Source: Gammaproteobacteria bacterium DTU037 (GTDB lineage Bacteria; Pseudomonadota; Gammaproteobacteria; Pseudomonadales; Pseudomonadaceae). Taken from it: a stretch of 64,000 bases of DNA. Positions 1-64,000 of the stretch are shown in pieces (positions within the stretch are counted from its first letter, which is position 1; each line of letters starts with the position of its first letter). The translations under genes and the position numbers were made by a program. The notes under the pieces are model-generated. The model was not told the DNA's origin, did not search any database, and saw only the letters and a list, made by a program, of their open reading frames with translations. The stretch lies in NCBI GenBank assembly GCA_001513025.1, contig LFRZ01000055.1, forward strand, positions 1 through 64,000, given 5' to 3'.

Positions 1-72
1 GGTCTGCGTTTCGCGATTCGCGAAGGTGGCCGTACCGTTGGTGCTGGTGTTGTTGCAAAAATCATCGCTTAA
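1..72 (+). CDS. tuf: Elongation factor Tu, C-terminal end (partial)
   Basis: The first 72 bases read in frame 1 as 23 codons plus TAA. They begin GLRFAIREGGRTVGAG and finish VVAKIIA, the conserved last strand of EF-Tu domain 3. EF-Tu delivers aminoacyl-tRNA to the ribosome. The rest of the gene lies before the window. A tuf copy directly upstream of rpsJ is the normal Pseudomonas str-S10 arrangement, which supports the call. A terminator and a promoter follow, so tuf ends the upstream operon. Confidence 0.95.
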   Translation, partial: GLRFAIREGGRTVGAGVVAKIIA

Positions 73-88
73 GTGATGACCATAGAAG

Positions 89-115
89 AACCCTCGCTTG
101 CGGGGGTTTTTCTTT
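89..115 (+). terminator. Intrinsic terminator after tuf
   Basis: A GC-rich hairpin (AACCCTCG, a four-base loop, then CGGGGGTT with one T-G wobble) is followed by a run of T residues. It sits 17 bases after the tuf stop and just before the S10 promoter, so it separates the str and S10 transcription units. Confidence 0.85.
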
Positions 116-119
116 ATAG

Positions 120-148
120 TTGACATATTATCTAGACGCCATTAGAAT
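120..148 (+). promoter_or_regulatory. Sigma-70 promoter of the S10 operon
   Basis: A perfect -35 hexamer TTGACA (120-125) and a -10 hexamer TAGAAT (143-148) are separated by 17 bases. Transcription would start near 155, leaving a leader of about 58 bases before rpsJ. The leader is short compared with the long L4-controlled leader of the E. coli S10 operon, so that attenuation mechanism is probably absent. The latter point is inference. Confidence 0.85.
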
Positions 149-212
149 TGCGCCTCCTTTTATCGGGCGAGGTTCGTCTGATGGGGAAGGTAACTAAGAG
201 TCTGAGGTCAGA

Positions 213-524
213 ATGCAAAATCAACAAATCCGTATCCGGTTGAAGGCTTTTGACCATCGCCTGATCGATCAATCAACCCAGGAAATCGTGGAAACCGCGA
301 AACGTACTGGTGCTCAGGTGCGTGGTCCAATTCCACTGCCGACCCGTAAAGAGCGTTTTACCGTTCTGGTTTCACCGCACGTCAACAAAGACGCGCGCGA
401 TCAGTACGAAATTCGCACTCATAAGCGCGTTCTGGACATTGTTCAGCCAACTGATAAAACAGTTGATGCGTTAATGAAGCTTGATCTTGCGGCTGGCGTG
501 GAAGTGCAGATCAGCCTCGGCTAA
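213..524 (+). CDS. rpsJ: 30S ribosomal protein S10
   Basis: The 103-residue product starts [19 protein letters not shown] and has the usual length of bacterial S10 (NusE). S10 sits in the 30S head. It also pairs with NusB in antitermination and couples ribosomes to NusG. The long basic loop that inserts into 16S rRNA is visible (about residues 30-60, [15 protein letters not shown]). It is the first gene of the S10 operon, preceded by its own promoter and followed by rplC. Nothing is unusual. Confidence 0.98.
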
Positions 525-607
525 AACCAGGTGGTTTTAGTCGTGTAACGCTCTGAAATGGGCGGCCATAGCGGGTGAAAGCCCCGTACACTCATGAGGT
601 TTTAGAC

Positions 608-1243
608 ATGACTATAGGTGTAGTCGGTCGTAAGTGCGGGATGACCCGTATTTTCACCGAAGATGGTGTCTCTATTCCGGTGACTGTTATTGAAGTCGAG
701 CCGAATCGAGTCACTCAATGTAAAAACGAAGAAAGCGATGGCTATCGTGCTGTGCAAGTGACTGTGGGCGAGCGTCGTGCTTCCCGCGTGACTAAAGCGC
801 AGGCAGGTCATTTTGCTAAGGCTGGCGTTGCTGCTGGTCGTACAGTTCTCGAGTTTCGTCTTGAAGACGGCGAGTACCAAGCGGGCGACCAAGTCACTGT
901 TGACTTGTTTACTGCGGGTCAACTTGTCGACGTGACGGGCCAGTCTAAAGGTAAAGGCTTTGCCGGTACTATTAAGCGCTGGAACTTCCGTGGTCAGGAC
1001 AATACTCACGGTAACTCTGTATCTCACCGTGTTCCGGGTTCGATTGGTCAATGCCAAACTCCGGGTCGCGTCTTCAAAGGCAAAAAAATGTCTGGTCATA
1101 TGGGCGCTGAGCGCGTGACTACACAGTCCTTAGAAGTCGTGCGTGTCGATGCTGAGCGCAATTTGCTGTTGGTTAAAGGTGCTGTTCCAGGCGCTCCCGG
1201 CGGTAATGTCATTGTGCGTGCAGCGGCGAAGGCTCGCGGTTAA
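608..1243 (+). CDS. rplC: 50S ribosomal protein L3
   Basis: The start is set at the ATG at 608, giving [16 protein letters not shown] and 211 residues, the Pseudomonas length. An in-frame ATG 33 bases upstream would add residues not found in the family. L3 is an early assembly protein near the peptidyl-transferase centre. The long loop with the conserved glutamine that PrmB methylates lies in the stretch [20 protein letters not shown] (about residues 130-150). It is the second gene of the S10 operon; rplD follows after 15 bases. Confidence 0.97.
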
Positions 1244-1258
1244 GAGGGGAATGCCGAA

Positions 1259-1861
1259 ATGCAAATTAATGTAAATGGCGCCCAGGCAATTGATGTCTGC
1301 GAGCGTACCTTTGGCGGCGAGTTCAATGAAACTCTAGTTCACCAAGCCGTAGTCGCTTACATGGCTGGTGGTCGTCAGGGCAGTAAAAAACAAAAGACTC
1401 GTGCAGAAGTTTCTGGCGGTGGTAAAAAACCTTGGCGTCAAAAAGGTACAGGTCGTGCCCGTGCTGGTACGATTCGTAGCCCGATTTGGCGTGGGGGCGG
1501 GGCGACATTTGCTGCGCGTCCACAGGATCACTCACAAAAATTGAATAAAAAAATGTATCGTGCAGCGATGCGTTCAATTTTGTCTGAGCTGGTTCGTCAA
1601 GACCGTTTAGTGGTAGTTGAAGATTTTTCTGTTGATGCCCCTAAGACAAAAGCCCTGCTCGGTAAATTAGATACTTTGGGTCTGCAGGATGTGTTGATCA
1701 TTTCAGAAAATGTTGAGCAGAATTTATATCTTGCTGCTCGCAACCTGCCGCATGTTGATGTGCGTGATGTTCAAGCGTCTGATCCAGTTAGTCTGATTGC
1801 TTATGACAAAGTCTTAATGACTGTGTCTGCAGTTAAGAAATTTGAGGAGATGCTGGGATGA
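1259..1861 (+). CDS. rplD: 50S ribosomal protein L4
   Basis: The 200-residue protein has the globular fold plus the extended arm rich in Gly, Arg and Lys (around residues 45-90, with [15 protein letters not shown]) that reaches into the peptide exit tunnel. This is also the site where macrolide-resistance changes arise in other bacteria. In enterics L4 also represses its own operon; no long leader for that is seen here. The stop overlaps the rplW start by four bases (ATGA), suggesting translational coupling. Confidence 0.98.
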
Positions 1862-2157
1862 ACCAGGAACGCGTATTTAAAGTGCTACTTGGCCCGCACG
1901 TCTCTGAAAAGGCTACTATGCTGGCAGATGGTAAGAGCCAGTTTGTTTTTAAGGTTGCAATTGATGCAACTAAGCTTGAAGTCAAGAAGGCTGTTGAAAG
2001 CTTATTCGACGTAAAAGTAGCGAATGTGAATACTCTTAAAGCTAAGGGTAAAACAAAGCGCACCGCACGTGGTTTAGGTCGTCGCAACGACTGGAAGAAA
2101 GCGTATATCGCTCTTCAGCCAGGCCAGGATATCGATTTCACCAGCAGTGCTGAGTAA
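1858..2157 (+). CDS. rplW: 50S ribosomal protein L23
   Basis: The 99-residue protein is the L23 that lines the rim of the exit tunnel and docks trigger factor and SRP. The conserved start ([14 protein letters not shown]) and the RNA-binding tail ([23 protein letters not shown]) are clear. It overlaps rplD by four bases and is followed by rplB after 14 bases. Confidence 0.98.
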
Positions 2158-2171
2158 GATAGGGGTGCATC

Positions 2172-2993
2172 ATGGCAATTGTTAAATGCAAACCGACTTC
2201 GCCTGGCCGTCGTTTCGTCGTCCGCGTAGTCACAAAGGAGCTTCATAAAGGCGCTCCTTACGCACCACTGCTCGAGAAAAAATCGAAGACTGGTGGTCGT
2301 AACAATAATGGTCGTATTACCACACGCCACATCGGTGGTGGACATAAGCAGCATTACCGTTTGGTGGATTTCCGTCGTAACAAAGATGGCATTCCAGCAA
2401 CAGTAGAGCGTATTGAATATGATCCAAACCGTACTGCGCATATTGCTTTATTGAAGTATGCTGATGGTGAGCGTCGTTATATTTTGGCACCTAAAGGTGT
2501 GAGTGCTGGTGAACAGCTGATGTCGGGTGCGCATGCGCCGATTAAAGCAGGTAATAGTTTACCGCTACGTAACATTCCTGTAGGTTCTACAATTCACGGT
2601 GTTGAGCTTAAGCCAGGTAAAGGTGCACAAATTGCACGTTCAGCTGGTACTTCAGCGCAGCTCGTTGCTCGCGAAGGCGTGTACGTGACTTTGCGTCTCC
2701 GTTCAGGTGAAATGCGTAAGGTGCTTTCTGAGTGCCGCGCAACATTGGGCGAAGTGTCGAATCATGAGCATTTCCTACGCTCACTGGGTAAAGCAGGTGC
2801 TTCACGTTGGGCAGGCATTCGTCCTACCGTTCGTGGTGCTTGTATGAACCCGGTTGACCACCCGCATGGTGGTGGTGAGGGTCGTACTTCTAGTGGTCGT
2901 CACCCGGTTACACCGTGGGGCAAGCCAACTAAAGGTGCGAAAACTCGTTCGAACAAGCGCACCGATAACATGATCGTTCATCGCCGCAAATAA
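2172..2993 (+). CDS. rplB: 50S ribosomal protein L2
   Basis: The 273-residue product is the largest core protein near the peptidyl-transferase centre and is needed for subunit joining. The signature near the C-terminus ([20 protein letters not shown]) includes the conserved histidine implicated in peptidyl-transferase function. The basic N-terminal tail and the [14 protein letters not shown] block are also typical. Length and position in the S10 operon are standard. Confidence 0.98.
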
Positions 2994-3009
2994 TTAGAGG
3001 GATACGCAA

Positions 3010-3285
3010 GTGTCACGTTCTCTTAAAAAAGGTCCTTTTATCGATCTTCACCTTTTGAAGAAGATCGAAGTGGCGGTGGAAAAGAACGATCGCAAACCAG
3101 TGAAAACTTGGTCGCGTCGTTCGATGATTCTACCGCAGATGGTTGGTTTAACCATCGCAGTTCATAACGGTCGTCAGCATGTCCCAGTTCTAGTGAGCGA
3201 AGACATGGTCGGCCATAAACTCGGCGAATTTTCTGCTACACGTACCTATCGTGGTCACGTTGCAGATAAAAAAGCCAGGCGTTAA
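3010..3285 (+). CDS. rpsS: 30S ribosomal protein S19
   Basis: The 91-residue protein begins [19 protein letters not shown] and uses a GTG start at 3010, preceded by an AGAGGGATA ribosome-binding site. S19 binds the head of the 30S subunit with S13. The conserved block [20 protein letters not shown] is intact. It is the fifth gene of the S10 operon. Confidence 0.98.
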
Positions 3286-3297
3286 GGGGTATTAATG

Positions 3298-3630
3298 ATG
3301 GAAGTTGCCGCTAAGCTGTTGGGCGCTCGCATTTCTGCCCAGAAAGCTCGCTTGGTCGCTGACCAAATTCGCGGGAAGAAAGTGGGTGAAGCGCTTAATA
3401 TTTTGACTTTCAGTAGCAAAAAAGCTGCTGAAATCATCAAGAAAGTGTTGGAGTCTGCGATTGCTAACGCTGAACATAACGAAGGCGCTGATGTAGATGA
3501 TCTTAAAATCTCTACAGTTTTCGTTAACGAAGGTCGTTCGCTAAAGCGTATCATGCCTCGTGCCAAAGGCCGAGCTGATCGCATCGTCAAGCGGTCTTGC
3601 CATATCACTGTCAAGGTTGCCGACAAGTAA
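3298..3630 (+). CDS. rplV: 50S ribosomal protein L22
   Basis: The 110-residue L22 lines the exit tunnel with L4. There are two adjacent ATG codons (3295 and 3298). The second gives [20 protein letters not shown], matching the family start, and lies 8 bases after AAGGGG. The beta-hairpin loop that projects into the tunnel ([17 protein letters not shown]) is present near residue 85-100. It sits between rpsS and rpsC. Confidence 0.96.
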
Positions 3631-3643
3631 CGGAGTTGATCAG

Positions 3644-4330
3644 ATGGGTCAGAAAGTACATCCCATTGGCATACGCCTGGGAATAGTCAAGGAACACACG
3701 TCTGTTTGGTATGCAGATCGCAAAAACTATGCGAATTATCTGAATGCCGACCTAGAAGTACGTGCGTATCTAGTAGACAAATTAAAAAACGCGTCCGTTA
3801 GCCGTATCGAGATTGCTCGTCCGGCTCAAACAGCACGTATCACCATCCACACTGCTCGTCCCGGTATTGTTATCGGTAAGAAAGGTGAAGATGTTGAGAA
3901 ATTACGTCAGGACCTGACCAAAAAGATGGGCGTGCCTGTGCACATCAATATCGAAGAGATCCGCAAGCCGGAACTTGACGGTATGCTAGTCGCACAGAGC
4001 GTTGCTCAGCAACTTGAACGTCGTGTTATGTTCCGTCGCGCTATGAAGCGTGCGGTACAGAACGCTATGCGTATTGGTGCCAAGGGCATCAAGATCCAAG
4101 TGAGCGGTCGTCTTGGCGGTGCTGAAATCGCACGTACCGAATGGTATCGCGAAGGTCGTGTGCCATTGCACACACTCCGCGCTGATATCGATTATGCTAG
4201 CTACGAAGCTCACACTACTTATGGTGTGATCGGTGTTAAGGTTTGGATCTTCAAAGGCGAGGTCATCGGTGGCCAGCATGAAGAACTAAAACCAACCGCA
4301 CCAGCGCCTCGTAGAAAAGCTGCACGTTAA
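3644..4330 (+). CDS. rpsC: 30S ribosomal protein S3
   Basis: The start is set at the ATG at 3644 ([20 protein letters not shown]), which follows a GGAG site and gives 228 residues, the Pseudomonas length. The longer in-frame reading back to 3560 runs through rplV and is rejected. S3 forms part of the mRNA entry tunnel and helicase. The KH domain shows the GKKG loop ([13 protein letters not shown]) near residue 75, and the C-terminal S3 domain holds the [11 protein letters not shown] block. Confidence 0.97.
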
Positions 4331-4344
4331 GGAGTACGCAGATA

Positions 4345-4758
4345 ATGTTACAACCAAAGCGTACGAAGTTCCGCAAAATGATGACAGGCCACAACCGTGG
4401 TCTGGCTCAGCGCGGTAGTAAAGTGAGCTTCGGGGAATACGGTTTAAAAGCTGTTGCCCGTGGCCGCCTCACAGCACGTCAGATTGAGTCAGCACGTCGT
4501 GCATTGACCCGTCACGTTAAACGTGGTGGTAAAATCTGGATTCGTGTATTCCCAGACAAGCCAATTACCAAAAAACCACTCGAAGTTCGTATGGGTAAAG
4601 GTAAAGGTTCTGTTGAGTACTGGGTTTGCCTGATTCAACCAGGTAAGATTCTGTACGAAATTGAGGGTGTTTCGGAAGAGTTAGCGCGTGAAGCATTTGC
4701 TTTAGCCGCTGCTAAACTACCAATCGCTACATCCTTTGTTAAGCGGACGGTGATGTGA
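4345..4758 (+). CDS. rplP: 50S ribosomal protein L16
   Basis: The 137-residue protein begins [19 protein letters not shown] and has the standard length. L16 binds near the A-site tRNA elbow and is required for late 50S assembly. The conserved arginine targeted by the hydroxylase RoxA lies in the [20 protein letters not shown] region. The stop TGA shares its last base with the ATG of rpmC, so the two are probably coupled. Confidence 0.98.
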
Positions 4759-4952
4759 TGAAAGCTACCGAACTTCGTGAAAAATCAGTAGAGCAGCTGA
4801 ACGAGCAATTGCTTGATCTGCTTCGTGACCAGTTTAATTTGCGCATGCAAAAAGCAACTGGCCAATTGACGCAGTCTCACCTGCTGTCGCAAGTGAAGCG
4901 TGATATTGCGCGCGTAAAGACTGTGCTCAAGCAGCAGAAGGCAGGTAATTAA
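4758..4952 (+). CDS. rpmC: 50S ribosomal protein L29
   Basis: The 64-residue protein is a two-helix L29 near the tunnel exit that helps bind trigger factor. The ATG at 4758 is chosen over the GTG one codon upstream because it yields the family start [14 protein letters not shown] and is coupled to the rplP stop. The conserved block [11 protein letters not shown] is present. Confidence 0.96.
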
Positions 4953-4954
4953 TC

Positions 4955-5221
4955 ATGGCTGAAGCTCAGAAAACTGTCCGCACACTAACAGGTATGGTTG
5001 TTAGTGATAAAATGGACAAGACAATCACTGTATTAATCGAGCGCCGTGTTAAGCACCCGATTTACGGTAAATATGTTAAGCGTTCGACTAAACTGCATGC
5101 GCATGACGAAACTAATCAATGCCGTACTGGCGACAAGGTCACTATCAGTGAAACTCGTCCGCTAGCTAAGACTAAGTCTTGGGCGTTGGTTGAAGTCGTT
5201 GAGCGCGTGGAAGTGGTCTAA
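4955..5221 (+). CDS. rpsQ: 30S ribosomal protein S17
   Basis: The 88-residue S17 is an OB-fold primary binder of 16S rRNA. The conserved motifs [12 protein letters not shown] and [20 protein letters not shown] are present. It starts two bases after the rpmC stop and is the last gene of the S10 operon; the spc genes follow after 23 bases without a clear terminator, so the operons may be read together. Confidence 0.98.
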
Positions 5222-5244
5222 GGGCCTAGGGTCGGAGAAATTAT

Positions 5245-5613
5245 ATGATTCAGACTCAAACTATGCTGGATGTCGCCGATAACAGTGGCGCTCGTCGAGT
5301 AATGTGCATCAAGGTCCTTGGCGGTTCACACCGTCGCTATGCTGGTATCGGTGATATTATTAAAGTCACTGTTAAGGAAGCAATTCCACGCGGCAAAGTT
5401 AAAAAAGGCCAAGTAATGACCGCAGTGGTCGTGCGTACCCGTTTTGGTGTGCGTCGTCCAGATGGTTCAATCATTCGCTTCGATGGCAACGCTGCTGTTC
5501 TTTTGAACAACAAGCAAGAGCCGATCGGAACTCGTATCTTCGGGCCAGTGACGCGCGAACTTCGTAACGATAAGTTTATGAAGATCGTCTCACTTGCGCC
5601 TGAAGTGCTTTAA
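5245..5613 (+). CDS. rplN: 50S ribosomal protein L14
   Basis: The 122-residue protein begins [20 protein letters not shown], the L14 signature, and has the standard length. L14 forms an intersubunit bridge with 16S rRNA and is the docking site for the silencing factor RsfS. It opens the spc gene set (rplN, rplX, rplE, rpsN). Confidence 0.98.
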
Positions 5614-5625
5614 GGAGTCGCCGTC

Positions 5626-5940
5626 ATGCAAAAGATTCGTCGTAACGACGAGATCATCGTCATCGCCGGCAAGGATAAAGGCAAACGTGGTAAAGTGCAG
5701 CACGTATTGGCTGACAACCGTCTGGTTGTAAGCGGTATCAATATGATGAAGCGCCATACCAAGCCTAATCCGATGTCCGGAGTTCAGGGCGGTATCGTTG
5801 AGAAGGAAGCGCCGTTAAATGCTTCTAACGTGGCTATTTTTAACGCTGAAACCAATAAAGCAGATCGCGTTGGTTTTAAAGTTGAAGATGGCAAGAAAAT
5901 TCGTGTCTTCAAGTCAACCCAGAAACCGGTTGAAGCTTGA
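5626..5940 (+). CDS. rplX: 50S ribosomal protein L24
   Basis: The 104-residue L24 is one of the two assembly-initiating proteins of the 50S subunit. The N-terminal KOW motif is visible ([20 protein letters not shown], residues 12-31), followed by the block [20 protein letters not shown]. It follows rplN by 12 bases. Confidence 0.98.
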
Positions 5941-5959
5941 GGCTGCTAGGTAGATCACC

Positions 5960-6499
5960 ATGGCACGACTGAAAAGTATATATAGGGACGAACTGGTTCC
6001 ACAGCTCAAGGAAACTCTTGAGCTAGCGAACGTAATGGAAGTTCCGCGTGTAACGAAAATTACACTGAACATGGGTTTGGGCGAAGCTGTAACCGATAAG
6101 AAAATTATCGATCACGCAGTGTCTGACCTTGAAAAAATCACCGGCCAAAAGCCAGTGGTGACCTATGCACGCAAATCTATCGCGGGCTTTAAAATCCGTG
6201 AAGATTGGCCGATTGGGGTCAAAGTTACATTACGTAACGATATTATGTATGAATTCTTGGATCGTTTGCTTTCGATCTCCCTGCCTCGGGTTCGCGACTT
6301 CCGCGGCCTGAATGCCAAGTCTTTTGACGGACGTGGTAACTACAGCATGGGTGTTAAAGAGCAAATTATTTTCCCTGAAATTGATTACGATAAGATCGAT
6401 GTGTTGCGCGGACTGGACATTACCTTGACCACGACCGCACGTAACGATGAAGAAGGCCGTGCTTTATTGCGTGCTTTCAAATTCCCGTTCCGTAACTGA
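5960..6499 (+). CDS. rplE: 50S ribosomal protein L5
   Basis: The 179-residue L5 binds 5S rRNA in the central protuberance and contacts P-site tRNA. The motifs [10 protein letters not shown] and [18 protein letters not shown] are conserved. In E. coli, S8 represses the spc operon by binding near the rplE start; I could not confirm such a site here. Confidence 0.98.
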
Positions 6500-6509
6500 G
6501 GGTTAGCAC

Positions 6510-6815
6510 ATGGCTAAGAAAAGCATGATCAACCGTGAGCTGAAACGTACGCTAACGGTAGCAAAGTACGCTGTAAAGCGTGCTGCGCTTAAAGCTATCA
6601 TTGCCAATCCAGAGTCTAGCGACGAAGCGCGCTGGGAAGCTCAGGTTGCATTGCAAAAGCAACCACGTGACGCCTGTCCTGCACGTCAGCGTAATCGCTG
6701 CCGTATTACAGGTCGTCCACATGGTGTGTATCGCAAGTTCGGCTTAGGCCGTAATAAATTGCGTGAAGCTGCAATGCGTGGCGATGTACCAGGTCTGGTT
6801 AAGTCCAGCTGGTAA
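6510..6815 (+). CDS. rpsN: 30S ribosomal protein S14 (zinc-free form)
   Basis: The 101-residue protein is the long S14 type without the CxxC zinc ribbon found in the short type, so it does not need zinc. The conserved C-terminal block [20 protein letters not shown] is intact. It follows rplE by 10 bases. The next 176 bases are non-coding and hold hairpins and a putative promoter, so this gene may end a transcription unit. Confidence 0.97.
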
Positions 6816-6824
6816 CATATTTAG

Positions 6825-6890
6825 CTTATAACGTGTTTATAAGCTAAAAAATACCTATCAAGCCCCTTATGGGGCTTGATTCGTTTGTGC
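6825..6890 (+). terminator. Two hairpins between rpsN and rpsH, possible terminator or attenuator
   Basis: Hairpin 1 (about 6825-6853) has a perfect 12-pair stem, TTTAGCTTATAA with TTATAAGCTAAA, around a five-base loop. Hairpin 2 (6859-6878) pairs CAAGCCCC with GGGGCTTG around TTAT and is followed by a short, imperfect T-rich stretch. The second has terminator geometry but a weak T tract, so partial termination or processing is as likely as full termination. Confidence 0.55.
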
Positions 6891-6905
6891 TTTATCATTT
6901 AGAAT
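6876..6905 (+). promoter_or_regulatory. Possible internal spc promoter before rpsH
   Basis: A -35-like TTGATT (6876-6881) and a -10-like TAGAAT (6900-6905) are spaced by 18 bases, inside the long rpsN-rpsH gap. The -10 is the same hexamer as in the S10 promoter. It overlaps the end of the second hairpin. Transcription would begin near 6912, leaving an 80-base leader before rpsH. This is a pattern match only. Confidence 0.45.
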
Positions 6906-6991
6906 GTCCGGCTCGCAGAGTCTTTATTTCTAATTGTTTTGCGACAGTGGCCGATTGGCCTTATTATTTATGTATCAGGAGATACAAGCCC

Positions 6992-7384
6992 ATGAGTATG
7001 CAGGACCCGTTGTCAGATATGCTGACTCGAATCCGTAATGCCCAGATGGCTGAAAAATCTGTTGTAGTTATGCCTTCTTCAACTTTGAAGCAAGCAGTTG
7101 CCAATGTTCTTAAGAACGAAGGTTACATTACAGACTTTCAGATCAGCAGTGATGTTAAGCCGCTGTTGACCATCGATTTAAAATACTTCGAAGGCCGTCC
7201 GGTTATCGAAGAAATCAAACGTGTTAGTCGTCCTGGTCTGCGCCAGTACAAAGCGACTAATGATCTGCCAAAGGTTCGAGCAGGTTTAGGTGTAGCGATC
7301 GTTTCCACCAATAAAGGTGTGATGACTGATCGAGCTGCGCGTGCTGCCGGAATCGGTGGTGAAGTTCTTTGTAGCGTATTCTAA
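6992..7384 (+). CDS. rpsH: 30S ribosomal protein S8
   Basis: The ATG at 6992 gives [18 protein letters not shown] and 130 residues, the normal length. It is preceded by a CAGGAGAT site. A longer in-frame reading from 6869 would run through the intergenic hairpin and is rejected. S8 binds the central domain of 16S rRNA and in E. coli is the translational repressor of the spc operon. It heads the second half of the spc genes here. Confidence 0.96.
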
Positions 7385-7395
7385 GGGAGATAAGC

Positions 7396-7929
7396 ATGTC
7401 TCGCATTGCTAAGAATCCCGTCACGCTACCAGCCGGTGTAGAGTTTAAACTCGCTGGCCAAGAGCTTTCGGTGAAGGGTGCTAAAGGCGCTCTAGATTTG
7501 ACTATACATTGCTCTGTTGAGGTGACTCAAGAAGCTGGCGAACTACGTTTCGCTGCACGCAATGGTGATCAGCATTCACGCGCTATGGCCGGTACAACCC
7601 GTGCTTTAGTCAATAATATGGTTACTGGTGTTACTCAGGGTTTTGAGCGTAAATTGAAACTTGTTGGTGTGGGCTATCGTGCTCAAGCCAAAGGTTCAGT
7701 TTTATCTTTAGCACTTGGTTTCTCGCACCCTATTGAGTATGAATTGCCTGAAGGCGTAACGGCTGAAACGCCAAGCGCTACCGATATCGTGATTCGCGGT
7801 ATCGACAAGCAGGTTTTGGGTCAGGTTGCTGCCGAAATTCGTCAGTACCGTCGTCCAGAGCCATACAAAGGTAAAGGTGTGCGCTACGCTGATGAAGTTG
7901 TGCGCCGCAAAGAAGCTAAGAAGAAGTAG
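7396..7929 (+). CDS. rplF: 50S ribosomal protein L6
   Basis: The 177-residue L6 is built of two repeated domains and binds near the sarcin-ricin loop. The C-terminal signature [16 protein letters not shown] (about residues 151-166) is intact. It follows rpsH by 11 bases with a GGGAGAT site. Confidence 0.98.
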
Positions 7930-7938
7930 GGCTAGCAT

Positions 7939-8289
7939 ATGAACGACAAGAAAGTTTCAAGACTGCGTCGCTCTCGCAAAGCACGCCTGAAGATGAGCGA
8001 GCTACAAGTAACTCGTCTTTGCGTGTTTCGCTCTTCGCAGCATATTTATGCCCAGGTCATTTCGGCCGACGGCAGCCAGGTATTAGTTTCGGCTTCTACT
8101 TTGGATTCGCAACTGCGCGATGGAGCCACAGGCAACATCGAAGCAGCCAAAAAAGTAGGCCAGCTGGTCGCCGAGCGTGCGAAAGCCGCTGGAGTTGCCA
8201 AAGTGGCTTTTGACCGTTCTGGCTTCAAGTACCATGGCCGTGTGAAAGCACTGGCTGATGCTGCTCGTGAAGGCGGGCTGGAGTTTTAA
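7939..8289 (+). CDS. rplR: 50S ribosomal protein L18
   Basis: The 116-residue L18 binds 5S rRNA with L5. The conserved block [25 protein letters not shown] (C-terminal 25 residues, here cited by its ends AFDRSG and REGGL) and the basic N-terminal tail ([13 protein letters not shown]) are typical. It follows rplF by 9 bases. Confidence 0.97.
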
Positions 8290-8292
8290 GTT

Positions 8293-8814
8293 ATGGCAAA
8301 TCACGAGCAAAAACGCGATAACCGCGACGATAGCCGCGATGAGGGCTACATCGAGAAATTGGTGCAAGTCAACCGCGTTGCTAAAACCGTAAAAGGTGGC
8401 CGTATCTTCACTTTCACAGCGCTGAGCGTTGTCGGTGATGGTAAAGGTCGCGTTGGTTTTGGCCGCGGTAAATCACGCGAAGTTCCAGCAGCAATTCAAA
8501 AAGCTATGGAAGCAGCACGCCGTAATATGATTCAGGTTGATTTAAATGGTGTTACCTTACAGTACCCAATTAAAGCAGTGCATGGCGCTTCACGCGTATT
8601 TATGCAGCCTGCATCAGAAGGTACTGGCGTTATCGCCGGTGGCGCAATGCGTGCCGTTTTAGAGGTTGCAGGTGTTCAGGACGTATTAGCTAAGTGCTAC
8701 GGTTCTACCAATCCAGTCAACGTTGTGTATGCAACGTTTAAAGGTTTGAAAGCAATGCAATCACCTGATTCAGTTGCCGCTAAACGTGGCAAAAGTGTCG
8801 AGGAGATTCTCTAA
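8293..8814 (+). CDS. rpsE: 30S ribosomal protein S5
   Basis: S5 lines the mRNA entry site and affects decoding accuracy. The double-stranded RNA-binding-like domain ([20 protein letters not shown]) and the C-terminal S5 domain are standard. At 173 residues it is about seven residues longer than the P. aeruginosa protein as I recall it. The extra residues sit in the N-terminal tail, where a charged run ([13 protein letters not shown], residues 7-19) looks like a small internal expansion. The start is unchanged. Confidence 0.97.
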
Positions 8815-8816
8815 CC

Positions 8817-8999
8817 ATGTCTCAAGCAACCGTTAAAGTGACTCTTATTAAGAGCACGATCGGCCGTTTGGCCAATCACAAAGCTTGCGTACGTGGCCTA
8901 GGCCTACGTCGCATTGGTCACACTGTTGAGGTTCTGGATACTCCAGAAAACCGCGGCATGATCAATACAGCTTATTATTTGCTTCGAGTGGAGGGCTAA
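8817..8999 (+). CDS. rpmD: 50S ribosomal protein L30
   Basis: The 60-residue protein is L30, which binds helix 38 of 23S rRNA. The motif [21 protein letters not shown] with [11 protein letters not shown] (residues about 8-40, here broken in two) is typical. It starts two bases after the rpsE stop codon and is followed closely by rplO. Confidence 0.96.
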
Positions 9000-9002
9000 T
9001 CC

Positions 9003-9437
9003 ATGCAACTGAACGATTTATGTTCTGCACCAGGTGCCCGTCGCGACAAACTTCGTGTAGGTCGCGGTATTGGTAGTGGCTCAGGTAAGACTGCTGGCCG
9101 TGGTCACAAAGGTTTGGCCTCACGTTCTGGTGGTAAAGTTGCCCCAGGTTTTGAGGGTGGCCAACAACCACTGTACAAGCGTCTGCCAAAATTTGGTTTC
9201 ACATCATTAAAAGCTATGGATCGTGCGGAAATTCGCACTTCTGAACTGGCTAAAGTTGATGGTGATGTGGTATCAGTACAGACTCTTAAAGATGCCAATC
9301 TAATTGGTTTGCATGTAAAGCGCGTGAAAGTCATGTTATCTGGTGACGTAACTCGCGCAGTTACTTTGCAAGGTATTGGGGTCACCAAAGGTGCCCGCAG
9401 TGCAATCGAAGCAGCTGGCGGAAAAATCGAGGAATAA
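9003..9437 (+). CDS. rplO: 50S ribosomal protein L15
   Basis: The 144-residue L15 has the Gly/Arg/Lys-rich N-terminal extension ([18 protein letters not shown]) that threads into 23S rRNA and the conserved [17 protein letters not shown] block. It lies directly before secY with no spacing between stop and start codons, the usual spc arrangement. Confidence 0.98.
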
Positions 9438-10769
9438 ATGGCTAAGCAAGGTTCTCTCTCTGCAATGGGTGGTGGTGGTTTGTCCGAACTATGGGCACGC
9501 TTACGCTTCCTCTTTATGGCGATTATCGTCTACCGTATTGGTGCACACATTCCTGTTCCAGGAATCAACCCTGATCGTCTCGCGGATCTGTTTCGACAGA
9601 ATGAGGGAACCATTCTCAGCCTGTTCAACATGTTTTCAGGTGGTGCGCTTGAGCGCATGAGTATCTTCGCGTTGGGAATCATGCCGTATATTTCGGCATC
9701 GATTATCATGCAGTTGATGACCGCTGTGAGCCCTCATCTGGAACAGTTGAAGAAGGAAGGTGAGTCTGGTCGTCGTAAGATTAGCCAGTACACCCGATAC
9801 GGTACCTTGATCTTGGCATGTGTTCAGGCTATCGGTATGTCCGTAGGCTTGGCCAGTCAAGGTATCGCTTTTGCAACTGACTTCAACTTTTACTTTGTTG
9901 CAGTGACAACTTTTGTTGCTGGGGCAATGTTTATGATGTGGTTGGGTGAGCAAATTACCGAACGCGGTATTGGTAACGGCATTTCGATGCTGATTTTTGC
10001 CGGTATCGTGGCAGGTTTGCCTGCAGCAATTGGTCAGTCTTTCGAGTCTGCCCGTCAGGGTGATATCAATATCTTCGCCTTGATTGCCATTGGTTTGCTT
10101 GCTGTTGCAATTATTGGGTTTGTGGTCTTTATCGAGCGTGGTCAGCGTCGTATTGCTGTGCATTACGCTAAGCGCCAACAAGGTCGCAAAGTGTTTGCTG
10201 CGCAAACCAGTCATCTCCCTTTAAAGGTGAATATGGCAGGTGTGATTCCGGCTATTTTCGCCAGTAGTATCTTGTTGTTCCCGGCGTCTCTTGGTCAGTG
10301 GTTTGGCCAGTCAGAGGGCATGTCGTGGCTTGCGGATGTTTCGCAAGCGCTGGCACCAGGGCAACCTTTAAATATTTTGCTGTTTAGTGCAGGGATTGTT
10401 TTCTTCTGCTTCTTCTACACAGCATTAATGTTTAATCCAAAAGATGTTGCTGAAAACCTGAAAAAATCCGGTGCTTTTATTCCGGGTATCCGTCCGGGTG
10501 AGCAGTCAGCACGCTATATTGATGGTGTGTTAACCCGCTTAACCGCGTTTGGTGCCTTGTACATGACGGCTGTATGTTTGCTGCCTCAATTCCTTGTTGT
10601 AGCTGCAAATGTGCCGTTTTATCTCGGCGGGACATCGCTGTTGATCGTTGTTGTGGTTGTAATGGACTTCATGGCTCAAGTACAATCACACCTCGTTTCT
10701 AACCAGTACGAATCCCTGATGAAGAAATCCAACCTGAAGGGCTACGGTGGCAACGGTTTGTTGCGCTAA
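9438..10769 (+). CDS. secY: Preprotein translocase channel subunit SecY
   Basis: The 443-residue polytopic inner-membrane protein forms the Sec protein-export channel with SecE and SecG and binds SecA or ribosomes. Ten transmembrane segments fit the hydropathy pattern. The plug region near residue 60-75 ([19 protein letters not shown]) and the cytosolic loop with [20 protein letters not shown] (about 230-250) are conserved, as is the C-terminal signature [13 protein letters not shown]. It is made with the ribosomal proteins and starts immediately after rplO. Confidence 0.98.
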
Positions 10770-10796
10770 TTGGTCTTTAGGCTATAGGAGTTAGTG

Positions 10797-10913
10797 ATGA
10801 AAGTTCGTGCATCGGTGAAAAAGCTTTGCCGCAATTGCAAGATCGTACGTCGTGAAGGTGTTATTCGCGTGATCTGTAAAGCGGAACCACGTCACAAGCA
10901 GCGCCAAGGCTGA
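10797..10913 (+). CDS. rpmJ: 50S ribosomal protein L36 (zinc-binding form)
   Basis: A 38-residue reading frame gives [20 protein letters not shown] and ends [10 protein letters not shown]. Cys11, Cys14, Cys27 and a following His form the zinc ribbon of the C+ form of L36. Some bacteria carry a second, zinc-free L36 elsewhere that replaces it when zinc is short; none is in the window. It follows secY after 27 bases with a TAGGAG site, the standard end of the spc operon. Confidence 0.96.
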
Positions 10914-10928
10914 TTGTGTAGTGTCATG

Positions 10929-10956
10929 AACCGAGCAGCTAGTGCGCTGTTCGGTT
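10929..10956 (+). terminator. Hairpin between rpmJ and rpsM
   Basis: An 11-pair stem (AACCGAGCAGC with GCTGTTCGGTT, one G-U pair) with a six-base loop begins 16 bases after rpmJ. No T tract follows, so it may be a processing site or protein-binding element rather than an intrinsic terminator. The rest of the 126-base gap shows only an AT-rich stretch and the rpsM ribosome-binding site. Confidence 0.5.
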
Positions 10957-11039
10957 GAATAATAGTTATTACAGCATTGGTTCTTACTTTCTTCCTTGGC
11001 TTCCTGAGAGTGAGTCGCTGTCAATTGGAGTTACACTGA

Positions 11040-11396
11040 ATGGCCCGTATTGCAGGCGTTAACATTCCGGATAACAAGCATACTGTTATCTCGCTGACCT
11101 ATATCTTTGGTATTGGTCGGACAACTGCGCAAAAGATTTGCGCTGCTACTGGCGTTAATCCAGCAGCAAAGATTAAAGATCTCTCTGATGAGCAGGTCGA
11201 GCAGTTGCGTGGCGAAGTCACTAAGCTTCATACAGAAGGTGACTTGCGTCGCGAAATCAACATGAACATCAAGCGCTTGATGGACTTAGGTTGCTACCGT
11301 GGCTTACGCCACCGTCGTAGTCTGCCAGTCCGTGGTCAACGCACCAAAACCAACGCGCGTACCCGTAAAGGCCCACGCAAGCCGATCCGTAAGTAA
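11040..11396 (+). CDS. rpsM: 30S ribosomal protein S13
   Basis: The 118-residue S13 sits in the 30S head and bridges to L5. The helix-two-turn-helix block ([19 protein letters not shown]) and the basic tail ([20 protein letters not shown]) are intact. It opens the alpha operon (rpsM-rpsK-rpsD-rpoA-rplQ), preceded by a 126-base gap. In E. coli this leader is where S4 represses the operon; no such pseudoknot was established here. Confidence 0.98.
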
Positions 11397-11426
11397 TCGC
11401 ATTGGTTCTAGATAGGAATTTGATTA

Positions 11427-11816
11427 ATGGCTAAAGCAGCTGCTCGTCCTCGTAAAAAAGTTAAAAAGACAGTGGTTGATGGCATCGCCCACATCCATGC
11501 ATCTTTTAACAACACAATTATTACTATTACAGACCGTCAGGGTAATGCTCTGTCATGGGCTACCTCAGGTGGTTCTGGTTTCCGTGGTTCGCGTAAAAGC
11601 ACACCCTTTGCTGCGCAAGTTGCAGCAGAACGTGCTGGTCAAGCGGCTCTGGAATTCGGTTTGAAAAATTTAGATGTTAACGTCAAGGGCCCAGGTCCAG
11701 GTCGTGAATCAGCAGTCCGCGCTTTGAATGGTTGCGGTTATAAAATCGCAAGCATCACCGACGTGACGCCCATCCCCCATAACGGATGCCGCCCGCCGAA
11801 AAAGCGCCGCGTGTAA
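11427..11816 (+). CDS. rpsK: 30S ribosomal protein S11
   Basis: The 129-residue S11 lies on the platform near the E site. The conserved N-terminal motif [20 protein letters not shown] and the C-terminal block [16 protein letters not shown] are present. The latter includes the Asn-Gly pair known to form isoaspartate in E. coli S11. Second gene of the alpha operon. Confidence 0.98.
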
Positions 11817-11834
11817 ATTAGGAGACAGTGAAAA

Positions 11835-12455
11835 ATGGCTCGTTACATTGGTCCCAAATGCAAACTGTCCCGTCGTGAAGGCACAGACCTCTTCTTGAAG
11901 AGTGGTTCACGCGCGATTGAATCTAAATGCAACATTGAAGCAGCACCTGGCCAGCATGGTCAGCGTCGCACTCGTTTATCCGAGTACGGTACTCAGTTGC
12001 GTGAAAAGCAAAAAGTTCGCCGTATGTATGGTGTGCTTGAGCGTCAGTTCGCCAGCTACTACAAAGAAGCAGCGCGCCGTAAAGGTGCAACCGGTGAAAA
12101 CCTTCTGCAACTTTTAGAGTCACGTCTGGATAACGTTGTATACCGTATGGGCTTTGGCTCTACACGTGCCGAGTCGCGTCAGCTGGTATCGCATAAGTCG
12201 ATCAGCATTAATGGCAAGACTGTAAACGTTCCGTCATACCAGGTTCAGGCCGGTGATGTCGTAGCTGTACGTGAGAAGTGCAAAAACCAATTACGTATTT
12301 CCCAGGCTCTCGAATTGTGTGTCCAGCGTGGCCGCGTCGAGTGGGTTGATGTAGATGCAGAGAAAAAGTCAGGTGTGTACAAAAGCATTCCTGAGCGCAG
12401 TGATCTGTCAGCCGACATCAACGAAAGCCTGATTGTCGAGCTCTACTCCAAGTAA
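11835..12455 (+). CDS. rpsD: 30S ribosomal protein S4
   Basis: The 206-residue S4 is a primary 16S rRNA binder and, in E. coli, the autogenous repressor of this operon. The S4 RNA-binding fold lies around residues 95-160 ([20 protein letters not shown]). Only two cysteines, at positions 9 and 32, remain in the N-terminal domain, so it is the form without a full zinc site, as in other gammaproteobacteria. Confidence 0.98.
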
Positions 12456-12477
12456 GGGCTAGAAAATAGGTGTATCC

Positions 12478-13479
12478 ATGCAGATTTCGGTAAATGAGTT
12501 CCTGACCCCTCGTCAAATTAATGTTGACATGGTCAGTCCGACCCGCGCCAAAATTACACTTGAGCCTCTCGAGCGTGGTTTTGGACATACTTTGGGCAAT
12601 GCGCTTCGGCGTATATTGTTATCTTCAATGCCTGGTTGTGCAGTTGTCGAAGTTGAAATCGACGGCGTACTGCACGAGTACAGCGCTATTGAAGGGGTTC
12701 AAGAGGATGTGATTGAGATCCTTCTTAACCTGAAAGGCCTTGCAGTAATTATGCACGGTCGTGACGAAGCCACGTTAACTCTAAGCAAAAAAGGGCCGGG
12801 CGTGGTGACTGCTGCCGATATTAAGCTGGATCATGATGTGGAAATCGTCAATGGCGACCACGTTATTGCCAATCTGGCTGACAAGGGCGCATTGAATATG
12901 AAGCTACGTATTGCACGTGGCCGTGGCTATGAGTCAGCTGATTCGCGCTTTAGCGATGAAGATGAAACGCGTAGCATCGGTCGTTTGCAAATCGATGCAC
13001 TATTCAGCCCTGTCCGCCGTGTAGCGTATGTGGTAGAGAATGCCCGTGTTGAGCAGCGTACTAACTTGGATAAGCTGATCATCGACCTTGAAACCAATGG
13101 CACGCTTGATCCTGAAGAAGCGATTCGTCGCAGTGCAACAATCCTGCAGCACCAGCTGGCAGCTTTTGTTGATCTTCAAGGTGAAGCTCAGCCGGTTGAA
13201 GAGAAGCCGGAAGATGAGATTGATCCAATCTTATTACGTCCTGTTGATGATTTAGAGTTGACTGTGCGTTCGGCTAACTGCCTCAAGGCGGAAAGCATCT
13301 ATTACATTGGTGATCTGATTCAGCGCACTGAAGTAGAGTTGTTGAAAACTCCGAACTTGGGTAAAAAATCCCTGACTGAAATCAAGGATGTTTTAGCCTC
13401 GCGTGGTCTGTCCCTCGGTATGCGCCTTGATAACTGGCCGCCGGCAAGTCTGAAGAAAGACGATAAGGCTACGGCCTGA
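12478..13479 (+). CDS. rpoA: RNA polymerase alpha subunit
   Basis: The 333-residue protein carries the dimerising N-terminal domain that nucleates core assembly (residues 1-235, with [20 protein letters not shown]) and the C-terminal domain that contacts UP elements and activators (about 250-325). The C-terminal DNA-binding residues are visible in RSANCLKAE and [10 protein letters not shown]. Activators such as ANR/DNR, whose boxes occur later in this window, would contact this subunit. It lies between rpsD and rplQ as usual. Confidence 0.98.
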
Positions 13480-13523
13480 TCGCCATTATCACCGAACCGA
13501 AGAGTTTGGTAAGGAATTGAATC

Positions 13524-13910
13524 ATGCGTCATCGTAAAAGTGGCCGTCACCTAAGCCGTACCAGCGCCCACCGCAAGGCTATGTTTCAAAACATGGCAGT
13601 GTCGCTGTTCGAGCATGAACTGATTAAAACTACTTTGCCTAAAGCCAAAGAACTGCGCCGCGTTGCTGAGCCGTTAATTACTTTAGCTAAAGAAGATAGC
13701 GTTGCTAACCGTCGTTTAGCATTTGCCCGTACTCGCTCTAAATCAGCGGTTGGTAAATTGTTTAATGATTTAGGTAAGCGTTATGCAACACGTCAAGGCG
13801 GATACTTGCGCATTTTAAAATGCGGCTTCCGTGCTGGCGATAACGCGCCTATGGCTTATGTTGAACTGGTTGACCGTCCGGTTACTGGTGAAGTAGAAGC
13901 CGCAGAGTAA
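13524..13910 (+). CDS. rplQ: 50S ribosomal protein L17
   Basis: The 128-residue protein begins [20 protein letters not shown], the L17 signature. It sits near the tunnel exit. It is the last gene of the alpha operon and is followed after 16 bases by a strong intrinsic terminator. Confidence 0.98.
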
Positions 13911-13926
13911 GCTATACTGCAGTTCG

Positions 13927-13957
13927 AAAAAAACCGAGCCTTGAGCTCGGTTTTTTT
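13927..13957 (+). terminator. Intrinsic terminator of the alpha operon
   Basis: ACCGAGC pairs with GCTCGGT around a five-base loop. The stem is flanked by a run of A on the left and seven T on the right, so it can act in both directions. It closes the ribosomal operon before katA. Confidence 0.92.
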
Positions 13958-14082
13958 ATGCGTACAAATCGTTGATAGCTATCGACTATCGACTGATTTT
14001 TTTTAATATATTAGGCAGCGTGTATTTATTTGGTTACTCTCATGGCACGTTCTTTCTTTGTTAGACGCGTAGGAGATAAACC

Positions 14083-15534
14083 ATGAGTGATAAGCCTAAA
14101 CTGACATCCGTTTCAGGGTGTCCAATCGCCAATAACCAAGACAGCTTAACGGCCGGTGCACGTGGACCGATGCTTCTACAAGATGTTTGGTTTCTCGAAA
14201 AATTAGCTCACTTTGATCGTGAAGTAATACCGGAGCGTCGTATGCATGCTAAAGGCTCAGGTGCCTTTGGTAGCTTTACCGTGACCCACGATATTACTCA
14301 ATACACTAAAGCGCTGTTATTTGCAGAGGTGGGTAAGCAAACAGATATGTTTGTGCGTTTTTCCACCGTAGCGGGTGAACGCGGTGCAGCGGATGCTGAG
14401 CGTGATATTCGTGGCTTTGCCATGCGATTTTACACTGAGCAAGGTAATTGGGATTTAGTAGGTAACAACACGCCAGTGTTCTTCTTCCGTGATCCGCTGA
14501 AATTCCCTGATCTGAACCATGCGGTTAAACGTGATCCGCGCACTAATATGCGCAGTCCCACGAATAACTGGGACTTCTGGACTGGCTTGCCTGAAGCCCT
14601 GCACCAAGTCACCATCGTGATGAGTGATCGCGGCATTCCCGCCTCATTTCGACATATGCATGGCTTTGGCTCGCACACCTTTAGTTTTATCAATGCCAAC
14701 AACGAGCGTTACTGGGTTAAGTTCCACTTTAGGACCCAGCAGGGGATTAAAAATCTAACCGATCAAGAAGCGGCCGAGTTGGTCGGTAACGATCGGGAAA
14801 GTTCGCAACGCGATTTGTATGAAGCGATTGAGGGCGGCGACTTCCCGCGCTGGACTATGTTTGTGCAGATTATGCCAGAAGCTGATGCAGCTAAAGTGCC
14901 TTACCATCCGTTTGATTTGACTAAGGTTTGGCCCAAAGGTGATTACCCATTGATTGAAGTGGGTTACTTTGAGCTGAATAAAAACCCAGAGAACTACTTT
15001 GCTGATGTTGAGCAGGCTGCGTTTAATCCTGCACATATTGTGCCTGGTATTAGTTTTTCACCCGACCGTATGCTGCAAGGCCGTCTGTTCTCTTATGGCG
15101 ATGCGCAGCGTTACCGCTTAGGCGTTAATCACGCACAGATTCCAGTGAATACACCACGCTGCCCATACCACAGCTACCACCGTGACGGTGCGATGCGTGT
15201 GGATGGCAACCAGGGCAGTCGTTTGCACTACGAGCCTAATAGCCAAGGTGAGTGGCAAGAGCAGCCTGATTTCTCTGAGCCACCGTTGGCCTTAGACGGC
15301 GCGGCCGATCGCTTTGATTACTGGGAAACTGAGCCAGATTACTTTACCCAGCCGGGTAATTTATTCCGCTTGATGAGTGCCGAACAGCAACAGGTACTGT
15401 TTGAGAACACTGCGCGCAATATGCAGGGTGTGCCGGATGCGATTAAACTGAAACACATCTGTCATTGCATGCAAGCTGATCCTGCTTACGGGCAGGGGGT
15501 CGCTCAGGCGATGGGAATTGAGCTGCCAGAATAG
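14083..15534 (+). CDS. katA: Monofunctional heme catalase (KatA type)
   Basis: Catalase breaks hydrogen peroxide into water and oxygen. The 483-residue length is that of small-subunit, clade-3 catalases such as P. aeruginosa KatA. The distal histidine is His55 ([14 protein letters not shown]), the partner Asn lies in [10 protein letters not shown], and the proximal heme tyrosine in [14 protein letters not shown]. No signal peptide is seen, so it is cytoplasmic. The site AGGAGAT precedes the ATG. In P. aeruginosa, as I recall, bfrA follows katA; here a hairpin and uvrA follow directly. OxyR control is likely from the family but no site was identified. Confidence 0.96.
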
Positions 15535-15560
15535 ACGCTCAGCTGATCTGGACGAGTGAT

Positions 15561-15590
15561 AACCCAAGTCTCTCTGCAGAGGCTTGGGTT
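15561..15590. terminator. Bidirectional hairpin between katA and uvrA
   Basis: AACCCAAG (15561-15568) pairs with CTTGGGTT (15583-15590). It lies between the convergent 3' ends of katA and uvrA and probably serves both. Neither side has a strong T tract. Confidence 0.6.
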
Positions 15591-15600
15591 GACTCAGTGG

Positions 15601-18420
15601 TTAGAGTTTATCTTTAAGAAAGCGCCCCGTATGTGACAGGCTATTTTCGGCGATTTGCTCAGGTGTGCCCGTGGCAATAATTTCGCCACCGCCTGAACCA
15701 CCCTCAGGGCCTAAGTCGATTACCCAGTCCGCGGTTTTAATCACATCCAAGTTGTGTTCAATAACCACCACTGTATTACCGCGGTCACGTAAGCGATGCA
15801 GTACATCGAGTAATTGCTGAATATCGGCGAAGTGCAAGCCTGTGGTGGGCTCATCGAGGATATATAGGGTTTGTCCGGTATCGCGCTTAGACAGTTCGCG
15901 GGATAGTTTAACCCGCTGCGCTTCACCACCTGACAGCGTGGTCGCACTTTGTCCAAGGCGAATATAGGATAAGCCCACATCAATAAGCGTTTGCAAGCGA
16001 CGTGCTAGCGCTGGAATGGGATCAAAGAATACGCGAGCTTCTTCAATAGTCATATCTAGCACTTCATGGATGTTTTTGCCTTTATAACGAATATCCAAGG
16101 TCTCACGATTGTAACGTTTACTCTTACAAGTATCGCAAGTGACATAAATATCAGCCAAGAAATGCATCTCAACCTTAATGACGCCATCGCCTTGGCAGGC
16201 TTCACAGCGACCACCTTTAACGTTAAAGGAGAAACGGCCTGGGGTGTAACCCCGTGCGCGCGATTCAGCTACGCCAGCAAAGAGTTCACGGATCGGGGTG
16301 AAAATGCCCGTGTAAGTGGCAGGATTCGAGCGTGGCGTACGGCCAATCGGGCTTTGGTCAATATCCACAACCTTATCGAGCTGTTCAACACCTTCCAGCA
16401 AGCTGTAGGGCGCGGCCTCTAAAGTGGTTGCACCGTTTAACGCGGTGGCCATCAGTGGGTACAGGGTATTGTTGATCAGCGTTGATTTGCCTGAGCCAGA
16501 GACACCGGTGACGCAGGTCAACAGGCCTAGGGGCAGATCTAAATTGACATTTTTTAGGTTATTGCCACTCGCACCGTGTAAGCGCAGCATTTTATCTGGA
16601 TTAATCGGTGTGCGTTGCTCTGGGTAAGTGATTTTTACCTTGCCCGAGAGGTATTGACCGGTTAGTGAGGCAGGATTAGCCATCACTTCTGCTGGTGTGC
16701 CTTGTGCGACGATCTGTCCGCCATGCACGCCAGCGCCTGGGCCAATATCCACCACATAGTCCGCCATGCGAATCGCATCTTCGTCATGCTCAACCACGAT
16801 CACGGTATTACCAATTTTACGTAAGTGATCCAGAGTCTGGAGTAAGCGTTCATTATCGCGCTGATGTAAACCAATGGATGGTTCATCAAGGATATACATT
16901 ACGCCGACTAAGCCTGCACCAATTTGACTGGCCAAACGAATGCGCTGTGCCTCACCGCCAGATAAGGTATCGGCGCTGCGATTTAGAGTGAGATAATTTA
17001 AGCCCACGTTAACTAAAAACTGTAAGCGCGCACTGATTTCTTTAAGGATTTTCTCTGCGATCTCGCCGCGTTTACCGGGCAAAGTTAGAGCTGAGAAATA
17101 CTCAAATGCCTCACCAATCGGCATGGCAGTAATACTCGGCAAGGTTTTTTCGCCGACCCATACGTGGCGTGCTTCACGGCGCAGGCGTGTACCTGAGCAA
17201 TCGGGGCAGGCCTGAGTGCCGAGATATTTGGCCAGTTCTTCACGGACGGTATTGGATTCCGTTTCGCGGTAGCGGCGTTCTAGATTCGGTACTATGCCTT
17301 CGAAGGGGTGCGAGCGCTTAACAATGCTGCCACGGTCATTGAGGTAGCGAAATTCAACTACTGTTTGCTCTGTGCCGTGTAAAATCACTTGTTGCGTGGT
17401 TTTGTCCAGTGACTTAAACGGCACTTCAAGGCTGAAACCATAATGCTCAGCCAGCGAGTTGAGCATTTGGAAATAGTAGACGTTACGTCGATCCCAGCCG
17501 CGAATTGCACCTTCAGCAAGGGTCAGTTCGCCATTGACCAAGCGCTTGATATCAAAGAACTGTTTAACCCCTAAGCCATCACAGCTTGGGCAGGCGCCGG
17601 CTGGGTTGTTAAAGGAAAATAGCTTGGGTTCCAGTTCGCTAATTGCATGACCGCAATGCGGGCAGGCGAAACGTGCAGAAAACACCATCTCTTCGCTGTC
17701 GTCAGCATCCATGGAGGCCACTAAAGCAATACCGTCAGTGAGGCGCAGTGCAGTTTCAAAGGATTCGGCTAAACGCTGGGCTAAATCCTCGCGCACTTTA
17801 AAGCGATCCACCACCACATCAATTGAATGTTTCTTTTGTTTGTCCAGCTGAGGTACATCATCTATTTCATAGAGCACGCCATTGACGCGCACGCGGACAA
17901 AACCTTGCGCACGCATTTCTGCAAAGACAGAGAGATGCTCACCTTTACGCTCACGTACCACCGGGGCCAGTAGCATTAAGCGGCGCTCAGCTTCTTGAGC
18001 CATCACCAAGTCAACCATTTGACTGATGGTTTGTGCTTCGAGCGGCACATTATGATCAGGGCAATGCGGTATACCTGCGCGAGCATAGAGCAGGCGCAAG
18101 TAGTCATAAATTTCGGTGATGGTGCCGACGGTTGAGCGGGGGTTATGCGAGGTTGATTTTTGCTCAATAGAAATGGCTGGGGATAAGCCTTCAATGGTAT
18201 CAACGTCAGGTTTTTCCATCATGGATAAAAACTGTCGTGCATAGGCCGATAAGGATTCAACATAACGGCGCTGGCCTTCGGCATATAAGGTGTCGAAGGC
18301 TAATGATGATTTGCCTGAACCGGATAGACCGGTGATCACAATCAGTTTATTTCTAGGCAAATCGAGATCAATATTTTTTAAATTATGGGTCCGAGCCCCA
18401 CGAACTACTATGGTATCCAC
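15601..18420 (-). CDS. uvrA: Excinuclease ABC subunit A
   Basis: UvrA is the damage-sensing ATPase of nucleotide excision repair and loads UvrB on DNA. The 939-residue protein has two ABC ATPase halves. Walker A motifs are GLSGSGKSS (31-39) and GVSGSGKST (second half), with two LSGGEAQR signatures and two DEP Walker B motifs. Zinc-finger cysteines occur as CPHC/CPSC near 250-275 and [12 protein letters not shown] in the second half. The start is a GTG at 18420 preceded by CGAGGA. No LexA box was found in the 107-base gap to the divergent MFS gene, so SOS control is not evident. Confidence 0.97.
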
Positions 18421-18527
18421 TGCATTCCTCGCGTTGCGAGTGTAAAGGCTTGAGTATACGGGTTCGAGGTATGCTGCGGCAAAGCGTTCCGCCTGATAGA
18501 ATCGCCGCTCTAGATTGAGGGGACGTC

Positions 18528-19895
18528 ATGAACGCGCATAATAACGATGCAATGAACACTCAAGAGCGACGTGCGACAGCTGGCTTAGCGCTGGTCTTTG
18601 CTTTTCGTATGCTGGGTATGTTTATGGTACTGCCGGTACTGGTGACCTATGGACAAGATTTATCCGGTGCGACGCCTTTTTTATTAGGTTTGGCGATTGG
18701 TGCTTACGGCTTAACTCAAGCCATGTTACAGATCCCCTTTGGTATGCTCTCGGACCGTATTGGCCGTTTACCGGTCATTTATACGGGCTTGTTGATCTTT
18801 GCAGCAGGCAGTGTGGTAGCCGGTTTGTCTGACTCGGTGTGGGGGGTGATTGCCGGTCGTGTCTTACAAGGTGCTGGGGCGATTTCTGCTGCGGTGATGG
18901 CGCTGTTATCCGATATCACCCGCGAGCAACACCGTACCAAAGCGATGGCGGTGATTGGTATTAGCATCGGTATCTCCTTTGCTGTGGCGATGGTGGTGGG
19001 CCCGCTGGTCACCCGTGCTTTTGGTTTATCGGGGCTGTTTTGGTTTACCGCGGCGATGGCTGTGCTGGGGATCTTCATTATTGCCTTCACTGTGCCTAAG
19101 CCTGCAGTGCAGTTGCAGCACCGTGAATCAGGTGTGGCGCCGGCGGCGTTGTCTGCCACCTTGCGTAATGTGGCGTTATTGCGTCTAAACTTAGGTATTT
19201 TCGTTCTGCATGCGTTATTGATGGCCAGCTTTATTGCTTTGCCTTTGGCGTTGGTGGAGCAGGGTGGCTTGCCCAAAGAAGAGCATTGGTGGGTGTATCT
19301 GATTGCGATGTTTGTCGGTTTTTTTGCCATGCTGCCGTTTATTATTTATGGTGAAAAAAAGCGTCAGATGAAGCGTGTATTTATCGGCGCTGTCAGTGTT
19401 TTATTGCTCAGTGAGTTGTTTTTTTGGTGGTTTGGTCATCGCCTAAGTTTACTGCTGCTCGGTACTATTGCCTTCTTTACCGCGTTTAACTTATTGGAAG
19501 CCAGTTTGCCGTCGTTGGTCAGTAAGTTCGCACCAGCGGGTGCTAAAGGCACGGCGATGGGCGTGTATTCGACCAGCCAGTTTTTAGGTGCCGCCTTGGG
19601 TGGTATCTTAGGCGGTTGGTTGTTTGGTTTGGGTGGTGCACCCGTTGTTTTTGCAGGATGTGCCGCACTGGCAGCACTCTGGCTTGTTTTTGCTGCTAAT
19701 ATGCAAGAGCCGCCTTATGTCACCAGTCTGCGCTTGTCGGTCTCCCCGGCCGCGATACAAGCGACGCAATGGTTGACGCAATTACGCTCACAAGCAGGTG
19801 TTATGGATGCTGTGTTGGTGGCAGAGGAAGCTGCTGTTTATGTAAAATTTGATACGCAAATAATAGATCGTGCGACTGTTGAAGCTTATTTATAA
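18528..19895 (+). CDS. MFS exporter with C-terminal YAM-like domain (YajR type)
   Basis: The 455-residue protein is a twelve-helix major facilitator. The [12 protein letters not shown] motif A between helices 2 and 3 (about residues 75-86) marks the DHA1 drug:H+ antiporter family. After the last helix a soluble segment from about residue 395 to 455 (starting [11 protein letters not shown]) resembles the ferredoxin-like YAM domain of E. coli YajR, whose length is nearly identical. The substrate is unknown. It starts divergently from uvrA and lies 32 bases before ssb, the Pseudomonas order, and may share a transcript with ssb. Confidence 0.85.
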
Positions 19896-19927
19896 GTAAT
19901 CTGAGCACCGACTGGATGGAGAAAGCT

Positions 19928-20437
19928 ATGGCTCGTGGAATCAACAAAGTAATTTTAATTGGTAATGTGGGCGGCGACCCAGAAACACGTTATTTGCCCA
20001 ATGGCAATGCGGTGACCAATCTGACCTTAGCGACCAGTGATAGCTGGCGCGATAAGCAAACCGGACAAATGCAAGAGCGTACTGAATGGCATCGTGTGTC
20101 GTTCTTCGGCAAAATTGCAGAAATTGCTGGTCAATATTTGCGCAAAGGTTCGAAAGTCTATATTGAAGGTCGTTTGCAAACCCGCGAGTGGGAAAAAGAC
20201 GGTGTTAAGCGCTACACAACGGAAATTGTTGTGGATATGGGCGGCACTATGCAAATGCTCGATAGCCGTGCTGATAGCGAAGGCGGTAGTCGCCCTGCAC
20301 CTGCACCGCGTCCTCAGCAACAGGCTCAGCCGCAACAGCAACAACAGTCACAACAGCAACGTCCTGCACCAAGTGTGCAACACGATGCGCAGCCGGCACC
20401 AGACTACGATAGCTTTGATGATGACATTCCGTTCTGA
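19928..20437 (+). CDS. ssb: Single-stranded DNA-binding protein
   Basis: SSB coats single-stranded DNA in replication, recombination and repair. The start is the ATG at 19928 ([20 protein letters not shown]), preceded by GGAG; an in-frame ATG 12 bases upstream lies within the ribosome-binding region. Of 169 residues, about 1-110 form the OB fold. The linker is rich in Gln, Pro and Ala (about 120-155), coded by a run of CAG/CAA triplets that could vary in length. The tip DDDIPF is the conserved partner-binding tail. Confidence 0.97.
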
Positions 20438-20476
20438 GGCGGGCTAGAGGCTAGATAACATCTTTGAGGGGTTGAT

Positions 20477-21361
20477 ATGCAATTACGTTTGGTTTTGCTG
20501 GGCGGCGGTAACGCGCTAGGAAAGGCATTGGTACGTTTGGGTGCCGAAGATGATATTTCTTTTCTGGCCCCTAAACCTGAAAAAGGTGCTTGGGACGCGG
20601 CCAGCTTAACCACCCTCCTTGATGAAGTACGTCCTGATGTGGTGATCAATCTGGCGTATTACTATGACTGGTTTCAAGCTGGAGCAGTTGATCCGGCACA
20701 TTTTATACCGCAAGAGCGGGCAGTTGAGCGCTTAGCGCAGCTGTGCAAGCATCATGATTGTATTCTGTTACAACCGTCCAGCTATCGGGTATTTGATGGA
20801 GTGCGTGCTACCGCCTATAACGAAACCAGTGAGTGCAAGCCGCTCAGTCCACGAGGACAGGCTTTGCAGCGTATGGAACAGAGCGTACGAGCGTTATGTT
20901 CCAAGCATATTTTGCTGCGGGTTGGCTGGTTACTGGATGACAGTCCTGAAGGGATGTTGGGTCGTGTATTACGTCGCGCACAAGATCATGAACCGGTCGA
21001 GATGGCCGATGATCGGCGCGGCAATCCAACGCCGGTGGAAGATGCTGCGCGGGTTATGTTGGCGATATTAAAACAGCTCGATTGTTCGGCGCCGTTATGG
21101 GGTACTTACCATTATGGCGGGCAAGAAGCCGCGACGGCGTTAGCAGTTGCGCAAGCAATTTTAGCTGAAGCCCAGGCTTGGCGGCCGCAATTGAGTCAAG
21201 AGGTGGTGTCGCGAGCGCATGCGAGTTTTGCTGATGCGGTGATTGAGCCACAGCATGGTGTGCTAGACAGTCGTAAGATTACCCATACTTTCGGCATTAA
21301 GCCGCGGGCGTGGCGAACAGGTTTGGCAGATTTGCTCGACAGCTATTATCGCAATGTCTAA
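20477..21361 (+). CDS. RmlD-like sugar-nucleotide-binding reductase
   Basis: The 294-residue protein has the N-terminal Rossmann glycine motif (LLGGGNALGKALVRLG, residues 7-22) and the fold of dTDP-4-dehydrorhamnose reductase-like proteins, including PDVVINLAYYYDW and the NPTPVEDAARVML region. The usual YxxxK catalytic pair is not obvious: the segment after LSPRGQALQRMEQ has Gln where a Lys is expected. It may therefore be a divergent or regulatory member. It lies 39 bases after ssb and ends at a strong hairpin. No rhamnose-pathway genes are adjacent, so the substrate is unknown. Confidence 0.7.
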   Translation: MQLRLVLLGGGNALGKALVRLGAEDDISFLAPKPEKGAWDAASLTTLLDEVRPDVVINLAYYYDWFQAGAVDPAHFIPQERAVERLAQLCKHHDCILLQPSSYRVFDGVRATAYNETSECKPLSPRGQALQRMEQSVRALCSKHILLRVGWLLDDSPEGMLGRVLRRAQDHEPVEMADDRRGNPTPVEDAARVMLAILKQLDCSAPLWGTYHYGGQEAATALAVAQAILAEAQAWRPQLSQEVVSRAHASFADAVIEPQHGVLDSRKITHTFGIKPRAWRTGLADLLDSYYRNV

Positions 21362-21382
21362 GGTTTGTCTGATCGAGTCAGC

Positions 21383-21408
21383 GCTTGCGTTCCTATAGGA
21401 ACGCAAGC
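21383..21408 (+). terminator. Hairpin terminator after the RmlD-like gene
   Basis: GCTTGCGTTCC and GGAACGCAAGC form a perfect 11-pair stem around TATA. It begins 22 bases after the stop codon. A weak AT-rich stretch follows. Confidence 0.75.
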
Positions 21409-21446
21409 ACTTTAATAGTTTAGCGCAGGATGTTGCAGCACAAATA

Positions 21447-21473
21447 AAAACAGGCGCTTAATGCGCCTGTTTT
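21447..21473 (-). terminator. Terminator of ompW
   Basis: AAAACAGGCGC pairs with GCGCCTGTTTT around a five-base loop. It lies just after the ompW stop on the minus strand; the A run supplies the T tract in that direction, and the T run on the plus strand makes it bidirectional. Confidence 0.85.
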
Positions 21474-21490
21474 GTTTTCGCTGGTAAAAC

Positions 21491-22192
21491 TTAGAACTTG
21501 TAGCCAAGACCGACCATGTAAACCCATGGTTTAACATCAACATTTACTTTGGCGCGAGCCACATCAGCCACATTCACATAAGCATCTGTATCAATATCGA
21601 TATAACGAATTTGGCCGTTGATCAGCAAATTATCATTAAGCATATAGTCAGCACCAATCTGCGCTGCTAAGCCCCAAGAATTTTTAATATTTAAGCTTTT
21701 CAGTGGAAGGCCCGCTGCGTTATTACCAGCTTTAGCACCACTACTTACGCTCTCGTCAAAGAACCAAGTGTAGTTAATACCTGCACCAACATAGGGCTGG
21801 AAGGCTGATTTACTATCCAGTGGGTAGTACACAGCACTTAAGGTCGGTGGTAAGTGCTTAAAGCTACCAAGCTTACCGTCAACCGCGCCGGTGCCTTTAA
21901 TGTTCGCTTCATGCTTAAAAGGTGTTGCTGCTAGTAATTCAACACCCCAATGGTCAGTGACCATATAAGCAAAGTTTAAACCCAGTTGGGTGTCATTATT
22001 TAGAGTGGCTTTACCACCAAGATTTGCGCCTTCAAGAATACCTCGGTCACCTTTAACACCGGAAGTGCTTTCATGAGTTTGTACAGTCACAGCACCTGCA
22101 CGAACGATAATATCGCCGGCTTGGTGAGCTTGCACTGAAGGTGCAGCAATCGCTAATGCTAATAATGATGTGGCAAATAAAGTTGTGCGCAT
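21491..22192 (-). CDS. ompW: OmpW/OprG-family outer-membrane protein
   Basis: OmpW proteins are eight-stranded beta-barrels that let small hydrophobic molecules cross the outer membrane; the Pseudomonas member is OprG. A signal peptide (MRTTLFATSLLALAIAAPSVQA) precedes the mature barrel, which ends in Phe (YMVGLGYKF). The ATG at 22192 is preferred because GGAG lies seven bases upstream; the in-frame ATG at 22204 has no such site. A perfect ANR/DNR box lies upstream, fitting the oxygen-responsive control known for OmpW and OprG. It stands alone between two hairpins. Confidence 0.93.
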   Translation of the reverse strand: MRTTLFATSLLALAIAAPSVQAHQAGDIIVRAGAVTVQTHESTSGVKGDRGILEGANLGGKATLNNDTQLGLNFAYMVTDHWGVELLAATPFKHEANIKGTGAVDGKLGSFKHLPPTLSAVYYPLDSKSAFQPYVGAGINYTWFFDESVSSGAKAGNNAAGLPLKSLNIKNSWGLAAQIGADYMLNDNLLINGQIRYIDIDTDAYVNVADVARAKVNVDVKPWVYMVGLGYKF

Positions 22193-22263
22193 GATGTGCT
22201 CCATTTACAACTTATGGATTGTGTTGGTTGGTAACAATGTTACGTAATGAAGCGCGGCGCTAT

Positions 22264-22277
22264 TTGATGTGGATCAA
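22264..22277 (-). promoter_or_regulatory. ANR/DNR (FNR-type) box of ompW
   Basis: TTGATGTGGATCAA matches TTGATN4ATCAA at every defined position. Read toward ompW, a site at -41.5 puts the transcription start near 22229, with a -10-like TAACAT at the right distance and a leader of about 36 bases. This geometry is that of class II activation. The remaining 22205-22506 intergenic DNA also holds the fbp promoter region, in which no clear promoter was identified. Confidence 0.85.
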
Positions 22278-22506
22278 TAAATACACTGCTAGTTAATTAT
22301 GTGGCCGTTAAAGACGCTGTTTAGGCGGATAAGCGTGACATGGTTGGCTTTTTTAACTGATGCGATCACGGTCTAGCCGATTTAACTATTGTTTTTAATA
22401 CGATTTTAGAAGATCTGTAGGCCGCAAATGAAAAGCGTTGCAGCATTTGGGGTCACAAAGCGGTAAACTTGCGGGCATATTTTTTCCTACTCCGTTGGAG
22501 CGTTTT

Positions 22507-23526
22507 ATGTCACGCACGAGTTCACGCACGAGTTTAAGTCGTTTCCTTATTGAGCAAACACGTTCACATCAAACCCCTGCAGAGCTACGCTTTTTAATCG
22601 AAGTTGTGGCACGGGCTTGTAAAATGATCAACCATCAAGTGTCTAAAGGTGCTTTAGGTGGTGTGTTAGGCAGTATGGGCACTGAAAACGTACAGGGTGA
22701 AGTACAGAAGAAACTCGATGTGTTATCCAATGAAATTCTTCTTGAGGCCAATGAGTGGGGCGGCCACTTAGCTGGTATGGCGTCTGAAGAAATGGACAAC
22801 GCCTATCAAATCCCAGGCAAATACCCAAAAGGCTCCTACTTGCTGGTATTTGACCCATTGGATGGTTCGAGCAATATTGATGTCAACGTTTCTGTGGGCA
22901 CTATCTTCTCAGTATTGCGCTGCCCTGATCGTAATGGCGAAGAGGGTGACCTCGGCGAAGAAGCGTTCCTACAGCCTGGCACTGAACAAGTGGCTGCAGG
23001 TTATGCGATTTATGGTCCACAAACCATGTTGGTGTTGACCTTAGGTAATGGCGTAAAAGGTTTTACGTTAGACACTGAAATGGGTTCATTTATTATGACC
23101 CACGACGATATTCGCGTGCCTGAGCAGACTGCAGAATTTGCGATTAATATGTCCAATCAACGCCATTGGGAAGCGCCGGTGCAACGCTATGTCAGCGAAC
23201 TGTTGCAAGGTGCAGAAGGGCCGTTAGAGAAAGATTATAATATGCGTTGGGTGGCGGCAATGGTCGCTGATGTACACCGTATTTTGACGCGTGGTGGTGT
23301 CTTTATGTACCCGCGTGATAAACGTGAGCCGGAAAAGCCAGGTAAGTTACGTCTGATGTATGAAGCCAATCCGATGTCATTTATTATTGAGCAAGCCGGT
23401 GGTGTTTCGACCAATGGTTATCAGCGTATTATGGATATTCAACCCAGCTCATTGCATGAGCGCGTGGCAGTCTTTTTAGGCTCAAAGGAAGAAGTTGAGC
23501 GCATCACCGGCTATCATGCCGAATAA
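22507..23526 (+). CDS. fbp: Fructose-1,6-bisphosphatase, class I
   Basis: The enzyme converts fructose-1,6-bisphosphate to fructose-6-phosphate in gluconeogenesis. The ATG at 22507 gives 339 residues ([17 protein letters not shown]) and follows TTGGAG at good spacing; the in-frame ATG at 22438 would add a tail not typical of the family. The metal-binding motif [20 protein letters not shown] (about residues 116-135) is the class I hallmark. The acidic metal ligands ASEEMDN precede it. It is a single gene, divergent from ompW. Confidence 0.96.
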
Positions 23527-23546
23527 AAAGCTATAGCTGGCCGCTC

Positions 23547-23584
23547 CACCCTATAAAACTCAGTGCATCTGGTTTTGTAGGGTG
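23547..23584 (+). terminator. Hairpin after fbp
   Basis: CACCCTATAAAAC pairs with GTTTTGTAGGGTG (13 pairs, one wobble) around a 12-base loop, 20 bases after the fbp stop. No T tract follows. It insulates fbp from the nos promoter region that starts at once. Confidence 0.55.
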
Positions 23585-23597
23585 AGAGTGGCAAGTA

Positions 23598-23611
23598 TTG
23601 ATCTATATCAA
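23598..23611 (+). promoter_or_regulatory. ANR/DNR box 1 upstream of nosR
   Basis: TTGATCTATATCAA is a perfect match to TTGATN4ATCAA. An AT-rich -10-like TATTAT follows at 23641-23646. Its distance from the box is slightly longer than the class II optimum, so the exact start site is uncertain. Confidence 0.85.
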
Positions 23612-23725
23612 TATTTGATTAGTTAGTAGGTTTTAGCAGATATTATAAATGTAACCCCGCATGTCTGATGTCCTGTACGTTTGCGTGGTTATTCTGAATA
23701 ATCGTCTGTCCAGTAAAAAATAGGC

Positions 23726-23739
23726 ATGATTTTGATCAA
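23726..23739 (+). promoter_or_regulatory. ANR/DNR box 2 upstream of nosR
   Basis: ATGATTTTGATCAA differs from TTGATN4ATCAA only at the first base. It lies 128 bases downstream of box 1. If it acts at -41.5, transcription would begin near 23774, after the first possible nosR start (23743) and before the preferred start at 23800. It could also act as a repressing or modulating site for a promoter driven by box 1. Confidence 0.6.
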
Positions 23740-23799
23740 GGTATGTTTGCGCCCTTGCTTGCTAAGCTCGACATACTTATTAAGTATCAGGGCACTATC

Positions 23800-25992
23800 A
23801 TGCAGGCTAGTTATATATATTCACAACGGAGATGGTTAGCGAGCATCACTTGGCTAATGATCTTGCTGATACTGTGTTTTTATGGGCTCAGCTCGGCGCA
23901 GGCCGCCAACTTAACCGCGTTAGAAAAAGGGCGGATTGCTTTAACTTTCCCACAGTCGGGCACTATCACTGAACCCGAAGGTGAGTTTCAAATCAGGCAG
24001 ATTTTGTCGGGCGATGAACTGCTTGGCTACGCCTATCAAACGATCAACGTTGTTGATATCCCGGCCTACTCCGGCAAACCGATTAATTTGCAGGTACTCT
24101 TAGATCCGCAAGGCGTGATTCAAGATGCCTATGTTTTAGAGCACCATGAGCCTATTTTGCTGATTGGTATTCCTGAACAAAAACTGCATGATTTTGCGGC
24201 TAAATATGCCGGTATTAAAGTCGATCAGCGCGTGGTGATTGGCCGCTCTAAAGACGAGTCAGCCATCACAATTGATGCGGTCTCGGGTGCTACTGTGACG
24301 GTGATGGTGGTCAACGAAGCCATTATGCGTTCCGCTCACCAAGTGGCGGTATCCCTAGGCTTAGTCTCTGCTCACTCGCAAATTAAAAACAAGCCTGCCA
24401 TCGTCCTGATGGACCAATATCAGAAGGCCAGTTGGACCACGCTAACCGGTGATGGCTCTATTCGTCGCTTGTTGCTCAGTCGCGGCCAAGTGGACGATGC
24501 CTTTATTGGTAGCGAAGCCGAAGGGGTGGATGCGGCGAGTCCAGAGCAGCGTGATGATACCTTTATTGATTTGTATGTCGCCGAGCTGAACCCGCCAACT
24601 ATTGGTCGTAATCTACTGGGCGAGCGACAATATCAAGAGTTAATGAGTGAGCTGAAAGCTGACGAGCGCGCCATTGTCGTGCTGGGTAATGGTGAGTATT
24701 CGTTTAAAGGATCGGGCTATGTGCGTGGTGGTATTTTTGACCGCATTCAGTTGCGCCAATTTGGCGACGTTGTCAGCTTCCGCGATTTAGACTTTTATCG
24801 CTTAAGTGATGTGTATGCCGAAGGCATGCCGGACTTTAGTGAAATGGGCATCTTTATTATTCGCCCACAATACGCCTTTGATTCAGGCTCAGATTGGACT
24901 TTAGAGCTGTTGGTACGCCGTCAAACGGGTCCGGTTGACAGTATCTTTACCAGCTTTGAGTTAGCCTACCAAATGCCTGAGATGTACCTTGAACGCCCCC
25001 CGTTAACCGCCTCTGAGCAGGCGGCGATTGATGAAGCGAACCGTCCATTATGGCTCAATATCTGGTACCAGAAAGACTTTCAAATCATTGTCTTAGGTAT
25101 TGGCTTGGTTGCTCTGTTCGCGATTCTGTTCCTGCAGGATTATTTAGTTCGTTACCCTAAAGTGCTGCACCGCGTGCGTATGGGCTATCTGACCTTTACC
25201 GTGGTGTTTATTGGTTGGTATGCGCTGGGACAGCTGTCAATTGTTAACGTGCTGACCTTTGCTCATTCGATTATGAATGGCTTCAGTTGGGAGCTGTTTT
25301 TAAGTGACCCGATCATCTTTATTCTTTGGGGTGTGACGGCGGCTATTGTCTTGCTCTGGGGGCGTGGAGTGTTCTGCGGTTGGTTGTGCCCATTCGGTGC
25401 CTTGCAGGAGATCATCAATGAGGTTGCGCGCAAGATAAAGATCCCGCAGTACGATGTGCCTTTTGCTCTGCATGAGCGTTTGTGGGCAATCAAGTACATT
25501 ATTTTACTGATCCTCTTTGGCATCTCCTTGGAGTCCATGTCAGCGGCTGAGAAATATGCTGAAATTGAACCTTTTAAAACGGCAATTACATTGAAGTTTG
25601 ATCGTCAGTGGTGGTTCGTTCTCTATGCCGTTGTTTTGCTGGTGATCAATATCTTCACTCGCAAAGTCTATTGCCGCTACATTTGTCCGCTGGGTGCAGC
25701 CTTAGCAATTCCGACCAAATTACGTTTGTTTGATTGGCTCAAACGCCGCAAAGAATGTGGTACGCCGTGTCAGTTATGTGCAGTTGAGTGTGAGGTTCAA
25801 GCCATTCATCCCGATGGCACGATCAATGCCAACGAGTGCCACCACTGCCTTGATTGCCAAGTCACCTATTTTAATGAGGACCGTTGTCCTCCGTTAGTGG
25901 CGAAGAAAAAGCGTCGCGAACGTAATAAAGCAGCTCCGCAAATGCAAGAGCCGCACATTATTCCGGCCGTCCAGCTGGATACCCCGTCTTAA
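23800..25992 (+). CDS. nosR: NosR, membrane flavo-iron-sulfur regulator and electron donor for N2O reduction
   Basis: NosR passes electrons from the membrane to NosZ and is needed for nos expression. The ATG at 23800 gives 730 residues, near the P. stutzeri length, with AGGG seven bases upstream; the 23743 start is less likely. A signal or first helix (about 12-36) precedes a periplasmic flavin domain with the covalent-FMN motif SGATVT (162-167). Several transmembrane helices follow, with two cytoplasmic CxxxCP motifs (CGWLCPFGA, CRYICPLGA). A ferredoxin-like C-terminus has CGTPCQLCAVEC and CHHCLDC. It heads nosRZDFYL. Confidence 0.95.
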   Translation: MQASYIYSQRRWLASITWLMILLILCFYGLSSAQAANLTALEKGRIALTFPQSGTITEPEGEFQIRQILSGDELLGYAYQTINVVDIPAYSGKPINLQVLLDPQGVIQDAYVLEHHEPILLIGIPEQKLHDFAAKYAGIKVDQRVVIGRSKDESAITIDAVSGATVTVMVVNEAIMRSAHQVAVSLGLVSAHSQIKNKPAIVLMDQYQKASWTTLTGDGSIRRLLLSRGQVDDAFIGSEAEGVDAASPEQRDDTFIDLYVAELNPPTIGRNLLGERQYQELMSELKADERAIVVLGNGEYSFKGSGYVRGGIFDRIQLRQFGDVVSFRDLDFYRLSDVYAEGMPDFSEMGIFIIRPQYAFDSGSDWTLELLVRRQTGPVDSIFTSFELAYQMPEMYLERPPLTASEQAAIDEANRPLWLNIWYQKDFQIIVLGIGLVALFAILFLQDYLVRYPKVLHRVRMGYLTFTVVFIGWYALGQLSIVNVLTFAHSIMNGFSWELFLSDPIIFILWGVTAAIVLLWGRGVFCGWLCPFGALQEIINEVARKIKIPQYDVPFALHERLWAIKYIILLILFGISLESMSAAEKYAEIEPFKTAITLKFDRQWWFVLYAVVLLVINIFTRKVYCRYICPLGAALAIPTKLRLFDWLKRRKECGTPCQLCAVECEVQAIHPDGTINANECHHCLDCQVTYFNEDRCPPLVAKKKRRERNKAAPQMQEPHIIPAVQLDTPS

Positions 25993-26035
25993 TTCCGTCC
26001 AAATTAAGACACATTACCCAGGAGATGTATCTGTC

Positions 26036-27949
26036 ATGAGCGAAAAGAAAACAACAACTGAGATTGAAAAGGCAGGCTTAAGTCGGCGCGGCTTTCTTGG
26101 CGCCACTGCAGTCACTGGTGCAACCATAGTCGGTGCTACAGCCATCGGCTCTTCAGTTATGAGTCGTGAAACTTGGGCGGCCGCTGTTAAAGAAGCAAAA
26201 AACAAAGCCCATGTTGGTCCAGGTGAGTTGGATGATTACTACTGCTTTTTAAGTGGTGGTCACCAAGGTGAAGTGCGTGTGATGGGTTTACCCTCCATGC
26301 GCGAATTGATGCGTATTCCAGTATTTAATATGGATGGCGCAGTGGGTTGGGGTATTACCAACGAAAGTAAAGCGGTATTGGGTGAAAGCGCTAAATTTAT
26401 GAACGGCGACTGTCACCACCCACACATTTCTATGACTGATGGTAGTTACGATGGTAAATACCTGTTTATTAACGATAAAGCCAACACCCGTGTTGCGCGG
26501 ATTCGTTTAGATATCATGAAGTGCGATAAAATCACCACTATTCCTAACGTGCAATCGATCCACGGTTTACGCTTGCAGAAAGTGCCCTACACCAAGTATG
26601 TCTTCTGCAACGCAGAGTTCATCATTCCGCACCCAAACGATGGCACTAACATCGACAATCTCGATGCCGCGGAAAAGTACACCATGTATAACGCCATTGA
26701 TGCGGAAACCATGGAAGTAGCATGGCAGGTGATAGTTGATGGTAACCTTGATAACACTGATATGTGCTACACCGGTAAATATGCTGCAGCGACCTGCTAC
26801 AACTCAGAAGGTGCTTACGATATCGCTGGTATGATGCGCAATGAGCGTGACTGGGTCACCATCTTCAACATCCCGCGCATTGAAGAGGAAATCAAAGCTG
26901 GCCGCTTTATCACCCTCGGCGACTCAAAAGTGCCGGTGGTTGATGGCCGTAAGAAAGAAGGCAAAAACGCCCGTGTGACGCGCTATGTGCCAGTACCAAA
27001 AAACCCACACGGCTTAAATACTTCACCCGATGGTAAGTACTTTATTGCCAACGGTAAGCTGTCACCCACCTGCTCAATGATTGCCATTGATATGCTGGAT
27101 GATTTGTTTAATGACAAATTTGCTGATGAGCGTGACGTGATTGTTGGTGAGCCAGAGTTGGGTCTTGGTCCATTACACACGACTTTCGATGGTCGCGGTA
27201 ATGCTTACACCACACTGTTTATTGACAGCCAAGTGGTGAAGTGGGACATGGCAGAGGCAGTACGCTCTTATAAAGGCGAAAAAGTGAACTACATTAAGCA
27301 AAAGCTTGATGTGCACTACCAGCCTGGCCACAACCATGCCTCTTTAACTGAAACTAAAGATGCCGATGGCAAATGGCTGTTGGTATTAAGTAAGTTCTCT
27401 AAAGACCGTTTCTTACCCGTGGGTCCATTGCACCCAGAGAATGATCAGTTAATTGATATTTCTGGCGATGAAATGAAAATCGTGCATGATGGTCCATCCT
27501 ATGCAGAACCGCATGATGCGATTATGGCGCGTCGTGATCAGATCAAAACCAAGAAAGTTTGGGATCGTGATGACCCATACTTTGCTGCGACTGTAGCGCG
27601 CGCCAAAGAAGACGGAATTACCTTGGAAACGGATAACAAAGTCATCCGTGAGGGTAATAAAGTACGTGTGTACATGACTTCTATTGCTCCGTCTTACGGT
27701 ATGAGTGAGTTTACTGTTAACCAGGGTGACGAAGTCACAGTAACTATTACCAACTTGGATATGATTGAAGACGTGACCCATGGTTTCTGCATGGTTAACC
27801 ACGGTGTCAGTATGGAAATCAGCCCACAGCAAACGTCATCAGTAACCTTTACTGCGGATAAGCCTGGCGTGTTCTGGTACTACTGCAACTGGTTCTGCCA
27901 CGCACTGCACATGGAAATGGTTGGTCGTATGCTAGTTAAACCTGTGTAA
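26036..27949 (+). CDS. nosZ: Nitrous-oxide reductase (clade I, Tat-exported)
   Basis: NosZ reduces N2O to N2 in the periplasm. The 637-residue precursor has a Tat signal with SRRGFL at residues 16-21, marking the clade I type. The seven-bladed propeller carries CuZ histidines, including DCHHPH (His127, His128). The C-terminal cupredoxin domain has the CuA ligands in CNWFCHALHMEM (Cys617, Cys621, His625, Met628). All key ligands seen are intact, so the enzyme should be functional. AGGAG precedes the start. A hairpin after the gene may make nosZ transcript more abundant than the accessory genes. Confidence 0.98.
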   Translation: MSEKKTTTEIEKAGLSRRGFLGATAVTGATIVGATAIGSSVMSRETWAAAVKEAKNKAHVGPGELDDYYCFLSGGHQGEVRVMGLPSMRELMRIPVFNMDGAVGWGITNESKAVLGESAKFMNGDCHHPHISMTDGSYDGKYLFINDKANTRVARIRLDIMKCDKITTIPNVQSIHGLRLQKVPYTKYVFCNAEFIIPHPNDGTNIDNLDAAEKYTMYNAIDAETMEVAWQVIVDGNLDNTDMCYTGKYAAATCYNSEGAYDIAGMMRNERDWVTIFNIPRIEEEIKAGRFITLGDSKVPVVDGRKKEGKNARVTRYVPVPKNPHGLNTSPDGKYFIANGKLSPTCSMIAIDMLDDLFNDKFADERDVIVGEPELGLGPLHTTFDGRGNAYTTLFIDSQVVKWDMAEAVRSYKGEKVNYIKQKLDVHYQPGHNHASLTETKDADGKWLLVLSKFSKDRFLPVGPLHPENDQLIDISGDEMKIVHDGPSYAEPHDAIMARRDQIKTKKVWDRDDPYFAATVARAKEDGITLETDNKVIREGNKVRVYMTSIAPSYGMSEFTVNQGDEVTVTITNLDMIEDVTHGFCMVNHGVSMEISPQQTSSVTFTADKPGVFWYYCNWFCHALHMEMVGRMLVKPV

Positions 27950-27965
27950 AACAGGTAAAAGTGAT

Positions 27966-27995
27966 CGGCGCTGTTCTCGCAATGAGGCAGCGCCG
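27966..27995 (+). terminator. Hairpin between nosZ and nosD
   Basis: CGGCGCTG pairs with CAGCGCCG around a 14-base loop and is followed by GTTTTCT. It lies in the 103-base nosZ-nosD gap. It could terminate part of the transcript or protect the nosZ mRNA end. Confidence 0.65.
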
Positions 27996-28052
27996 GTTTT
28001 CTGGCACATTGGGGACTTATATGCAGACTCGTAGACAACAGGATGCGCGGCG

Positions 28053-29405
28053 ATGATTCGCGGAATTATTTACAGTGTTGCATTGCTTTTAGTGCTGCCT
28101 GTTTACGCAGCAGAAGAAGTGCCAGACGCATTGAAAGACGTGCAATTGCACGAGATTCAAGCCGCACCCGATGCGGACCTACAATTACAATCAATCACTC
28201 AACTGCCGTTAGAAAAAGTCTCTGAGCAGCATTGGCGTTTACCTGCGGGTGACTATATAGGGCACTTTGTGATTGATCAGCCGATGACCTTTGAGTGCGC
28301 AAAAGATGCTTATTTGCGTGGCGGAGGGCTAGGCAATGCACTGAATATTCGTGCAGCTGATGTCAGTGTTATCAATTGCGATATCAGTCAGTGGGGACAT
28401 AACCTCACGCAAATGGATGCGGGTATCTTTATTGAGCGCACAGCTAAAAATGCGCGTATCGAAAATAATTTTATCCATGGCCAAGGCTTTGGTGTGTGGG
28501 TTGATGCCACGCACAATGTCAGCATTATTAATAATAAAGTGCAGGGCGACTTAACCTTGCGCAATCAAGACCGTGGCAATGGGATTCATCTGTTTGCTGT
28601 GCGTTTTGCCAATATCAGCGGTAATGAAATCTGGGAAACACGCGACGGTATTTATATTGAAGCGGCCAATGACAATATTATCCATAACAATCACATGCGT
28701 GATTTACGTTATGGCGTGCACTATATGTTTTCCAATCGTAATGAAGTGACCGACAACAGCACCACCCGTACCCGCACTGGCTATGCCTTGATGCAAAGTC
28801 GCCAGCTGACGGTGACGGGTAACCGTTCTGATCATGATCAGAATTACGGTATTTTAATGAATTACATCACCTACTCAACACTTAAAGATAACTTTGTCAC
28901 TGCTGTACAGCCTGGCTCAGGTGATGGTGTACATATCAGTGGAGCCGAAGGAAAAGCGTTATTTATTTATAATTCACTGTTTAACACGCTGACCGGTAAT
29001 CACTTTGAGCACAGTGCCTTGGGTATTCATTTAACCGCAGGCTCAGAAGACAATCGTATTTATCATAACTCCTTCATTGGTAATCAGCAGCAGGTTAAGT
29101 ACGTCGCGATTCGTTATCAAGAGTGGTCATATGAAGGCAAGGGTAACTATTGGAGCGACTATTTAGGTTGGGATCGCAACAGTGATGGCATCGGCGATGT
29201 AGCGTACGAGCCTAATGATAATGTCGATCGCTTATTATGGATTTATCCACAAGTGCGTTTATTGATGCACAGTCCAAGTATCGAGTTATTACGTTTAGTG
29301 CAGCGGGCTTTTCCAGTGGTGAAATATCCCGGCGTACAAGACAGTTATCCGTTAATGCGTCCGGTGACTCGCGTTGCACCCCTTTCTTCAGGACTATCAG
29401 AATGA
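28053..29405 (+). CDS. nosD: NosD, periplasmic copper-centre maturation protein
   Basis: NosD works with the ABC transporter NosFY to supply sulfur for the tetranuclear CuZ centre of NosZ. The 450-residue protein has a Sec signal ([20 protein letters not shown]) and then right-handed beta-helix repeats of the CASH type, seen as recurring Asn-rich rungs such as [23 protein letters not shown] and LTGNHFEH. The C-terminal part contains the [12 protein letters not shown] motif found in NosD. Its stop overlaps the nosF start by four bases. Confidence 0.95.
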
Positions 29406-30313
29406 ATGCTGTAGAACTGCACAATGTGTATCAGCAGTACGGCTCTATGGCTGTACTCGACAATATTAGTTTGAGCCTTGCTGAAGGCGAAGTTTTAGGC
29501 CTCTTTGGTCACAATGGTGCGGGTAAAACCACCACTGTGCGCTTGATTCTAGGCTTGTTGCAAGCGACCACCGGAGAGGTCCGCGTGCTCGGTGGTACGC
29601 CGGGGGAGAGCGATATTCGTCGTCAAATCGGCTTTTTACCGGAGAACGTGACCTTTTATCCACAGTTGACTGGGCGTGAAACCTTGTTACATTTTGCCCG
29701 TTTAAAAGGCGCAGCTGTACAACAGGTGGATGATTTACTGGAGCAGGTGGGTCTCACCGCCGCCAGTTCGAAACGGGTCAAAACCTACTCGAAAGGAATG
29801 CGTCAACGTTTAGGTTTGGCTCAGGCTCTATTGGGGCGTCCGCGCTTACTGTTGCTGGATGAGCCTACCGTTGGTTTAGATCCGATTGCCACGCAAGAGC
29901 TGTATCAAGTGATAGGTCGCTTGCGTGATGAAGGCACCAGCATCGTGATCTGCTCGCACGTACTGCCGGGCGTTGAACCTTATATTGATCGCGCTGCGGT
30001 CTTAGCTTTAGGTCGATTAGAAGCGGTGGGCACCTTGCATGAGTTGCGCAGTCAAGCGCAGTTGCCCGTACGTATTCGTGCGGCAGGTTTAACTGTTGCA
30101 CAGCTGAGCGCACCCGAGGTGCAAGCGATTCGCCCCTTGCATGGTGTTTGGCACGAATTGCTGGTGGCACCTATGGATAAGTTGGCCACGGTGCAGCGTA
30201 TTTTACAGTTACAGCCGCAAGATTTAGAGGTGCAGCCCCCTTCTTTAGAAGACTTGTACTGTTATTACATGGAGCAAGCGGGCGCCTTGGGTGTTGCAGG
30301 AGTTCAGCAATGA
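29402..30313 (+). CDS. nosF: NosF, ABC transporter ATPase for NosZ maturation
   Basis: The 303-residue ATPase powers the NosY permease. Walker A is GHNGAGKTT (about 37-45), the signature [13 protein letters not shown] follows, and Walker B is [13 protein letters not shown]. The ATG at 29402 overlaps the nosD stop as ATGA; longer readings into nosD are rejected. The C-terminal part beyond the ATPase is typical of NosF, and the stop overlaps nosY by four bases. Confidence 0.95.
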
Positions 30314-31140
30314 ATCAGATTTGGAATATTGCCCGTAAAGAGTTCAGTGATGGCTTGCGTAATCGCTGGATGCTGGCCATTAGTGTGGTATTTGCCTTAT
30401 TGGCCGTGGGCATTGCTTGGTTTGGGGCCGCAGCGTCTGGGCAAATTGGCTTTACTTCAATTCCGGCAACCATTGCCAGTTTAGCCAGTTTGGCTACTTT
30501 CTTAATGCCGCTGATAGCTTTATTGCTGGCCTATGACGCGATTGTTGGCGAAGACGAAGGTGGCACCTTGATGCTGCTACTGACCTATCCCATCAGTCGT
30601 GGGCAAATCTTGCTGGGCAAATTTGTCGGGCATGGCATGATTTTAGGTTTAGCAACATTGATTGGTTTTGGGTGTGCCGCTGTGGCCATCGCCGTATTAG
30701 TCCCTGAAATTGAGCTGGCTATGCTGGTTTGGGCCTTTACCCGTTTTATTGTGTCTTCGACTTTACTGGGCTTAGTGTTTTTAGCCTTGGCTTATGTGCT
30801 GAGCAGTCGCGCCGCTGAAAAATCCAGCGCCGCCGGTCTTGCCTTAGGTTTGTGGTTTTTATTTGTGCTGGTGTTTGATTTGGCTTTGCTCGCGGTATTA
30901 GTGATCAGCGAAGGCACTTTCAGTCCCGAAGCATTGCCGTGGTTATTATTGCTCAATCCTGCGGATATTTACCGCTTGATCAATCTCGCCGGCTTTGAGT
31001 CCAGCTCAAGTACGGTGGGGGTGATGGCATTAGCCGGTGATTTGCCTGTCAGTAGCGCGGTGTTGTGGGGCTGCTTAGTGGCTTGGGTGGTTGCTTCATT
31101 GGCTTTAGCACATTGGATGTTTGCGCGGCGCACAGCCTGA
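30310..31140 (+). CDS. nosY: NosY, ABC transporter permease for NosZ maturation
   Basis: The 276-residue membrane protein has six hydrophobic segments and starts [21 protein letters not shown], the normal NosY start. The cytoplasmic loop [23 protein letters not shown] (cited by its ends) is the coupling region that contacts NosF. It is an ABC-2 type permease that, with NosF and NosD, exports a sulfur species for CuZ assembly. It overlaps nosF by four bases. Confidence 0.94.
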
Positions 31141-31165
31141 TTTGATACTAATTAAGAGGTTTAAA

Positions 31166-31858
31166 ATGATGAGAATGCAAAGTGCGATAATGCGTTGGTC
31201 TGTTGTGCTGTTTGCCAGTTTTTTGCTGACGGCCTGTAGTGATGACAAGCAGGCGACAGACGTCGTTGAAGTGTTAGGGCCTGTGGCTTTTGAGGCCGGC
31301 GATGAGTGTCATGTCTGTGGCATGATTATTACTGAACTGCCGGGGGCTAAAGCTCAGGCGGTGGAAAGCCGTAGCACAGCTGTACGCAAGTTTTGCTCAA
31401 CGCAAGATATGCTCAGCTGGTGGTTGCAGCCAGAGAATCAAAACCTTAAAGCTGAGCTGTATGTACACGATGTGGCGCAAACCCCTTGGGAGAACCCAAA
31501 AGATGAGCACCTGATTGATGCGCGTAGCGCATGGTATGTTGCCGGCTCCAGCTTACAAGGTGCGATGGGTCCATCTTTAGTCTCTTTTGGCAGTCGTGAA
31601 GCGGCAGAGTTGTTGGCTGCTTCTAAAGGCGGTCGTGTGCTGAGTTGGGACCAACTTGATTTAGCGGTACTGCAAGAGTTGGCCAGTGCCGGACATGAGC
31701 ATGCGGCGGCATACGGTGAGCATGTGATGGCCGAGCACGGTGTTACCGAAGTGGCAGATCAACAGAGTCAGCACGATGAGCACGCCGCTCCCGTTGCCGC
31801 ACCTGCTGCTGACGCCTCAGCTGAACATGATATACACAGTCAGCATCAGTCACATTAA
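31166..31858 (+). CDS. nosL: NosL, copper-binding outer-membrane lipoprotein, with His-rich tail
   Basis: NosL is a Cu(I) chaperone that feeds copper to NosZ. The start at 31166 gives a lipoprotein signal with lipobox LLTAC (Cys24). The copper site lies in ECHVCGMIITELPGAKAQ, with the conserved Cys-Gly-Met. At 230 residues it is longer than the roughly 190 usual for NosL. The extra part is a C-terminal tail with ten histidines in the last 55 residues (about 176-230), plus Ala/Pro/Glu. This could store or buffer copper or another metal; that role is inference. It ends the nos operon. Confidence 0.93.
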   Translation: MMRMQSAIMRWSVVLFASFLLTACSDDKQATDVVEVLGPVAFEAGDECHVCGMIITELPGAKAQAVESRSTAVRKFCSTQDMLSWWLQPENQNLKAELYVHDVAQTPWENPKDEHLIDARSAWYVAGSSLQGAMGPSLVSFGSREAAELLAASKGGRVLSWDQLDLAVLQELASAGHEHAAAYGEHVMAEHGVTEVADQQSQHDEHAAPVAAPAADASAEHDIHSQHQSH

Positions 31859-31868
31859 GCCCAGCATC

Positions 31869-31901
31869 CCACTCAATCGGCCTTCGCGGTCTATTGAGTG
31901 G
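31869..31901 (+). terminator. Hairpin at the end of the nos operon
   Basis: CCACTCAAT pairs with ATTGAGTGG around a 15-base loop, 10 bases after the nosL stop. No strong T tract follows. The remaining bases to 32016 show no recognised element. Confidence 0.6.
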
Positions 31902-32016
31902 GGTATCTAATCGCCTGTTTAGGCGCCGCTACATCTGCGAGTAACAGCCCAGCATTAAGTTGTGATCTACCGCTCGATCGTGACTTCAATATTTGTTATC
32001 TGCATAAGGCTCTACT

Positions 32017-32775
32017 ATGCCCAAATCAAGCATGCTTCCTCGTCCAGCTGCCACGCTTATTCTGAGTCGGGATACTGCCTGTGGGTTGCAAGTGTTTCTG
32101 ATGCAGCGTACGCAGCATGCGGTGTTTCTGCCAGGGTTTTTCGTGTTTCCCGGTGGCGCAGTGGATCCTATGGATGCCAGCGAGACAATGCTGGCGCTGT
32201 GCAAGGGCACTGATAACGCGAAAGGCAGCCCTATACTGAATATGGAGCAGGGTGGACTGGCCTATAAAATTGCTGCGATTCGTGAAAGCTTCGAGGAGGT
32301 CGGTTTGCTGCTGGCCGAGAATAGGTCTGGCGAGTATATAGAGATCGCAGAGCCGGGTGATGTTGAATATTATGCGGGCTTGCGTGAGCGGCTTAATGCG
32401 GGGCAACTGACTTTAGCTGATGTGTGTCGTCAACGCGATTTGAGCGCGGCAGTGGATAAGCTTGCCTTCTTTAGCCATTGGATTACGCCTGTTGGACTAC
32501 CGCGCCGTTACGATACGCGCTTTTTTGTTGCGGCCGCCCCGGAACGACAGACGGCCGTGCCGGATGGACAAGAAGCCATCGATCATATTTGGATTGCTCC
32601 TGCTGAAGCGCTAAAACGGGGCCGGCGCGGTGAGTTTCCGCTGTCACCGCCAACCATGCTGACATTGCGGGAGTTGGCTTCATTCGAGACGACCGCGGCG
32701 CTGATTAATTATGCGCGTCGTCCACGCCAAGATTGCCAATCGCAGAAAAGATGCGCTGCACAAGTTCAGCCGTAA
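32017..32775 (+). CDS. Nudix hydrolase with 3' end replaced by tnpB-derived sequence
   Basis: The 252-residue frame is a Nudix hydrolase of the NUDT7/NUDT19-like kind: FFVFPGGAVDP begins the box, an insertion follows, and IRESFEEVGLL supplies the metal-binding Glu residues. Such enzymes cleave nucleoside diphosphates linked to another moiety; the substrate here is unknown. From about residue 233 the DNA also encodes tnpB in another frame, so the last 18-20 residues (RPRQDCQSQKRCAAQVQP) are probably not original. The gene looks truncated at its C-terminus by a mobile-element junction near 32710. The Nudix core is intact. Confidence 0.8.
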   Translation: MPKSSMLPRPAATLILSRDTACGLQVFLMQRTQHAVFLPGFFVFPGGAVDPMDASETMLALCKGTDNAKGSPILNMEQGGLAYKIAAIRESFEEVGLLLAENRSGEYIEIAEPGDVEYYAGLRERLNAGQLTLADVCRQRDLSAAVDKLAFFSHWITPVGLPRRYDTRFFVAAAPERQTAVPDGQEAIDHIWIAPAEALKRGRRGEFPLSPPTMLTLRELASFETTAALINYARRPRQDCQSQKRCAAQVQP

Positions 32776-33123
32776 GCTGGTCAATCGCTGCGGTGAAATC
32801 TATGTCAGCAGTTTAAAGCTCGTTAAAACCAAGATGACCAAGTCAGCGTTGGATGCTGGCTGAGGTCAATTAAAAACAATATTGGACTATAAATGCACTC
32901 ACGCAGGCATTGTTTTAAGGAAGTCAACGAGGCATACACCATCCAAACCTGTAGCTGTTGTGGCGCATGGCCCAATAGTAGGTCGAAAGGGATCGCAGGA
33001 CTTGGAATAAGAGAATGGATATGCAATGGGTGTGGTGTCACCCACGACCGTGATGTCAATGCGGCTAAGAACATTCTCGCGGTTGGGCATGGCCGTCTAG
33101 CTGTAGGAATCCTTGCTCTTTAA
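32720..33123 (+). pseudogene. tnpB: Decayed TnpB (IS200/IS605-family) C-terminal fragment
   Basis: Only the last third of a TnpB/OrfB protein is present. The frame from 32720 reads VHAKIANRRKDALHKFSRKL and reaches ALDAG, where a TGA at 32861 replaces the expected Trp. It continues with GQLKTILDYKCTHAGI, then loses one base near 32909-32916. The next frame reads FKEVNEAYTIQTCSCCG and a zinc ribbon (CSCC and CNGC), then VTHDRDVNAAKNIL with the final RuvC-like Asp. TnpB is an RNA-guided nuclease of the IS605 group. This copy, with a stop, a frameshift and no N-terminus, cannot work. Confidence 0.88.
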
Positions 33124-33379
33124 GGCGTGGAAGATGTCAAGACAGCGATACAGCTTTACCCAGTTTGATCGGTAAGATGCTGAGGTGACTTGCGAGATAT
33201 TATAATGCGTAGCGATTGTCGGTTTTTCTCGCAGGGTACTGCGGCTCACTGTGTTGAGCCTCAGTGGCGCAAGCAATTCTGACCTTGCTGATAAGAATGA
33301 GGTTGAAGTCAAGTTCTAGGTCGCAGCGAGCGACAAATAGATCAATGCGATTGCCGCCGCTGCTCTTGGCTTTATTTAT
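33124..33379. other. Intergenic DNA with likely IS right end, otherwise unrecognised
   Basis: The first bases (about 33105-33142, GCTCTTTAAGGCGTGGAAGATGTCAAG) resemble the conserved right end of IS605/IS1341-type elements, where the guide RNA of TnpB normally ends. The rest, to the SYLF gene stop, shows no recognised gene. A 71-codon minus-strand frame at 33097-33312 has no family I recognise. It may be further mobile-element debris. Confidence 0.4.
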
Positions 33380-33940
33380 TTAGCGTTTGATATGAGAGAT
33401 TTTTGTGCCCTCAATGCTCACTCCAGCCATCAAACCTTGCTGGCTAAAGATAAATGCATAGGCATCATTTTTCAGCGAGGATGACGAGATATTTTTTGCT
33501 ACACCTTCGTCAACTACAACCACGGTCGGACCGACACCCACTTCCCAACCCTTGGTCTTTTCGATATAGCTCACCGCGTCATCGGTCATTAGAAATACAG
33601 CATAGCCATAAGTCTGCGCGCCGACCTGAACGCCCCATGAACCAGCCACTGAGTTGTAGTAGTCGATCACTTTAGAGCCTTTGAGTAAGACCCCCTCGCC
33701 GTAGCTGCCACCAAATACCAGCCCAGCCTTAATCACATTAGGGAAAACCAGAACGGCTTTGGCGCTCTGTGCCAGTGTTTTGGCAACAGGTTCGGCTTTA
33801 TAGAGTGTCTGCAAGGCCTGCAAAGAATCTCGATCTAAATCCTCGGCCGTTGCTGCACTGGCGACACTTATGCTGCCCATCGAAATCGCGGCGAGCGCCG
33901 CAACAGTGAATGCAAGAAATGTACTGCGTAATTTATTCAT
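33380..33940 (-). CDS. SYLF-domain (YSC84-like) periplasmic protein
   Basis: The 186-residue protein has a Sec signal (MNKLRSTFLAFTVAALAAIS, ending ASAAT) and a SYLF domain (residues about 35-186) with KAVLVFPNVIKAGLVFGGSYGEG at its start and the SQQGLMAGVSIEGTKI end block. SYLF domains bind phosphoinositides in eukaryotes. The bacterial role is unknown, though secreted members are common in proteobacteria. AAGGGA lies before the ATG. It is downstream of the tnpB remnant and convergent with it. Confidence 0.85.
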   Translation of the reverse strand: MNKLRSTFLAFTVAALAAISMGSISVASAATAEDLDRDSLQALQTLYKAEPVAKTLAQSAKAVLVFPNVIKAGLVFGGSYGEGVLLKGSKVIDYYNSVAGSWGVQVGAQTYGYAVFLMTDDAVSYIEKTKGWEVGVGPTVVVVDEGVAKNISSSSLKNDAYAFIFSQQGLMAGVSIEGTKISHIKR

Positions 33941-34238
33941 TTTATTGTCCCTTCCAAATGGGTATACGGATATGTTCCTAAGCGCCTAAGGGCTGAGTGT
34001 TATGCCCGTCAGCACTTCAACATTACTGCTGAAACCGCTTTATAGCGAGTTAAATAATACATCACTGCACACCGTTGTTGATGAATTATGGCCTCTGGCC
34101 TGAATGCTAGGCGCGTTATGCTTTGGGTTTGAGCTTAAAGCGCGCGGCAAGGCTTGAGTTGAAACACGACAGCCGCGAGCCAAGCCCTTAGCTATCAAGC
34201 AGCGGCTCCAGCATCGACTGAAGCCGCTGGCGACGGCA
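33941..34238. other. Intergenic DNA before the glucan-synthase stop, with one hairpin
   Basis: This 298-base gap contains the promoter region of the SYLF gene (no clear hexamers seen) and a stem-loop at 34201-34228 (AGCGGCT with AGCCGCT, extended by CAG/CTG). The hairpin lies just after the 3' end of the glucan-synthase gene on the minus strand and may terminate it, although the T tract is missing. Confidence 0.45.
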
Positions 34239-37200
34239 CTACCCGTTCAACACCACCTCGACAGTGTGGCTCTTATGGTCATCTAGCAAGGGGATCGCTT
34301 GGGTGACCTTGGCATCAGTGAGCTCAACCCCATCAAGGGTGATGGATTGCACTTGCCCTGAGGGTTCGCCGTCACAGCTGAAGGTGATGTGATACAGGGT
34401 CTCGCGATAACGGTAACGGACGCTGTAGGATTGCCAATTGGCGGGAATGCAGGGCGCGATCAATAAACGATCGCCTGCCAGGGTCAGCCCCAGCAGAGTT
34501 TCCAAGGCCAACTGATACATCCAACCGGCAGCGCCTGTGTACCATGACCAGCCACCGCGGCCGGTATGTGGCGCAGCGCCGTAGATATCGGCGCTCATCA
34601 CATAGGGCTCGACTCTGTAGTGCTGCATGCTGTCCGCTGTGCTGCCGTGATGGATAGGGTTAAGCATGCTAAACAGCTCCCAAGCACGCTCGCGGTCGCC
34701 TAATTTGGCAAATGCCATAGCGCTCCAGATCGCCGCATGGGTGTACTGGCCACCATTTTCACGTACGCCGGGCACATAGCCTTTGATATAGCCGGGCTCC
34801 AGTGCAGATTTATCGAAGGGTGGATCGAATAGTTGGATCAGCTGCGCATCGCGGCGTACCAAACGCTGATCAACCGCGGTCATGGCTTGCTTAGCCCTTT
34901 GCGGATCGCCAGCACCGGATAACACCGCCCAGCTTTGGCTAATGGAGTCGATCTGGCATTCATCGTTTTCCGACGAACCCAAGGGCGTGCCGTCATCGAA
35001 ATAGGCGCGACGATACCACGCACCATCCCAAGCATTGGCTTCAATATTGGCTTGCAACTGAGTGGCCTGTGCGCGGCACAGTTCGGCAAAGTCGGTATCG
35101 CTGCGGCCATCGGCTACATTGGCAAATGATTCTAGATTTTCATATAGAAACCAAGCCAACCAGACGCTTTCGCCTTTGCCACCACTGCCGACTAGATTCA
35201 TCCCATCATTCCAGTCGCCACCGCCCATTAGGGGTAAGTTGTGCTTGCCAAAGCGTAAGCCATATTTGATCGCACGTACGCAATGCTCATACAGGCTAGC
35301 GGTGTCGGCTGACTGTTGTGGTTGATCATAATAGGCTTCCTCCTCAGCATAGAGTTCACGTCCTTCGAGGAAGTGAATGGATTCGTCAAGAATGCCAATA
35401 TCGCCGGTAGCCAACACATAACGGCTGGTGACATAGGGCAGCCAGAGATAATCATCCGAAAAGTGGGTGCGTACCCCTTGTCCTTGCGGCGGATGCCACC
35501 AGTGTTGCACATCCCCTTGATGGAATTGGCGTCCGGCGCAACGGATGATTTGCTCGCGCGTCTGCCAAGGCTCTGCATGCAATAAGGCTAAGGTGTCTTG
35601 CAATTGATCGCGGAAACCATAGGCACCACCGGACTGATAATAGCCACTGCGGCCCCAGATACGTGATGACAGAGTTTGGTAGAGCAGCCAGCCATTAACC
35701 AGCACATCGAGGGCTGGATCTGGTGTTTGCACTTGCACTGCACCCAAGGTATGTCGCCAGTACTGGTGAACTGACTGCAACGCCTGCTGCGCACCGATTG
35801 GGTTGTCGAAACGCTGAAGCAAGTCTTGCGCTGCTTGGCTGGTACTCGCAGCGCCGAAGACAAAAACAATCTCGCGTGTTTCGCCATCCGCCAGTTCAAT
35901 CTGAGTTTGCAAAGCGGCGCAGGGGTCCAAGCCAGCACCGGTTTTGCCAGATAAATGCACCCGCTGTAAGGCGGCTGGATTGGCCAGAGAGCCATTGCGT
36001 CCAATAAATTCAGTGCGGCTGCCGCTTAAGGTCTGCCGCTGTGGGCCCTGTCCATCATGCTTAACTTGGGCGAAAACCACGCGGTTGGCGCATGCACGGC
36101 CATAGGCATTGCGTGCGAATAAGGCACCGCTGTGCGGGTCTTGCTCGGTAACGATATGCATAAGATTGGCATGGCGCCACTCGCCCAGCACCAGCTCCCA
36201 ATAGCCGGTCAAGGATAGACGCCGCTGGCGCCCTGACTGGTTGCGCAGTTTGACCACGACAAATTTCACTGGCGCGTCCATGGCCACGTAGGTGGTCAGT
36301 TCTGAGGCGATACCTGCTTGCTCGTGTTCAAAGATGCTGTAGCCAAAACCATGACGGCAAGTATAACCGGCTTGGCTGTGCTGGCTGGCGGTGGCGGGTA
36401 AGGGAGTTGGCGACCAGACGGCACCGCTGTCTTCGTCACGGATATAGAGGGCTTCGCCACTGCTGTCGCTTAAGGGATCATTGTGCCAAGTGGTCAGGCG
36501 GAACTCATGGGCATTCTCCACCCAGGTATAAGCGCCGCCGCTTTCACTGACCACAGTACCTATATGTGGGCTGGCGATGACATTCACCCAAGGTGCTGGC
36601 GTGTGCTGCCCTGGTGCTAGAGTGATGATATATTCACGCCCATCGGGGCTAAAGCCGCCCAAACCATTGGAGAAAATGCGCTCAGCTATGGCTAAGGGCT
36701 GGCTCGGGCTTGCATGGCTATCGACGGTTAAACTAGGTGAAAGAGGCTTGGGTAAGAGCTCGGCTAGGACAAAACGATCCATCTGTTCCAGCAGCGTCTC
36801 GTTGTTATCTTGCAGCACAATATGTGCTACGGTTTGGAATAAAACGAGTTCCTCTTCCGACAACTCATCCACACGGCGTAAGAATACACCGCCCGGCGCA
36901 TCGATGACCCGCGTTTCGGGGCCGGCATTGATCAACGCGATGATTTGATCCTGCAGCACTGTGCGATAGCCGGAGAAGTCTTTATTGAGGATCACCAAGT
37001 CAACGCGTAGGCCCTTTATTTGCCAATAGGCGTGAGCTTCCAGTACTTGCTTGACCAGATCAATGCGCTTGAGGTTGCCAATGTGCAGCAGCACTATGGG
37101 TAAATCACCAGAGACGGCAAAGCGCCATAGCCCAGCTTGGCCCAGCTGATTACGGGCAATTACGCTAGGTGCGGCACGACGTAAGCCGCTTGCGTAAATC

Positions 37201-40200
37201 ACTGAGCTGGCGAGACGATCATAGACTTGCGCATCGGCTTCGCTGGCATTGATCTGGCGCAGCACTTGTTGACTGTCAAACCAAGCCATTTCAAAAGCGC
37301 GTTCCACCAAGTGGCGGTCGGTGCTTTTTTCAATCAGGGCTAAGGCCGCTTCACGGCTGTCTGCGGCACCTGACACAATTTGGATGGTCGCTGATTCATC
37401 GGGTGCCAAGGTGATGGTGCGACGTATAGCTACGATAGGATCCAGCACTGAACCGGCTGTATTGGATAATTCTCTGGATACAGTAGGACTGCTTTGCAGA
37501 GCCAAAGGATTGGCTGGGGTGCGTCCGCGTCCGATAAATAAACTGCGATCGGTTTCATAGGATGAGGCGCTGGCATTGGCGTCCGGTGTGGCTAATACAT
37601 GGAACACCCAAGGCACTTGCTCCCCAGGTGTGCGCTGGCGCCTGGTGCAGAGAATGGCCTCAAGTTCAGGTAAAATTTCGGTTTGCACAAAAAGATTGCT
37701 AAAAGCGCGGTGGGCTAGATCACTGTTCTGTGGCGCTAGCACCACTTCCGCGTAACTGCTGACCTCAATCTGTCGCGTACGCGAGGATAGGTTGGTCAGG
37801 GTGACGCGGCGGATTTCAAGATCCTCTTCCGGCGAAACAGTGATCTCAGTATGGGTCTCTATGGCCTCGTCACGGCGTCGATATTCTGCGCGACCTTGGA
37901 CAAAAATCGCCTCGTAATACTCCGCTTTGCGTTTTGTTGGTTGATAGGCGCTGGACCAGTAGCGGCCCGTGTCGATATCACGCAGATAAATAAAGGTGCC
38001 ACGATCATCGCAGGTGGCATCTTCACGCCAACGGGTGATGGCTAAATCACGCCAGCGGCTATAGCCACCACCGGTATGGGTGGCCATCAGATGGTAAGTG
38101 CCGTTGGATAATAAGTGGACTTCAGGTATTGGCGTATCCAGGTCGCTGTAGACACGCATGGTGGCGCCAAGGTCTTCTAGTGGCGGACGTGCAGCGGCCA
38201 CTTGTTCGGCAGCATGGGGTTGGATGGTGGCCAGCTGCTTGGGAATGCGTTCCTGCAAGAGCAGTTGTGTCGACTGCACCAAAGGATCCGACATAAAGCG
38301 CCGTTGCATGGGCTGGCCCAGCAAGGCGTGCCCATAGGCCAGCAAGCTCATGCCTTGGTGGTGGGCCATAAAGGCACCAACAATGGCGTGAGTCTCACCG
38401 CGGCGCGTGCGTGAGGGGGTGTAATCAATGGCTTCATAGAAACCGTAACGCCCGAGAAACCCTTTTTTGGCCATGCTCTGTAAATTACGGCAGGCTTCCA
38501 GTGGCATGACGGTTAAGGCTAAAGCGCTGGCATAGGGTGCAATCACCAGATCGTCGCCCAGACCTCGCTTCAAACCCAGCCCCGGCACGCCAAAGGCTTG
38601 ATATTGATAGACTTTATGCGTATCGAACAGGTTATAACAGGACTCAGAAATACCCCAAGGCACCTCACGCTGGCGGCCGTATTCGATTTGACGTAACACC
38701 GCGACCTTACAGGCTTGGTCTAATAGGGTGTTGGGGTAACCCTGCATAAAGAGTTGTGGCATCAGGTACTCAAACATCGAGCCACTCCAAGAGACTAAAG
38801 TGACGTCGCCACCGTGACTGGTCAGCAGGCGGCCAAGGGAAAACCAATGTTTTTGCGGCACTTGCCCTTGAGCGATCAAAAGGAAACTGGCTAAACGCGC
38901 TTCCGAGGCTAAAAGGTCGTAGTGGGATGGGTCGCGACGTCGTTTGTCCACGTCATAACCAATGGCGAGGAGGCTGCAGGCATTATCGTACAGGAAGGAA
39001 AAATCCATAACGGCCAGTTCGCGGCATCGGGCGATTAAATGATCAATCTCTTTCAGTCTGGCCCTTGCCGCGTTCCCCTTGTCTTCTTGGGCGAGGCTGC
39101 GCAGGGTTGGCATGCTATCGAAAGCTTTAAAGTCAGCGGTCATACTGTGCAAATCTTCGCGCAGCTCACACACTTGTTTAGTAAAGCTGCGTACCCAATA
39201 TGCCAGCTCAGCCTCAACGTCGGCCGGTAACAGAGCGGGTAAGCCGGCGCTGATATGTTGCAGTGTATCCAGCGCCGTATCGGCGGCTAGCAGCGTCTGT
39301 GGCTCACCCTCTTGCAGAATCAGCTTGAGGCTGTCCTTGAGGAATTTAATCTTATCGGTCAACTCGGGGTTGCTGCTTGGCACCTGTTCGGCGAGCAGAT
39401 ATAGGGTGTCTTGTAACCCTTGAAAGGCTTTAGCGGGTAAGAGCGGGGCGTCTTTGAGTTCAGCAAGCCCGACTTCTAAGGTCAGTAGGCTGCCGACCAA
39501 GTTGCCACTGTCGACCGCTGAAACATAGCGCGGTAGTAGAGGTTGTAAGCTGCGCGTGTCATACCAATTGTAGAGGTGACCTCGATAGCGCTCTAGTTTT
39601 TCCATGGTGCTGAGGCTGTGGTTGAGACGCTGCAGGCATTCGCCGACGCACAGGTAACCAAAATCATAGGCGCTGAGTTCAGCCAGCAAGGCCATGCCCA
39701 TATTCGTCGGTGAGGTGCGTGTGGCTATGACTGTCTCTGGATACACTTGGATATTATCCGGTGCGAGCCAGTTGTCCAAGGGCGCAACATAGTCGTTAAA
39801 AAATCGCCAAGTGCGTCGCGCTGAAGTGCGTAAAAACAGCTGTTGTTGCTCGGATAAGTCTGAGGCTGCGGCAGTAAAAGGGGTGCTGATCCACCAAGCA
39901 ACAAGGGGGGACAGCAGCCAGAGCAGTAAAGTGGGCACCCAATACAGCCACTCGGCGGGACGCAGTTGCCATAATGCTGTGGCTAATAACAGGGCTACAA
40001 CAGGCGCAACCCACATCTCAGCAAAAAAACCAGCCCATGTTTTACGCGCATTACGTCGCGCATAGGTGGGTAATTGCCACAGCAGTAGACCGCGGCGGGT
40101 CAAACACATGCGCAGACCTGAACGCAAGATTGCATCAAGGCAGATTAAAGCCTCGTAAGGCAGCATCACCCAAGAGAGCAGCGCCATCAGTAGCGGGCGA

Positions 40201-42842
40201 AAAGCAGAGCGACTGGTTTGGGTGAGATGCACCCGCCAACTGCGCTCTGCTGGCATCCGTGCCACGTCGATGACCAGCATAAAGAGCGGCGGTATAAAGA
40301 TAATACCGGCCACCAGCGAGAGCCAGAACCAAGCCGGCCCTGGGCCCAATAACCAGCCGCTGGCAAGTAAGATCAGCAGCGCCGGCGAGACTAAACTGCG
40401 GCGTAAATTGTCAGCGATTTTCCATCTTGATAAAGCCGAGAGTGGATTGGACTGGCGCGCGGTTTTCTGTCCGCTTTTATCCTGCGCAGCGGGTACGCGC
40501 GGCAGTAACCAAGCAGCCAGTTGCCAATCACCACGCATCCAGCGGTGGCGTCGGCTGATATCTTCGACATAGCTGGCGGGGTGTTCTTCCATTAGATCAA
40601 CATCTGTAACTAATGCGGATCGGGCATAGCCGCCTTCGAGCAAGTCATGGCTGAGAATCAGATTTTCTGGAAAACGTCCATCGAGGACTTGACGAAAGGC
40701 ATCCACATCGTAAATGCCTTTGCCAATAAAGGAGCCTTCGCCAAAGATATCTTGATACACATCAGATATCTCACAGGTATAAGGGTCAATACCGGCCTCG
40801 CCTGTGACCAGTTGGGTAAAGCGTGACTGACCGGCACTGAGCAAATCAATGGATGCGCGTGGCTGTAAAATAGCGTGTCCGGCAATGATGCGGCCCTTAT
40901 CCGCAGAATAGACGGGCTGATTCAGTGGGTGGGCCATATTACCCACTAAGGTGCGCGCCGCTTCACGTGGCAGTTGGGTGTCGGTATCTAGGGTAATCAC
41001 ATATTTGATGGCAGGCAGAATGGAAAGGTCGCCGACTTTTTCTGAGAAGGCTGTTTGCGCTTCACCTCTCAGCAGGGCGTTAAACTGCTCTAATTTACCG
41101 CGTTTGCGCTCATAGCCCATCCACACTTGATCCACAGCATTCCACAGTCGGGGGCGGTGAAATAGATAGAAAATACCGGGACGGTCGTTTTGATAGCGTG
41201 CGTTGAGGGCCTCTATGGCCGTGCGAGCGTAGGCCAGTAGCGCAGCGTCTTCAGGCAGTGTTGCTTGCTGTGCATCACGAAAATCGGTCAGTAAAGCAAA
41301 GAATAAATTGGCATCGCGATTACCCAGATAACGAATTTCTAATGCCTCCAGCAGCTGATCGATATCTTGAATTTTACTTATTAAAGTGGGCACCACCACC
41401 ATAGTGCGTTGATTGGCAGGAATACCTTGGGAAAAATCCAGACGGGGTAAGACGCTGGGTGGGATGATCAGGGTGACTAGACGATTGACCAAAGTCATCG
41501 CCAGTGCCGATGAGCCGATAAAACCGAGCACAGCGATCAGCCAATAACGCCAGTCAGTCGCAGCGAAGCCATTAAAGGGCCTAAGGGCTAAAGCGGTGGT
41601 CAGGGCGGTCAGCAATAAGATCGGGCCCAAATAGAGAAAAATCCCGCAACGCCGACTGAGACGGTTGAGTCGTACTTTCCAAGATAAACGGCAGCCAAGC
41701 GACTGCTCTAAGTCAGTGCGACCCTGATCAATCAGGTAATAACCCACATGGGCGCTTCTATCTGCATTGCCAAGTTGTTGGGCCGCCTTTTCTGCCAGCT
41801 GAATGGCTTGCTCTGCCACTTTACATTCGCTGCAGCTACTGCCTCGGGCAATATTCTCAATCACGTGGCGATAGCGATCACGGGTCGCAAAATCCTGTGC
41901 AGCATAGGTGTGGGTCGGATCTTGGCGTAAGATTTTTTCAACACTGCTGAGTGACTCAACAAAGTTTTTCCAATCCGCGGCACCGATAATGCGCAGGCTA
42001 TCAATGCTATTGGACATGGAAATTTGGGTGGCTGCCGCATCGCGACCAGCGGTTTCTGCGAGTTGGCTTGCGGTTAAATTTTGTTCATCTAATTTGTGCG
42101 CCAGCCAAGCGCGGACAAAAGCCATGGAGGGCCCGTGCAGGGTCAGTCTGGCGTAGAATTCTTCAACAAAAGGGGCGCTTAAGGGTACATCGGCATGGGC
42201 AAATTTGGTCAGTAATTGCACCAGCTGTCCGGGCTGAGTTTGCGCCATGCTTTGCATTCGGTCAGCCCAATATACCGCTGCCTTGAGATCTTCGCGGCGC
42301 CGCGCAATACGTATCGCCACGCGGCAGACGTTTTCCACCAGTGCCAGCTTGAGCATAATGGGAAAAGCCCAAAGCTCGCCCAATTTTAAGGGCTCAATAC
42401 TCTGATAAGCACTGATAAATTGGTTGATATTGTCAATTTCAACCCTGCCATCCATATGTGAAATCAGTTCTAAGGCCAAGGCATAAATACGTGGATAGCC
42501 GGCTAAAGGGCCGCTGGCTAACTGGGGTAATTGGCGGCTGTAGCGGCGCGGCAGATGGCGGCGTACCAGATTGATCTTTTGTTCGATCAGATAGTAGTTA
42601 TCCAGCAACCAAGCTTCTGCTGGAATCACACGCTGCTCAGGCAATGCCGCAGCCGCAACAGCATTGTAGATGTCTTGGAGCACACGGCTGTTGTCTGCTA
42701 AGCGAGGGAGCAGTTGGTCCGGCCCTGGGCGTGGCGCAATACTCTGTTGGCTGGCGAGGCGAATGGCATGCTGTTTGAGCTGTTCGATGCTGAATACTTG
42801 GGTATTGCCATTATCGAGTAGAAAGCTCGGAGTGTGTGCCAT
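34239..42842 (-). CDS. ndvB: Cyclic beta-1,2-glucan synthase (GT84-GH94)
   Basis: This 2867-residue inner-membrane enzyme makes cyclic beta-1,2-glucans, periplasmic sugars linked to osmotic adaptation and host interaction. In order I see: an N-terminal region; membrane helices near 395-465; a GT84 glycosyltransferase with ITLDTDTQLPREAA (Asp motif, about 615-625) and RRHRWMRGDWQ; more helices (about 815-1010); a glycoamylase-like domain (about 1285-1515, with SWSGSMFEYLMP); two GH94 sandwich domains; and the GH94 phosphorylase domain with GFRDQLQD (about 2410, catalytic Asp) and GVRTHFSDDYLWLP, which sets ring size. The frame is unbroken. It is named by analogy with rhizobial NdvB/Chv-type synthases. 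Confidence 0.93.
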   Translation of the reverse strand: MAHTPSFLLDNGNTQVFSIEQLKQHAIRLASQQSIAPRPGPDQLLPRLADNSRVLQDIYNAVAAAALPEQRVIPAEAWLLDNYYLIEQKINLVRRHLPRRYSRQLPQLASGPLAGYPRIYALALELISHMDGRVEIDNINQFISAYQSIEPLKLGELWAFPIMLKLALVENVCRVAIRIARRREDLKAAVYWADRMQSMAQTQPGQLVQLLTKFAHADVPLSAPFVEEFYARLTLHGPSMAFVRAWLAHKLDEQNLTASQLAETAGRDAAATQISMSNSIDSLRIIGAADWKNFVESLSSVEKILRQDPTHTYAAQDFATRDRYRHVIENIARGSSCSECKVAEQAIQLAEKAAQQLGNADRSAHVGYYLIDQGRTDLEQSLGCRLSWKVRLNRLSRRCGIFLYLGPILLLTALTTALALRPFNGFAATDWRYWLIAVLGFIGSSALAMTLVNRLVTLIIPPSVLPRLDFSQGIPANQRTMVVVPTLISKIQDIDQLLEALEIRYLGNRDANLFFALLTDFRDAQQATLPEDAALLAYARTAIEALNARYQNDRPGIFYLFHRPRLWNAVDQVWMGYERKRGKLEQFNALLRGEAQTAFSEKVGDLSILPAIKYVITLDTDTQLPREAARTLVGNMAHPLNQPVYSADKGRIIAGHAILQPRASIDLLSAGQSRFTQLVTGEAGIDPYTCEISDVYQDIFGEGSFIGKGIYDVDAFRQVLDGRFPENLILSHDLLEGGYARSALVTDVDLMEEHPASYVEDISRRHRWMRGDWQLAAWLLPRVPAAQDKSGQKTARQSNPLSALSRWKIADNLRRSLVSPALLILLASGWLLGPGPAWFWLSLVAGIIFIPPLFMLVIDVARMPAERSWRVHLTQTSRSAFRPLLMALLSWVMLPYEALICLDAILRSGLRMCLTRRGLLLWQLPTYARRNARKTWAGFFAEMWVAPVVALLLATALWQLRPAEWLYWVPTLLLWLLSPLVAWWISTPFTAAASDLSEQQQLFLRTSARRTWRFFNDYVAPLDNWLAPDNIQVYPETVIATRTSPTNMGMALLAELSAYDFGYLCVGECLQRLNHSLSTMEKLERYRGHLYNWYDTRSLQPLLPRYVSAVDSGNLVGSLLTLEVGLAELKDAPLLPAKAFQGLQDTLYLLAEQVPSSNPELTDKIKFLKDSLKLILQEGEPQTLLAADTALDTLQHISAGLPALLPADVEAELAYWVRSFTKQVCELREDLHSMTADFKAFDSMPTLRSLAQEDKGNAARARLKEIDHLIARCRELAVMDFSFLYDNACSLLAIGYDVDKRRRDPSHYDLLASEARLASFLLIAQGQVPQKHWFSLGRLLTSHGGDVTLVSWSGSMFEYLMPQLFMQGYPNTLLDQACKVAVLRQIEYGRQREVPWGISESCYNLFDTHKVYQYQAFGVPGLGLKRGLGDDLVIAPYASALALTVMPLEACRNLQSMAKKGFLGRYGFYEAIDYTPSRTRRGETHAIVGAFMAHHQGMSLLAYGHALLGQPMQRRFMSDPLVQSTQLLLQERIPKQLATIQPHAAEQVAAARPPLEDLGATMRVYSDLDTPIPEVHLLSNGTYHLMATHTGGGYSRWRDLAITRWREDATCDDRGTFIYLRDIDTGRYWSSAYQPTKRKAEYYEAIFVQGRAEYRRRDEAIETHTEITVSPEEDLEIRRVTLTNLSSRTRQIEVSSYAEVVLAPQNSDLAHRAFSNLFVQTEILPELEAILCTRRQRTPGEQVPWVFHVLATPDANASASSYETDRSLFIGRGRTPANPLALQSSPTVSRELSNTAGSVLDPIVAIRRTITLAPDESATIQIVSGAADSREAALALIEKSTDRHLVERAFEMAWFDSQQVLRQINASEADAQVYDRLASSVIYASGLRRAAPSVIARNQLGQAGLWRFAVSGDLPIVLLHIGNLKRIDLVKQVLEAHAYWQIKGLRVDLVILNKDFSGYRTVLQDQIIALINAGPETRVIDAPGGVFLRRVDELSEEELVLFQTVAHIVLQDNNETLLEQMDRFVLAELLPKPLSPSLTVDSHASPSQPLAIAERIFSNGLGGFSPDGREYIITLAPGQHTPAPWVNVIASPHIGTVVSESGGAYTWVENAHEFRLTTWHNDPLSDSSGEALYIRDEDSGAVWSPTPLPATASQHSQAGYTCRHGFGYSIFEHEQAGIASELTTYVAMDAPVKFVVVKLRNQSGRQRRLSLTGYWELVLGEWRHANLMHIVTEQDPHSGALFARNAYGRACANRVVFAQVKHDGQGPQRQTLSGSRTEFIGRNGSLANPAALQRVHLSGKTGAGLDPCAALQTQIELADGETREIVFVFGAASTSQAAQDLLQRFDNPIGAQQALQSVHQYWRHTLGAVQVQTPDPALDVLVNGWLLYQTLSSRIWGRSGYYQSGGAYGFRDQLQDTLALLHAEPWQTREQIIRCAGRQFHQGDVQHWWHPPQGQGVRTHFSDDYLWLPYVTSRYVLATGDIGILDESIHFLEGRELYAEEEAYYDQPQQSADTASLYEHCVRAIKYGLRFGKHNLPLMGGGDWNDGMNLVGSGGKGESVWLAWFLYENLESFANVADGRSDTDFAELCRAQATQLQANIEANAWDGAWYRRAYFDDGTPLGSSENDECQIDSISQSWAVLSGAGDPQRAKQAMTAVDQRLVRRDAQLIQLFDPPFDKSALEPGYIKGYVPGVRENGGQYTHAAIWSAMAFAKLGDRERAWELFSMLNPIHHGSTADSMQHYRVEPYVMSADIYGAAPHTGRGGWSWYTGAAGWMYQLALETLLGLTLAGDRLLIAPCIPANWQSYSVRYRYRETLYHITFSCDGEPSGQVQSITLDGVELTDAKVTQAIPLLDDHKSHTVEVVLNG

Positions 42843-43031
42843 AACGTTAGAATGTATCCTTTTAATGAGTCTCTCCTTGGGTAAATAAAGCGCTTTTCCT
42901 TGGCCAAATACGAACAGTCTGGCATCACATTGAATAGATTTACTTAGGGCTATTCAGCGAAAGATGCTTAGAGCAGCGCTGCGTGACACTTTTTTTTAAT
43001 GATGCGACTCACGCTCTTGAGCTGTGTTACA

Positions 43032-43075
43032 GGTAAAGCTTTACCACAATATAGACTATGACTCAATAGTCATAG
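43032..43075. promoter_or_regulatory. Two palindromes in the ndvB-dtd intergenic region
   Basis: GGTAAAGCTTTACC (43032-43045) is a perfect 14-base palindrome. Eleven bases on, CTATGACT and AGTCATAG (43056-43075) form an eight-base inverted repeat around CAAT. The 384-base gap separates divergent ndvB and dtd; nothing else stands out. The palindromes look like dimeric repressor sites, or the second could be a hairpin. No regulator gene is adjacent. Confidence 0.45.
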
Positions 43076-43226
43076 ATTGCTCGTGGTCGATTTATCTAGG
43101 CTGAATAGCACTGTAGCCATTGAAATCAGTGGATGAGGGAAAAGCACAGGGTCTTTGACAAGCACTGCGCAGGGCCTAACAATAGGTTAGATCAGTAGTC
43201 TTAACCGTCGAGAGTAAGAGGTAGGT

Positions 43227-43664
43227 GTGAAAGCATTATTACAGCGGGTCAGTCAAGCCAGTGTCAGCATTGATGGTCATGAGGTGGCACGCATTACCGC
43301 AGGTTTATTGGTATTTATCGGCATTGAGCCCAATGACACTGAGCAGAGTGCAGCAAAGATGCTGCATAAGTTGCTCAATTATCGGGTGTTCGCCGATGAG
43401 CAAGAGCGCATGAATAAATCACTCACTGATACTCAGGGCGGTTTATTACTGGTGTCACAATTTACTTTGGCCGCTGATACGCGCAGTGGTTTGCGTCCCG
43501 GATTTTCCACAGCCGCAGTTCCAGCGCAGGCACAAGCCTTATTTGAGCAGATGGTGGCTCTGGCACAGCAACGTCATGCGCAGGTGCAAAGGGGGCAGTT
43601 TGGCGCGGATATGCAAGTGCAGTTGATTAATGATGGGCCAGTGACTTTTCTGCTGGAGGTCTAG
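43227..43664 (+). CDS. dtd: D-aminoacyl-tRNA deacylase
   Basis: Dtd removes D-amino acids (and glycine from tRNA-Ala) mischarged on tRNA. The 145-residue protein has the two family motifs SQFTLAADTRSG (Ser-Gln motif) and NDGPVTFLLEV (cross-subunit Gly-Pro), which form the active site of the dimer. The start is a GTG at 43227 preceded by AAGAGGTAGGT. It is a single gene, divergent from the glucan-synthase gene. Confidence 0.96.
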   Translation: MKALLQRVSQASVSIDGHEVARITAGLLVFIGIEPNDTEQSAAKMLHKLLNYRVFADEQERMNKSLTDTQGGLLLVSQFTLAADTRSGLRPGFSTAAVPAQAQALFEQMVALAQQRHAQVQRGQFGADMQVQLINDGPVTFLLEV

Positions 43665-43671
43665 GAGCAGT

Positions 43672-43704
43672 ACACGGCTGCAAGGCATACTATTGCAACC
43701 GTGT
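43672..43704. terminator. Hairpin between convergent dtd and the P-type ATPase gene
   Basis: ACACGG and CCGTGT, extended inside by TGCAA with TTGCA after one mismatch, form a stem-loop between the two convergent stops. A T tract is lacking. Confidence 0.5.
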
Positions 43705-43710
43705 CGCAGC

Positions 43711-45891
43711 TTAAAAGCGCTGTTTTAATAAGCGCAAACTATTGAGAATCACCAACAAGCTGGCGCCCAGATCAGCAAATACGGCCATCCACATGCTGGC
43801 TTGGCCACTGATGGCTAAGACTAAAAACAGCAGTTTGATCGCAATGGCAAAGCTAATATTCTGTTTAAGAATTGTTCCGGTGCGTTGGGATAAGCGGATA
43901 AATTGCGGGATTTTACCTAGATCGGCATCCATCAAGGCAATATTAGCCGCTTCCACTGCACTGTCTGAGCCGGCTGCCGCCATGGCAAAGCTGATGTTGG
44001 CTTGGGCGAGGGCTGGCGCATCATTAATCCCATCGCCAACCATACCCACCACCTGCTGCGCGTTGCTTTGCAGTTGCTGTACATACTTCAGCTTGTCTTC
44101 CGGCAGCATGTCACCTATGGCGTGCTCGATCCCCACTTGCGCGGCAATGGCGTTGGCGGTGTGCTGATTATCGCCGCTGAGCATTACGCTGTGGATGCCT
44201 AGCTGATGCAGTTGCGCGATGGCGTCAGCGGCCTGTTCACGTACAGTATCAGCCACGGCAAAACAGGCCAAAACACGCTGTTCGTCGGTCAGCATCACCA
44301 CGCTTTGCCCTTGTTTTTCTAGCACTTCGAGCTGAGCTTCTAGCGCATCTGAGCACAGATTCAGTTCTTCAATCAGGCGGTGATTGCCTAAGTAATAACG
44401 TGTGCCATTGATCAGTCCGCTGCTGCCACGCCCCAGCAATGCTTGAAAATCGTCGACCTCAGAGCAACGCTCTGGTTGCTCAAGAAAAGCGCTTGCAAGC
44501 GCCTGTGAGACGGGATGATCGGAGCGCGTGGCAAGGCTGGCGGCCAAGTGTTGTGCGTTATGTTCGGGGTCATTGAGCAGCAGTGTTTGCGTCAGCACAG
44601 GTGTGCCGTGAGTTAAAGTGCCGGTTTTATCAAAGGCGATTGTGGTAAGGGTTTTGCCTTGCTCTAAAAATACCCCACCTTTAATTAAAATACCGTGGCG
44701 CGCCGCTTGAGTGAGTGCGCTGACTACCGCCACAGGGGTTGAAATCACTAAGGCGCAAGGGCAGGCAATGACTAAGAGGACCAAAGCTTTATATAGCCAA
44801 TCCGCCCACAGCCCGCCAAACAGTAGCGGTGGCACAATCGCGACTAAGCAGGCGATGCCCACCACAAGGGGCGTGTAAACTTTAGCAAAACGATCAATAA
44901 AACGTTGGGTGGGTGCACGGCTGACTTGCGCTTCTTCCACCGCATGGATAATCCGCGCCAAAGTGGAGTTATCGCGGGTGGCGGTGGTGACATATTCGAG
45001 CGCGCCTTGCATATTGACGCTACCGGCAAATAAAGGACTGCCGATACTTTTTTCTACCGGCAGGCTTTCACCAGTAATAGGTGCTTGATTAACCGTTGAG
45101 TTGCCGCTGACTACGCTGCCATCCAGCGGCACGCGCTCGCCCGGTTGCAAGCGCACACGGCTACCAATGGCGACGGTATCGGCAGGACGACTTTGCCATT
45201 GATCATCGACTAATATTAACGCTGTTTCTGGAGCCAGTTCTAAGACGCTATGAATGGCATAACGAGCGCGATCCAAGGATTTTGATTCAATCCACTCCGC
45301 CAGCGCAAATAAGAACGTCACCATCGCTGCTTCCGGCCAATGACCAATAAACAGTGCGCCAGTGACGGCAATGGTCATTAAGGCATTGATATTGAGATTA
45401 CCGTTACGAATGGCGGTCCAGCCTTTTTTCAACACCGGTAAACCAACGGTCGCCAGCACGACTAAGGTAAGGGCAATCACACCCCAGTGCAGGCCGCCTA
45501 TTGTCCAGTCTAAAATTTCAGCGCCAGTGGCGGCGATACCGGCAACGATTAGAGGCCATAAGGCTTGTTTGGGTGCTGGCGTTGCGCTGACCGAACTCTG
45601 TGTATGTTGCTGCGGGTTAAAGCCAATACTTTTTAGCGCAGCAATAATATCCTCCAGTGCAGGAGCCGCATGACTGACCGTGAGCTGGCGGCGCATCAGG
45701 TTAAATTCTATCGCGCTGATATCGCTTAAGGTGGCCAGCTTGCTGCGAATGAGCTGCTCTTCAGTCGGGCAGTCCATCTCGGTAATGATAAACACGCTGT
45801 TGATATGACCTGGGTCTTTTGCCGCAGAGCTTGCAGGCTCAGGCTGCTCAGGTGTTATGCCACACTCGGTTCTGCAGGATTTCATAGACAC
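43711..45891 (-). CDS. zntA: Zn/Cd/Pb-exporting P1B-type ATPase
   Basis: The 726-residue ATPase exports divalent soft metals. An N-terminal metal-binding domain (about 30-95) has EMDCPTEEQLIR, a form with one Cys followed by acidic residues as in CadA/ZntA proteins of Pseudomonas. The core has the membrane CPCAL motif (about 377), the phosphorylated Asp in DKTGTLTHG (about 421) and GDGINDAPALA. The last helices hold DLGASLLVILNSLRL, where the Asp is a Zn/Cd ligand. The extreme N-terminus has two more Cys (SCRTEC). No MerR/CadR gene is adjacent. Zn, Cd and Pb cannot be separated by sequence alone. Confidence 0.92.
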   Translation of the reverse strand: MSMKSCRTECGITPEQPEPASSAAKDPGHINSVFIITEMDCPTEEQLIRSKLATLSDISAIEFNLMRRQLTVSHAAPALEDIIAALKSIGFNPQQHTQSSVSATPAPKQALWPLIVAGIAATGAEILDWTIGGLHWGVIALTLVVLATVGLPVLKKGWTAIRNGNLNINALMTIAVTGALFIGHWPEAAMVTFLFALAEWIESKSLDRARYAIHSVLELAPETALILVDDQWQSRPADTVAIGSRVRLQPGERVPLDGSVVSGNSTVNQAPITGESLPVEKSIGSPLFAGSVNMQGALEYVTTATRDNSTLARIIHAVEEAQVSRAPTQRFIDRFAKVYTPLVVGIACLVAIVPPLLFGGLWADWLYKALVLLVIACPCALVISTPVAVVSALTQAARHGILIKGGVFLEQGKTLTTIAFDKTGTLTHGTPVLTQTLLLNDPEHNAQHLAASLATRSDHPVSQALASAFLEQPERCSEVDDFQALLGRGSSGLINGTRYYLGNHRLIEELNLCSDALEAQLEVLEKQGQSVVMLTDEQRVLACFAVADTVREQAADAIAQLHQLGIHSVMLSGDNQHTANAIAAQVGIEHAIGDMLPEDKLKYVQQLQSNAQQVVGMVGDGINDAPALAQANISFAMAAAGSDSAVEAANIALMDADLGKIPQFIRLSQRTGTILKQNISFAIAIKLLFLVLAISGQASMWMAVFADLGASLLVILNSLRLLKQRF

Positions 45892-45944
45892 TCCAATATG
45901 TCGTGGTGCTTGCGCTGATTAAACACTCTGCCATGCTGGGACAG

Positions 45945-47234
45945 TCAAGCGCTGTGCATCGGTAACATGATAGCTAAGCCAGCCAGTAACGATAGCAATA
46001 TTGGTAGGGCTACGCGCAGTAGCATAGTGTTGCCGCCAATCGAGACCGCCATGCCCGCTTTCATAATATTGTTGACTGAGGAGGCAAGGATAATACCGAT
46101 AATGGCCGTGCGACCATCCAACCCCGTTTCTGACATGCGCGTTAGCGACAAGGTAATGGCATCCACATCAGTGATGCCGGAGACGATGGCTAATACGTAG
46201 ATCCCCGCATCCCCTAGCCATTGTTGCAAGACACTGGCCATCAACAGAATCAGGGTCAGCAGCGCGCCGAGTAGTAATGCTGATTTGAGATCAAGCGGGT
46301 TATTGTGTAAGGACGGCTGTTGCACCTTGCTGCCATTGCGGTGCTTGCGCCAGATCACTAGCGCCGGCAGGTATAAGGTCAGGGTCATCAGCAGAACGGG
46401 GACGGCCAAACTGTCCAGTAGTGCCGGGCTGATCATCAGGCTATACAATAAAATGCGCAGGTACATGGTACCGCAGGCCAGTAAAATGCCAGATGCGAGC
46501 AAGGGCGAAAGTGAGGGTGTTTGCCGCGCCAGTCGGGAAAAATGCAGGGTCAATGCGGTGGATGAAGCAAGTCCAGCAAACAGACTGGTGAACAAAATAC
46601 CTTTTTCGGTACCACCCACGCGCATGGCAAAATAACCGACAAATGAAATGGAGGCGATCAGCACCACCATCCACCAGATTTCATAGGGGTTGAGCATAGC
46701 ACCGGGGCCCATGCCCTCGTTTGGCAGCAGTGGCAGCATCACCACCGAAATCAGTAGCAGCTTTAGCGCGGCATCCAGCTCATGTTCCTGCAGGCGGTTG
46801 AGGGCGCTATGAATTTCGCGCTTATTATCCAGAATAATAGTGGTGATCACCGCTGCGCTGGCAGCAACGGCAATATCCACAGCAACCGCCACGGCACCGA
46901 AGCAAAAGGTCAGCAGTAAGCCGACAACTCCTGTAATACTGTAATTGCGCAGATGCAGCATGCGTATACGGTAGGCTGTGACTGCACTGATACACACGGC
47001 CAACAACGTGGCTGGCAAGACCCACGGTGTGACGGTCATGGATAGCAACGCAGCGATGCCGCCGAGTAAACCAACCAGCGAATAGGTGCGGATACCGGCC
47101 ACCCGTTCGCCAGACTTTTGCTCGCGGGTCGCCCAGCCGCGCTGTAAGCCAGTCAGCGCGCCTAGCAAGAGGGCAACAGCGAGTTGGATGAGAAGCTGTT
47201 GCTCGCTGACAAACTGCTCTGCATAGTTTTCCAT
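45945..47234 (-). CDS. MgtC/SapB-DUF4010 membrane protein
   Basis: The 429-residue protein has an N-terminal MgtC/SapB domain (residues about 15-150, with LLGALTGLQRGWATRE and GIRTYSLVGLLGG) followed by a DUF4010 domain, together about ten transmembrane helices. The start at 47234 (MENYAEQFVSEQQLL) is chosen because the longer frame to 47594 is antisense to rsmE. The function of such proteins is not established; MgtC domains relate to growth in low magnesium and to ATP-synthase control in Salmonella. It lies between the P-type ATPase and rsmE, both on the same strand, and may be a separate unit. Confidence 0.85.
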   Translation of the reverse strand: MENYAEQFVSEQQLLIQLAVALLLGALTGLQRGWATREQKSGERVAGIRTYSLVGLLGGIAALLSMTVTPWVLPATLLAVCISAVTAYRIRMLHLRNYSITGVVGLLLTFCFGAVAVAVDIAVAASAAVITTIILDNKREIHSALNRLQEHELDAALKLLLISVVMLPLLPNEGMGPGAMLNPYEIWWMVVLIASISFVGYFAMRVGGTEKGILFTSLFAGLASSTALTLHFSRLARQTPSLSPLLASGILLACGTMYLRILLYSLMISPALLDSLAVPVLLMTLTLYLPALVIWRKHRNGSKVQQPSLHNNPLDLKSALLLGALLTLILLMASVLQQWLGDAGIYVLAIVSGITDVDAITLSLTRMSETGLDGRTAIIGIILASSVNNIMKAGMAVSIGGNTMLLRVALPILLSLLAGLAIMLPMHSA

Positions 47235-47349
47235 TGCGCGCCTCAAATGTGATGGTTCGGTAGGCTGCTTCGGCCGTGTAGCGCCGGTTGCTGACAGTGG
47301 CTTGAGCTCGGTGTTGTATTGCGGCACTGCACAGCTGCAGTTTAGGTGT

Positions 47350-48057
47350 TTAAAACAACCGTGCCAACAGCACAGGGACGGCGGTTTCAACCCGTAAAAT
47401 ACGCTGGCCCAATTGCACCGGCTGCAGGCCTGCTTGGCTGAGCAGATCCACTTCATACGCAATCCAACCCCCTTCCGGGCCAATGGCGAGGGTGACCGGT
47501 TCGCTGAGCGCACGCGGGCATTCAGGATAGTCGCCAGGGTGGGCAATGAGACCGCGCGTTTTGGCGGCAAGAGCGGGCAGTTGGTCTTGCACAAAAGGCT
47601 TAAAGCGCTTGGCTAAGATCACTTCCGGCAGGATGGTATCGCGGGCTTGTTCGAGGCCTAAAATCAGTTCTGCGTGAATCGCTTCAGGCTGTAAAAAAGG
47701 CGTTTGCCAAAAGCTTTTTTCCACCCGATAGCTGTTAATTAAAATCAGTTTATCGACACCCATGCTAGCGATAGTTTGCAAGGTCCGGCGTAACATTTTC
47801 GGGCGTGGTAAGGCCAGCAGTAAGGTGAGTGGTAGTTTGGCTGGCGCTGGATCTTGCAAGTTAACGTGCAGTTCGGCAGCAGTTTGATCAATCGACAGCA
47901 GAGTCGCTTGACCCTGTAAACCACCTAAACAACCTGCACGCAAGGTTTGCCCAACGCTGGCTTTATTGACCGTATTCAGGTGCTGTAAGCGCCGATCAGT
48001 GATACGTACCCGATCGGCTGCAATAAAGTCAGCAGGGCTCAGTAGCAGTAGATTCAT
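47350..48057 (-). CDS. rsmE: 16S rRNA (uracil-1498 N3) methyltransferase
   Basis: RsmE methylates U1498 of 16S rRNA. The 235-residue protein has an N-terminal PUA-like domain and a C-terminal SPOUT knot with the SAM-binding signature [17 protein letters not shown] (about 190-206) and [11 protein letters not shown]. The start overlaps the tatC stop by four bases, so it ends the ubiE-to-rsmE gene series. Confidence 0.95.
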
Positions 48058-48857
48058 AGGTGTACGGGCGGCTTGTGCTCGTCAGTACCATCTTCGGCAG
48101 CAGAGTCGTTGGCCTCTTTATCGGCACGCTCTTTTTGAATAATGCCGCCAAATATCACGCCGATTTCAAATAAAAACCACATCGGCAGCGCCAGCAGGGT
48201 TTGTGAGAAGACATCCGGCGGAGTGAGCAGCATACCCACAAGAAAGCAGCCAACTATCACATAAGGTCGACTTTTACGTAAGGTGGCAACATCCACGATA
48301 CCGGTCCACGCTAGCAAGAAGGTAGCGATTGGGATTTGAAAGGCAACGCCAAAGGCAAAAAATAAAGTTAAAACAAAGTCGAGGTACTGGCTGATATCCG
48401 TCATCATCTCGACCCCTTGCGGGGTTACGCTGGCAAAGAAGCCAAACATAATCGGGAAGACCACAAAGTAAGCAAAGGCCATGCCTATATAAAACAAACA
48501 AATGCTGGTGATCATCAGCGGTACGGCAATACGCTTCTCATGTTTGTATAAGCCCGGTGCGATAAAACCCCAGATTTGTTGCAAAATCACTGGCATGCTG
48601 AGAAACAGCGAGACCACCATGGTCAGCTTAAAGGGTGTGAGAAAAGGTGAGGCCACCCCAGTGGCAATCATTGTCGCGCCTTCGGGTAGATAGGCGCGCA
48701 ACGGTGCTGCGACCATGGCGTAAATATCTTGGGCAAAATAAAACAAGCCCGCGAAAATCACCAAAATCGTGATCACACAGCGTAGCAGACGTGTGCGCAG
48801 TTCCATTAAATGAGCAACCAACGGCATGCTGTTATCGGGCTGTTGCGAGGTGCTCAT
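48054..48857 (-). CDS. tatC: Twin-arginine translocase subunit TatC
   Basis: TatC is the receptor for twin-arginine signal peptides. The 267-residue inner-membrane protein has six helices; the signal-binding N-terminus ([18 protein letters not shown]) and the [18 protein letters not shown] block are conserved. Tat is what exports NosZ, encoded in this window. It overlaps tatB and rsmE by four bases each. Confidence 0.96.
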
Positions 48858-49198
48858 GAGGATTGCTCTTTATCAGTTGGGGTGCTGTCTTTAGGTTTGG
48901 TGGTGTCTGCAAAGAGTTTCTCTAGAGGTTTATCACTGAGCATTGTATTGGCTTTATCAGTGGTCTCTTTCAGCATTTTACGCTCTTTTTCCAAAATCCC
49001 TTCGTTATGCAGTTCGCGGCGTATTTCATCCGCCCCCAACTCGCGCTCAACATCTTCTTTTATCGAGTTAAATCCACGTTTGATACGGCCCACCCACAGT
49101 CCTGCGACTCGTGCGGCGACGGGTAAGCGCTCAGGGCCGATGACCAACAGGGCAACGACACCAATCAAAATCAGTTCGGAAAAGCCAATATCAAACAT
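48854..49198 (-). CDS. tatB: Twin-arginine translocase subunit TatB
   Basis: The 114-residue protein has one N-terminal helix ([20 protein letters not shown]) followed by [17 protein letters not shown], the TatB hinge and amphipathic helix. The charged tail (residues 45-114) is long and variable as in the family. TatB with TatC binds substrates. It lies between tatA and tatC. Confidence 0.95.
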
Positions 49199-49206
49199 GG
49201 ATTAAC

Positions 49207-49443
49207 TCATTTTTTAGAAGAAGGTTCTTCGATATGTTGTGCTGTGGTGTCAAAAGTTTGCCCAGTGGTTTCGGACTTTTGTACCGACTCGGTGGGTTTT
49301 TCTTCACCTGTATCGACTGCTTTGCGAAAGCCTTTAATCGCATCACCTAAGTCAGAACCCACACCTTTCAGGCGTTTGGTACCAAATAAAATGATAACAA
49401 TTGCGAGGATAATCAGTAGTTGCCAAATGCTAATACCGCCCAT
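49207..49443 (-). CDS. tatA: Twin-arginine translocase subunit TatA
   Basis: The 78-residue protein begins [20 protein letters not shown], one membrane helix, then [20 protein letters not shown], the amphipathic helix that forms the pore. The ATG at 49443 is preferred; the longer frame to 49536 runs into the hisE end. It is the first tat gene, eight bases upstream of tatB on the minus strand. Confidence 0.95.
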
Positions 49444-49468
49444 GATATGTACTCCGTAATGCGAATAG

Positions 49469-49804
49469 TTAAGTGGTTGTGCGCGCTGCTTTTTCTGCAT
49501 GACCCGATAAGCCAAAGCGTCGCTCGAGTTCGTCAAGTACCGCTTGAGGCTCTAAGTTTAAAGCAGATAGCATCACTAAGCTGTGAAACCACAGATCTGC
49601 TGTTTCATAAATAACGTCGTTGCTCTCACCTGAATGGGCTGCATCTTTAGCGGCAAGGATGGTTTCAACCGCTTCTTCGCCAACCTTCTCTAAGATTTTA
49701 TTTAAGCCTTTATGGTGCAGGCTTGCCACGTAGGAGGTGCTGGGCTCGGCGTTTTTACGAGAATCAATGACCTGTGCTACACGGCGCAGAATATCGTCAG
49801 TCAT
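49469..49804 (-). CDS. hisE: Phosphoribosyl-ATP pyrophosphatase
   Basis: HisE does the second step of histidine synthesis (PR-ATP to PR-AMP). The 111-residue helical protein has the MazG-like metal site in [15 protein letters not shown] and [18 protein letters not shown]. It is separate from hisI, as in Pseudomonas, and starts two bases after the hisI stop. Confidence 0.95.
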
Positions 49805-49806
49805 GC

Positions 49807-50196
49807 TTATAAGCCTTGATAAATATCATGTGGATTTTTTATAACGGGTTCGACAACCTGCCATTGACCATCAGTTAATACACGATAAAAACAGCTGTGG
49901 CGACCGGTATGGCAAGCAATATCACCGATTTGTTCAACGCGTAAGATAATAACATCTGCGTCGCAGTCCAGGCGCACTTCGTGAAGTTGCTGAATATGCC
50001 CTGATTCCTCACCTTTACGCCAGAGTTTTTGCCGTGAACGCGACCAATAAATCGCGCGTTGTTCTTTGACGGTCAGTTCTAATGATTCACGGTTAAGCCA
50101 TGCCACCATTAAAACCTTATTGGTCTTATAGTCTTGGGCGATGGCTGGAATCAGACCGTCGCTGTCCCATTTTATTTCGTCTAACCAGTTGCTCAT
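49807..50196 (-). CDS. hisI: Phosphoribosyl-AMP cyclohydrolase
   Basis: HisI opens the adenine ring of PR-AMP in the third step of histidine synthesis. The 129-residue protein has the Zn/Mg motifs [11 protein letters not shown] and [12 protein letters not shown] and the start block [18 protein letters not shown]. It lies directly before hisE, about 50 bases after ubiB. Confidence 0.95.
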
Positions 50197-50248
50197 AGTC
50201 TTCTCAATAACTGTCGTGTGGTTAAGTCTCTAGAAAAGCCGCGTGTTA

Positions 50249-51826
50249 CTAACGACGTAAGACCAAGCTTAGGCCGGTTGCGAGCATTAACCAAGCAGGC
50301 CAAGCGTGTAACTCCAACGCTAACCCCAGTTGTGCGCTAGCCACTAATAATCCGGCGCCTAGTAATCGGTATAACCATAACTGAGGTGGGGCGGGTTGCA
50401 CAGACAGGTTGCTCAGTTTTTCAAAGCCATCACGCGCCATATGGGCTAAGTGTGGCAGCTTTTCAAATTGTTGCTGCAGATTATTTAGCACATGCTTGGG
50501 CATATAGCGTTCACGCATCCAGCGCTCTAAATAGGGTTGTGCAGTGCTCCATAAATCCAGGTCAGGGTAGAGCTGGCGACCTAAACCTTCAATATTTAAT
50601 AAGGTTTTTTGCAGCAAAACCAGTTGCGGCTGCACTTCCATATTAAAACGTCGTGCGGTTTGGAAGAGATTGAGTAATAAGTGACCAAACGAAATTTCTT
50701 TTAAAGGGCGCTCAAAAATCGGTTCACAGACGGTGCGAATCGCTGCTTCAAATTCATTCACTCGCGTATCGCTGGGTACCCAGCCAGAATCGATATGCAA
50801 TTGCGCGACTTTGCGGTAATCACGTTTGAAAAACGCCAATAAATTGCGCGCCAGATAATCTTGGTCTTCTGGCGTAAGCGAACCAATGATGCCGCAGTCG
50901 ATCGCAATATATTGAGGGTCCCACGGTGTATGCGTACTAACAAAAATATTGCCCGGATGCATATCCGCGTGGAAGAAACTATCGCGAAAGACTTGGGTGA
51001 AAAAGATTTCCACGCCGCGCTCGGCAAGTTTTTTCAGATCGGTTCTTTGATCGACTAAGCTGGCCATATCTGTGACAGGAATACCGTAAATACGCTCCAT
51101 CACCAATACTTTGGGACGGCTCCATTGCCAGTAAATCTGCGGTACATAGAGCAGGGGGGAACCACTAAAATTACGACGTAATTGACTGGTATTGGCCGCC
51201 TCACGCAGCAGATCGAGTTCGTCATAAATGGTATTTTCGTAATCGCTGACCACTTCTTTTGGACGCAAGCGGCGCGCATCGGGTGAAGCGCGCTCAGCGA
51301 TACTGGCCAGAGTAAAGAGCCAGGCTATATCTTGCGCAATAATAGGTTTTAAACCTGGACGAATCACCTTAACCACAACATCTTCGCCGGTTTTCAGTTG
51401 CGCAGCGTGCACTTGGGCAATTGAAGCCGAGGCCAATGGGACGCTGGAAAAGCTGCTGAACACCTCGGCAATCGAAGCGCCAAGCTGTTCTTCAATCAAC
51501 TTAATGGCGTGTTCGGATGAAAAGGGCGGCACTTGATCTTGCAGCTTAGCCATTTCATCGGCGATATCTGGCGGTAATAAATCCCGTCGCGTTGAAAGAA
51601 TTTGACCAAACTTAATAAACACGGGGCCTAAGTCTTCCAGGGCTAAACGTAAGGCTTCGCCGCGGCTGAAGCTGTGACTGCGCCGCGGTAAACAACGCCA
51701 GGGCATCAGGAATTTGAGCAGGCGTAAATGCCAGGGCAGCGGCAGAGCAAACAGCAAATCATCGAGGCGATAGCGTATGCTGACACGCAAAATGCGCCAG
51801 AGTCGGCGGATGGCAAGCAGCTTCAT
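50249..51826 (-). CDS. ubiB: UbiB, atypical kinase for ubiquinone synthesis
   Basis: UbiB is an ADCK/COQ8-like ATPase needed to extract ubiquinone precursors from the membrane. The 525-residue protein has the KxGQ motif ([16 protein letters not shown], about 70-85), an Ala-rich ATP loop ([11 protein letters not shown]), the [11 protein letters not shown] catalytic loop and hydrophobic segments at the C-terminus. It overlaps ubiJ by four bases. Confidence 0.96.
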
Positions 51827-52440
51827 AGAGGCTTTTGGTTCCGTTTCAGTAAGAGCGCGATGCGCGCATCAAGGCGGTCTAAATCAAGTTTAAGCTGGTC
51901 TATATGATTAAAGCAGAGCTGTGCTTCAGTGCTTCCCACCAATACCCGCGACTCTTCCGCCAAATAGTCTGCGGTATTTAAATGCAGGCTGTTGGTTGAC
52001 TCAGTGAGCCAATTATAACGGCTGCGCAAGTGCCCGCTAAGCAGTGCAGTAGGCACGGGACCGAGCCAGCGTGACACTTCATATTCCCAGTCCAATTCAA
52101 GATTTTGTAAAATATCGGCCAATTCCATCAGCAGCGCGCTGTTGCCTTCCAAAGTGACATCGGGGTGATGCAATACCGCGCTTTTATCCGTGCTAGTCAC
52201 CAGTTTGAGCAAGAGTTGGGCTGGCGCGCTGAGGCTGCAGTCGGCCGGTGCGCGCCATTGCTGGGAGACTTGTAGACCGCTATCCAGTGGGATCAGATAG
52301 AGGGTGATGGCTGGAGTGGTGCAGGCAAGCGCAATGACTTTGCCTGCTAAAGGGGCCAGACGTGCTTGCGCGGTGCTGTCTAAACTGAGCACGCGATTAA
52401 CCGCCAGTTCGGCACTGGCTAAAGCGAACTGGGTCAGCAT
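51823..52440 (-). CDS. ubiJ: UbiJ, SCP2-domain accessory factor for ubiquinone synthesis
   Basis: UbiJ binds the hydrophobic intermediates in the soluble Ubi complex. The 205-residue protein has an N-terminal SCP2-like domain (about 15-115) and a C-terminal coiled segment ending [19 protein letters not shown]. The position between ubiE and ubiB is diagnostic. Sequence conservation is low, as usual for UbiJ. Confidence 0.93.
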
Positions 52441-53210
52441 CAGGGTTTGATTCCGCGGTGCAGTGCAACAATACCACCGGTCATATTGTGGAAAGTCACC
52501 CGTTCAAAGCCGGCTTCACTCATCATCGCTTTTAAGGTTTCTTGATCTGGGTGCATGCGAATCGATTCAGCCAGATAGCGGTAGCTGTCGGCATCATCAG
52601 TGATCAGCTTGCCGGCCAGAGGCATAAACTTAAATGAATACGCATCATAAAACTTAGACAGCAATGGGTTGCTCGGTTTGGAGAACTCCAGTACCAGTAA
52701 ACGGCCGCCGGGCTTGAGGACGCGTAGCATTGACCGTAAGGCATCTTCTTTATGGGTGACATTACGCAAACCAAAAGCTATGGTCACCACATCAAAGTGA
52801 TTGTCTGGAAAGGGCAGTTTTTCTGCATCGGCTTGAACAAAGCTAATATTGTTGGCCACGCCTTTGTCGAGCAAGCGATCACGGCCGACTTTTAGCATTG
52901 AGGCGTTGATATCGGCTAATACCACTTCACCGCTGGGGCCCACTAAGCTGGAAAACTTACGCGCCAAATCACCGGTACCACCGGCAATATCGAGCACTGT
53001 ATTACCACGGCGTACGCCGGACAACTCAATGGTGAAACGCTTCCACAAGCGGTGCATACCACCAGACAGCACGTCATTCATGATGTCGTAACGCGCGGCG
53101 ACTGAGTGAAATACCTCGGCTACTTTTTCGGCTTTTTTGCTTTCAGGCACATTTTCAAAGCCGAAGTGAGTGGTTTTCTCGTTGGCATTGGCTTGATCTG
53201 GATTGCTCAT
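52440..53210 (-). CDS. ubiE: UbiE/MenG, C-methyltransferase for ubiquinone
   Basis: The 256-residue SAM-dependent enzyme methylates the quinone ring. SAM motifs are [12 protein letters not shown] (about 75-86) and the post-motif block [15 protein letters not shown]. The end [20 protein letters not shown] is the family signature. It heads the series ubiE-ubiJ-ubiB-hisI-hisE-tatA-tatB-tatC-rsmE, with ubiJ starting in the stop codon. It is divergent from the small PHA-region gene. Confidence 0.97.
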
Positions 53211-53349
53211 AAAACTTCACCTTAGACAGATTACCGAGCATTCTAATACCCACAGCGCAGTTTGTCTTGACGCTGGACAGATTAGCGCCAATATCCTCGG
53301 TACAATGTGTGTCGATTGATGTTTTTAGGTCATCCTTGAGGAGTGTCAT

Positions 53350-53625
53350 ATGAGTAGAATTGTAGTGGAGCGGCAACATCGCTTAGGTCGTGAGGGTGCG
53401 CGGGCTCAGGCGCAGCACTTGGCTGAGCGTCTGGCTAAGCAATATGACGTCAGTTATCGCTGGGTGGGTGACACCTTAGAGTTTCGCCGTACCGGTGCAG
53501 AAGGTTCAATCGCCGTGGATGACAGCAATGTCTGCGTCAAACTGAAGCTGGGTTTATTGCTATCAGCGCTCAGCGGCAGCATTAAGCGTGAAATTGAAGA
53601 CGCATTAGATAAACAACTGGGGTAA
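53350..53625 (+). CDS. PHA-granule-region small protein (PHA_gran_rgn family)
   Basis: The 91-residue protein (MSRIVVERQHRLGREGARAQ; C-terminal SGSIKREIEDALDKQLG) matches the small protein that in Pseudomonas lies between ubiE and the polyhydroxyalkanoate cluster. The family is named for that location; its function is not known. GAGGAG precedes the ATG. Here the pha genes are absent: the next gene is DUF971 after only 87 bases. Confidence 0.85.
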   Translation: MSRIVVERQHRLGREGARAQAQHLAERLAKQYDVSYRWVGDTLEFRRTGAEGSIAVDDSNVCVKLKLGLLLSALSGSIKREIEDALDKQLG

Positions 53626-53712
53626 AGCCTGTGGTATTCAAAACAGCCGAACTAAGCCGCGCAGTGGCAGAAAACCAGGCGCGGGGCATTGATGGCTAGG
53701 TATTGGCTGTGT

Positions 53713-54087
53713 TTAAAGCATTAAGCGCACCGCTGACTCATTGGGATCACGCGAACGGCCTGCGGCACTGAGTTGATCTAAGTAGTCTTGCCATAGTGTG
53801 CTGTATTGCGCGCCCAATTGTTGGAGATAGGTCCAGGTATATAAACCGCTGTCATGACCGTCATCGAAGGTCAGTTTCAGTGCGTAATTACCGGCCGGCT
53901 GCACTTGGGTCAGGGCAACATTGAGCTTGCCGTACTGCAGGATGGGTTTGCCATGTCCTTGTACTTCAGCGGAAGGCGAAAGCACGCGCAAAAACTCAGC
54001 GGGCAAAACAAATTGCTCGCCGTTGGCATAGCCGAGTTCGAGGGTTTTTGAGCTTTTGTTGAGTTTAATACGCGTAGGGATATGCAT
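53713..54087 (-). CDS. DUF971-domain protein
   Basis: The domain matches the N-terminal part of gamma-butyrobetaine hydroxylase-like proteins and some iron-sulfur assembly factors. Key features are KTLELGYANGEQFVLPAEFLR (cited by ends) and the FDDGHDSGLYTWTYLQQLG block with conserved Asp, Gly and Trp. The ATG at 54087 gives 124 residues; a GTG at 54129 is possible but badly spaced from its G-rich tract. It lies beside hslU on the same strand, as in Pseudomonas. The exact function is unknown. Confidence 0.85.
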   Translation of the reverse strand: MHIPTRIKLNKSSKTLELGYANGEQFVLPAEFLRVLSPSAEVQGHGKPILQYGKLNVALTQVQPAGNYALKLTFDDGHDSGLYTWTYLQQLGAQYSTLWQDYLDQLSAAGRSRDPNESAVRLML

Positions 54088-54148
54088 CTTGATCTCGCTG
54101 TAGGACCGAGGGGGCGCGTTGAAATACACGCTCCCCCCACTGATGGGT

Positions 54149-55486
54149 TTATAAAATATAGCGCGATAGATCTTCGTCTTTGGCCAGTTCGCCTAGATGC
54201 AGATCAACATAGGCCGCATCAATGGCTAAAGGGTTGACGCTGTATTGTTCTGCCAACTCTGCCGCATCAAAAGAGATCTCTTCCAGTAAGCGCTCCAGCA
54301 AGGTATGCAAGCGACGCGCACCGATATTCTCAATTTTCTCATTGACCTGCCAGGCAATCTCAGCAATCCGCGCAATACCTGACTCAGTGAACTGGATATT
54401 CAGACCTTCGGTGGCCAGCAAGGCAACATATTGCTCAGTCAGCGAAGCATCAGGCTCGCTCAGGATACGTTTAAAGTCATCTGGGGTCAGCGCTTTAAGC
54501 TCAACACGGATGGGTAAACGGCCTTGCAACTCGGGGACTAGATCGCTGGGTTTGCTCAGATGGAAGGCGCCTGAGGCAATAAATAGAATATGGTCAGTTT
54601 TGACCATGCCCAGCTTAGTGTTGACGGTACAGCCCTCAATCAGTGGCAGTAAATCGCGTTGTACACCTTCACGGGAGACATCGGCACCACCGGTATTACC
54701 GCGTTTAGCAATCTTATCGATTTCATCAAGGAAGACGATACCGTGCTGCTCAACCGCTTCTAGTGCGCGCACTTTGATGTCTTCTTCGTTAACCAAGTTG
54801 GCGGCTTCTTCATCGCGAATCAGCTTCATGGCATCAGCCACGCGCAGTTTGCGACTCTTGGTTTTGCCTTTGTGCATACCAGAAAATAAACTTTGCAGCT
54901 GGCTGGTCATTTCTTCCATGCCCGGCGGGGTCATGATTTCCACGCCTGCTGGTGCTTCGGCGACATGGATGTCAATTTCCTTCTCGTCCAACTGACCTTC
55001 GCGCAAACGCTTACGGAATAACTGACGAGTGCTGGAGTCGGGACGTTCGAGGGTTTCGTCAGTCCCTGATCGAGCCGGTGGCAATAAAGCATCAAGAATA
55101 CGCTCTTCCGCGGCGTCTTCGGCACGGCTGCGCAGGCCTTTCATTTCTTGCTCGCGCAGCATTTTGACTGCAGCATCCGCTAAGTCGCGAATAATCGACT
55201 CAACATCTCGGCCGACATAGCCGACTTCAGTGAACTTAGTCGCTTCCACTTTAATAAAAGGCGCATTCACCAGCTTGGCCAGACGGCGGGCAATTTCAGT
55301 TTTACCGACACCGGTTGGGCCAATCATTAAAATATTTTTTGGGGTGACTTCATTGCGCAGTTCAGCGGATAACTGCATGCGTCTCCAGCGGTTGCGCAGG
55401 GCAATCGCGACGGCACGCTTGGCATCATCTTGGCCAACGATATGGCGATTAAGCTCATGCACAATTTCACGGGGTGTCATGGACAT
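54149..55486 (-). CDS. hslU: HslU, ATPase of the HslUV protease
   Basis: HslU unfolds proteins and feeds them to HslV. The 445-residue AAA+ protein has Walker [10 protein letters not shown] (56-64), Walker [11 protein letters not shown], the I-domain (about 105-240), the pore loop (GYVGRD) and the C-terminal hook DLSRYIL, which inserts into HslV. The gene starts 19 bases after hslV; they form one unit. Confidence 0.97.
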
Positions 55487-55505
55487 AGTGGTCTCCGAGG
55501 TGCGC

Positions 55506-56036
55506 TTAAATAGCGCTATCCTGCTCTTCGATGGTCAAGTTTTGGTTGGTAAAGACACAAATTGAACCGGCAATGTGTAACGCTTTTTCAGCGATTTCGC
55601 GGGCTGAAAGCTCTGTATTTTCTAATAGCGCCATGGCTGCTGCTTGGGCAAAACCACCGCCAGAACCCATGGCAATCAGGCCATGTTCTGGCTCCACCAC
55701 ATCGCCATTACCGGTAATAATCAAAGACGCATCTTTGTTGGCCACTGCCAGCATGGCTTCGAGGCGGCTCAGTGAGCGATCGGTCCGCCAATCTTTGGCT
55801 AACTCAACGGCGGCACGCACCAGATGACCTTGGTGTTTTTCCAGCTGAGCTTCAAAGCGCTCAAATAAGGTAAAAGCATCGGCTGTGGCACCGGCAAAAC
55901 CGGCTAACACTTCACCGTTATATAAGCGGCGAACTTTTTTAGCATTGCCTTTCATAACGGTATTGCCAAGGGATACTTGACCGTCACCACCCATAACGAC
56001 TTTACCGTTGCGACGAACTGAAACAATTGTGGTCAA
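55506..56036 (-). CDS. hslV: HslV, threonine peptidase of the HslUV protease
   Basis: The 176-residue subunit is a proteasome-like Thr peptidase. The catalytic Thr must follow the initiator residue; here [20 protein letters not shown] follows a TTG codon at 56036, with GGAG upstream, so TTG is taken as the start. The ATG-like frame from 56066 would put ten residues before the Thr and is unlikely. [14 protein letters not shown] is also conserved. It forms a unit with hslU. Confidence 0.94.
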
Positions 56037-56201
56037 GGGACATTCTCCACGCTGATGGGTATACACCCGGATTATTAACAGATGGGGGTGGCATGCGCAG
56101 GCTTCAAGGGTTGTTATTGAAAAACCTGGGCATAGCGCCCGAATCGAGCCCTAGACGGGCTCAATGAGGAAATAACACTGTAGTTTGGGGTAGGCTTGGG
56201 C

Positions 56202-56867
56202 TTATGGGCCCTTGCGTTGTTGCAGTAGTAAATTATGAAAACCATTGTTAGCCAGTTGCTTTTGCGCACCGGCCAGTTGCTCGCGACTGACAAAAGGGCC
56301 GACCAGCACACGATGCCAGGTTTTGTCGGCGACTTGACCTGATTCAATCTGCACGTTTTGGCCACTAAGGAGCAGTTGTGCGCGCACACTGTCAGCTTTG
56401 GAGCGCTCAGTGAACGAGCCCGCCTGCAGGTAAAACTGGGTTTTAGTTTCTTTTTTGACCACAGGCGCCGGTGGCGTTTTGCCATCGAGTATCGCTTGAG
56501 CGCGGACTGCATCGGCTTTTTTCGTCGCTGCGACTTCGGTTTTAGTTGGTGGCGGTGGCGATTTTTCCGGCAATGCCTCAGGTGGCACTATCACTTCTGA
56601 TTCAGATAGCAAGGTATAAAACTCAAACTTAGGTTTGTTAACGCTGCTGTCTTTTTTTACTTGCGATGCAGTGACAGTTTTCTCGGCGACGGATGTATCA
56701 CGTTTGATTCCATCATCCCCAGGTTCTAGAGTAAATAAGGACATGGCAAAAATACCCACGATCAATCCCGCGGCCACCCAAATTAAAGGATGAATCGGTT
56801 TTGACGCAGCGACGCTTTGCGTGCGGCTGGCGCCTCTTTTCGGCGCAGCTTTTTTACGAGCAGCCAT
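56202..56867 (-). CDS. SPOR-domain membrane protein (FtsN-like)
   Basis: The 221-residue protein has a basic N-terminus (KKAAPKRGASR), one helix (about 26-48, LIWVAAGLIVGIFAMSLFTL), a Pro/Lys/Thr-rich periplasmic linker and a C-terminal SPOR domain (about 145-221, starting FYLQAGSFTERSKADSVRAQ). SPOR domains bind denuded peptidoglycan at division sites, and this arrangement is that of FtsN. It starts directly at the argS stop codon. Confidence 0.88.
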   Translation of the reverse strand: MAARKKAAPKRGASRTQSVAASKPIHPLIWVAAGLIVGIFAMSLFTLEPGDDGIKRDTSVAEKTVTASQVKKDSSVNKPKFEFYTLLSESEVIVPPEALPEKSPPPPTKTEVAATKKADAVRAQAILDGKTPPAPVVKKETKTQFYLQAGSFTERSKADSVRAQLLLSGQNVQIESGQVADKTWHRVLVGPFVSREQLAGAQKQLANNGFHNLLLQQRKGP

Positions 56868-58610
56868 TTACATACGCTCCAACGTCTTTAAACCGAGTAG
56901 CTCAAGGCCGTGTTTAAGGGTGCGCCCCGTGAGTGCGGCAAGGCGTAAACGGCTGCTGCGGGTGGCTTCATCCTCAGCGGATAAGATCGGGCAGTGCTCA
57001 TAAAAGCTGGAGAATTGACCTGCCAGTTCATATAAGTAGGTGCAGAGAATATGCGGTGTGCCTTTGTCGGCAATGTTGTAGAGCACTTCACTGAAGCGCT
57101 GCAGCGTTGCCGCTAGGGTTTGCTCAGCGTCACTGTCTAATAGGATGCGGCCAGGGAGTTCGCCATTCATATCCAAGTCTGTGCGTCTAAATACGCTGGC
57201 AACACGGGTGTAGGCATAGAGTAAATAGGGAGCAGTATTGCCTTCAAAACTGAGCATCTGCTCAAAGTTAAAGCAGTAATCGCTGCTGCGGTGTTTGCTT
57301 AAGTCCGCATATTTAACCGCGCCGATGCCGACGGCTTGGGCAATGCTGTGCAGCTCACTTTCGGCAAGCTCGGGGTTCTTTTCTTTCACTAGAGCATAGG
57401 CGCGTTGCTCGGCTTCATTGAGCAAATCTACTAGTTTTACGGTGCCGCCATCACGGGTTTTAAAGGGACGGCCATCGGCACCGTTCATGGTACCAAAGCC
57501 CATATGCTCTAACTGCATCTGCGGGCTGACAAACTCAGCGCGGCGCGCCACGGCAAAGACCATTTGGAAATGCAGGGCTTGGCGTTGATCAACGAAATAT
57601 AGGGCGCGATCAGCTTTTAGCGTGTGGCTACGGTAGCGCATGGCCGCCAAATCTGTGGTGGCATATAAATAACCGCCATCGGCTTTTTGGATAATAACTG
57701 GCAGCGGATTGTTTTCAGCGTTTTTAAATTCATCTAAAAATACACACTGGGCACCATTGCTTTCGATGAGCAGGCCTTTGTCGCGTAGGCTGTCGACAAT
57801 ATTGGCTAAGTCCGCATTGTATGAGCTTTCACCGCGCACATCCTCCATGCTCAGTTTGACCCCAAGACGGTCGTAGAGCTCTTGGCAGTGGCTTAGAGAA
57901 ACGCTGTTGAACTGTTGCCATAAGCGCAAGCATTCAGGGTCACCGGCTTGTAGTTTCACTACTAAACCACGGGCGCGCTCAGCAAATTCAGCTGATTCAT
58001 CAAAGCGCTGCTTGGAGGCGCGGTAAAATTCTTCTAAATCCGAGAGTTGGGTTTCTTGTGCGCTGGGGTTTTCTTGCAGATAGGCCAAGAGCATGCCGAA
58101 CTGAGTACCCCAGTCGCCGACATGGTTTTGACGAATCACATCGTGACCTAAAAACTCTAACACCCGCGCTACGGCATCACCAATAATGGTTGAGCGCAAA
58201 TGACCCACATGCATCTCTTTGGCCAGATTGGGTGAAGATAAATCCACCACCACTCGCTGTGCCGGTTGCTGCTCGGGCACGCCAATTTGGCTATCGCTTA
58301 AAGCGGCATCTAAACGCTGCGCCAGTGCCGCATGGTTTTGGAAAAAGTTTAGAAAGCCTGGGCCAGCAATGGCCACTTGGCTGACTTGCGCATCGGCCGG
58401 CAGGGCTTTAATCAGCAGCTCAGCTAAATCACGTGGCTTCATTTTTGCCGGTTTAGCCAACATCATGGCGATATTACTGGCAAAGTCACCGTGGGTTTTA
58501 TCCCGCGTATTTTCGACTTGAATAGTGGCAGACAGTCCTTCGGGAAGGATGCCTTCGCTGGTCAGTTGATTGACTGCGTGCTGAATCAGGGTGCGGATAC
58601 TGTCTTTCAT
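56868..58610 (-). CDS. argS: Arginyl-tRNA synthetase
   Basis: ArgS charges tRNA-Arg. The 580-residue class I enzyme has the HIGH motif as HVGH in [16 protein letters not shown] (about 125-140), the N-terminal Add-1 domain (about 1-110) that binds the tRNA D-loop, and the helical anticodon domain at the C-terminus, ending LGLKTLERM. The KMSK site is not canonical, as in many ArgRS. It is immediately followed by the SPOR gene, with priA upstream on the same strand. Confidence 0.97.
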
Positions 58611-58713
58611 AATTTCTCTTAACGAAGGCGAGTCGCGAATGATCGCTGAATAAATGATCTATTATCGACGCCCGAGGCCCAGGCTTCAAGCGGCAAGGCT
58701 GATCTGGCGCGCT

Positions 58714-60933
58714 TTAAAACAAATCGATTGGGTCGACATCCATTGACCAGCGGCTTTGGCGGGCGCTGGCGAGGTTTTCTAAGTTGCGGCATAAAGGTGT
58801 CAGTAAACGGTGTAATTGTGCGCGACTGCTGGCTTGTAACAGCAATTGGGCGCGATAGCGACCGGCACGGCGCTCCATGGGCGAGGTGATAGGGCCGAGT
58901 AATTCAACCCCTTCAATCTTTAACTGTTCCAGCAATTGTTCGGCAATGCTGTAGGCATCTTCTAAAAAAATATCGGCCAGTTCGGCTTTTAAGGCATCTG
59001 CGCGCAGTAAGGCCAAATGACTAAAGGGCGGTAAACTGGTGGCGCGGCGCTCACTCAGGGCCTGTTCGGCAAAAGCAAAATAGCCTTGCTCACTGAGCTG
59101 CACCAGTAATGGATGGTCGGCCAATTGGCTTTGGATTATCACCCGGCCCGGCTCACCGGCGCGCCCGGCACGCCCGGCCACTTGCATAATCAATTGTGCC
59201 ATGCGCTCGCTGGCACGAAAGTCGGCGGAAAACAAACCGCCATCGGCATTTAAAATAGCCACTAAGGTGACGCGGGGGAAGTGATGCCCTTTGGCCAACA
59301 TTTGCGTGCCGATCATAATGCAGGGCTCACCGCGGCCAATGGTGGTCAATAAAGCATCCATTGAGCCTTTGCGCGCCGTGCTGTCGCGGTCAATGCGCAG
59401 CACCGGGGTGTCGGGGAATAAGATTTGCAGGCGTTCTTCAGCGCGCTCAGTGCCCGCGCCGATTGGGCGCAAGTCGACTTTGCCGCACTCGGGGCAATTG
59501 TGCGGGCGTGCTTCAGTATGGCCGCAGTGATGGCAGCGCAATTCGTTGTAGCGCTGATGAAAGGTCAGGCGCGCATCACATTCTGAGCATTGGCTCATCC
59601 AGCCGCAGTCATTGCACATCAAGACTGGAGCAAAACCACGACGGTTAAGAAAGACTAAAACTTGCTGGCCTGCCTCTAAGGTTTTGCGCATTTCTTTTTG
59701 CAGCGGCGCGCTGATCCCTGAGTCCAGTGGCAAACTGCGGACATCTAAACGGATAAATTTCGGCTGACTGGCACCACCGGCGCGTTTGGTTAAACGCAGC
59801 AAGGCAAAACGGCCACTGTGCGCATTGTGCAAACTTTCTAAGCAAGGGGTCGCTGAGCCTAAAACAATCGGCACATTGGCCGCGCGGGCACGGACTAAAG
59901 CCAGATCACGGGCATGGTAACGCAAGCCTTCTTGTTGCTTATAAGAAGCATCGTGCTCTTCATCAATAATGATCAGGCCAAGCCTTTTCAGCGGGGTAAA
60001 CAGCGCTGAGCGTGTCCCAATAATAATATCCGCATGCCCAGAGCGCGCGGCCAGCCAGGCTTCTAAGCGGTCGCGATCATTCACATTGGAATGCAATAAA
60101 GCAATGCGCGCATTAAAGCGTTGGGTAAAGCGCTCTAAAGTTTGCGGCCCCAGGTTGATTTCCGGAATCAGCACCAGCACTTGTGTGCCGGCGGCAAGGG
60201 CTTCGCGAATCAACTGTAAATAGACTTCAGTTTTACCGCTGCCGGTAACGCCGGCCAAAAGGTAGGCTTTATAATCTTGATTATTGGCATGCACAGCATT
60301 AAATGCAGCTTGCTGCTCATCATTTAAGGGCAATTCAGGTTGCGCTAGACTGGGAGTTTTGTGAGGTAAATCTTGCAGCTGGCGCAGGTGCTGGGTGACC
60401 AAGCCTTTACTGAATAAGGCCTTGGCACTGTCTTTGCTGATAGCAAAATGCTCCAAGCGCTCATGGGCAATGCCTTGGCTGTGTTGGGCTAAGACTTGCA
60501 AGGCGTGGCGCTGGCGTGGCGCACGGGCGAGCTGTGGATCGTCTAGGTTTAAGGGTAACTTAGCCAGCCACATTCGCTGTTGACGCGCTTGTGCAGGTTC
60601 GCCTTGGCGCAGCAGCACAGGCAATGCCCAACTAAAGGTGTCGCCCAAGCTGTGCTGATAATATTGCGCGGTCCACAGGCACAAGCGCATCATAGCGGCG
60701 GGCAGTAGGGGGGTTGTGTCCAATAACTCCAAGGCCTCTTTCAGCTTATCCCGCGGCACTGTGGTTGTGCTGCTGGTTTCAACTAAAATTCCGACCATTT
60801 CACGTCGGCCAAAGGGCACGCGCACACGCACACCGGGCTGCCATACCGTTGCTGGCAACTGTGCGGGTGCACGGTAATCAAACAGCCGGCGCAGCGGTGA
60901 GGGTAAGGCAATACGTAAATAGAGATCAGACAC
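58714..60933 (-). CDS. priA: Primosomal protein N' (replication-restart helicase)
   Basis: PriA reloads the replicative helicase at stalled forks. The GTG at 60933 gives 739 residues, the Pseudomonas length, with AAGGG seven bases upstream; the TTG at 60948 is rejected. The protein has the N-terminal DNA-binding domain, Walker A GVTGSGKTEVY (about 235), the DEEH box in IIIDEEHDASY, and zinc-binding cysteines in CNDCGWMSQCSECD and CHHCGHTE. In P. aeruginosa rpmE lies beside priA; here a DUF3597 gene does. Confidence 0.96.
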   Translation of the reverse strand: MSDLYLRIALPSPLRRLFDYRAPAQLPATVWQPGVRVRVPFGRREMVGILVETSSTTTVPRDKLKEALELLDTTPLLPAAMMRLCLWTAQYYQHSLGDTFSWALPVLLRQGEPAQARQQRMWLAKLPLNLDDPQLARAPRQRHALQVLAQHSQGIAHERLEHFAISKDSAKALFSKGLVTQHLRQLQDLPHKTPSLAQPELPLNDEQQAAFNAVHANNQDYKAYLLAGVTGSGKTEVYLQLIREALAAGTQVLVLIPEINLGPQTLERFTQRFNARIALLHSNVNDRDRLEAWLAARSGHADIIIGTRSALFTPLKRLGLIIIDEEHDASYKQQEGLRYHARDLALVRARAANVPIVLGSATPCLESLHNAHSGRFALLRLTKRAGGASQPKFIRLDVRSLPLDSGISAPLQKEMRKTLEAGQQVLVFLNRRGFAPVLMCNDCGWMSQCSECDARLTFHQRYNELRCHHCGHTEARPHNCPECGKVDLRPIGAGTERAEERLQILFPDTPVLRIDRDSTARKGSMDALLTTIGRGEPCIMIGTQMLAKGHHFPRVTLVAILNADGGLFSADFRASERMAQLIMQVAGRAGRAGEPGRVIIQSQLADHPLLVQLSEQGYFAFAEQALSERRATSLPPFSHLALLRADALKAELADIFLEDAYSIAEQLLEQLKIEGVELLGPITSPMERRAGRYRAQLLLQASSRAQLHRLLTPLCRNLENLASARQSRWSMDVDPIDLF

Positions 60934-61123
60934 AGCGGCACCCTTCAACTGAATCAGGTTATCTTAGCGCATCACTTGCCAAGTTGCTGAGGGGCAGGGT
61001 GCATAGCAAGTTGGCAGCACAGTGCTGCATGTGCATTTTAAATAGCATCAAGCATATTTTTGATTTTGCATTAAAATCTATAAACAGCTAAGTTAATCTT
61101 GTACCCAAGTAAAAACTACTTAA

Positions 61124-61139
61124 TAGTGATTAATCACTA
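61124..61139. promoter_or_regulatory. Perfect 16-base palindrome before the DUF3597 gene
   Basis: TAGTGATTAATCACTA reads identically on both strands and lies 26 bases before the start codon, between an AT-rich promoter-like stretch and the AAGGAG site. It looks like an operator for a dimeric regulator. Upstream (about 60976-61030) is an imperfect inverted repeat (GCCAAGTTGCT and AGCAAGTTGGC). Confidence 0.45.
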
Positions 61140-61165
61140 ATTAAAAATACCGTAAGGAGAGACGC

Positions 61166-61561
61166 ATGGGATTCTTTAGCAATATTCTTTCAAAATTAGG
61201 TATTGGTAGTGCTGAAGCAGCGCAAGCCGATGCGTCAGAAACCAACGTTGCAGTCGCAGTAACCCCTGAGGTTGCAGTGAAAGCCAGCGCTGCAGTGCCC
61301 ATGGTTGATGTGGTGGCGCAGCTTGAAGAGCGCGCGGCAGCAAACCCACAGAAACTTAACTGGCGTGTATCTATTGTCGATTTACTTAAATTACTGGATA
61401 TCGACAGCAGTCTTGCGGCACGTAAAGAGCTGGCCGCAGAGTTAGCTTGCCCTGCGGAGTTGATGAGCGATTCAGCGCAAATGAATATGTGGTTGCATAA
61501 AACAGTGCTCGCGCGCATTGCTGAAAACGGCGGCAATATTCCTCAAGAACTACTGGATTAA
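61166..61561 (+). CDS. DUF3597-domain protein
   Basis: The 131-residue protein begins MGFFSNILSKLGIGSAEAAQ; an Ala/Val-rich linker follows, then the DUF3597 core (about 48-131) with KLNWRVSIVDLLKLLDIDSS, LAARKELAAEL and a C-terminal AENGGNIPQELLD. The domain is common in proteobacteria and resembles a small LysM-adjacent helical domain. Its role is unknown. A strong AAGGAGAG site and a terminator frame the gene, so it is monocistronic. Confidence 0.87.
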   Translation: MGFFSNILSKLGIGSAEAAQADASETNVAVAVTPEVAVKASAAVPMVDVVAQLEERAAANPQKLNWRVSIVDLLKLLDIDSSLAARKELAAELACPAELMSDSAQMNMWLHKTVLARIAENGGNIPQELLD

Positions 61562-61596
61562 TTGTCAGTTTTACCACAGGTGATAGATGGCAAAGA

Positions 61597-61634
61597 CTCT
61601 AGGTGGCTTTAACTCCGTCACCTAGAGCGTTTTT
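61597..61634 (+). terminator. Terminator after the DUF3597 gene
   Basis: CTCTAGGTG pairs perfectly with CACCTAGAG (nine pairs), followed after two bases by TTTTT. It begins 36 bases after the stop codon. Confidence 0.85.
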
Positions 61635-61745
61635 AGTGCAGGGGCCGCGACTTAGCGGGTCTTGCTGCATGACTCTGTAATGTCATCATTCGCTGCCAAT
61701 ATATCTGCTTTTCTTTTCACTGCGCAGACTGAGCAACACGCCTGC

Positions 61746-62933
61746 TTAAGAACTCAGTGCTTTCTTGGCTATCAATGCGATCAGTATGGCTGGCAGGAAA
61801 CAAATAATCGACAGATAGACAATGCCAAAGACACCGGCCTGCGGCAGATTGAGCAGAATTAATCCGCCGATCCAGGTGGCCATCATAATTGAGAAATTAA
61901 AAACACTGGACTGCACTGAGGTCGCTACGGCTTTGGCGTGCGCTACTTGTTGGCTTACCGCCGCCTGATACATGGTCACCAGCGGGCCAAAGGCCAAGCC
62001 CCAAAGGAAAAAGGCGATATGGGCAATGCCATTAATGCTGCCAAACAAGATCAACAAGGCCATCGCAAGCGCGCCGCAGGCCAGCATACTGAGGATTAAA
62101 CCGCGTAAGTACAGATCAATGATCTTCGCCGAGAGCACTACCGAAACAACCGAGCCAATCCCGAAAATCAGCAGTGCCAGGCTGATGCCACCGAAGAAGT
62201 TGATGCTCTCGACTAAAAGACTGATGTAGGTATAGGTGCCGTAGTGCGCCATCACGGACAGAAAAGTCAGCAGCAGGACGATTAACACGGCGGGGTTTTT
62301 CAGCACCGCCAGTGGCGAATTGCTTGGCGTGAGTTTTTCCCCTGGCAGCGAAGGCAGATACTTGGTGGATAACAGCGCGATAATGGCACCTATCACGCCG
62401 AGCAGCACAAAGGCCGTGCGCCAGCCCAGTTGCGTGCCGATAAAAGTCATAAAGGGCAGTCCCAGACTGATGCCAAAGGTATTGCCAGCCATGATGATAG
62501 TAATCGCTTTGCCCTGCATTTTTTCTGGCACCAGCGCTGTACCGTAGGCCGCAATCATCGGCCACATAATGCCCGCACAAATGCCGCCGATAATGCGCAT
62601 GCTGATAATCAGCGGATAAGAGGAGGCGAAGCCGACGACCAGGTTAGACACAGTAAAACCGGCCAGTAACAGCAACAAGAGGGTCTTGCGGTTGATCCAC
62701 AAGGTCATGCTGATCAGCGGAATGGCGCACAGTGCAGCAGCCAAGGCATATACGCCGACCAAAAAACCGACTTGGGTTTGCTCAATGCCGAGGCCTTGGG
62801 TCATTTGTGGCATAAGTCCGGAAGGCACCAGCTCCGACAAAATACCGATAAAGGTGACACTGGCCATCAGGCCAAAGATAAACCAGGTTGCGTAGTTCTG
62901 CCCGCTGGGGCTGTGTTTTGCATGACTCGACAC
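61746..62933 (-). CDS. MFS transporter, DHA1 family
   Basis: The 395-residue protein has twelve membrane segments and a motif C-like region (GNTFGISLGLPFMTFIG, about 150-166). It resembles the AraJ/PbuE-type exporters of the DHA1 family that pump out sugars, purines or drugs. Substrate is unknown. MSSHAKHSPSGQNYATWFIF is a short cytoplasmic start. It is monocistronic or precedes nothing on the strand; the ABC-2 gene upstream is 113 bases away. Confidence 0.85.
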   Translation of the reverse strand: MSSHAKHSPSGQNYATWFIFGLMASVTFIGILSELVPSGLMPQMTQGLGIEQTQVGFLVGVYALAAALCAIPLISMTLWINRKTLLLLLLAGFTVSNLVVGFASSYPLIISMRIIGGICAGIMWPMIAAYGTALVPEKMQGKAITIIMAGNTFGISLGLPFMTFIGTQLGWRTAFVLLGVIGAIIALLSTKYLPSLPGEKLTPSNSPLAVLKNPAVLIVLLLTFLSVMAHYGTYTYISLLVESINFFGGISLALLIFGIGSVVSVVLSAKIIDLYLRGLILSMLACGALAMALLILFGSINGIAHIAFFLWGLAFGPLVTMYQAAVSQQVAHAKAVATSVQSSVFNFSIMMATWIGGLILLNLPQAGVFGIVYLSIICFLPAILIALIAKKALSS

Positions 62934-63046
62934 AGGTCTTCCTTATTCTCTACAGTGTGCAGGCAGTCGTTACTGCACCGCCCCTACGAAACATCCTGAT
63001 GGGATGCGGCGAGGCCTTGATAGGGTTGCATTCGCTGCCCAGCCCC

Positions 63047-64000
63047 TTAGGCCATTTGTCCGATAGTCTTGCGAAAACGTGCCAGTGACAGGGCAAATAA
63101 CGCCATGCCGATAAGCAGTAAAGCTAAGAAGGGCTGCCACACCACATCCAGTCCTGCACCGCGATACAAAATGGCTTGCCCCAGTTCGACAAAGTGCGTG
63201 GTGGGTGCCAGCAGCATAATATTTTGTACAAACTCGGGCATACTTTCACGCGGTGTCGACCCACCTGAGAGCATCTGCAGCGGCATAATCGTCAGCATCA
63301 TCAGCATGCCAAATTGCGGCATATTGCGCGCTAAAGTGGCGAGAAAGATGCCCATGGAGGTGGTCGCAAACAAACTCAGCGCTGCTCCGCTAAAAAATAG
63401 CGCAAGCGAGCCCTCAATCGGCACATCAAGAATCCCACGCACCATGATATTAAGCGATAGAAAAGCACTGACCAAGACCACTAAAGCCATCGACCAAACC
63501 TTGGACAGCATAATTTGTGTCGGCGTAACCGGCATCACCAGCAAATGCTCAATGGTGCCATGCTCGCGCTCACGAATCAGCGCCGCACCAGTCAGGATAA
63601 TTGACAGCATGGTGATCTGATTGATGATCTGCACTAAGGCGCCAAACCAGCTTTTATCCAGCGTCGGATTAAAGCGTGCACGCAACTCTAACTCGACGGG
63701 CAAGGTTTGGCTGCCACGGTAACGCTTAACAAACTCGTTGACCTCGCCGATCACAATTTGCTGCACATAGCCGTTGCCGGTGAAGGCTTGGCTCATGCGC
63801 GTGGCATCGACATTCAGTTGCAGGGCTGGCGCACGTCCGGCCAGCACATCGCGCTGAAAGTTGGGTGGGATCACCAGCGCAAAGGTGTAATGGCCTTCAT
63901 CCATCCCCACATCTAGATGTGCATATTCGATCATGGCTGGCGCGGTGAATTGCGGAGGGTAGAAGGCGGCAGTAATACGTTGTGAGAGAGCAGAATTGTC
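63047..64000 (-). CDS. ABC-2 type permease, YhhJ-like (5' end outside the window)
   Basis: The frame is open from the window edge, in frame from 64000 (DNSALSQRITAAFYPPQ), so the ATG at 63934 is internal and the gene is cut. The visible 317 residues show a periplasmic ABC-2_membrane_3 region followed by six helices from about the REREHGTIEHLLVMPVTPTQIM loop, which is the coupling region for an ATPase. The family exports drugs or polymers; the partner ATPase must lie beyond the edge. The C-terminus ends ARFRKTIGQMA. Confidence 0.9.
   Translation of the reverse strand, partial: DNSALSQRITAAFYPPQFTAPAMIEYAHLDVGMDEGHYTFALVIPPNFQRDVLAGRAPALQLNVDATRMSQAFTGNGYVQQIVIGEVNEFVKRYRGSQTLPVELELRARFNPTLDKSWFGALVQIINQITMLSIILTGAALIREREHGTIEHLLVMPVTPTQIMLSKVWSMALVVLVSAFLSLNIMVRGILDVPIEGSLALFFSGAALSLFATTSMGIFLATLARNMPQFGMLMMLTIMPLQMLSGGSTPRESMPEFVQNIMLLAPTTHFVELGQAILYRGAGLDVVWQPFLALLLIGMALFALSLARFRKTIGQMA

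Follow-up and report, generated by a model that had tools for sequence, protein, structure and literature searches.

Two FNR-type boxes at a fixed spacing precede nosR in Denitrificimonas: a predicted class II promoter with a candidate accessory site

Whether a denitrifier gives off the greenhouse gas N2O or uses it up depends on the expression of nosRZ. In a member of the genus Denitrificimonas (Pseudomonadaceae), the 273 bp gap between fbp and nosR holds two FNR-type dyads, which raises the question of which of them serves the nosR promoter and what the other one does. The window analyzed here, that is, the whole stretch of 64,000 nucleotides, carries both (Table 1). A sequence-only reading had pointed to a perfect TTGATN4ATCAA at 23598 and to a second site with one mismatch at 23726, and both were found where it had placed them. 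The name fbp is presumed from the sequence of the gene, and those of the nosRZDFYL operon follow our own reading of the open reading frames (ORFs).

Table 1. Features of the fbp-nosR region, in coordinates of the window.
Feature	Position	Strand	Remarks
Third FNR-type box, TTGATGTGGATCAA	22264-22277		Between ompW (-) and fbp (+); perfect in the window
fbp (fructose-1,6-bisphosphatase-like)	22438-23526	+	Upstream neighbour; same order in 6/6 genus loci
Hairpin at fbp end	23536-23596	+	No T tail here; stops just before box 1
Box 1, distal ANR/DNR-type site, TTGATCTATATCAA	23598-23611	.	Perfect TTGATN4ATCAA
Spacer of fixed length	23612-23725	.	114 or 112 bp; sequence not conserved
Box 2, proximal ANR/DNR-type site, ATGATTTTGATCAA	23726-23739	.	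One mismatch (first base)
Predicted extended -10, TGCTAAGCT	23760-23768 (hexamer 23763-23768)	+	6/6 genus loci
Predicted transcription start	23775 (+/- few bases)	+	Placed 7 bases past the -10 hexamer
nosR	23800-25992	+	730 aa; ATG 23800; first gene of nosRZDFYL

In 20,000 dinucleotide-preserving shuffles of the gap, a perfect site arose in 9 and a site deviating from the pattern by no more than one base in 273, while none gave a perfect site together with a second one; the box pair therefore exceeds chance. Sites with up to two mismatches number 60 in the whole window against 30.8 expected, and the whole genome holds 16 distinct perfect sites against 0 for a reversed-pattern control. The genome also encodes cognate regulators. 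A search for Crp-type HTH domains returned six matches. ANR carries N-terminal cysteines in the arrangement of ANR/FNR, and its structural match is the FNR structure 5cvr (E 4.2e-77); DNR matches 3dkw (E 5.5e-87), and a second DNR-like protein matches the same structure (E 4.8e-48); a fourth Crp-type protein is presumably Vfr/CRP-like. Cytochrome d1-type genes, which we take to be nirS and its relatives, are present along with a gene that we read as norB-like, whose contig carries a perfect box (C90:1806). With dyads beyond chance, conservation at orthologous promoters and cognate regulators in the genome, the two boxes are real and, as judged by their dyad pattern, predicted binding sites of the ANR/DNR (FNR) type. 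ANR/DNR-type control of nosR, as proposed earlier, is likewise supported by the presence of both sites in all six genus loci and by the encoded ANR and DNR.

These six loci represent half of the 12 genus genomes, namely those in which nosR is present: the window's own and those of loci L001, L002, L003, L004 and L088. The nosR gene is 88-91% identical to orthologues in Denitrificimonas caeni and close MAGs. In an alignment of the six loci, the most prominent features are the two dyads, the -10 element and the start region. Between pairs of loci, identity averages 0.46 from fbp to box 1, 0.49 in the spacer, 0.85 in box 2, 0.51 from box 2 to the -10, 0.91 over positions 23759-23768 and 0.66 in the leader. 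For box 1 it is 0.76, as against a mean of 0.46 and a maximum of 0.61 in 14-base windows of the spacer. An ATGCAGG start at 23800 is kept in all six loci, whereas the five loci besides the window lack the ATG of 23743, and conservation supports the former as the predicted nosR start. The sequence-only reading had made the same choice on the ground that box 2 overlaps the ATG at 23743; the choice stands, but its reason does not, as the box ends at 23739, 3 bases before that codon (23743-23745).

Box 2, the less perfect site, sits at distances that identify its place as the usual one of a class II activator site, and Pseudomonadaceae repeatedly have a box at this place before nosR. It shows the class II arrangement of a -10 at about 22-23 bp and no consensus -35: the predicted hexamer lies 23 bp downstream in 6/6 Denitrificimonas loci, reads TAAGCT (once TATGCT) and is preceded by TG. 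A scan for consensus sigma-70 promoters found none at 23400-23900. A -10 equal in quality to TAAGCT turns up at gaps of 22-24 in approximately 22% of random sequences, so the element is weak alone and its case rests on conservation, not strength. Relative to the predicted start, box 2 is centered (23732.5) at about -42.5 and box 1 (23604.5) at about -170.5. Passages of one report place 19 of 23 promoters activated by Escherichia coli FNR at -41.5 +/- 4 (PMC3688515), a class II range that the position of box 2 fits, given the predicted start. A degenerate -10 ending in GCT also occurs at the ANR-dependent proximal promoter katAp2 of Pseudomonas aeruginosa, which, as described in parts of another report, has an ANR box over the -35 and the -10 CACGCT (PMC4974557). 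That promoter, however, has a single ANR box and is accompanied by a second promoter controlled by OxyR (PMC4974557), whereas nosR of Denitrificimonas has two boxes. The extended -10 is the sole promoter element conserved in the genus and lies downstream of both boxes, which speaks against the earlier view that the boxes bracket the nosR promoter.

A wider comparison covered the upstream regions of 83 nosR loci, comprising 59 of the 62 loci of a first set, 22 of the 30 of a second, the window and L115; three loci with no upstream region (L051, L056, L062) and eight repeats of loci already included were omitted, and L019 and L092, both among the 83, are the same contig. At least one box was found in 64 loci, and 19 had none by the scan rule; the proximal-box layout is common, not universal, among the loci compared. 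Removal of the duplicate L092 and of L057, which has a lone site at -138, left 62 loci for the -10 analysis. When gaps of 19-27 bp downstream of the proximal box were searched, the best -10-like hexamer fell at 22 or 23 bp in 44 of these 62; in most Pseudomonadaceae it is TACCAT or TACTAT. Counted from the ATG, the proximal box of most Pseudomonadaceae loci begins at -71 to -82, and that of Denitrificimonas at -73 or -74. All six Denitrificimonas loci have A as its first base; among the remaining 56 loci this base is T in 51 and C in 5. The family's nosR promoters of the single-box class II type (DNR/ANR; DnrD, FNR-type) share with Denitrificimonas a box some 75 bp ahead of the ATG, a -10 at 22-23 bp downstream and the regulators ANR and DNR, but they do not have the second box that Denitrificimonas carries 126-128 bp upstream at a fixed spacing. 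Rather than being a downstream element of a box-1 promoter, box 2 holds the class II activator position of the conserved promoter and matches the one proximal box seen at other nosR genes.

Within the genus, the paired pattern occurs at nosR in precisely those six genomes that carry the gene. Across 398 family genomes the paired pattern (gap 108-118) occurs in 31, comprising the six Denitrificimonas nosR sites and 25 other genomes in which, by eye, it lies at no listed nosR; in eight of these 25 it is on the nosR contig, also by eye, approximately 18-25 kb off. A family-wide two-box layout was rejected, since among the 398 genomes it lies at a listed nosR in Denitrificimonas only. Elsewhere among the 83 loci, a long-range distal box was seen once, in Neptunomonas qingdaonensis (L038), at 140 bp. 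Stutzerimonas-like loci also have two FNR-type sites before nosR, but these are 38-40 bp apart (16 of 83 loci) rather than 126-128 bp, and the upstream copy has a weaker second half. The titles, abstract openings and passages covered here, drawn largely from papers outside subscription, report no distal second DNR/ANR site of nosR and give no account of the Denitrificimonas nos promoter.

Box 1 is present in all six nosR-bearing genomes and varies in sequence. It reads TTGATCTGTGTCAG in L001 and L088, TTGATCTGTATCAG in L004, TTGACTTGGGTCAA in L003 and, in degenerate form, TTGATTTAAGACAG in L002, and its second half is imperfect (ending in G) in four of the six loci. The center-to-center distance between the boxes is 128, 126, 128, 128, 126 and 126 bp in the window, L001, L002, L003, L004 and L088, respectively, while the distance from the fbp stop to box 1 in the same order is 71, 80, 63, 69, 73 and 68 bp. 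With a helical repeat of 10.5 bp, the two distances amount to 12.0 turns (126 bp) and 12.2 turns (128 bp). The spacer sequence is not conserved, but its pairwise identities of 0.32-0.55 (0.82 for the L001/L004 pair) still exceed the 0.27 expected for unrelated DNA, a point against the argument from fixed spacing. Control gaps vary by 66 bp before ompW, by 20 bp between nosZ and nosD (103-123 bp, five genomes) and by 11 bp between ompW and fbp (224-235 bp, six genomes). The nosR-nosZ gap is constant too (43 bp in the four genomes measured), which counts against the argument from fixed box spacing; that argument is also affected by the alignment tool, which favours few gaps. In addition, a single indel in the tree probably accounts for the two spacing values, so that independent observations are few.

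Several elements that could lie in the spacer were considered. A structured RNA leader as the explanation of its fixed length was rejected (alifold gave an energy of 0.0, with z 0.25 relative to shuffled columns); no Rfam family was found in 21000-33500 and no tRNA or tmRNA in the window. An IHF-bent loop was rejected because there is no conserved IHF site between the boxes: IHF-like matches, defined as differing from an IHF consensus at one base at most, occur in only two of the six loci, and that of the window partly overlaps box 1. A promoter located between the boxes was rejected for lack of a conserved -10, and so was one served by box 1 in the class II manner, as a good hexamer about 22-24 bp after box 1 occurs in just one of the six genus loci.

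The reading we favour, with a probability of roughly 0.6, is that box 2 serves a class II nosR promoter and that box 1 is a genus-specific accessory site that modulates this promoter instead of having its own. Under such a scheme, transcription of nosR would begin at about 23775 and depend on an activator, the promoter having no consensus -35. ANR (low oxygen) and/or DNR (nitric oxide) would bind box 2 and activate RNA polymerase in class II fashion, as at other nosR genes. Box 1, some 12 helical turns further up (-168.5 or -170.5) and on the same DNA face, would be bound by a second dimer, which may modulate the box-2 promoter, perhaps by offsetting the weakened first half of box 2 through contact or DNA bending. 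FNR-type sites in a distal position are able to raise or to lower expression, and box 1 might do either; the sequence-only reading had suggested that tandem boxes could produce graded activation or switch-off. FNR-type sites at about -170 fall outside the usual class I range, which counts against this accessory role. A more specific arrangement, for which we have only tentative confidence, is a helically phased long-range pair in which ANR/DNR dimers at both boxes cooperate by bending or looping. The weak class II site would then fire only with both boxes filled, producing a steeper or two-signal O2/NO gate, a layout unseen in the compared nosR promoters outside Denitrificimonas.

Box 1 might instead drive a distal promoter, giving nosR two ANR/DNR-dependent starts and a distal leader of roughly 150 bases. 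Its position just past the fbp hairpin and upstream of all else would suit such a promoter, L002 has TATTCT at a gap of 24, and two nosR starts are described in Bradyrhizobium, though in the passages available they arise from one box (PMC5582078). The scarcity of a good -10 at class II distance (one of the six loci) and the lack of conservation after box 1 make this rather unlikely. Another view is modeled on E. coli yfiD, which combines a class II FNR site at -40.5 with a distal site for the same activator at -93.5. There, according to parts of one report, FNR bound at -93.5 down-regulates, and deletion of the upstream site raises fully anaerobic activity (PMC10208419). By analogy, box 1 could damp the promoter when the regulator is abundant, with nosR peaking at low, non-zero oxygen, and the distal site is indeed the better match while the proximal one is weakened. 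The yfiD sites, for which the down-regulation was measured (PMC10208419), are about 53 bp apart as opposed to 126-128 bp, however; we consider this version unlikely.

Somewhat less probable still is that box 1 has no effect on nosR, being a vestige or belonging to another function such as the termination of fbp or an antisense RNA. It adjoins the 3' end of fbp, and its second half is often imperfect, but its conservation in 6/6 loci at a fixed distance from box 2, with a distance to fbp that varies from 63 to 80 bp, speaks against this view. The model of the sequence-only reading, in which the promoter is flanked by the two boxes and the second one acts downstream of it, for example as a repressor site, can appeal to the existence of both boxes and to an AT-rich TATTAT after box 1 at 23641 in the window. 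With no conserved promoter between the boxes, and with box 2 at the class II position that is conserved among nosR promoters, it is very improbable.

The two-box layout of nosR is an ordinary kind of switch in an unusual but reproducible arrangement. Promoter layout could help to explain why species differ in N2O release, provided that the distal box governs the oxygen or nitric oxide threshold of nosR. The natural variants, with 126 or 128 bp and a perfect or degenerate box 1, constitute a ready test set for spacing rules.

Other features of the region merit description. The 75 bases before box 1 fold at -39.7 kcal/mol, and a hairpin is predicted there in 6/6 genus loci; its sequence differs between genus genomes, and in L003 the stem comprises 27 bp with no mismatch. 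The true start of fbp may be downstream of 22438. In the nosR leader (alifold z -3.43), an inverted repeat ATACTTATTAAGTAT at 23773-23787 spans the predicted nosR start. It reads GTACTTTTTAAGTAC in L002 and L003, both arms being altered together, is degenerate in L001, L004 and L088, and could be a hairpin or an operator. One complete genus genome has a second nosR (L115; G057:C1:729254-731401), 72% identical, with no box of at most one mismatch in the 350 bp upstream. The third FNR-type box is conserved in 6/6 genus loci with small variations; it is located some 60 bp ahead of ompW, on whose strand we read a TAACAT 21 bp downstream of the box. We take oprG to belong to the OmpW family. In parts of one report, oprG is placed within the core Anr regulon of Pseudomonas (PMC6588701). 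Elsewhere, a perfect box at 1501-1514 of L066 (G000:C55:24402) lies directly after dnr and before a small zinc-ribbon-like ORF, and the minus strand of the window carries a very long ORF of 2867 aa at 34239-42842.
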